A stretch of DNA of 26,846 nt from a virus. Made by a program: the position numbers and the translations under genes. The notes beneath the pieces were generated by a model. That model saw only the letters and a list, made by a program, of their open reading frames with translations. It was not told the DNA's origin and did no database searches. Within the stretch, counting starts at the first letter, position 1. Each line of letters begins with the position of its first letter. This document shows positions 1 to 26,846 of the stretch, one piece after another. The DNA is taken from positions 1-26,846 of IMG/VR virus record IMGVR_UViG_3300024273_001132. One strand, given 5' to 3'.

Positions 1-677
1 ATCTGTTATTTGCTCTTAGTGATTCGTTGATATCTGATGATGGATCTGATGGAACACAGAATACCACGGTTATCAAGACTCAAATTCCTGGATCTACATC
101 AACGTTTCAGGTTATAGTAACTGCTAACAGTGGTTATGAGTTTACGCAAGCAGATATTGATAATATATCGTTAGATGATTCAGTTCCTGCTAGAATATCA
201 CTGAGTAATAAAATTCTTGCTGGAGATTCTAAATCATTTACGGCAACAATAACTGATAGTGATTTTCCTGCAACAGAGGGCACTCAAACTCAAATATTAT
301 GGTCACCTTCTAGTGGGGCTACTCGAATATTAAAGTTCACTCTATTTAGCGAGTCAGGAACTTCTATATCGACTGGAAGATCATATGTGTATTTATTAAC
401 AGGTACTCCGGTTGTTGGTTCTGTAATCAATATGGGTATATATAGTACTACGATTTTATATACAATAAATAGTTCTAATATCGATACTGTCGGATCATCT
501 TATGCTACGTTCTTAAATAATGTAACAGCTGCTCAGTGGAAAGCAGCAGGTATATATTCATACACTCAAGGAAATCCTGTTGGTTTTGAGCCTACCGCTT
601 CATATGACAGTGTAAATGATAGATTAACATTTAATATGAACTGGCAAAATAGCATATCTCCACCATACGTGCAATAA
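1..677 (+). CDS. Virion fibre/adhesin-like structural protein, C-terminal part (5' truncated)
   Basis: The reading frame is open to the left edge (first full codon at 3) and ends at a TAA at 675-677, so this is the C-terminal part of a longer protein. A TTG at 27 is an in-frame leucine codon rather than a likely start. The visible ~225 residues are rich in Ser, Thr, Asn, Gly and beta-branched residues, with no enzyme motif, signal or membrane segment. That composition fits beta-rich tail-fibre, baseplate appendage or adhesin domains. The next gene begins 12 bases later and the following genes are also structural, which supports a virion role. I do not recognise the family, so the structural call rests on composition and context. 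Confidence 0.5.
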   Translation, partial: LLFALSDSLISDDGSDGTQNTTVIKTQIPGSTSTFQVIVTANSGYEFTQADIDNISLDDSVPARISLSNKILAGDSKSFTATITDSDFPATEGTQTQILWSPSSGATRILKFTLFSESGTSISTGRSYVYLLTGTPVVGSVINMGIYSTTILYTINSSNIDTVGSSYATFLNNVTAAQWKAAGIYSYTQGNPVGFEPTASYDSVNDRLTFNMNWQNSISPPYVQ

Positions 678-689
678 TAATTATACAAC

Positions 690-1487
690 ATGAATCAAAT
701 CGAAAAAACAAGTATCACAAAAAGCGCCTTAATATTTCTTACAGGTGCGCTTTTTGTTATGTTGATATTACAGCAATGTAATTCAAACGATTCTCTTAAA
801 AGAGAAATCAAACAAGTTCAAATTGTCGCAGACCGAAATTACAACAATTTAATAGCATCACAAGACACTATTAAGTTTGAGAAAAATAGTAAAAAAGAAT
901 TAGTTGGAAAAATAAGATCATATGAGTTTGATATAAATTCACTTGATAAAAATACTAAACAATTAACTTCAAATTATGTCGATGCTCTTAATTTAAATAA
1001 AAAACTTAAAAACGTTAATTCCTTATTAGGTGCACAGATTAAAATTAAAGATTCTATTGTTAATGCTAATTCAAATGTTATTCTGAATGACTCAACGATA
1101 GTAGTTAATCTAAGTGACTCTAAAAAATGGGATAAATATAACTGGAGAACATTCAATGGAAGTGTATCACTTAACAGAGATAACTTTAGTGTTAATAATT
1201 CTGTGTTTGAGTTTCAACAAGGGATTGGGATTAAAGCTGCTATTGTAGTTGAAAATAATATTAGCATGTTAAAGATAACTTCAAGTTATCCGGGCCTTGA
1301 GTTCACAGACATTGAAAACATAAATTTGGTTAATGATAAATTAAATCAAAAGCAAACAAAAAAAGGCGGTTGGGCTATTGGAGCTGGAGTTGGTTATGGA
1401 ATTAATTTAAATAGCGGACAAGTAATAGGCACAGGACCTTCGATTGGTGTTGGTTTATACTACTCACCTAAATGGTTAAAATTTTAA
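690..1487 (+). CDS. Membrane-anchored coiled-coil protein with C-terminal beta-strand domain (DUF6808-like; possible spanin-like role)
   Basis: This 265-residue protein has a single hydrophobic N-terminal segment at about residues 12-28, then a Cys at 30. The Cys could be a lipidation site, but the preceding residues (LQQ) are not a good lipobox. Residues ~31-110 are charged and heptad-like, consistent with a coiled coil. The last ~40 residues (227-265) are Gly-rich alternating beta strands ending in Phe, as in outer-membrane-type beta hairpins. This architecture recalls the DUF6808 proteins of Bacteroidota phages. An envelope-spanning protein among late structural genes could work in lysis like a spanin, but that is inference. 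It starts at ATG after an A-rich leader and lies 16 bases before the next gene. Confidence 0.45.
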   Translation: MNQIEKTSITKSALIFLTGALFVMLILQQCNSNDSLKREIKQVQIVADRNYNNLIASQDTIKFEKNSKKELVGKIRSYEFDINSLDKNTKQLTSNYVDALNLNKKLKNVNSLLGAQIKIKDSIVNANSNVILNDSTIVVNLSDSKKWDKYNWRTFNGSVSLNRDNFSVNNSVFEFQQGIGIKAAIVVENNISMLKITSSYPGLEFTDIENINLVNDKLNQKQTKKGGWAIGAGVGYGINLNSGQVIGTGPSIGVGLYYSPKWLKF

Positions 1488-1503
1488 AATACAATAATAA
1501 AAA

Positions 1504-3558
1504 ATGGCACAATCATCAAGATTCGCGAGATTAGACGAAGATATTCTTTTAGAATTTATATATCACGACCAGAACGTCGAACATGTAGATGAAGTCAAGA
1601 TTGAGAATGACGAGAATGGAAGTCAACTTAAATATTTAAATACGGTTGATAGTAATGATAATGCATCTAGATTTTTAATTCATGAATTAGGGGCTGATGT
1701 TGTTAATTTTACAGTGGCTATTATTAATGGTTATGTTTCAATTAATAATTTTGCAAGTAGACAATTATTATTAAGAAATGGAAAGACATATAAATTTGAT
1801 CTTTCAGACCCAAGCATTGATAATCCTGCAGGTTTTGTTATACCTTTTGGAAATGGTACTTTAAACGGGACAATATATACATACACTCCATTAACTAATG
1901 GTAAGTACCAATACACTTACGAAAATACTGCAACTACTAAATTTGTTGGAGGAGAAATAGAGGTTTCAAATAGAGCTAGTTCATTATATTCAGTTCCATT
2001 ACAACAGACTGGAAATGATATTAAAACTGCACCTGGAGAGGTTGGAAGATATTACGCAGTAAGCACTGATACAAGCAATAAATTTGCTCTTTTAAATAAT
2101 TCATTAGATTATTTAGATTCTACAAATTGGGAAGGAACAACATCTGCTGGATTAGAGGTTGTACCGACAGTGGACGTACAGGCTGTTTGGTATGATACAA
2201 TAAGATTACACTTACGAACAGGGTATTCTTTTAGTGCAAGGGGTTATGATGGTTTCTTGTTTCAAACAAAGATTAAAAAACAGTCGGGAATTTATAATTA
2301 TTTAAATTCTACGGTTTATTTAAATTCATCTAGTTTTGAATATCAAAATCCTCAACCATTTGTTCTAGGTGATAGTTCATATTCTAAATTTATAGAGATA
2401 AAAGTTCCTTCACTAGTTCATATGGATGAAGTTGCAAGAAATAAAGAATTTGCTGATACTTTCTTTGGAACTATTGACCCTATAAATTCGTCTATTAACT
2501 ATGAAATTGATTTTAATTTAATAAGTCAGGTAGTAACTATCGGATCTTATGATTATATTGAAGTTGTTGAAGGTACGAATTTAATTATTGCACAAGAAGA
2601 CGAATTTGCTGATATTTCTGCAAATGTAGAAGAGGCAAATGACGGAGACTATTTTAACATATATGGTACAAAGGACGGTTCTCAAAATGATTTTGCAACT
2701 TACATTAATGATAGAACATCAGAATCAGGAGACGACATTATTGTTTTCCATGATATTGAAGTAAGCGAGCAAGTTGGTTTAGAATATTTAAGAACTTATT
2801 TAACTTCATTCGTGCAGACTGTTAATTATGATCAGGCTTTATTATTTAGACCGGTTATTTTAAATGCTGGTGTTTCTAGTAATTTTTTAATTAGACACAA
2901 CATGAGAATATACAATGAAACTGATAATACTCAGATTATAAAATCGGCATCATTGATTCATAACAAACCTAAAACATATGGTAAAAAGTTAACAAAATTA
3001 AACATAAATGCAGAAGCTAATGTAATTTACAATACACTACCAAATACTAGTGTTAATCGTGAATTAAATCAGTTTGTTAACTCAATAAGACCTAGTGTTG
3101 GAGAGACTAAATATGTTTCAGTTGCTATTGATACAATTAATATAGTTTCGGCTAATACAAATATTACAGTAACAGGTACTGAATCAAATAATCTAAACGA
3201 CATTATATATTATGGAGAGGGCGAGGGAGTTATTAGTCTTTCTAAAGTTTCAGATAACTTTGTTAAATTTAACATTGCTCAAAAATCAGGAGAAACTGTT
3301 AATTCAGTAAGTTTAGTTAATGCTGAAAATATTATTTTGATTATTAAAAGTGGAGACATTGAACAACAAATATCGCACGATCCTAGTTTTCCAGATATTA
3401 ACGCAGAAAAAGGAGAAGTATTTTTTAAGATTCCAAAAAGTACAGCAATTAGATTCGATCAGCAAGATACAAACATATCATCTGACAAATTTTATATTAA
3501 CATAAAGAATGGAGAAACTGAATCTCTTCTTTATCACGGAAAAGTAAACATCATATAA
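1504..3558 (+). CDS. Large virion structural protein (tail/baseplate-associated, family not recognised)
   Basis: The 684-residue product has no signal peptide, membrane segment or catalytic motif. It is acidic and Asn/Ser/Thr/Ile-rich with many predicted beta stretches, as in baseplate wedge or fibre-attachment proteins. Its stop codon shares one base with the start of the tail-tube-like gene (TAATG at 3556-3560), so the two are translationally coupled and probably belong to the same tail structure. T4-like phages have a baseplate wedge protein, gp8, that is considerably longer in some marine relatives, but I see no motif that proves this assignment. Structure prediction would be decisive. 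The virion assignment is moderately certain and the specific part is unknown. Confidence 0.5.
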   Translation: MAQSSRFARLDEDILLEFIYHDQNVEHVDEVKIENDENGSQLKYLNTVDSNDNASRFLIHELGADVVNFTVAIINGYVSINNFASRQLLLRNGKTYKFDLSDPSIDNPAGFVIPFGNGTLNGTIYTYTPLTNGKYQYTYENTATTKFVGGEIEVSNRASSLYSVPLQQTGNDIKTAPGEVGRYYAVSTDTSNKFALLNNSLDYLDSTNWEGTTSAGLEVVPTVDVQAVWYDTIRLHLRTGYSFSARGYDGFLFQTKIKKQSGIYNYLNSTVYLNSSSFEYQNPQPFVLGDSSYSKFIEIKVPSLVHMDEVARNKEFADTFFGTIDPINSSINYEIDFNLISQVVTIGSYDYIEVVEGTNLIIAQEDEFADISANVEEANDGDYFNIYGTKDGSQNDFATYINDRTSESGDDIIVFHDIEVSEQVGLEYLRTYLTSFVQTVNYDQALLFRPVILNAGVSSNFLIRHNMRIYNETDNTQIIKSASLIHNKPKTYGKKLTKLNINAEANVIYNTLPNTSVNRELNQFVNSIRPSVGETKYVSVAIDTINIVSANTNITVTGTESNNLNDIIYYGEGEGVISLSKVSDNFVKFNIAQKSGETVNSVSLVNAENIILIIKSGDIEQQISHDPSFPDINAEKGEVFFKIPKSTAIRFDQQDTNISSDKFYINIKNGETESLLYHGKVNII

Positions 3559-4109
3559 TGATTTTAAACAATAGAAATAATTTATTTAATTTTAAGTTTC
3601 CTAGGAATTTTATTCCATTGGAGGTTGCTGATAAATATCGAAAGTATTTGAATAGAATGCCTGGTAATATTATCACAGAACCGATTGACTTTATTAATTA
3701 TTCAATACAAGGAGTTGCGGTACCAGGAATATCATTTGATCCTATAGAGCAATCACCAAATGATGGAACTAAGAGCTATCATCGAGGTTCGGTTCCAATA
3801 CAAAATACTATTGATAGGACATTTGAAATAGAGATGCAATTACTGGATGGTTTCATTAATTACTGGATTATGCAAGACACTCTTTTGTATTATTATTCAA
3901 AGACTGTTAGAAAACCATTTCTTGATGATTTAAAGTTACAAATACTAGATGCTGAAGGAATTCATGTTATGAGCGCTGTTTTTGAAAAACCAATTATGAA
4001 TTCAATATCAGAACTTGAATTGAATATGAGTTCAAATATAGCAGAATTTAATACTTTTAAATTAAGCTTTTATTACAATAAATTTAATTTGATACTAGAA
4101 ATAGATTAA
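3558..4109 (+). CDS. gp19-like tail tube (or tube-fold baseplate/tube-cap) protein
   Basis: This 183-residue protein follows the layout of T4 gp19. Near residues 45-60 is a beta segment ending in VAVPGIS, corresponding to the gp19 region around its ALPAG turn. A beta strand and helix at ~90-115 (FEIEMQLLDGFINYWIM) matches the region where gp19 has its conserved helix. The C-terminal part has the strand pair and the SELELN...EFNTFKLSFYY ending, close to gp19 GELQLD...EIQTFEVTLALDY. T4 gp54 and gp48 share the tube fold, so a tube-initiator role is possible. It overlaps the upstream structural gene by one base. The fold call is fairly secure and the exact position in the tail is less so. Confidence 0.65.
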   Translation: MILNNRNNLFNFKFPRNFIPLEVADKYRKYLNRMPGNIITEPIDFINYSIQGVAVPGISFDPIEQSPNDGTKSYHRGSVPIQNTIDRTFEIEMQLLDGFINYWIMQDTLLYYYSKTVRKPFLDDLKLQILDAEGIHVMSAVFEKPIMNSISELELNMSSNIAEFNTFKLSFYYNKFNLILEID

Positions 4110-4121
4110 GATATATACATT

Positions 4122-4490
4122 ATGAAAACATTTATAGATTACATATCAGAACAAGAATCAACTGATTTAGAATTAAAGATTCTTTTAGAATCGTTAGAAT
4201 CAGAATGGAGCGATGAACTAGAAGCTAAAGTTGATATGGCTTTAGAATCTTTTATGTCGACTTACAAGAATGAAGATGGTTCTTATAATATCCATGAATT
4301 TAATGAAGAACTTACTAATGAAGGTATTTTAGGATCTATTTTTGGAGGTCTTGCTGGTTTTGCGCTAGGTAAAACTGTCGGTAAGACTGTTGCAAAGATC
4401 TTAGGTATTGAAAAAGGAATCTTTTATGATATGTTAACTTCGAGACTTGTAGGTGCTGCCTTAGGATCTGCTCTCGCTAATAAAATATAA
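4122..4490 (+). CDS. Small virion-internal candidate: capsid-targeting-like N-terminus plus glycine-zipper hydrophobic C-terminus
   Basis: The 122-residue product begins MKTFIDYISEQ, very close to the capsid targeting sequence of T4 internal proteins (MKTYQEFIAE). Residues ~15-67 are acidic and helical. From residue 68 the character changes to glycine-rich hydrophobic stretches (GILGSIFGGLAGFALG, then another at 107-120), typical of glycine zippers and membrane-inserting peptides. A Glu-Gly junction at 67/68 (ELTNE|G) lies exactly at the domain boundary. Its P3 residue is Thr rather than Leu, Ile or Val, so it is only a partial match to the prohead cleavage rule. Inference: a head-packaged protein whose C-terminal part may act on membranes. 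It ends directly at the next gene's start. Confidence 0.5.
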   Translation: MKTFIDYISEQESTDLELKILLESLESEWSDELEAKVDMALESFMSTYKNEDGSYNIHEFNEELTNEGILGSIFGGLAGFALGKTVGKTVAKILGIEKGIFYDMLTSRLVGAALGSALANKI

Positions 4491-5147
4491 ATGAATTTTA
4501 TAACTATCGACTTTTCGCTTAATTCCCCTGGGATTTGTATCTTTTCTGATAATAAGTATCATTTTATTGGGTATTTAAAACCAGGAACTGGAACTAAAGC
4601 CGAACAAAGAATTCAAGAAGAACTTAATATTCTTGAAGATACACAGATCTCCTTTCAACCCGACTGGACTAATACCGAGAACTATTCTAAAAGCGAGATG
4701 ATTAAAGTACAGCGACACATGAAAACCGCTGATGACATTATTAATTTTATTTTAGATATAACAAAAACTACAAAAGATTATGTGGTTGCTTTTGAAGGCT
4801 CCTCTTATGGTTCTTCTTCGGGAACTAATAATATAATTGACATGGCTGCGGGTGCTGCTATCCTTAAGATGGAAATGATGTCGAGGCTTGAAGTCTTGGA
4901 CATGATGACAATTGCACCATCAACCATCAAGAAGCATGCTGGAAAAGGAAACATGAAGAAGGATGAACTTTGGATTAAATTCTTGGAGAATGTTTTAAAC
5001 GATAAAGAGCTTGAAAACTCGTCATTGCTTGCATTCTGTAAAAACAATATCGGAGAGGTTAAAAAAGTCCCTAAACCTATGGATGATTTAGTAGATGCAT
5101 ACTTCTTAAATCACTTAGCCAGAACCTTATTTTACCCCAAGGCTTAA
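4491..5147 (+). CDS. RuvC-like Holliday junction resolvase (RNase H fold)
   Basis: The 218-residue protein carries the acidic pattern of RuvC-type resolvases. Motif I is at the N-terminus (ITIDFSLNSPGI, Asp7), motif II has a Glu after a hydrophobic strand (VVAFEGSSYG, Glu102), a basic segment follows (PSTIKKHAGKGNMKKDE, 143-159), and the C-terminal motif is PMDDLVDAYFL (Asp198, 199 and 202). The length fits phage RuvC-like enzymes. T4 itself uses endonuclease VII (gp49) to resolve branched DNA before packaging; a RuvC-like enzyme is the likely functional substitute here. It follows the previous gene with no spacer (TAAATG) and precedes the gp32 leader, linking late head genes to the replication block. 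Confidence 0.8.
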   Translation: MNFITIDFSLNSPGICIFSDNKYHFIGYLKPGTGTKAEQRIQEELNILEDTQISFQPDWTNTENYSKSEMIKVQRHMKTADDIINFILDITKTTKDYVVAFEGSSYGSSSGTNNIIDMAAGAAILKMEMMSRLEVLDMMTIAPSTIKKHAGKGNMKKDELWIKFLENVLNDKELENSSLLAFCKNNIGEVKKVPKPMDDLVDAYFLNHLARTLFYPKA

Positions 5148-5228
5148 AGACTTTAGTTATATTACACCTGTGAGATTTTGTTTCACAAAGGTTAAAAAAT
5201 ATTTTAATATAATAAAAAGAAAGTCTTT
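5146..5228. repeat. Inverted repeat enclosing a small hairpin, in the intergenic leader before gene 32
   Basis: AAAGACTTT at 5146-5154 is the exact reverse complement of AAAGTCTTT at 5220-5228. Between them lies an imperfect hairpin, ACCTGTGA at about 5166-5173 facing TCACAAAGGT at 5183-5192. The left arm overlaps the stop codon of the resolvase gene. There is no clean terminator T-run. It could be a weak terminator, an mRNA end or processing structure, or chance pairing in AT-rich DNA. No gene is seen in 5148-5395. Confidence 0.35.
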
Positions 5229-5234
5229 CAGGTC

Positions 5235-5310
5235 TATATATAATGACCCGATAAAAAAAGATATATAATTAAATAGAAAGTGAAACAATCATTTTATTTT
5301 CTATATAACG
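5235..5310 (+). promoter_or_regulatory. Candidate promoter cluster for gene 32 (TATATAAT-like boxes)
   Basis: The 248-base gap before gene 32 contains TATATATAAT (5235-5244), ATATATAATT (5261-5270) and CTATATAACG (5301-5310). T4 gene 32 is served by several promoters, so a cluster here is plausible. AT-rich intergenic DNA produces such boxes by chance, and no -33/-35 partner is clear. Confidence 0.3.
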
Positions 5311-5333
5311 AATGTAAGGTTTTTAAAGGTACC

Positions 5334-5377
5334 AATTAACAAACTTAGCGAATTAACAATTTAAAGAAAATTAACAA
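5334..5377 (+). repeat. Three AATTAACAA direct repeats just upstream of gene 32: candidate autoregulatory operator
   Basis: AATTAACAA occurs at 5334-5342, 5351-5359 and 5369-5377, spaced 17 and 18 bases apart, in a stretch that looks unstructured and ends at the gene 32 ATG (5396). In T4, gp32 represses its own translation by binding cooperatively to an unstructured A/U-rich leader with short repeats next to the start. The repeats here occupy the equivalent place. The autoregulatory role is inferred. Confidence 0.4.
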
Positions 5378-5395
5378 AATTAAAGTATTTAAGAC

Positions 5396-6310
5396 ATGGC
5401 AGAATTTGACATTTTTAACTTAAGCGTCTCAGACGTAGAAACTCACGAAGTACAAACCTCAAACGGAGGAGACATGTACAAACCATCAGCCGATCAAGGT
5501 AAAGATGGAACTTATAAAGCATTAGTACGCTTTGTACCAAACCCAACAAATCCAAGAAACTCTTTAGTTAAAAAATACGTACACTGGTTAACAAATGCCA
5601 ATGGTGACGGTAAAATGGTAGACTCTCCATCAACAGTTGGTGAATCTTGTCCTATTGCTGACGTATTCTTTAAACTACGTAAAAGTGATTCAGCAGTTGA
5701 TCGCAAAATGAGCGATAAACTTAAAAGACGTGAGCAGTATTTTGCTCTAGTTAAAGTTATTAAAGATCCTCAAAATCCAGATTTCGAAGGTACTTATAAA
5801 ATATTCAAATTTGGTTATAAGATCAAAGAGAAAATTGATGAAGAATTAAAACCAGCATTTGGAGAACCTACTCAAGTATTTGACCTATTTGCAGGTAAAA
5901 ACTTTGAATTGATTATCACTAGACAAGGAGAATTTAATAACTATGATAAGTCTAAATTCTCTGCAAGTACTTCTGCAATTGATTTAGCCGGAACTCCAGC
6001 TGCAAGAAATGCAGAAAACATGACAACTATTAAGGCTGAATTAGACAAAGCGCCAAGTTTAACACCATTTGAATACAAAACATGGGATGAAGAAACAAGA
6101 GACTTTGTAAATAATATCCTTAGAAGTTATTTAAATCCAGGTGATTCGATGGGTACTGTAACTTCAAAACCAGCAGCTAAAAAAGTAGCAGCTAAGACTG
6201 AAAAAGAAGTACCAGCAGGATCTGCAGACTTTGAATTTCCATCCGAAATGACAGCTAATGTAGATAATAGCGATGATTTAGATTCTTTTCTAAATGATCT
6301 TGATCTTTAA
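5396..6310 (+). CDS. 32: gp32-like single-stranded DNA-binding protein
   Basis: The 304-residue length is close to T4 gp32 (301). The core has the gp32 OB-fold signatures: basic and aromatic residues around 38-65 (TYKALVRFVPNP, KKYVHWLT), the EGTYKIFKFGYKI segment (131-143) and FDLFAGKNFELII (162-174). The extreme C-terminus is acidic (DNSDDLDSFLNDLDL), like the T4 tail that contacts other replication proteins. A Lys/Ala-rich linker (258-270) precedes it. T4 gp32 binds zinc through one His and three Cys; this protein keeps His63 but has only one Cys (85), so the zinc site appears lost. It coats ssDNA and organises primase, UvsY and UvsW, all encoded just downstream. Confidence 0.9.
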   Translation: MAEFDIFNLSVSDVETHEVQTSNGGDMYKPSADQGKDGTYKALVRFVPNPTNPRNSLVKKYVHWLTNANGDGKMVDSPSTVGESCPIADVFFKLRKSDSAVDRKMSDKLKRREQYFALVKVIKDPQNPDFEGTYKIFKFGYKIKEKIDEELKPAFGEPTQVFDLFAGKNFELIITRQGEFNNYDKSKFSASTSAIDLAGTPAARNAENMTTIKAELDKAPSLTPFEYKTWDEETRDFVNNILRSYLNPGDSMGTVTSKPAAKKVAAKTEKEVPAGSADFEFPSEMTANVDNSDDLDSFLNDLDL

Positions 6311-6329
6311 TAGATTACATATTTAAAAA

Positions 6330-6370
6330 GTTAAGCTAAGGACATCTGGTAATCATTTGTCCTTAACTTG
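6330..6370 (+). terminator. Hairpin after gene 32, possible weak terminator
   Basis: GTTAAG plus GACA (6330-6335 and 6341-6344, with a CTAAG bulge) pairs with TGTCCTTAAC (6358-6367). Equivalently, AAGGACA at 6338-6344 faces TGTCCTT at 6358-6364. Only a broken T-run follows (CTTGTCTTT), so termination would be partial. It would allow high gp32 expression with limited read-through into the primase. Confidence 0.45.
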
Positions 6371-6398
6371 TCTTTACACTAATCTAAAAATGTAATAA

Positions 6399-7526
6399 AT
6401 GGCTGAATCCACAAAAATAAACGAAGAATTAAAATCAAAAATCAGAAGTTTAATCAAACAAGTTATTGTTCAACAGCATAGCGAGTCGAATAAACAAATG
6501 ATAAAAGAAATGTCTGGTAGAATTACCATGGCATGCCCATATTGTGGTGATAGTACAACTGATTTAAATAAAAAGCGTGGTAATTTATACTGGGATACTT
6601 TACAGTATCATTGTTTTAATTGTAGTACACATTCAAATGCATATCAATTATTAAAAGATCATCATATACAATTCCAAAACACTGGAGATTCAATCGAAGT
6701 TATTGATTTTATACAAGATCATAAAACTGCAGTCAATGATATAGAAGTTCTACAGCACGATGTATTTAAAACGACATATGATTTGTCGCCAACAAGAGAA
6801 GAATTAAAAGATTTTTTTGGATTTAAAGACGTTGAAATTGGAGATCCTGCATTTTTTTATCTAAGAAATAGAATGCTATCTAAAAAGTTAACAAACTTTA
6901 TGTATTCTCCAAAAGACAAGAGAATTGTGGTTCTTAACCTAGCTCCAAAAGAAAAAGTAATAGGATTTCAGACAAGATCTCTTAACAAAAAAAGTAATTC
7001 AAGATATTTGACCTATGATCTTGAGAGAATATATCAAGAAACCGGAAGAGAACTTATATTAACCGAAGAAGAGTTAATAAGCACCAAAAAATTATCAACA
7101 TTATTTGGCGTAATGCTTGTAGATTTCCAAAGAGAAGTTACCATGTTTGAAGGTCCTATCGATGCAATGTTTATGAGTAATTCAATTGGATTAGCGACAG
7201 CAACTAGATCAACTCTAGAATTTGATGAAATACCAACCATTAGATATATGTTTGATAATGATGCTACTGGTAAAAAGAAGATGATGGAGAAATTAAGAAG
7301 AGGCAAAAAGATATTTATATGGGATAAATTTCTTAACGAAACCAACATTGAAAAAGATTGGGCAAAATACTTAAAGGATGGTGATCAAGAAAATAGAGAT
7401 AAATATTCTAAACACATAGGTGATTTGAATGATTTAGTAATCTCAGCATGGCTAACTAAAAACAAATGTTTAACTAATTTAACCGAGTATTTTACAGATT
7501 CTCAACTTGATGCGTACTACCTATGA
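6399..7526 (+). CDS. 61: gp61-like DNA primase (zinc finger plus TOPRIM)
   Basis: This 375-residue protein has an N-terminal zinc-binding domain with Cys46-x2-Cys49 (ACPYCGDS) and Cys72-x2-Cys75 (HCFNCSTH), typical of DnaG/gp61 primases. A TOPRIM domain follows, with its catalytic Glu in MFEGPIDAMF (Glu251) and the DxD in YMFDNDATGKK (Asp286, Asp288). It is slightly longer than T4 gp61 (342). It would make RNA primers for lagging-strand synthesis together with the gp41-type helicase, which is not in this window. Its stop overlaps the start of the next small gene (ATGA), indicating coupled translation. Confidence 0.85.
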   Translation: MAESTKINEELKSKIRSLIKQVIVQQHSESNKQMIKEMSGRITMACPYCGDSTTDLNKKRGNLYWDTLQYHCFNCSTHSNAYQLLKDHHIQFQNTGDSIEVIDFIQDHKTAVNDIEVLQHDVFKTTYDLSPTREELKDFFGFKDVEIGDPAFFYLRNRMLSKKLTNFMYSPKDKRIVVLNLAPKEKVIGFQTRSLNKKSNSRYLTYDLERIYQETGRELILTEEELISTKKLSTLFGVMLVDFQREVTMFEGPIDAMFMSNSIGLATATRSTLEFDEIPTIRYMFDNDATGKKKMMEKLRRGKKIFIWDKFLNETNIEKDWAKYLKDGDQENRDKYSKHIGDLNDLVISAWLTKNKCLTNLTEYFTDSQLDAYYL

Positions 7527-7750
7527 CAATAAAAAATATAGATTTAATTAACATGATTGACGAAGGGTTTGAAGATTTTGAAGCAGAAAGAAACAAACGA
7601 AAAAATATTAAACTACTTCTAGATTTTAGTAGTTCAGATATAACACATGACAGGAAAAGTATGAATATGGATACTAAACCTAAATATAAACAAAAGTTTT
7701 TAACCAATGTTTATATCAAAGACAAGAAGAATAATAATTCACTTTTTTAA
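7523..7750 (+). CDS. Small replication-block protein with C-terminal NSLF tail
   Basis: The 75-residue, highly charged protein starts inside the primase stop codon (ATGA) and sits between primase and UvsY, so it is co-translated with replication genes. Residues 1-20 are acidic and hydrophobic, and the rest is Lys/Asn-rich and probably flexible. It ends in KKNNNSLF. Three other proteins in this window also end in -LF, which resembles sliding-clamp-binding peptides. T4 gp33, the late-transcription coactivator, is also a small protein with a hydrophobic clamp-binding C-terminus, so a gp33-like role is possible. No sequence match is clear and the family is not recognised. Confidence 0.55.
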   Translation: MTIKNIDLINMIDEGFEDFEAERNKRKNIKLLLDFSSSDITHDRKSMNMDTKPKYKQKFLTNVYIKDKKNNNSLF

Positions 7751-7761
7751 CTACAATTAAA

Positions 7762-8190
7762 ATGTCCGAAATAAAAGATAAGATCACAACACTTGATAAT
7801 TATTTAAGTAAGCAACGAGATGATTGGACCTCTAAAATTAGAGCTTTGACCGAAGATTTAAAACTTGGAAATAATCTTGAAGAAGTTAGCGCATATACAT
7901 TAAGTTATCGCCAAATACTAGTAGAACATTTAACAACTATGGGTAATAGAATAAGAACCCAGAAAACAGTTGTTGATAAAAGATACAAAGATAAATGGAT
8001 CGAATATTATACGTATGATTACAAATTGACTGATAAAATGAGAGAGAAATTCGTTGAAGCAGATATTGCAGACGATTCTCATATATTAGACCTACTACAA
8101 ACACAAAAACATTTTATCGAAGGATCTATTAAGACTTTAGATAATATGGGATTTGCGATTAAAAATAGACTTGATATGTCTCGTTTATAA
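7762..8190 (+). CDS. uvsY: UvsY-like recombination mediator
   Basis: At 142 residues this matches T4 UvsY in length (137). The clearest match is the C-terminal helix: IEGSIKTLDNMGFAIKNRLDM here against the T4 segment DAIKSRGFAIKHIQDM. The middle region (QKTVVDKRYKDKWIEYYTYDYKLT) matches the T4 pattern of a basic helix followed by a YY turn. UvsY loads the UvsX recombinase onto gp32-coated ssDNA. The neighbours gp32 and UvsW fit the pathway; UvsX is outside the window. The stop codon is embedded in a TATAAATA late-promoter-like box that would serve uvsW. Confidence 0.8.
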   Translation: MSEIKDKITTLDNYLSKQRDDWTSKIRALTEDLKLGNNLEEVSAYTLSYRQILVEHLTTMGNRIRTQKTVVDKRYKDKWIEYYTYDYKLTDKMREKFVEADIADDSHILDLLQTQKHFIEGSIKTLDNMGFAIKNRLDMSRL

Positions 8191-8193
8191 ATA
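8186..8193 (+). promoter_or_regulatory. T4-type late promoter box TATAAATA before uvsW
   Basis: An exact TATAAATA lies across the uvsY stop codon, about 45 bases before the uvsW start. TATAAATA is the T4 late promoter consensus, and T4 uvsW is a late gene. By eye I found only three exact + strand copies in the window, all between genes (8186, 9759, 18306). Use of this box requires a gp55-like sigma, which is not in this window. Confidence 0.5.
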
Positions 8194-8220
8194 GACCTAA
8201 ATAATAAAATTTAAGTCTAT
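8191..8220 (+). promoter_or_regulatory. RNA hairpin in the uvsW leader, overlapping the late promoter
   Basis: ATAGACCTAAAT (8191-8202) pairs with ATTTAAGTCTAT (8209-8220) across the loop AATAAA, giving 12 pairs with one C-A mismatch. A run of A follows and the uvsW start lies about 14-20 bases on. A late transcript from the TATAAATA box would begin inside the left arm and could not form the hairpin, whereas early read-through RNA could. T4 uses that logic for genes such as e, soc and 49. Confidence 0.45.
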
Positions 8221-8240
8221 AAAAAATAATACTATGAGAT

Positions 8241-9749
8241 TTGGTATTAACACTAACAGAAGACAATCAATTTTTAAGAATTGATGAAGCTACTGAACTT
8301 GAGTTAGAGCAAGTAAAAATTGCACTAACAAAAAGAATAGATTCATGGAGATTTAATCCTCTTGTAAAACGCGGAGTCTGGGATGGGTATGTCTCTTATA
8401 TTAAAGATGACAAATGGATTCCTGCAGGACTTTGGCGTTTTGTCATGTCTGTATGTAAGGATTACGGATATGAGCTACAAATAGAAGGGCTCAAAAGACT
8501 TATTGATCCAAATATAAATGCAGAACAGTTTGAGACATGGGCGATAGAGTTCTTTAAGGATTCACAGTTCACTCCTCGTGACTATCAAATAGAAACTGCG
8601 TATAATATTTTAAAATTCAGAAAGTGTCTAGCAGAGCTTGCAACTTCAGCAGGTAAGACATTAATATCATTCATGGTTGTTGCCTACATGTTAGAAAAGC
8701 AAAAAGCAGAAAGAATACTTTTTATTGTGCCTAACGTTTCTCTTGTAGTGCAAGCACATGAAGATTTCCATGAATATAATTATGCAAATAGAATTCCACT
8801 AAAAATTCAACAAATATTTGCAGGCCAAAAGTTAAAATCAAATAAAAATATTATCATTGGAACCTATCAATCCTTAATTAAAAAACCAGCCGAATACTTT
8901 GCTGAATTTGATGCGGTGATAGTTGATGAAACTCACAAAGCAACCGGACAAAGTATTAAAACAATTCTTCAGAAATGTGTCAATGCTAATTATAGATTTG
9001 GACTTTCTGGTACAATTCCAAAGGACGGTACACTGGATAAATTAACCCTAATGAGCCAGACAGGTCCAGTTATTAGTGAAGTTAAAGCTGCGTTTTTACA
9101 AAAAGAAGGATATATAGCTAAATGCGCAGTTAAAATTATCCAAATGAATTATGCAACACCTAAACAAAGACTTGCATTTCAAGAATTATCTCAAAATAAA
9201 TATGACAGCAAAGATGTATTTGCACTTGAACAAAATTTCGTCATTAATAGCGAAGGTCGCCTTAACTTTATTGCAAGCGTTATATCCAGAATACCAAGGA
9301 ATAGCCTGGTACTTTTTCATAGAATTGAACATGGTAAAAAACTATATGAAAAGCTACGTCAAAATAGCAACAAAAGGGTTTTTTATGTCGATGGAGGAAC
9401 TGACAAGGATATCAGAGAAGAGTATAAAAAGAAAATGGAATCAGGCGACGAAGTTGTTATTGTCGCATCCTATGGTACTTTCTCGACCGGTATATCTATT
9501 AAAAAAATACACAGTATTTTCTTTACAGAATCGTTTAAATCAGAAGTAATTATTAGACAGTCGATTGGCCGTGGTTTAAGACAACATGAATCAAAAGACA
9601 AAGTATTAATTGTAGATTTTGTAGATGATATTAGAACAATTGAATGGGATAATTATCTGTACAAACATGGTAAAGTACGACAATCAATATATAAACAAGA
9701 GCAGTTTGATTTTTCTATAAAGAAAGTCGAATTTGAAGGAGATATATAA
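8241..9749 (+). CDS. uvsW: UvsW-like superfamily 2 helicase
   Basis: The 502-residue length is nearly identical to T4 UvsW (503). The N-terminal substrate-recognition domain is visible (DSWRFNPLVKRGVWDGYVSY at ~34-53 against T4 YRFNPRFRYGNWDGRI). Helicase motifs follow: motif I LATSAGKT (133-140), motif II VDETH (228-232), motif III LSGTI (255-259), the motif V region IVASYGTFSTGIS and motif VI RQSIGRGLRQ near 435-445. UvsW unwinds R-loops and branched intermediates and switches T4 replication from origin-dependent to recombination-dependent mode. The start is a TTG; the only nearby ATG (8234) is out of frame and stops after 16 codons. Removing one G at 8242-8243 would join the ATG to the gene, so either a true TTG start or a one-base indel is possible. 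Confidence 0.9.
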   Translation: MVLTLTEDNQFLRIDEATELELEQVKIALTKRIDSWRFNPLVKRGVWDGYVSYIKDDKWIPAGLWRFVMSVCKDYGYELQIEGLKRLIDPNINAEQFETWAIEFFKDSQFTPRDYQIETAYNILKFRKCLAELATSAGKTLISFMVVAYMLEKQKAERILFIVPNVSLVVQAHEDFHEYNYANRIPLKIQQIFAGQKLKSNKNIIIGTYQSLIKKPAEYFAEFDAVIVDETHKATGQSIKTILQKCVNANYRFGLSGTIPKDGTLDKLTLMSQTGPVISEVKAAFLQKEGYIAKCAVKIIQMNYATPKQRLAFQELSQNKYDSKDVFALEQNFVINSEGRLNFIASVISRIPRNSLVLFHRIEHGKKLYEKLRQNSNKRVFYVDGGTDKDIREEYKKKMESGDEVVIVASYGTFSTGISIKKIHSIFFTESFKSEVIIRQSIGRGLRQHESKDKVLIVDFVDDIRTIEWDNYLYKHGKVRQSIYKQEQFDFSIKKVEFEGDI

Positions 9750-9758
9750 TAAAATAAT

Positions 9759-9766
9759 ATAAATAA
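9759..9766 (+). promoter_or_regulatory. T4-type late promoter box TATAAATA before the 482-residue head polyprotein
   Basis: An exact TATAAATA, followed by a near copy TATAAATC at 9769-9776, lies in the 33-base gap before the ATG at 9783. The gene downstream looks like a head-internal protein made late. The transcript leader would be very short, about 10 bases or less. Chance occurrence in AT-rich DNA cannot be excluded. Confidence 0.45.
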
Positions 9767-9782
9767 ATATAAATCAAATAAA

Positions 9783-11231
9783 ATGGCTGAAGTTAATAAA
9801 ATTAATTCATTTAAATCATTTGCTGAAATTAAAGCACAAGGTAGCGCTTTAAAACTAAGAGAAGAGAATCAAACAAAAAGACAAGAATTAGCAAGTAATT
9901 TTACTTCAATTCTTGATGAAATGGGTATCACGAGTCTTGCTGAATTAGACGAAGAAACGCAAAAAACATTTATCTCTAAAGTATTAGGTAAAGAAACAAC
10001 CATTGTTAAGGAAGCTAAAAACGTCGAAGAAGGAAATGCATTCGGAGACGCTGTTAAAAAAGCAAAAGAAGCTGGAGAGAAAGAATTTGAATTTGAAGGA
10101 GAAACCTTTAAAGTAGAAGAATCAGTAGTTACTGAAGCTAAATTCGTAAAAGAATTTAACAAAGAAGTCTTAGATGCTAAAACTGAAGCAGAGATTCTAG
10201 CAATTTATCCTAAAGCACAATTCTTTAAAGGTAAGCACTCTCACTTTTTTGGAGAACTTGACGAAAATTTATTCTTTAAAGCCTATTATACAAATGGCAG
10301 TGAATTTAAAATTAATTCAGTATACTCTGAAAAAAATAAAGATTATGTTCATTTATATAATGAATCAGTAGTTAATGAAGCCTCGATGTCTGACATTGAC
10401 CAAATGGCACAAGATTCAAAAGATTTTAAAAGTTTTGTAAAAGAATTTACAAAAACGCATCACGACCTATCTACTGCTGGAGAACCTGGACAATTTATGG
10501 ACTGGTTACAATCAATATATGATGGCGCTAAAGAAAACATGGAAGAATCTGTTGTTACTGAAGGAAAAGACGATTATATGGCTAGATTTGGTAGTGCAAA
10601 TATAAATTTAAAGAAAGGTTATAAACACCACACTGAAGATGAATTAAATGATTTATATGATAAATTAGGAGATTTAGTTAAAACACTTAATGTTAAGGAT
10701 GTTACATTAGTATTTGAATCAGAACTTACCGAAGGTGCTAAAGAAGATGCATTATATAGAAAACAACAATTAGCTACATTAAAAAACGCTAAAAAAGACA
10801 AATCTAAAAAGATGACAATAGAATTAGATTGGATGCTAGACGAAGAGCCTTTATCAGGTAAACAATTCATGTCTGATATGAAAAAGTTTTCAATTTCTGT
10901 AGGAGAACCTACAAAGTCAAACGACGCATATAGCGGTAGCGAGTATGCTGTTAAATTTACAGGTTCTAGAGATAGCTTAAAGAAACTTATTGATAAATAT
11001 TATGGCGGCGATTCTGAAACATATCTTGATGAAGCAAAAAAGGTTTTAGTTAACGAAGCTGAAATAAATTCTGATGAAGAATTTAAAGAGTATGCATTCA
11101 CTGTGTTAAAAAACGCATTTGAATCAGATTTCGATGAAGCAAAAGCAGAAGAAATAGTTTCTGGAATACTAGCTGAAGTCGATGGAGATTACGGAGCAGC
11201 AGTAGGTATGTTAACAAGTTCATTAGCCTAA
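9783..11231 (+). CDS. Head-internal polyprotein with multiple prohead-protease-type sites (482 residues)
   Basis: The family is not recognised, but the layout is striking. Segments of 41-108 residues are separated by short repeats ending hydrophobic-x-E|(A/G): TIVKE77|A, ESVVTE118|A, ESVVNE199|A, ESVVTE260|G, ESELTE317|G and LVNE425|A. These match the T4 gp21 prohead protease rule (L/I-x-E before a small residue), relaxed to include Val. Cutting would release modules of ~41, 81, 61, 57, 108 and 57 residues plus a 77-residue N-terminal piece that has a helical FKSFAEIK segment. Each module looks like a separate small alpha/beta or helical domain; none has an obvious catalytic motif. It has a TATAAATA box upstream and a strong terminator just downstream, so it may form its own late unit. 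The alternative, a core scaffold protein degraded during maturation, is realistic. Confidence 0.6.
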   Translation: MAEVNKINSFKSFAEIKAQGSALKLREENQTKRQELASNFTSILDEMGITSLAELDEETQKTFISKVLGKETTIVKEAKNVEEGNAFGDAVKKAKEAGEKEFEFEGETFKVEESVVTEAKFVKEFNKEVLDAKTEAEILAIYPKAQFFKGKHSHFFGELDENLFFKAYYTNGSEFKINSVYSEKNKDYVHLYNESVVNEASMSDIDQMAQDSKDFKSFVKEFTKTHHDLSTAGEPGQFMDWLQSIYDGAKENMEESVVTEGKDDYMARFGSANINLKKGYKHHTEDELNDLYDKLGDLVKTLNVKDVTLVFESELTEGAKEDALYRKQQLATLKNAKKDKSKKMTIELDWMLDEEPLSGKQFMSDMKKFSISVGEPTKSNDAYSGSEYAVKFTGSRDSLKKLIDKYYGGDSETYLDEAKKVLVNEAEINSDEEFKEYAFTVLKNAFESDFDEAKAEEIVSGILAEVDGDYGAAVGMLTSSLA

Positions 11232-11249
11232 TAAATTAGATAAATAATT

Positions 11250-11279
11250 AACCTGGTATTTTTTTATATCAGGTTTTTT
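11250..11279 (+). terminator. Rho-independent terminator after the 482-residue polyprotein gene
   Basis: AACCTGGTAT (11250-11259) pairs with ATATCAGGTT (11266-11275), 10 pairs including one G-U, with a six-T loop and a six-T run (11274-11279). It lies 18 bases after the stop codon. Confidence 0.8.
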
Positions 11280-11290
11280 GTTTATATTTG
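11277..11290 (+). promoter_or_regulatory. Bacteroidota-type promoter -7 element directly abutting the terminator
   Basis: The terminator T-run continues into TTTGTTTATATTTG, containing TATATTTG (11283-11290), a match to the TAnnTTTG -7 consensus of Bacteroidota. A -33 TTTG partner at ideal spacing is not clear. The 20 bases 11270-11289 recur exactly at 18869-18888, also before a gene start. It would drive the nucleotidyltransferase gene starting at 11315. Confidence 0.55.
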
Positions 11291-11314
11291 CCTATAATTA
11301 AAATAATAAAGAAC

Positions 11315-12604
11315 ATGAAAAAAAGAATACTAGGTTTCTCAGACTTCATATCAGAAAGAGAAAACAGATTAATGATTGAAACATTAATTCTTGAAGGTGG
11401 TGCAGCAGGACACATGCAGCATCCATTCGATGATGCTTCATTAACATTCGGAGACTTTAAAGAAATGATAAATGCAGGACTTCAAGGTAGTTTAGATTTT
11501 GAAGAAGAGACCACAGAAAAAACAGATGGTCAAAATGTATTTGCAACAGTAGTAGATGGCCAAGTTAAATTTGCTAGAAATAAAACTGAATTAAAATATC
11601 CAATGGATCTTTCATCATTTAAATCTAAATTCGAAGGACACCCTAGTAAACTTGTACAAGATACATTTCAATTTGCAGCAGAAGATTTAGCAAAGCAATT
11701 ATCTAAATTATCAAGCAGTGATCAGTTAAAATATTTTAATAATGGAACTTCATTCATGAACATGGAGTTAATATATTCTAAAAATCCAAATGTAATTTAT
11801 TACGATAGAGATATTATACAATTCCATGGAATTAAACACACAGATGGCGAGGGTAATATTATTGGAGAAGATACAAAACCTGCAAAAGAAATTGCAGCAA
11901 TTTTAAAAAGCCTAAAAGCTGACATAGGAAACACATTTACTGTAATACCTCCACAGGTAATTCAAATGCATAAAGATCTTAATTTTGATGAAAACAAGGA
12001 TAAGTTCATTAAAAAAGTAGAAGATCTTAAAAAGACATTTAATTTAACAGACGCTGATGAAGTTTCAAGATATCATGAGATGTGGTGGAGAGATCAAATT
12101 GAAAAGAATTTTCCAGATTTATCCCAAACGTTTAAAGAAGGTTTGTTATTAAGATGGGCGTATGACGACAAGAAAACTCTTAACATAAGAGCGCTTGATA
12201 AAGAACTTGGAAAGGATAAAGCAGACTTGATTAAGAAATTTGATAAAGAGGATGTTAAAAAGAAATATAAAGAAAACATTAGACCATTCGAAGACCTTTT
12301 CTTAGAGTTAGGAAGTGTTATCTTAAAGAATGCAAGTAATTTTGTTGCTGCAAATCCTGCTGCTGAAATGCAACGTTTACATACTCAAATTAGAACAGAA
12401 GCTGACAAAATTAAGCTAAACGGAAGTACTGAACAGATATTAAAAGTACAATCAGAGCTTGAGCGTTTAAATAGAATTGGTGGTATTGAATCAATTATTC
12501 CAACTGAAGGAATCGTGTTCACATACAAAGGAAAGATATTTAAATTAACTGGAACCTTTGCAGCAATTAATCAATTAATGGGAATCATAAAATACGGAAG
12601 ATAA
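11315..12604 (+). CDS. Capsid-targeted ligase-superfamily nucleotidyltransferase (429 residues)
   Basis: Start chosen at the ATG 11315: an in-frame TTG at 11288 lies inside the promoter, and the ATG gives a targeting-like N-terminus (MKKRILGFSDFISERE). A prohead-type site follows at TLILE27|G28, so the first 27 residues would be removed. The mature part has motifs of covalent nucleotidyltransferases (DNA/RNA ligases, capping enzymes): motif I Lys69 in EKTDGQN, an RNK-x-EL segment at 88-92, a motif III-like NMELI with Glu151, motif IV EGIVF (398-402) and a motif V-like FKLTG near Lys410. A helical region (~220-385) interrupts the core between motifs III and IV. Substrate unknown; it might join, cap or adenylylate nucleic acid or protein in the injected cell. 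It is 2 bases upstream of another nucleotidyltransferase gene. Confidence 0.65.
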   Translation: MKKRILGFSDFISERENRLMIETLILEGGAAGHMQHPFDDASLTFGDFKEMINAGLQGSLDFEEETTEKTDGQNVFATVVDGQVKFARNKTELKYPMDLSSFKSKFEGHPSKLVQDTFQFAAEDLAKQLSKLSSSDQLKYFNNGTSFMNMELIYSKNPNVIYYDRDIIQFHGIKHTDGEGNIIGEDTKPAKEIAAILKSLKADIGNTFTVIPPQVIQMHKDLNFDENKDKFIKKVEDLKKTFNLTDADEVSRYHEMWWRDQIEKNFPDLSQTFKEGLLLRWAYDDKKTLNIRALDKELGKDKADLIKKFDKEDVKKKYKENIRPFEDLFLELGSVILKNASNFVAANPAAEMQRLHTQIRTEADKIKLNGSTEQILKVQSELERLNRIGGIESIIPTEGIVFTYKGKIFKLTGTFAAINQLMGIIKYGR

Positions 12605-12606
12605 TA

Positions 12607-14481
12607 ATGGCACTACAAAAACTTAGAGAATATTTTCAAGCAGCTAATTCAAATGAATTTAATGATTTATTAAAGAATAGAGTATTAGTCACTGAAAAAA
12701 TAGCTGCACCGTCACTACATATCCAGAGAGAAAATACAGGCTTTAAATACTATAAGACAGGAAGCAACACTCCGGTGAATATAGTAGATAGGACTATTAT
12801 TTCATTATATGAAATTGCAATAAATCACATGCAAAGTCTTTCTTTGGATAAAAAAAATCAATTGCCAATTGATTGGAGATTTGGCTTTGAGTATTTGCCA
12901 GAACTTAATGTTTCCAAAATAGAATATGCCAAAGTACCTGAAAATAATTTAATCTTAACACATATCCAACAGATTGGAGAAAATGGTAAAGTTAAGAAAA
13001 CCATTAACGATCCAATTATTTTAAACAAGTGGAAAAATGTACTAGAAGTCCAAGGACCTAGTATAATATTTGATGGGTATTTAAATGAGTTGCAGAAAAC
13101 AGAGTTGTTAGAGTTGTTAGAAATGAACGACAAGTCGTTTGGAGACAGCTTCGACTATTTAGTAGAAACTGAAGATAAAACATCATTTACTAAAAAAATT
13201 ATTAAACTATTTAATCCAAATGAAAGAGCCTCAATACTTCACGAGGACCTAGAGCACGAAATTGATGGATTAATTATTAATTTTATTGATGGAAAAACTA
13301 CTTCATCTTTTAAATTAGAAGACTTTAATAGATCTAAAATTAATGAAACAACTTCAGCAAGTCACATGTATCAAATTACAATTGCTGATTTACTAGAATA
13401 TTTAGTATCCTATGATTTAGGAGAAATAGTACTTGAAGAAGAAAACGCAGGAAACAGATACATCGAATTAATGTCGGTTTTATTTAATGGGTACATTGAA
13501 AAGAATGCAACTAAATTTGTTGGAGTTAATTTTGAAAATGCAGAATTTTCTGAGTCTAATTCTTTTAAATTAAATCCTAAGTATATTACCAATGAAAAGA
13601 CTTTAAAACATATCCAAAATGATGTGTTATCAGAACTTTTTAAAATAACACTAAGTTCATTTAGAAAGAAGAGAAATAAAACAACTGACATAATCAATCA
13701 AGACATGTTAGATAGGATGAATGAAATTATCGAGAACATTGACACTAAGATATTTGTTGAAAATACCGATGAAAATGCCATATATGATTATCAAAACTTT
13801 ATCATGCATAATAAAATTAAAAGCTCTGTTAATTTAAACGAGGCACTTAAAGTAAATCACACGGAACAGGGTAAAGAATTAGTAAATATGTTTGTTGGAA
13901 GATTTCAACCGTTTACACTAGGACATGCAAAGGTATTAGAAACAATTTACAAAGAGAACGGATATCCAGTGATTGTATTTTTAGTAAAATCAAAAACTGT
14001 TAAAAAAGGAGAAGAGTTTAGCAAACCATACGATGAGGCAACTCAGATTAAAATGTTTAATGAAGTAAAGAAACAATATAAATTCTTAAAAGAAATTAAA
14101 ATAATTCCAACAGGAGCTATTGATACGATGTTTAATGAACTTAGACCTAAATACGAACCTGTTCTTTGGGGAACCGGAAGTGATAGATTAAAAAGTTATG
14201 GTTTTCAAGTAAACAATGATTCTTATAGAGATCAATTAAATGCAAGAGCTGATTTTGGACTTTTTGAAATACCAAGAACTGATGATAATATATCAGCAAC
14301 TCAGGTTAGAAATGCCTTATTAGATGGTGATGAAAAGACATTTCAACAAATGACACCAAAGGCAATTCATGGAATGTATAAAGAATTAAAATCAAAATTA
14401 GAAGATGCAGTCGGAGTCACTTCAGAATCTCTAGTGATTGAAGGTTTAATGACGTTCGAACAATTCATGAAAAAACTATAA
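12607..14481 (+). CDS. Head-packaged fusion: ligase-like nucleotidyltransferase plus NMN-adenylyltransferase-like domain (624 residues)
   Basis: The N-terminal half shows a divergent ligase-like core: motif I Lys31 in VTEKIAAPS (the usual KxDG Gly replaced), motif III RFGFEYLPE (Glu95), motif IV HEIDGLIINF (218-225) and motif V SFKLED (Lys236). The C-terminal half (~427-600) is a nucleotidylyltransferase of the NMNAT/cytidylyltransferase fold: GRFQPFTLGH (431-440, the T-x-G-H signature), WGTGSDR (521-527) and ISATQVRNAL (562-571, the ISxTxxR signature). Two prohead-type sites flank this domain: VNLNE412|A413 exactly between the halves, and ESLVIE612|G613 near the end. The last 10 residues (MTFEQFMKKL) look like a C-terminal capsid-targeting peptide. 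The maturation protease could thus release a free NMNAT-like enzyme of ~200 residues. Substrate (NMN, nicotinate or other nucleotide) unproven. Confidence 0.7.
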   Translation: MALQKLREYFQAANSNEFNDLLKNRVLVTEKIAAPSLHIQRENTGFKYYKTGSNTPVNIVDRTIISLYEIAINHMQSLSLDKKNQLPIDWRFGFEYLPELNVSKIEYAKVPENNLILTHIQQIGENGKVKKTINDPIILNKWKNVLEVQGPSIIFDGYLNELQKTELLELLEMNDKSFGDSFDYLVETEDKTSFTKKIIKLFNPNERASILHEDLEHEIDGLIINFIDGKTTSSFKLEDFNRSKINETTSASHMYQITIADLLEYLVSYDLGEIVLEEENAGNRYIELMSVLFNGYIEKNATKFVGVNFENAEFSESNSFKLNPKYITNEKTLKHIQNDVLSELFKITLSSFRKKRNKTTDIINQDMLDRMNEIIENIDTKIFVENTDENAIYDYQNFIMHNKIKSSVNLNEALKVNHTEQGKELVNMFVGRFQPFTLGHAKVLETIYKENGYPVIVFLVKSKTVKKGEEFSKPYDEATQIKMFNEVKKQYKFLKEIKIIPTGAIDTMFNELRPKYEPVLWGTGSDRLKSYGFQVNNDSYRDQLNARADFGLFEIPRTDDNISATQVRNALLDGDEKTFQQMTPKAIHGMYKELKSKLEDAVGVTSESLVIEGLMTFEQFMKKL

Positions 14482-14516
14482 TATATAGTAATATAATATA
14501 AAATAATAAATTAAAA

Positions 14517-16646
14517 ATGGAATCTAAAAAATCATTTGATCAGTATATTAAAGAATCATTAGCAATGCTAAATGAGGCTAAAAAAGAAGCTGGTCTTTCA
14601 AAGGAAGAAACTTTAGTAGTTGCACAAAAATTTGCAGATGCAATGTCTAAAGCAGACAACGCAAAAGTTACTGTTAATAAAAGAACATTAGAGGAAGATT
14701 CATTTGACCTTGATGTTAATGGAGAAGAATATGACGGAGGATCTTATATAATTTACCAAAACGGTGATGTGATGAATGCTGCTGTTCCAGGTAATCCAAT
14801 ATACGGTAAGAAAAATGATACTGTAGATACTATTGCCAAGAATATGAAAAAAATGATTGGTGAATCTTTTGTTAAAGAAGGAGTTGACATGGAAGAATTA
14901 CAAGATACATTAAAAAGAGTTAAAAAAGAAAATCCTGGTAAAAAAATAGGATACGCTTTTATCAAAGATGCATCAAAAGGATATAAGATTTCAATTAACG
15001 GAGAATATGTTAATGAATCATATGATACTGAAGCATTATATAATGTAATTGACAAAAAATCAGGTGAAGTAATGAGCGATGAACCTCTTAAAAAAGATTT
15101 AGCAAAGAAATTTGCTGCTAAAAAAACAGGATGGATTATTCAAGTTAATGAATCGCTAGTTACTGAAGGTAGAGTTACTCTTAAAAGAAGATACACTGAA
15201 AATCATCCAGCAGTTACCGTTGGTAAAAATGCTACTATTAGAAATAAAGTACTAGAAGCAATAAAAGACGGAAAAATATCACAAGAACAATTTGATAATA
15301 TTGTTTCTGAATTATCAAATGATTCTAAAAGATGGACTAAAAGTAATTCAAAATATTTTAGTGTTTCTGAAGAAGGAGTTTCTTTATCAAAATTCGGAAG
15401 AAAGGTATTAAATAGTGTTACTGTTAATGAGGCAACTACAAAAAATCCAGAAATATGGGTTCCTGGTGGATTTGACAAAGAAGTAAGCAAAATACCAAAC
15501 CAAAAAATAGATGTTGCAACTATTACTAAAATAGCAAAAAAATATGATGTTGATATCGATGATGCAATTGCATACGTTGAATATGGATGGGATATTGACT
15601 TATCAGAAAACACAAACACAAATATGAAAACAAAATTTATTTATGAATCATTTGGAGAATTTGTAAACTCCTTAAATGAATCTACTTTAAACGAGGCTTT
15701 TGCTTCTGCAAAGCTTGCAAGCATTTTAACTGGAGCTAATAAAATGGACAAGGATCTTCCATCTGCTTTTTATAACATGTCAAAATTAGCACTTGATAAA
15801 ATTCAAGATATTGATATTATTGAAATGACACCAGATCAGGCAAAGAAAGAGAAAAGAGCAAGCGCAGTTTACCTATATTTCACTACAAATGAAAAGGAAA
15901 ACCCGTATGCAGGAAAAAGTTCTTATAATAAACATACAATCCCATCAAATACATTATTAGCAATCACAGATGGTTCAAATGAGTGGATGGCAACTGAATG
16001 GCAAAGATCTTATACTGGAGACAAGAAATCAATAAGAACTTTAAAAACTACAAAAAGAGATGATTCTGCCGGTATTGATAAATCAGGTGCAAGTGATCAA
16101 TATGGTTCAGGTATTTCAAGCATGAAACAAGTTGTTGATTTAGCAGACAGAGCATACTGTTTAGATTTAACAGTTCTTAAAGCAAGATATTCTACACTAG
16201 CACAAAAAGATGAAAGATCTGCTGCTAAAAAAGGAGCAACAGCATTCATGAATGACAAAGAATTTAAAGCTGAAAATAAGAAAAGATATAATGACATTCT
16301 AGCTTCTAAAGCCGCTACAATGCCAATGGATTCAATTGTTCTTGACGCAATCGACACGCTAGGAGCTCAGATTAAAGATGGTATTTCTAAAGGTGAAAAA
16401 GGAAAATACGGAGATCTTATCCTAGGATTAGATCCTCGTGGAAGAGAACTTAATTTATCAGATGCATCTAACTTAATGAGAAATATCTTAGACGAATACG
16501 CTAGATATGTTGGTGATGTCGCTAACGATGAAAAAGAAAAATTAGCAGGTTATGGTGGTAATTACTATTCAGCTAGTTTAAATCAACGCGCAAAAAACAT
16601 AACAGATTTAGTTAAGAAAATTGCAACAAAAAGCTACGCTTGGTAA
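14517..16646 (+). CDS. Second head-internal polyprotein with prohead-protease-type sites (709 residues)
   Basis: The N-terminus (KKSFDQYIKESLAMLNE20|A21) resembles a capsid targeting sequence ending in a cleavage site. Further sites are ESFVKE121|G, ESLVTE217|G, VTVNE305|A and STLNE393|A, with a weaker GEYVNE167|S. Segment 22-121 has an Asp/Gly-rich beta part; 122-217 has GYKISINGEYVNES and GWIIQVNES, two similar strand-plus-site units that suggest internal duplication. At 370-394 a second targeting-like stretch (MKTKFIYESFGEFVNSLNE) precedes a final ~316-residue domain, helical and Lys/Asp-rich, without recognised motif. That internal copy suggests fusion of two once-separate internal proteins. 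The upstream gap is AT-only (TATAAAATA-like) and the downstream gap is 15 bases. Alternative: a scaffold component. Confidence 0.6.
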   Translation: MESKKSFDQYIKESLAMLNEAKKEAGLSKEETLVVAQKFADAMSKADNAKVTVNKRTLEEDSFDLDVNGEEYDGGSYIIYQNGDVMNAAVPGNPIYGKKNDTVDTIAKNMKKMIGESFVKEGVDMEELQDTLKRVKKENPGKKIGYAFIKDASKGYKISINGEYVNESYDTEALYNVIDKKSGEVMSDEPLKKDLAKKFAAKKTGWIIQVNESLVTEGRVTLKRRYTENHPAVTVGKNATIRNKVLEAIKDGKISQEQFDNIVSELSNDSKRWTKSNSKYFSVSEEGVSLSKFGRKVLNSVTVNEATTKNPEIWVPGGFDKEVSKIPNQKIDVATITKIAKKYDVDIDDAIAYVEYGWDIDLSENTNTNMKTKFIYESFGEFVNSLNESTLNEAFASAKLASILTGANKMDKDLPSAFYNMSKLALDKIQDIDIIEMTPDQAKKEKRASAVYLYFTTNEKENPYAGKSSYNKHTIPSNTLLAITDGSNEWMATEWQRSYTGDKKSIRTLKTTKRDDSAGIDKSGASDQYGSGISSMKQVVDLADRAYCLDLTVLKARYSTLAQKDERSAAKKGATAFMNDKEFKAENKKRYNDILASKAATMPMDSIVLDAIDTLGAQIKDGISKGEKGKYGDLILGLDPRGRELNLSDASNLMRNILDEYARYVGDVANDEKEKLAGYGGNYYSASLNQRAKNITDLVKKIATKSYAW

Positions 16647-16661
16647 AATTAAATAAATAAC

Positions 16662-16994
16662 ATGAAACATATACAATTATTTGAAGAATTCTTAAATGAA
16701 GCCAAATCACCAAAACCAGAACTTTTAGTTAAATTATTTAAAGAATTATCTAAAGCAAAAAACCTAGATAAAATAGGATGGGCATATGATGAAGACGAAG
16801 GACATATTGTAACATTTGAAAACGGCCTAGAATCTGAAGCAGATCGTCACAAAGGAGAAATGGAAGCATTTTCATTCTATATGAATGACGACAATGACGG
16901 TATTCTTGGAATCTACGATTTAAGCGGATACGACGAAGAATTAAAAACCGTAAAAGACGCTATTAATTGGTGTAGAGCTAATGAAAAACAATAA
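16662..16994 (+). CDS. Small capsid-targeted internal protein (110 residues)
   Basis: The N-terminus MKHIQLFEEFLNE13|A14 closely follows the T4 internal-protein leader (MKTYQEFIAE|A): basic start, amphipathic aromatic helix, then a L-x-E|A cut site. The mature ~97 residues are acidic, with a beta-rich centre (GHIVTFENG, AFSFYMNDDNDGILGIYDL) and a C-terminal helix with one Cys. No known domain is recognised. It sits 15 bases after the 709-residue polyprotein and 2 bases before another targeted protein, in one late-looking operon. T4 IPI, similarly small and processed, inhibits a host restriction enzyme after injection; a comparable anti-host role is possible but inferred. Confidence 0.65.
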   Translation: MKHIQLFEEFLNEAKSPKPELLVKLFKELSKAKNLDKIGWAYDEDEGHIVTFENGLESEADRHKGEMEAFSFYMNDDNDGILGIYDLSGYDEELKTVKDAINWCRANEKQ

Positions 16995-16996
16995 AA

Positions 16997-17530
16997 ATGA
17001 AATACATTAAATTATATGAAGATTTCGTAACAGAAAAAGCCTATCAATTATCAGGATCTTATGGAGCTAAAGGTATTGCTGGAAAAGTTCTTTTTGCTTT
17101 TAAAAAAGAAGTAGAAGGTGTTAAATACGAAGGTGATGCAAAATCAACTCTAAAAGATATTAATGATGCTTGGTCTAAATGGGCAGATAAAGACGGTGCG
17201 AAAATTATCGAAACGGAAGTTTTAAAACAAGTTAAAGATAAAGAAGCAATCGCATACATCACTGCAACTTTAGGTGAATTAACTTGGTCTGAAGAAAGCA
17301 TAAATGGTTCTGAATTACTTATTACTGTTTTGCCCGGGGATTTTGTAATTAATGTTGGATTTGCCGATGATGTAGATGCTGGTAAATTCTCTAGAAAATT
17401 AAATGGAATGACAAATGATGCAATAGTTTCTAAAAACGTCACTGTAGTTTTGGGTGGTTATGATCCAGAAGTTGGTGAAAATAACGTAGAAATTAGAAGT
17501 GGTTTGTTCTTAACAATAGACGCTAAATAA
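16997..17530 (+). CDS. Small capsid-targeted internal protein (177 residues)
   Basis: The start MKYIKLYEDFVTEKA again looks like a capsid targeting sequence and is similar to the preceding gene's leader, suggesting paralogous leaders on different cargo. The V-T-E at 11-13 is followed by Lys instead of Ala/Gly, so cleavage there is doubtful. The body has a Gly-rich turn (GSYGAKGIAGK), a helical segment (~45-80), then mixed beta strands (LLITVLPGDFVINVGF, VTVVLGGYDP, GLFLTIDAK). No enzyme motif or membrane segment is seen. It is 2 bases after the previous stop and 2 bases before the next start, so co-expression is likely. Function unknown; head-internal location is inferred from the leader and context. 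Confidence 0.55.
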   Translation: MKYIKLYEDFVTEKAYQLSGSYGAKGIAGKVLFAFKKEVEGVKYEGDAKSTLKDINDAWSKWADKDGAKIIETEVLKQVKDKEAIAYITATLGELTWSEESINGSELLITVLPGDFVINVGFADDVDAGKFSRKLNGMTNDAIVSKNVTVVLGGYDPEVGENNVEIRSGLFLTIDAK

Positions 17531-17532
17531 TT

Positions 17533-18201
17533 ATGCCAAGTACTTCAATAGCACAACAACAATTAATGGGAATGGCTTATTCTCTTAAAAAAGGAGATAT
17601 GGACCCAAAGGACGCAAGTCAAGAGGTTAAAGATCTTGCAGATTCAATGACGCTTCAACAACTTAAGGATTTTGCAAGTACAAAACACGAAGGACTTCCT
17701 AAAAAGGTAAAAGAAAACGTATCGCCAGCAAGTATTGGAGGAATGGGAGCAACATTACTTCCAACAGCAACTCAAAACGGATCCGGTGATATTTTATCAG
17801 GAGCTGGAGATGCTGAAGAAGAGTATGAAAAAAAGAAAAAGAAAAGAGAGAAGATGTTAAAAACTTTTGAACAATTTGTAAATGAATCATTAATTATCGA
17901 AGGCGTAATGCCAATTGGAGTTGAAGCATTTGCTAATGATGAAAAATCATCTGGAAAATCAGTTGAAATTTATTTAGCAACATTTGATGGTGGAAGTTTT
18001 AAAGCTCAATCAACAGACAAGACATGGGATGATGGAACACCTGTAACTAAGAACTTTACAAGAGGAGGTTATAAGAGTGTCAGCATACCCAAAGGACAAC
18101 ATTATGTAATAGAAGGAGATACTTTCTGGTATTTTAGAGTAGGAAGACCATGGTATGCCGTTAAACGCGCAGATTACGGAACTCCACCATTTGAATATTA
18201 A
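17533..18201 (+). CDS. DUF3008-like protein fused through an internal targeting/cleavage motif to a C-terminal domain (222 residues)
   Basis: Residues 1-~90 match the phage DUF3008 family: MPSTSIAQQQLMGMAYSLKKG, then DLADSMTLQQLKDFASTKHEGLP and a SPASIGGMG...GSGDI segment. A Lys/Glu-rich helix (94-107) leads to KTFEQFVNES (110-119), a capsid-targeting-like motif normally found at N-termini, then ESLIIE123|G124, a prohead-type cleavage site. The remaining ~99 residues are a beta-rich domain (VEIYLATFDGGSF, HYVIEGDTFWYFRVG) with several Trp and no known family. A Met at 108 lies just before the targeting motif, so the protein could be a fusion of DUF3008 with a once-independent internal protein, or that part could be translated separately. 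Role unknown; a double-hairpin terminator follows. Confidence 0.6.
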   Translation: MPSTSIAQQQLMGMAYSLKKGDMDPKDASQEVKDLADSMTLQQLKDFASTKHEGLPKKVKENVSPASIGGMGATLLPTATQNGSGDILSGAGDAEEEYEKKKKKREKMLKTFEQFVNESLIIEGVMPIGVEAFANDEKSSGKSVEIYLATFDGGSFKAQSTDKTWDDGTPVTKNFTRGGYKSVSIPKGQHYVIEGDTFWYFRVGRPWYAVKRADYGTPPFEY

Positions 18202-18228
18202 TAATTTGAGTATCATCGAATTAACCCC

Positions 18229-18249
18229 TCCATGGATAGTATCTATGGA
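18229..18249 (+). ncRNA. Nine-pair RNA hairpin upstream of the terminator (possible 3'-UTR element)
   Basis: TCCATGGAT (18229-18237) pairs with ATCTATGGA (18241-18249), one G-U pair, loop AGT. It stands three bases before the terminator stem, making a tandem hairpin structure. It could protect the mRNA 3' end or be part of a small RNA. No promoter for a separate RNA was identified, so the ncRNA label is tentative. Confidence 0.3.
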
Positions 18250-18252
18250 CCG

Positions 18253-18280
18253 AAGGCCTAGAGAAATCTAGGCCTTTTCT
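18253..18280 (+). terminator. Strong rho-independent terminator closing the head-internal operon
   Basis: AAGGCCTAGA (18253-18262) pairs perfectly with TCTAGGCCTT (18267-18276) across a GAAA tetraloop, followed by TTTTCTTTT. This ends transcription of the 11315-18201 cluster. Confidence 0.85.
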
Positions 18281-18305
18281 TTTGAAACAAAATAAAACAT
18301 CCTAA

Positions 18306-18313
18306 TATAAATA
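18306..18313 (+). promoter_or_regulatory. T4-type late promoter box TATAAATA
   Basis: An exact TATAAATA stands between the terminator at 18253-18280 and the ATG at 18335, 21 bases before the start codon. It is well placed to start a new transcript for the two small genes that follow. Confidence 0.5.
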
Positions 18314-18334
18314 TCATTATCTAATTAATAAAAT

Positions 18335-18574
18335 ATGAATTTTATATTAAGACCTACTAATTTTAATGCATGGATTAATCCAGCAATCGATAAGATATTT
18401 AAAACAATATCCTCATGTACGAGTGAAGATCATATTAAAGCTGCAAAAAACATGATAGACAACTTTGTATTAATCATGGCAATCGAAGACACCAAAACAG
18501 AAACTCTTGAAGAAACTATTAATTTATTTTGGCTTAGAATTAAATTACAATCTCAAATTATTAAAAACAAATGA
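18335..18574 (+). CDS. Small protein of unknown function (79 residues)
   Basis: Start ATG lies 21 bases after a TATAAATA box with an A-rich leader. The product is mostly helical, mildly hydrophobic in the centre (NMIDNFVLIMAIED) and charged at both ends; there is no clear signal, membrane span or known motif. Its stop overlaps the next start (ATGA at 18571-18574), so the two proteins are made together and may form a pair. The isolated transcription unit, with terminators on both sides, suggests a dedicated function, but the sequence shows none. Confidence 0.55.
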   Translation: MNFILRPTNFNAWINPAIDKIFKTISSCTSEDHIKAAKNMIDNFVLIMAIEDTKTETLEETINLFWLRIKLQSQIIKNK

Positions 18575-18795
18575 AAGAAGAAACTATAAGTTCACGAATA
18601 TCATCTGCAACATTATCGTCTGCACAAATTTCTGTAAATGAATTATGGCATCCTACTAGCGGGCTACGAAATGTGGAAAGAGTACTAAGTTCAAGTAATT
18701 TTCATTGTACCACGGGACTGATCTTGCAACAATTGTATATGAGCAATTTAGGCGGTAGAGAATGGAGAGACGTTCCCACTGAAATAGAATCTTAG
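18571..18795 (+). CDS. Small protein of unknown function (74 residues)
   Basis: It is coupled to the preceding gene through an ATGA overlap. The sequence is Ser-rich at the N-terminus (SSRISSATLSSAQIS), then has a compact segment with Trp, His and Arg (WHPTSGLRNVERVL), a single Cys at ~46 and a C-terminal WRDVP. No family is recognised. The stop codon (18793-18795) lies inside a 14-base perfect palindrome. Given length and Ser content it might be a small regulator or head accessory protein, but nothing proves this. Confidence 0.5.
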   Translation: MKEETISSRISSATLSSAQISVNELWHPTSGLRNVERVLSSSNFHCTTGLILQQLYMSNLGGREWRDVPTEIES

Positions 18796-18805
18796 CACGT
18801 GCTAA
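18792..18805. repeat. 14-base perfect palindrome TTAGCACGTGCTAA over a stop codon
   Basis: The sequence equals its own reverse complement and includes the TAG stop of the 74-residue gene. It could be a protein-binding operator or a tight RNA stem. It is the most GC-containing symmetric site in the gap 18796-18917; the rest of that gap is a terminator and a promoter. Confidence 0.4.
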
Positions 18806-18849
18806 AATAACCTAAATATTAAATTGTTAATAACTTTTTAAAATAAATC

Positions 18850-18878
18850 AACCTGAATTTTACCGATTCAGGTTTTTT
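18850..18878 (+). terminator. Rho-independent terminator sharing its 3' half with that at 11250
   Basis: AACCTGAAT (18850-18858) pairs with ATTCAGGTT (18866-18874), followed by T to 18878. The right arm, T-run and the following TTTATATTT are identical to 11270-11289. Confidence 0.8.
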
Positions 18879-18896
18879 GTTTATATTTACATATAA
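18879..18896 (+). promoter_or_regulatory. Promoter abutting the terminator (repeat of the 11270-11290 element)
   Basis: GTTTATATTTAC followed by ATATAA lies 22-39 bases before the ATG at 18918. It repeats the arrangement at 11280-11296, although the last base of the -7 element is A here instead of G. It likely drives the small-gene and metabolic block from 18918. Confidence 0.45.
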
Positions 18897-18917
18897 CAAA
18901 TTAAAACAAACAACGCC

Positions 18918-19172
18918 ATGGCAAATTCTAGAAAAGAAGCAATCGAAGTAACTAATAAAGTACTTAACGAACTTACTAATGAAAAAGCTCACCAAATCTT
19001 TGTTGAAGAATGTGAAGTACAAGTTAACCAGCTAAACTTATATGTTTGGAATGAATATGATGTTAGAGGATGGTACTATGATGAAACTAGATATTGTAGT
19101 GATGTTATTACAGTAGAATATCTTAATAGAGCAATGGAACATGCAAAAACAAAAGCGATAAATAAAGTATAA
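18918..19172 (+). CDS. Small protein of unknown function (84 residues)
   Basis: First gene after a terminator-promoter pair. The N-terminal ~50 residues are helical and charged; a central segment is aromatic-rich (LNLYVWNEYDVRGWYYDETRYCSD), and a C-terminal helix is basic. One Cys pair-like arrangement (residues ~37 and ~62) is too sparse for a metal site. No known motif. It precedes the DUF6378-like gene by 17 bases and is probably co-transcribed with it and with the SGNH-like gene. Its position at the head of an early-type unit would suit a host-takeover or regulatory peptide, which is inference only. Confidence 0.55.
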   Translation: MANSRKEAIEVTNKVLNELTNEKAHQIFVEECEVQVNQLNLYVWNEYDVRGWYYDETRYCSDVITVEYLNRAMEHAKTKAINKV

Positions 19173-19189
19173 TAATTAAACAATAACTT

Positions 19190-19468
19190 ATGAATAACAT
19201 TTTAGAAGAAGCAAACGCAATCGTAAACAACAGAAGCGAAGAAGCAGATCGTAATTATGGACCATTCTCTGAAGGTATGGATCGTGCTGCATTAATTTTT
19301 AAAGGTATGACAGGACTTGAAGTAACTGGTGAACATATGTTCAAAGCACTAGTTGCTCTTAAGTTTTCTCGAGAATCTTATAATCACAAGACTGATAATT
19401 TGTTAGATGCAGTCGCTTACATCCAAGGATTGGACAATTACATTAATGAAAAACAAAACAATGGTTAG
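19190..19468 (+). CDS. DUF6378-like small phage protein
   Basis: The 92-residue sequence matches my recollection of the phage DUF6378 family: an N-terminal helix, a YGPFSEGMDRAALIF segment (24-38), a central helix with LVALKFSRESYNHKTDNLLDAVAYI (66-82 region) and an ending GLDNYI. The family is short and helical, common in phages, and has no established activity. The Lys/Arg plus Asp-Asn arrangement recalls all-alpha pyrophosphohydrolases, so a nucleotide-related role is conceivable. The gene overlaps the next gene's start by 8 bases (ATGGTTAG), indicating translational coupling with the SGNH-like protein. Confidence 0.6.
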   Translation: MNNILEEANAIVNNRSEEADRNYGPFSEGMDRAALIFKGMTGLEVTGEHMFKALVALKFSRESYNHKTDNLLDAVAYIQGLDNYINEKQNNG

Positions 19469-20528
19469 TATTAAAGATATTATACATCTTTTAAAGGACG
19501 ACACGATGTGTCCTGCTAAAAAAATTGCAATCGATGATGTTGTAACTACATATAGTTCTAAACAGGCTAGCCATAAAAGTGCATGGGCTTATCTTTTAGC
19601 AGCCCAATTAAAAAGTATCGGACTAAATGCTGAAGTTATTGATAAATCAGGAGACATACACCAGTATGATATATGGTTAGTTGCACTACCGATGGAATTC
19701 CAAGGTACTTATAATTTATTCGGAGGAGCTACTGATGAACCAGCAGCAAGAATGCAAAGACTATTAGATTTTCAAGGTGAAGTTTTTTGTCTTAACAGAG
19801 AAATGCCAGATGTTGGAGCATTTGCAAATAGTAGAATGAAAGCCTGTTCAGATCTTTGGAAAGCAATTGACGTCGAAACTCTATCCGCTAAATGTAAAAA
19901 TATTAAGACACTAGATCTTACATTAGATTCAGATACCTTTGTTCTTGGAGACTCTCACTCGGTCTCAGTCTGGCATCCTGGTTGTAATATTAGTAGGAAT
20001 GATGGTAAAACCTTATTTGGAGTTTTAAGAGAAGGGATGCAATCCTATATTCCTGAAGGGACTAAGCACTTAATTACTTATTTCGGAAACATCGATGTTA
20101 GACATCATTTGTGTCGCCAAGAAAAACCAGCAGAATCTGTTAAGAAACTAGTTAAAGATTATTTTGAACATTTAAAATCTCTTAATATTGAAAAGATTTC
20201 AGTTGTTAAATTACTTCCAATTGAATTTGAAGAACGCAGAATACCAAAGACTGGATTCTATAAAAAAGCCCCATTTGCAGGTTCTCAGCGCGAAAGAACC
20301 CAATTAATGCAGATATTTAACGAAGAGGTTAGCAATCTCAAGGCTATATATAATATGAATGTAATCGAATGGCCAAGCGATTGGTATGATATAGACCCCA
20401 AGTATTTCGCGGATACTTATATGGAAAAACCAGGATCTGTACACTTATCAAGAGCTTATTATCAATATGATTTCATTACACTCGAAAAGAATAAATCACT
20501 CGAAAAGAAATTAAATTCACTTTTTTGA
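19461..20528 (+). CDS. SGNH/GDSL-like protein with N-terminal Rossmann-like domain and NSLF C-terminal tail
   Basis: Start chosen at ATG 19461, which overlaps the upstream stop; in-frame ATGs at 19446 and 19407 lie further inside the previous gene. The product is 355 residues. The first ~150 look like an alpha/beta (glycosyltransferase-B or Rossmann-type) domain. Then SGNH-type blocks appear: block I VLGDSHSVSV (Ser165), block III YFGNIDVRHH (Asn210) and block V PGSVHLS (His328). The Asp normally three residues before that His is not obvious, so esterase activity is uncertain. It ends in EKKLNSLF, like other replication or modification proteins here. Next to an inositol-phosphate synthase and DNA-modification genes, it may add or remove an acyl or glycosyl group; this is inference. 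Confidence 0.6.
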   Translation: MVSIKDIIHLLKDDTMCPAKKIAIDDVVTTYSSKQASHKSAWAYLLAAQLKSIGLNAEVIDKSGDIHQYDIWLVALPMEFQGTYNLFGGATDEPAARMQRLLDFQGEVFCLNREMPDVGAFANSRMKACSDLWKAIDVETLSAKCKNIKTLDLTLDSDTFVLGDSHSVSVWHPGCNISRNDGKTLFGVLREGMQSYIPEGTKHLITYFGNIDVRHHLCRQEKPAESVKKLVKDYFEHLKSLNIEKISVVKLLPIEFEERRIPKTGFYKKAPFAGSQRERTQLMQIFNEEVSNLKAIYNMNVIEWPSDWYDIDPKYFADTYMEKPGSVHLSRAYYQYDFITLEKNKSLEKKLNSLF

Positions 20529-20578
20529 AACTTTTAGAGAAACACAAGTATAACTATTAATAAATTAAAATTTAAAAA

Positions 20579-21769
20579 ATGAGTACAATTAAAGTAGCAA
20601 TTATCGGAGCAGGAAACTGCGCTAAATCGTTAGTCGAAGGAGTTCAGTATTATACTGAAAACCCAAACAACATAACTGGAATGATGAAGTCTAATATCGG
20701 AGGATATTTAGCAGAAAACATTGAATTCGTAGCTGGATTTGAAATCGACGAGCGTAAAGTTAATCAAACATTAGGTTATGCACTAAAGCAACGACCAAAC
20801 TGTTCATGGAACATTGTCGAAGATATTAAATCTACAGCACCTGTTTATGAAGCACCTGTTATCGATGGATATGCGGCTCACATGGATAATTATCCTGAAT
20901 CAAATCGTTTCTTAGTTGATGAATACTTAAGAAATACAACAGATGGCAATAGAACTTCTATATCTCCGCGTAAAATTCGCGAGTGGAAGGATTCAATCAT
21001 TGAAAAATTAAAAAAACATGGAGTTGAAGTATTGGTAAACTATTTACCAGTAGGTTCTCAAAAGACTACAGAATTTTGGGCTGAAATTTGCTTAGAAACT
21101 GGAATTTCTTTTGTAAACTGTATTCCCGTATTTATCGCATCTAACCCAGTTTGGGAGAAAAGATTTATCGAAGCAGGTATTCCATTAATTGGAGATGATA
21201 TGCGTTCTCAATTCGGTGCAAGTATTCTTTCTCAAATGTTACAAGAATTAGCATTCGAAAGAGGTCACCATGTAAAGGCACACATCCAAAGAAATGTAGG
21301 TGGTAACACTGATTTCTTAAACATGGAAGATTCATCTCGTTTAGCATCTAAAAAGATATCTAAAGAAAATGTTATTAGAGCACAGAACGAAATCAGAGGT
21401 ATTTCTACTGAGGATTCATTCTTACATGCAGGTCCTTCTGAATATATCCCATTCTATGGTGATAATAAAGTTGCAAACTTCCGTTTAGAACTTGAAGGAT
21501 TTGGTGGAGCTCCAGTAACACTAGATGCTCAATTAAGTGTTCAAGACAGTCCAAACTCTGCAGGTGTAGTAATTGATGCAATTCGTTACTTGAAAGTTGC
21601 AAGAGAATTAGGAGTTGTTGGAGCCTTAAGAGGTCCTTCAGCATTTACTCAAAAAACTCCACCAGACCAAATGATGTTTGCTGACGCAGTTTATGAATGT
21701 ACAGAATTAGCAAATCGCAGATTAACAAATTCTACAAGAGCTCAATTAGCAGTATCTTCTGTTAAATAA
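20579..21769 (+). CDS. Myo-inositol-1-phosphate synthase (L-glucose-6-phosphate cyclase type; D-glucose-6-phosphate as substrate in the family)
   Basis: The 396-residue protein matches the short bacterial form of inositol-3-phosphate synthase. The NAD-binding loop is VAIIGAGNCAKSLVEG (6-21). Family segments follow: VNYLPVGSQ (153-161), FVNCIPVFIASNP (178-190), PLIGDDMRSQFGA (202-214), NVGGNTDFLNM (239-249), the catalytic-region SKKISK (257-262) and DSPNSAGVVIDAIRYLK (323-339). The family uses NAD+ to convert glucose-6-phosphate to 1D-myo-inositol 3-phosphate. The call title's L-form wording should be ignored; the substrate is D-glucose-6-phosphate. All key segments are intact, so the enzyme is probably active. 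In a phage it is an auxiliary metabolic gene; possible uses are lipid, cell-surface or DNA-base decoration. It has its own terminator and a 50-base upstream gap. Confidence 0.9.
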   Translation: MSTIKVAIIGAGNCAKSLVEGVQYYTENPNNITGMMKSNIGGYLAENIEFVAGFEIDERKVNQTLGYALKQRPNCSWNIVEDIKSTAPVYEAPVIDGYAAHMDNYPESNRFLVDEYLRNTTDGNRTSISPRKIREWKDSIIEKLKKHGVEVLVNYLPVGSQKTTEFWAEICLETGISFVNCIPVFIASNPVWEKRFIEAGIPLIGDDMRSQFGASILSQMLQELAFERGHHVKAHIQRNVGGNTDFLNMEDSSRLASKKISKENVIRAQNEIRGISTEDSFLHAGPSEYIPFYGDNKVANFRLELEGFGGAPVTLDAQLSVQDSPNSAGVVIDAIRYLKVARELGVVGALRGPSAFTQKTPPDQMMFADAVYECTELANRRLTNSTRAQLAVSSVK

Positions 21770-21786
21770 TTAAATTCAAGTAATAT

Positions 21787-21814
21787 AAAGAGAGCCTAAC
21801 CGCTCTCTTTTTTT
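21787..21814 (+). terminator. Rho-independent terminator after the inositol-phosphate synthase gene
   Basis: AAAGAGAGC (21787-21795) pairs with GCTCTCTTT (21802-21810) over a CTAACC loop, with a T-run to 21814. It lies 17 bases after the stop codon. Confidence 0.85.
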
Positions 21815-21830
21815 CATTAAACTAAAAAAC

Positions 21831-22250
21831 ATGACACTAGACTCTAAAATTTTAAACAGAATAAAACTATTTTATACCAAGAAAGAAGTTTATGGATATG
21901 ACTTTGATGGTGTTATATCAATTGGAATAACTCCAAGATCAGACAGGGATGTTGTAATAACTGGAAGATGTATTGATGAACAAGAGCATGTCCTGAATAT
22001 TCTTAAAGAACGTGGAATTAAATGTAAAGTTTATTTTAATCCAATGACTCTTGCTGAAAGAGGAGATCATACAGTAGAGGCTAGGACATTCTCTGGGAAT
22101 CATAAGGCAACCACGATCAAACAATTAAGAAAAGAAGGTGTAAATATTGTTCGTTTTTTCGAAGATGATCCGATTCAACTGGGTTTAATTAAAGATTCTC
22201 ATCCAGAGATACAAATAGTTCACATAGTTTCTGAACTAGTACAAAAATAA
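21831..22250 (+). CDS. HAD-like phosphatase (139 residues)
   Basis: It shows the four HAD motifs in a compact protein: motif I GYDFDGVIS (Asp24, Asp26), motif II VITGR (Thr44), motif III Lys at HKATT (Lys92) and motif IV FFEDDP (Glu111, Asp112, Asp113). No cap domain is visible, so macromolecular or small phosphorylated substrates are both possible. It lies between the inositol-phosphate synthase and a glycosyltransferase, 6 bases before the latter. Dephosphorylating inositol phosphate, a sugar phosphate or a modified nucleotide are reasonable guesses. Related small HAD proteins also occur as lone phage genes of unknown role. Confidence 0.7.
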   Translation: MTLDSKILNRIKLFYTKKEVYGYDFDGVISIGITPRSDRDVVITGRCIDEQEHVLNILKERGIKCKVYFNPMTLAERGDHTVEARTFSGNHKATTIKQLRKEGVNIVRFFEDDPIQLGLIKDSHPEIQIVHIVSELVQK

Positions 22251-22256
22251 AATGAA

Positions 22257-23102
22257 ATGAAAATAATAATACCATCATATAAAAGACCAGGCATCAATCC
22301 AACAATAGAAAACATGCCTGATGAAATAGTTTCTAAATATGTATATATTGCAGTTAGAGATGAAGAATACGAAGAATATACCAAGTCACATCCTGGCGTA
22401 AAAATTCATAATTTAGGTAAAGGTGTAGACGGTATAGTTGAAACTAGGCAAAGAATAAACGAACAATTTACTGGTAAAATAATCATAATGGACGATGATA
22501 ATGTTTTTTGTCATACCATTAAAGGATCTCATCTAAAGGATCCTACGAAAAAAGATTTTATTAAAAGAGGAGAGCCCTTATCTACCGTTGAAGAATTTGA
22601 AGAACTTATCGAATATGTTGACCAATTATTAGATAAGTATGCATTCGGTTCCATGAGAAACCTTAATTTTGTTAGAGATGCAGCATGGTTACCATACACA
22701 GAAAATGTAGTGTGCTATTGGATATACTTCTTTAATTTAGAAACATTTGATTATAAAAATTGTTCATATAGAAATGGTCCAGCTTCAGGATTAGCCGAAG
22801 ATACTTATATATTTTTAGAATGGTTTGATAAAGGTAACGATATTTTTATTCTAGTAAAGTGGAACGTTAAGGAAACTACAAGTAATAGTAGTACTCAAAA
22901 TGGAATGGAAGGTGGATGTAATACTCCAGATCGTGGAATCAGATATAAGAATTCTATGATAGAACTAAATAGAATGTTCCCACAATACACTAAACTCAAG
23001 GAGAGTTCTAAGAATAGCGAAGTATACGGTTTTGAAGTACCAACACTTAGGACTAGATTAAATAAAAATAAAAGAAATCAAAATTCTAAACCATTATTTT
23101 AA
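22257..23102 (+). CDS. GT-A-type glycosyltransferase, candidate DNA glycosyltransferase (TAGT-like)
   Basis: The 281-residue protein begins with MKIIIPSYKRPG, a GT-A opening. A metal-binding acidic motif follows a hydrophobic strand (KIIIMDDDN, 74-82), preceded by the substrate-contact segment GIVETRQRI (59-67). A second acidic pair, LAEDTY (179-184), lies where GT-A enzymes have a catalytic base. This layout resembles the TET-associated glycosyltransferases described in phage base-modification operons. The immediate downstream neighbour resembles another base-modification enzyme, and both end in -LF (NSKPLF here). DNA as acceptor is therefore favoured, although capsular or tail-sugar transfer cannot be excluded. 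No TET/JBP dioxygenase is in the window. Confidence 0.65.
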   Translation: MKIIIPSYKRPGINPTIENMPDEIVSKYVYIAVRDEEYEEYTKSHPGVKIHNLGKGVDGIVETRQRINEQFTGKIIIMDDDNVFCHTIKGSHLKDPTKKDFIKRGEPLSTVEEFEELIEYVDQLLDKYAFGSMRNLNFVRDAAWLPYTENVVCYWIYFFNLETFDYKNCSYRNGPASGLAEDTYIFLEWFDKGNDIFILVKWNVKETTSNSSTQNGMEGGCNTPDRGIRYKNSMIELNRMFPQYTKLKESSKNSEVYGFEVPTLRTRLNKNKRNQNSKPLF

Positions 23103-23105
23103 AAC

Positions 23106-24146
23106 ATGAGAGAATTAGTAAATATGCAAGTTGTCGATCGAATCGGCTACTTCTTTAATAAGGTAAATGACAGGGCTCTTTACCAAATGGGAATCAGCGA
23201 TTCTTACGACAGCGGAGGTGATGAAGCGCTTGGAGAAACTGTCGAATATTTTCATCCACAGATAACATTAGACGACAGGATGCGATACATAATGGAGAAC
23301 ATAGTCTTTTCAAACATGTCAATGGACAATATTATATGTAATACGATAATTTCCCACTTTTACGGTGCTAGGGGAATTCATCAAATACTGACTAGAGATC
23401 CAAATCCAAAAACAGCACTTATAGATTTTGAAAGACTCTTGGTCGATAAAGAGTATGAAACAGTTATTCGTAAAAATCTAAATGATGCAGTAGGATTAGG
23501 ACTTAGTGTGTATGGAAGTACTGAACTTAGAACAAGTCTCTATGGTGCTTCTAACACACACGTAGCAGACATCAGAGGCATTCCCAGAAATGCGGACAAA
23601 ATTAACATATTATTATGGGTTGCCAGTTTTATTCCACGAGGAATCACAAGGCAAATGGCAGAAGTTAACTCATTACATGAAATGTTTAATATATTAACTC
23701 AAATTGAAGGAGTTGGATCCTATTATGGCTATCATTGTTCTACTTCAAACTCTGTAAATCCAAGAATTAATATTGATCACGATGAAAGATTTTGTGTACC
23801 TGGACCAGGAGCAAGAATAACACTCGATATGATGTTTCCACCAGGATCTAAAATTCCATACGGAGACAGGGTAATTTGGTTTAGAGAAAACTACAAAGAT
23901 CTGATCGGAGATATTCCACTGCACGAATCTACACATAATGTAATAATAAACGGACAAAGAGTATTTAGAGATGATCAAAATGAATTAAAAACATACGGTT
24001 GCGAGGTTGGACTCTGTCAATTTGGAGTTTACACCAGGCTAAGTGATAATAGAAACTTAATTAACAAAAGAAAAGTTGCAAGAGCAGACGAGGGTATTAT
24101 GGAATATTTTTATAATAATAATTTTGAACAAAACCAACTTTTCTAA
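23106..24146 (+). CDS. Alpha-glutamyl/putrescinyl thymine pyrophosphorylase-like (amino-acid:DNA transferase family) protein
   Basis: This 346-residue protein has hallmarks of the aGPT-Pplase family: a helical region leading to NILLWVASFIPRGI (167-180), a helix-hairpin-helix-like segment ILTQIEGVGSYYGYHC (196-211), the conserved D-x-x-F-x-x-PGPGAR pattern (DERFCVPGPGAR, 226-237) and a C-terminal CEVGLCQFGVYTR (299-311). Family members replace the pyrophosphate of 5-pyrophosphoryloxymethyl-uracil in DNA by an amino acid or polyamine, making hypermodified thymine. The gene is 3 bases after the glycosyltransferase and 26 before the dUTPase-like gene, a fitting context. It ends in EQNQLF, which fits the bacterial clamp-binding pattern (QxxLF). 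The kinase and hydroxymethylating enzyme of this pathway are not in the window. Substrate is unproven. Confidence 0.7.
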   Translation: MRELVNMQVVDRIGYFFNKVNDRALYQMGISDSYDSGGDEALGETVEYFHPQITLDDRMRYIMENIVFSNMSMDNIICNTIISHFYGARGIHQILTRDPNPKTALIDFERLLVDKEYETVIRKNLNDAVGLGLSVYGSTELRTSLYGASNTHVADIRGIPRNADKINILLWVASFIPRGITRQMAEVNSLHEMFNILTQIEGVGSYYGYHCSTSNSVNPRINIDHDERFCVPGPGARITLDMMFPPGSKIPYGDRVIWFRENYKDLIGDIPLHESTHNVIINGQRVFRDDQNELKTYGCEVGLCQFGVYTRLSDNRNLINKRKVARADEGIMEYFYNNNFEQNQLF

Positions 24147-24172
24147 TATAACTACTATAAAAAATAAAAACA

Positions 24173-24640
24173 ATGGCAAACATAGACAATGAATGTAAAG
24201 ATCTAGAAGTACAAGACTTCTATAGTAATTCAACAACACATCTAGCAGATATAATGGAGCATCAAAAAGAGATGCAAGAGAAAACATACGGTTTTAATTT
24301 CGATGATATGACAATTAGACAAATTATGGATTTTTGGCACGTCAATACACATGCAGTGGTTGATGAAATTCACGAAATGACTGATGCTCTTGGAGGTATT
24401 AAAGATGGAAGTGGAAATGCAGTATGGAAATACTGGAAAAAAGACTTTGCAAAATATGATACTTTAAAGATTTCTGATATGTCAGAAGGAGACAAGAAAG
24501 AATTGTATATGGAATGGGTAGATATTTTACACTTCTTTATTAACTATGCGGCTTCTATGGGACTTGACGCAAAAACAGCTTTCAATTATTATTTTGCTAA
24601 AGCTGAAGAAAACAAGCAAAGACAACAAAGAGGATATTAA
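24173..24640 (+). CDS. Dimeric all-alpha dUTPase-like (MazG superfamily) pyrophosphohydrolase
   Basis: The 155-residue helical protein carries the metal-binding E-x-x-E pattern (DEIHEMTDALG, Glu65 and Glu68) with W-K-Y-W downstream (85-88). It also has the second E-x-x-D pattern (MEWVDILHFFINYAASMG, Glu114 and Asp117) and an ending NKQRQQRGY that matches the dimeric dUTPase family signature. It likely hydrolyses dUTP (or a related dNTP) to the monophosphate, removing uracil from the pool and feeding thymidylate or modified-pyrimidine synthesis. It sits between the base-modification candidate and DNA polymerase. Substrate could instead be dCTP, as in T4 gp56, which performs both dCTPase and dUTPase activities. 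Confidence 0.75.
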   Translation: MANIDNECKDLEVQDFYSNSTTHLADIMEHQKEMQEKTYGFNFDDMTIRQIMDFWHVNTHAVVDEIHEMTDALGGIKDGSGNAVWKYWKKDFAKYDTLKISDMSEGDKKELYMEWVDILHFFINYAASMGLDAKTAFNYYFAKAEENKQRQQRGY

Positions 24641-24659
24641 TTTTTAAAATAAGAATTCA

Positions 24660-26057
24660 ATGATATTAGACGTAGAGCAAAGAGAAAAGGATGTTATCAT
24701 ATCCTATTATGATAAAGAAGGAATGGTTGCTTATAAACAATATCCAATAACAAAATTTCAAAACTGGTATGTTTGTGATGATAAAGACAAAGGAGCTAGT
24801 CCTGAATTTAAAAACTGGGATGGTAGATCTGTTAAATTAGGTGCAGGTAAACAATTTAATAAGTTTTCTCTTGTCTATTTCATGGATTCATTATCAGAAA
24901 AAGACAGAGAAGAAATTTTAGCCTACAATATGCCTAAAACATACTTTGTCGATATTGAAACAGAAATCATTGATGGTTTTCCAAAAGCAGAAGAAGCAAA
25001 GACTAGAATTTTATCCTTCTCTATTATTACGCCAGAGAGAAAGGCTATCGTATTAGGTTTAGAAGACATGTCATCTGATAAAATCAAAAAGATTCAAGAT
25101 GATACTAATGAATACTTCAAAAACTTCGATATGGATTGGGAATTTAAATATCATAAATTCAACTCTGAATATGATATGGTGTATACATTCTTGATGAAGT
25201 TTCTTCCAAAGTTTCCAATGATGACTGGTTGGAACTTTATCAACTATGACTGGCAATATATCGTAAATCGTTGCAAAAGACTTCAGATAGATATTAGCGA
25301 GGTTGGTATGACAGGATCTCTTGATAGAAACGATTCTCGTCCACTACACATAGGAATCCTAGATTACATGCAATTGTATGATAAATATGATAGAAGTGTA
25401 AAGGTCAAAGAATCAAATTCGCTAGATTATGTATCAAGTCAAGTGCTTGATGTTAACAAAATCAAATTCACAGGTTCATTACAGGATTTGTACAGGGATA
25501 ACTTTGTCAAGTACATATATTATAATGTGGTCGATTCAGTTTTAGTGTACTACATAGATCAGAAGTTAAAATCGATGGAGGTTCTATTAACACTAGCAAA
25601 CATAACAAAAATGCCATTGTATAAGGCAAGTTCTCCAGTTGCGGTTACTGAAGCTATTATTGCCAGAAAACTCGCGGAACAGGGAATGAGAATTGGTTCT
25701 GAAAATAAAGAAGACAGTCAAAAAGAAGGACAATTTGCAGGAGCATATGTAAAAGAACCAATTCTTGGATTCTATGAAGGTGTAAGTGCATTCGATTTTG
25801 CGTCTCTATATCCTTCGATAATGAGACAATTTAATATTTCTCCCGATTCTTTTATCGGAAAGATACCAAAGCATGAAATTAAAGAAAAAAGATTAAATAA
25901 AGAAGTAATTGTATGTGATAACGGAGTTGTATATAATACAAATGATTCAGTACTTAGAAAGATTCTAGCAGACTTATACGAACAACGTAAAGACTATAAA
26001 AAAACAGCGTATGAGTATTATACAAAGACTGACAGACTAAAAAAGCTTCTAAATTAA
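24660..26057 (+). CDS. 43: gp43-like family B DNA polymerase, N-terminal portion only (split or truncated)
   Basis: The 465 residues carry the intact proofreading domain: Exo I YFVDIETE (Asp98, Glu100), Exo II GWNFINYDWQYI (Asn192, Asp197) and Exo III YYNVVDS (Tyr288, Asp292). Polymerase motif A follows (FDFASLYPSI, Asp379). The frame stops at TAA 26055-26057 after the finger-helix region (LADLYEQRKDYKKTAYEYY). Motif B (Kx3NSxYG), motif C (DTDS) and the thumb are absent, whereas T4 gp43 has ~900 residues. Only 45 bases follow before NrdB starts, so the rest is not next door in another frame. A split polymerase is known in some T4-like Aeromonas phages (43A and 43B); otherwise this is a truncated or nuclease-only form. 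Confidence 0.85.
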   Translation: MILDVEQREKDVIISYYDKEGMVAYKQYPITKFQNWYVCDDKDKGASPEFKNWDGRSVKLGAGKQFNKFSLVYFMDSLSEKDREEILAYNMPKTYFVDIETEIIDGFPKAEEAKTRILSFSIITPERKAIVLGLEDMSSDKIKKIQDDTNEYFKNFDMDWEFKYHKFNSEYDMVYTFLMKFLPKFPMMTGWNFINYDWQYIVNRCKRLQIDISEVGMTGSLDRNDSRPLHIGILDYMQLYDKYDRSVKVKESNSLDYVSSQVLDVNKIKFTGSLQDLYRDNFVKYIYYNVVDSVLVYYIDQKLKSMEVLLTLANITKMPLYKASSPVAVTEAIIARKLAEQGMRIGSENKEDSQKEGQFAGAYVKEPILGFYEGVSAFDFASLYPSIMRQFNISPDSFIGKIPKHEIKEKRLNKEVIVCDNGVVYNTNDSVLRKILADLYEQRKDYKKTAYEYYTKTDRLKKLLN

Positions 26058-26102
26058 AACAATTATATAATATCTCTAAACACAAAACACATCATAATAC
26101 AA

Positions 26103-26846
26103 ATGAACGGAAATATATTTGAAAAACGCGTAAATATTTTACCATACGAATACCCTCAGTTATTAGCATACAAAGATGCTATTAGACACTCATACTGGAT
26201 CCATACTGAATTTAATTTTACAACAGATATTGATGACTTTAAGACAAAAATTACAGAAGAGGAGAGAGAGGTAATTAAAAGATCAATGCTTGCAATTGCA
26301 CAAATTGAAGTGAATGTAAAAACATTTTGGGCAGATCTTTATAAGAGAATGCCAATCACTGAAGTTGGAGATGTTGGAATGACATTCGCAGAATCAGAAG
26401 TAAGACACAAAGATGCTTACGCACAATTACTTAGAATTTTAGGACTTGAAGAAGAGTTCCAGCATGTTGTAGAAATTCCAGCAATTAAAGACAGAATTGC
26501 ATACTTATCAAAGTACTTAGATGGTACCAGAAGTAAAGACAATAAAATGTATACTAAATCAGTATTATTATTTTCATTGTTTATTGAACATGTTAGTTTA
26601 TTTAGCCAATTCTTAATCATGATGTCATTCAATAAAGAGAAAAACTTATTTAAGGGAATCTCAAACGTAGTTGAAGCCACTTCTAAAGAAGAGGAGATAC
26701 ATGGAAACTTTGGATCAGAATTGATTAATATTATCAAAGAAGAGAATCCAGAATGGTTTGACGCAGAATTCGAAGAACTTATTGATTCTGCATGTAAGAA
26801 GGCATATTTATCAGAAGTTAAAATCTTAGATTGGATCTTTGAAAAA
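26103..26846 (+). CDS. nrdB: Ribonucleotide reductase class I small subunit NrdB (3' truncated by the window)
   Basis: An ATG at 26103 opens 248 codons without a stop to the edge. The sequence starts MNGNIFEKRVNILPYEYP, close to NrdB of Bacteroidota. The ferritin-like metal-site residues are visible: WADL after helix B, an E-V-R-H pair in FAESEVRHKDAY (E-x-x-H, with the radical Tyr four residues after the His), FIEHVSLF with a Glu, and the second E-x-x-H in EEEIHGNFG. It makes the diferric tyrosyl-radical subunit needed to reduce ribonucleotides to deoxyribonucleotides for phage DNA synthesis. The NrdA partner is probably nearby outside the window. Position beside DNA polymerase and the dUTPase-like gene fits nucleotide supply. 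Confidence 0.9.
   Translation, partial: MNGNIFEKRVNILPYEYPQLLAYKDAIRHSYWIHTEFNFTTDIDDFKTKITEEEREVIKRSMLAIAQIEVNVKTFWADLYKRMPITEVGDVGMTFAESEVRHKDAYAQLLRILGLEEEFQHVVEIPAIKDRIAYLSKYLDGTRSKDNKMYTKSVLLFSLFIEHVSLFSQFLIMMSFNKEKNLFKGISNVVEATSKEEEIHGNFGSELINIIKEENPEWFDAEFEELIDSACKKAYLSEVKILDWIFEK

Follow-up and report, generated by a model that had tools for sequence, protein, structure and literature searches.

Why should a phage encode an inositol-phosphate synthase among genes for DNA base modification? The question is raised by a 26,846 nt fragment of a T4-like phage, hereafter the window, which comprises positions 1–26,846 of IMG/VR record IMGVR_UViG_3300024273_001132. The original prediction placed a candidate hypermodification island at 19461–24640 and suggested that it decorates DNA with an inositol-derived group. 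Six genes, all on the + strand, occupy exactly this interval and are listed here with the upstream neighbour and a hairpin:

19190–19468, + strand: DUF6378 protein, 92 aa (PF19905, 9e-9; synteny)
19461–20528, + strand: SGNH protein, 355 aa (PHROG 13881, 2e-65; SGNH fold; invariant residues)
20579–21769, + strand: Ino1, myo-inositol-phosphate synthase, 396 aa (PF01658, 2e-24; PDB 1gr0, 3e-78; motifs)
21787–21810, + strand: terminator-like hairpin in the Ino1/HAD interval (9-bp stem, then a T tract)
21831–22250, + strand: minimal HAD phosphatase, 139 aa (invariant HAD motifs)
22257–23102, + strand: TAGT glycosyltransferase, 281 aa, in a variable tailoring slot (PF20691, 1e-8; PHROG 842, 9e-22)
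23106–24146, + strand: HMUDK_hel protein, 346 aa (PF18723, 3e-12; AF2 model with a DNA-glycosylase-like fold)
24173–24640, + strand: T4 gp56-like dCTPase/dUTPase, 155 aa (phmmer with T4 gp56, 4e-18; PHROG 173, 6e-15)

The DUF6378 gene is the syntenic upstream neighbour of the SGNH gene within the window clade. Megablast of the window against phages gave no match, and neither Rfam families nor tRNA genes were found in the window.

The predicted inositol-phosphate synthase was confirmed by the matches listed, by PHROG 33138 (5e-147) and by conservation of the active-site motifs NVGGNTDF, SKKISK, DSPNSAG and QKTPP. A single K to R change is present in the DDMRSQ motif; most phage Ino1 proteins have Arg at this position, which is held by Lys in M. 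tuberculosis Ino1, while Menderavirus and some other phages keep the Lys. The adjacent protein has no Pfam match, and residues D24, D26, T44, K92 and D112/D113 are invariant among 26 homologues, as expected of the HAD phosphatase that had been predicted. It is 41–42% identical to the HAD proteins adjoining Ino1 in Menderavirus and in Caulobacter phage Cr30, and we propose that it is a putative inositol-phosphate phosphatase.

The gene at 23106–24146 had been read as an aGPT-Pplase relative, that is, an amino-acid:DNA transferase (ADDT). We rejected this identity: the protein matches PF18723 (HMUDK_hel; 47 bits against a cut-off of 25) and not PF18724, and hhalign against 13 ADDTs gave an E value of 0.13. 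The best PDB match of its AF2 model (pLDDT 87) is PUGT (8z2n, Z 11.2), and matches in BFVD include the Aeromonas phage 31 fusion and the SP10 5-hmdU DNA kinase. We propose that HMUDK_hel may act as a base-flipping partner or as a transferase. No HMUDK_hel protein was found on plasmids.

The SGNH start at 19461 agrees with that of its homologues. In the AF2 model (pLDDT 85), residues 152–345 match SGNH folds with Z about 12–13 (12.8), and this C-terminal SGNH/GDSL domain has an invariant GDSHS motif and an invariant His328, the invariant residues being G163-D164-S165, G209-N210 and H328. GSVH stands where the classical DxxH acid motif is expected, and E322 is invariant. The N-terminal domain is weakly similar to that of T4 beta-glucosyltransferase (hhalign E 4e-5, probability 69). 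As SGNH and HMUDK_hel are fused in Aeromonas phage 44RR, we count the SGNH protein as part of the core cassette. Searches of the PDB by sequence returned no useful match for SGNH, HMUDK_hel or TAGT.

The TAGT-like glycosyltransferase was also correctly predicted, scoring 35.4 bits against PF20691 (cut-off 27.5), and its best PHROG is the beta-glucosyl-HMC-alpha-glucosyltransferase, the second-sugar glucosyltransferase of T-even phages. The slot between HAD and HMUDK_hel is mostly filled in relatives by an FkbM methyltransferase and sometimes by a beta-GT-like enzyme; no second TAGT turned up among the window-clade loci searched, though Ino1, HAD, SGNH and HMUDK_hel are kept there, and no close relative of the window TAGT was found in IMG/VR. 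The slot glycosyltransferase is thus an optional, swappable tailoring gene.

Which base is modified? The last gene of the island, described as dUTPase-like, is of dUTPase type and more exactly a homologue of the T4 gp56 dCTPase/dUTPase. No gp42 match was found in the window, itself a genome fragment. Judging from sequence, the modified base is probably 5-hydroxymethylcytosine (hmC) and not hmU, because relatives encode a dCMP hydroxymethylase of the Asp type (Asp for Asn). The companion genes that the original prediction proposed to seek in the rest of the genome included an HMdU kinase and TET/JBP. There was no P-loop kinase homologue in the window, in class-i loci or in eight window-clade contigs (78–236 kb, possibly incomplete), and no TET/JBP in 17 larger window-clade contigs, with Cr30 serving as the positive. 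C5-methylase homologues were confined to divergent SGNH/HMUDK_hel loci, the window clade yielding none, and this enzyme was left out of the model. A route through CDP-inositol using the cytidylyltransferase-like gene at 12607–14481 was likewise set aside: the gene lies outside the conserved quartet, and the Cr30 nucleotidyltransferase is RlaP-like and unrelated.

The syntenic cassette was found again in more than 100 related loci, far above chance. Counting only window-clade loci with enough flanking sequence, Ino1 is accompanied by SGNH in 98 of 98, by HAD in 106 of 106 and by HMUDK_hel in 76 of 76. Conversely, Ino1 is present in 92 of 92 HMUDK_hel loci with enough flank, and searches starting from HMUDK_hel likewise recovered it whenever a contig extended far enough. 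The original prediction had named a lack of such co-occurrence in relatives as grounds for refutation, and this check did not refute it. The repeated co-occurrence was observed directly, as were the gene content, the fold families and the conserved motifs. The association survives rearrangement: phage contigs L193–L195 carry SGNH, Ino1, HAD and HMUDK_hel contiguously in a changed order. Elsewhere, the Ino1 and HAD pair occurs in operons with TET/JBP, ADDT and a P-loop kinase (Cr30 type) and in 7-deazaguanine operons with FolE/QueC/QueE (Menderavirus). In all adequately long phage Ino1 loci examined, Ino1 and HAD occur together with base-modification genes, which belong to three kinds of system and are spread over unrelated phages. 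On the Ino1 tree, about eight changes are required to account for these contexts, and inositol supply has thus been repeatedly recruited to DNA-base modification.

This recurrence across three kinds of system strongly supports the idea of an inositol-derived DNA decoration. We consider it likely that the island is a hypermodification cassette, by which inositol is made in the infected cell and attached to cytosine of the phage DNA. In the scheme that follows, we infer the substrates, the joining chemistry, the order of steps and the presence of the modified base in DNA. Ino1 would convert glucose-6-phosphate to inositol-phosphate, which the HAD enzyme would dephosphorylate. A gp42-type dCMP hydroxymethylase, encoded by relatives and outside the present fragment, together with the gp56-type dCTPase, would place hmC in DNA. 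HMUDK_hel would flip hmC out of the DNA, and SGNH with HMUDK_hel, a single fused protein in Aeromonas phages, would join inositol to the hydroxymethyl group. The slot enzyme may then cap the inositol, with a sugar via TAGT in the window phage, and in relatives with a methyl group via FkbM or a sugar via the beta-GT-like enzyme. We lean slightly towards a broader claim, that inositol, which is a cyclitol and no sugar, is a widespread covalent decoration of phage DNA. It would be carried by two or more kinds of base, namely pyrimidines and probably 7-deazaguanine. In this clade a new SGNH and HMUDK_hel enzyme with no need of a kinase would add it to hmC, and an exchangeable methyl- or glycosyltransferase would then cap it.

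Several observations count against the cassette model. The hairpin separates Ino1 from HAD, 44RR lacks Ino1, Ino1 shows the Lys to Arg change, and HMUDK_hel occurs alone in one Crocinitomix contig. SGNH enzymes usually move acyl groups, and inositol is not acyl. The window clade yielded no enzyme that would activate inositol or hmC.

The division of labour could differ within the same pathway. HMUDK_hel might itself be the transferase joining inositol to hmC, with SGNH activating, acylating or trimming, on the model of ADDT/PUGT, which joins glycine to 5-phosphomethyl-dU. The closeness of the HMUDK_hel model to PUGT and the pairing of Ino1 with ADDT transferases in the TET/kinase class make this a possibility, though a doubtful one: PUGT and HMUDK_hel are separate genes in PaMx11, the family is named for the helical part of a kinase, hhalign detects no sequence similarity to ADDT, and a kinase to activate hmC was not found in the window-clade contigs. 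It is unlikely that the decoration is another cyclitol. A five-membered-cyclitol-phosphate synthase is the second-best PDB homologue of Ino1, and the motif Lys is replaced in most phage enzymes; however, M. tuberculosis inositol-3-phosphate synthase is much closer (267 against 146 bits), the remaining motifs are conserved, and the Lys persists in Menderavirus and some others.

More improbable still is that Ino1 and HAD serve host-directed metabolism (an osmolyte, a lipid headgroup or general carbon diversion) and that their place beside the modification genes reflects chance or inherited synteny. Published work counts phage Ino1 among genes acquired from bacteria and assigns it no role (PMC9025141), the genes lie in a replication/nucleotide region, and the hairpin is 3′ of Ino1. 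Against this, the pair is repeatedly tied to three modification systems, with zero exceptions among Ino1 loci with adequate flanks. Conventional glycosylation of hmC by TAGT, with no inositol on the base, fits the best PHROG of TAGT but seems very improbable given that the other window-clade loci searched keep the core genes without TAGT. Moreover, the TAGT of T6 attaches a second sugar, acting on hmC that already bears glucose (PMC13216743), and TAGT was the only glycosyltransferase recognised in the window.

The literature searched contained no link between inositol and phage DNA; novelty is not fully proven, because the key DNA hypermodification papers lay outside its scope. Inosityl-hmC is isobaric with glucosyl-hmC, and could therefore have been overlooked in existing data. 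By calculation, an inosityl ether of hmdC would have a neutral mass of 419.154, identical to that of glucosyl-hmdC, and the O-methyl, hexose-bearing and phospho-linked forms would have masses of 433.170, 581.207 and 499.120. If the preferred reading, an inositol cassette, is correct, cyclitols would be a new chemical class on phage DNA, provided by a repeatedly recruited two-gene supply module. Roles would follow for the unexplained Ino1 genes of the cultured phages Cr30 and Menderavirus and for the SGNH-HMUDK_hel protein, so far uncharacterised, of the classical Aeromonas phages. The reading would also provide new enzymes for labelling DNA and point to new targets of host defences that depend on DNA modification. 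Suitable phages exist in collections, making the idea directly testable.

The cassette shares features with several known systems. With the thymidine hypermodification set of PaMx11 (kinase gp49, HMUDK_hel gp50, ADDT/PUGT gp46) it has in common the HMUDK_hel family and fold and a hydroxymethyl-pyrimidine handle modified further in DNA. In contrast to PaMx11, kinase and ADDT homologues were not found in the window clade, where SGNH seems to replace the kinase, the base appears to be cytosine, and inositol supply genes stand in place of amino-acid chemistry. T-even glucosylation of hmC comprises gp42, gp56, alpha/beta-GT and the TAGT of T6; the gp56 homologue of the window, the gp42-type hydroxymethylase of relatives and the TAGT or beta-GT-like tailoring enzymes are shared, whereas we propose that inositol, in place of a sugar, is the group linked first to hmC, and the slot of most relatives holds a methyltransferase and no glycosyltransferase.

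Aeromonas phages 44RR and 31 encode homologous SGNH and HMUDK_hel modules, fused in ORF233c (PHROG 17781, function unassigned), and a gp42-type hydroxymethylase; unlike the window clade, they have a Na+/solute symporter adjoining the fusion and no Ino1. The symporter was considered as an inositol importer and not adopted, as its closest structures are those of the sodium/glucose cotransporter. Cr30 (TET-ADDT-TAGT-Ino1-HAD-kinase) also sets Ino1 and HAD amid DNA-base-modification genes, including a TAGT-like protein, with TET/JBP, ADDT and a P-loop kinase in place of SGNH and HMUDK_hel. In Menderavirus (IME-SM1, Ps15), whose Ino1 is regarded in published work as a gene acquired from bacteria (PMC9025141), the pair again lies within a DNA-base-modification gene set, but the pathway is that of a purine, 7-deazaguanine.

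Judged by its gene content (SSB, a UvsY-like protein, helicase, primase, the N-terminal half of DNA polymerase and NrdB), the window is a T4-like phage, and no close relative of the 26,846 bp sequence was found among 50,697 phage records. It has a G+C content of 31%, and no clear Shine-Dalgarno sites accompany its gene starts, which are rich in A. All six island genes of the original prediction were found where it had placed them. The inositol-phosphate synthase (Ino1) is unambiguous from profile and structure-database sequence matches, the HAD phosphatase has a complete set of catalytic motifs, and the TAGT-like glycosyltransferase matches its profile above the curated cut-off. A terminator-like hairpin lies 3′ of Ino1, in line with the terminators proposed between some genes. 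Two assignments were revised: the gene at 23106, taken for an amino acid:DNA transferase (aGPT-Pplase), matches HMUDK_hel (PF18723) and not ADDT (PF18724), and the dUTPase-like gene at 24173 is more precisely a homologue of T4 gp56 (E = 4e-18), a dCTPase/dUTPase. Elsewhere in the window, the family B polymerase is split, the gene at 24660–26057 coding only the N-terminal half (465 aa) before NrdB, and the 624-aa product of 12607–14481, kept in many relatives, has a cytidylyltransferase-like domain (PF01467) at its C-terminus.

Searching IMG/VR with HMUDK_hel and with Ino1 yielded about 110 loci, certain contigs being counted twice. Where flanking sequence sufficed, Ino1 loci carried SGNH in 98/98 cases, HAD in 106/106 and HMUDK_hel in 76/76, and HMUDK_hel loci carried Ino1 in 92/92. 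A lack of co-occurrence in relatives, which would have told against the inositol idea, was not seen. The clade gene order is DUF6378, SGNH, Ino1, HAD, a variable slot, HMUDK_hel and gp56. In 73 loci the slot is occupied by an FkbM-type methyltransferase and in 8 by a T4 beta-GT-like enzyme (25–29% identity to T4 beta-GT), with some loci having both; it is empty in the group of locus L082, and among the loci compared TAGT fills it only in the window. A different order, Ino1, HAD, HMUDK_hel, SGNH, then a C5-cytosine-methylase homologue, is seen in phage contigs from Rhodobacteraceae and Planctomycetaceae genome bins. Since slot content varies and the quartet SGNH, Ino1, HAD and HMUDK_hel is kept even when rearranged, gene order indicates that the quartet is the conserved unit and the slot enzyme is optional. 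At divergent SGNH/HMUDK_hel/Ino1 loci the methylase homologue has an unusual CPCAGLS motif (L144, 13391–14680; L191, 9820–11046; L193, 8137–9372; L194, 5265–6542; L199). A few relatives encode a cysteine-synthase-like protein between SGNH and Ino1 (L026, 3863–4762; L027, 6621–7502), and a Crocinitomix algicola contig (L192, 5911–6990) has a lone HMUDK_hel homologue (54% identity), with Ino1, HAD and SGNH absent nearby.

Among the phage records, Ino1 was present in 18 in all, 16 from Menderavirus-kind Stenotrophomonas phages and 2 from Caulobacter phage Cr30; in most phage Ino1 proteins Arg replaces one motif Lys. Menderavirus IME-SM1 has Ino1 and HAD between FolE and QueC/QueE, and in Cr30 the pair lies 3′ of the genes for ADDT and a TAGT-like protein, and a Tet_JBP protein is encoded in the same run. 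Further scans were seeded with the Menderavirus and Cr30 Ino1 proteins. The second comprised 37 loci: 23 of TET/ADDT type, 5 of SGNH/HMUDK_hel type, 4 of deazaguanine type, and 5 short loci with HAD and kinase alone visible. Because such scans recover only sequences closely related to the seed, they could have overlooked phage Ino1 genes in different contexts. The TET-type order is TET, an optional glycosyl- or methyltransferase, ADDT, Ino1, HAD and a P-loop kinase homologous to PaMx11 gp49; the PaMx11 ADDT is the solved 5-phosphomethyl-dU glycinyltransferase (PUGT). By homology, the TET-type locus is a complete hydroxylate–phosphorylate–transfer route with inositol supply. In the part of the literature that was covered, no link between inositol and phage DNA was found; one paper on phage Ps15 (PMC9025141) lists Ino1 in a queuosine gene region but regards it as a bacterial gene that the phage acquired.

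Menderavirus gp065 (L002, 10482–11693; PHROG 10773, 403 aa), between QueC and QueE and adjoining Ino1 and HAD, is a candidate enzyme for using inositol on deazaguanine. In Cr30 (L003), a Tet_JBP dioxygenase (2697–4025; E = 9e-23) is annotated 'putative SNF2 DNA repair protein', and an Acb3-type CBASS inhibitor (14846–15646; PF25187, 2e-68) lies ~6 kb downstream of Ino1. The DNA-modification-locus P-loop kinases of Cr30 (10952–11587) and PaMx11 (L178, 19218–19787) are labelled 'terminase small subunit' (also PHROG 800), probably a misannotation.

On a tree of 42 Ino1 proteins, 8 changes are required to account for the three contexts. The count is rough: the labels of some contigs come from truncated loci, two long branches join each other, and the bootstrap had not settled. 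When each of the three groups is considered by itself, the minimum imposed by well-supported branches is 5, 4 and 3 changes. On this tree, a single inherited linkage does not account for the context pattern, however rough the exact number.

The 17 larger IMG/VR contigs were searched for a divergent thymidylate-synthase homologue, which 7 of them carry, among these every one of the six above 100 kb; the aligned homologues have Asp at the thymidylate-synthase Asn position, as in T4 gp42. Taken with the window's gp56 homologue, this suggests that 5-hydroxymethylcytosine (hmC) is the modified base; the phage's own hydroxymethylase would then lie outside the fragment.

HMUDK_hel takes its name from a role alongside 5-hmdU kinases. 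PaMx11 has kinase (gp49), HMUDK_hel (gp50) and ADDT (gp46) as three separate genes, and a homologue search of window-clade loci and contigs found no 5-hmdU-type kinase. The predicted window HMUDK_hel structure (pLDDT 87, from a shallow alignment) has PUGT as its nearest PDB fold (Z 11.2, 227 residues, 3.7 Å), followed by queuine-salvage and DNA-glycosylase folds, and in BFVD it matches an Aeromonas phage 31 fusion and the SP10 5-hmdU DNA kinase. The window SGNH protein, whose structure was likewise modelled from a shallow alignment, contains an SGNH domain in which Ser and His are invariant; its N-terminal domain weakly resembles the corresponding domain of beta-GT. In Aeromonas phages SGNH is fused to HMUDK_hel. 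We infer that HMUDK_hel would present the hydroxymethyl group and SGNH would act on it; alternatively, HMUDK_hel may itself be the transferase for inositol. Directly upstream of the fusion in two Aeromonas phages (L004, 4369–5892; L176, 3259–4818) is a Na+/solute symporter gene, whose product might import the group attached to DNA. Aeromonas phage 25 (L005, 3773–4837) has SGNH without HMUDK_hel, near UDP-galactopyranose mutase, and may make a galactofuranose-type DNA decoration.

T6 TAGT places a second glucose on glucosylated hmC (PMC13216743). By analogy, the window TAGT would add a sugar to inositol already carried by hmC.
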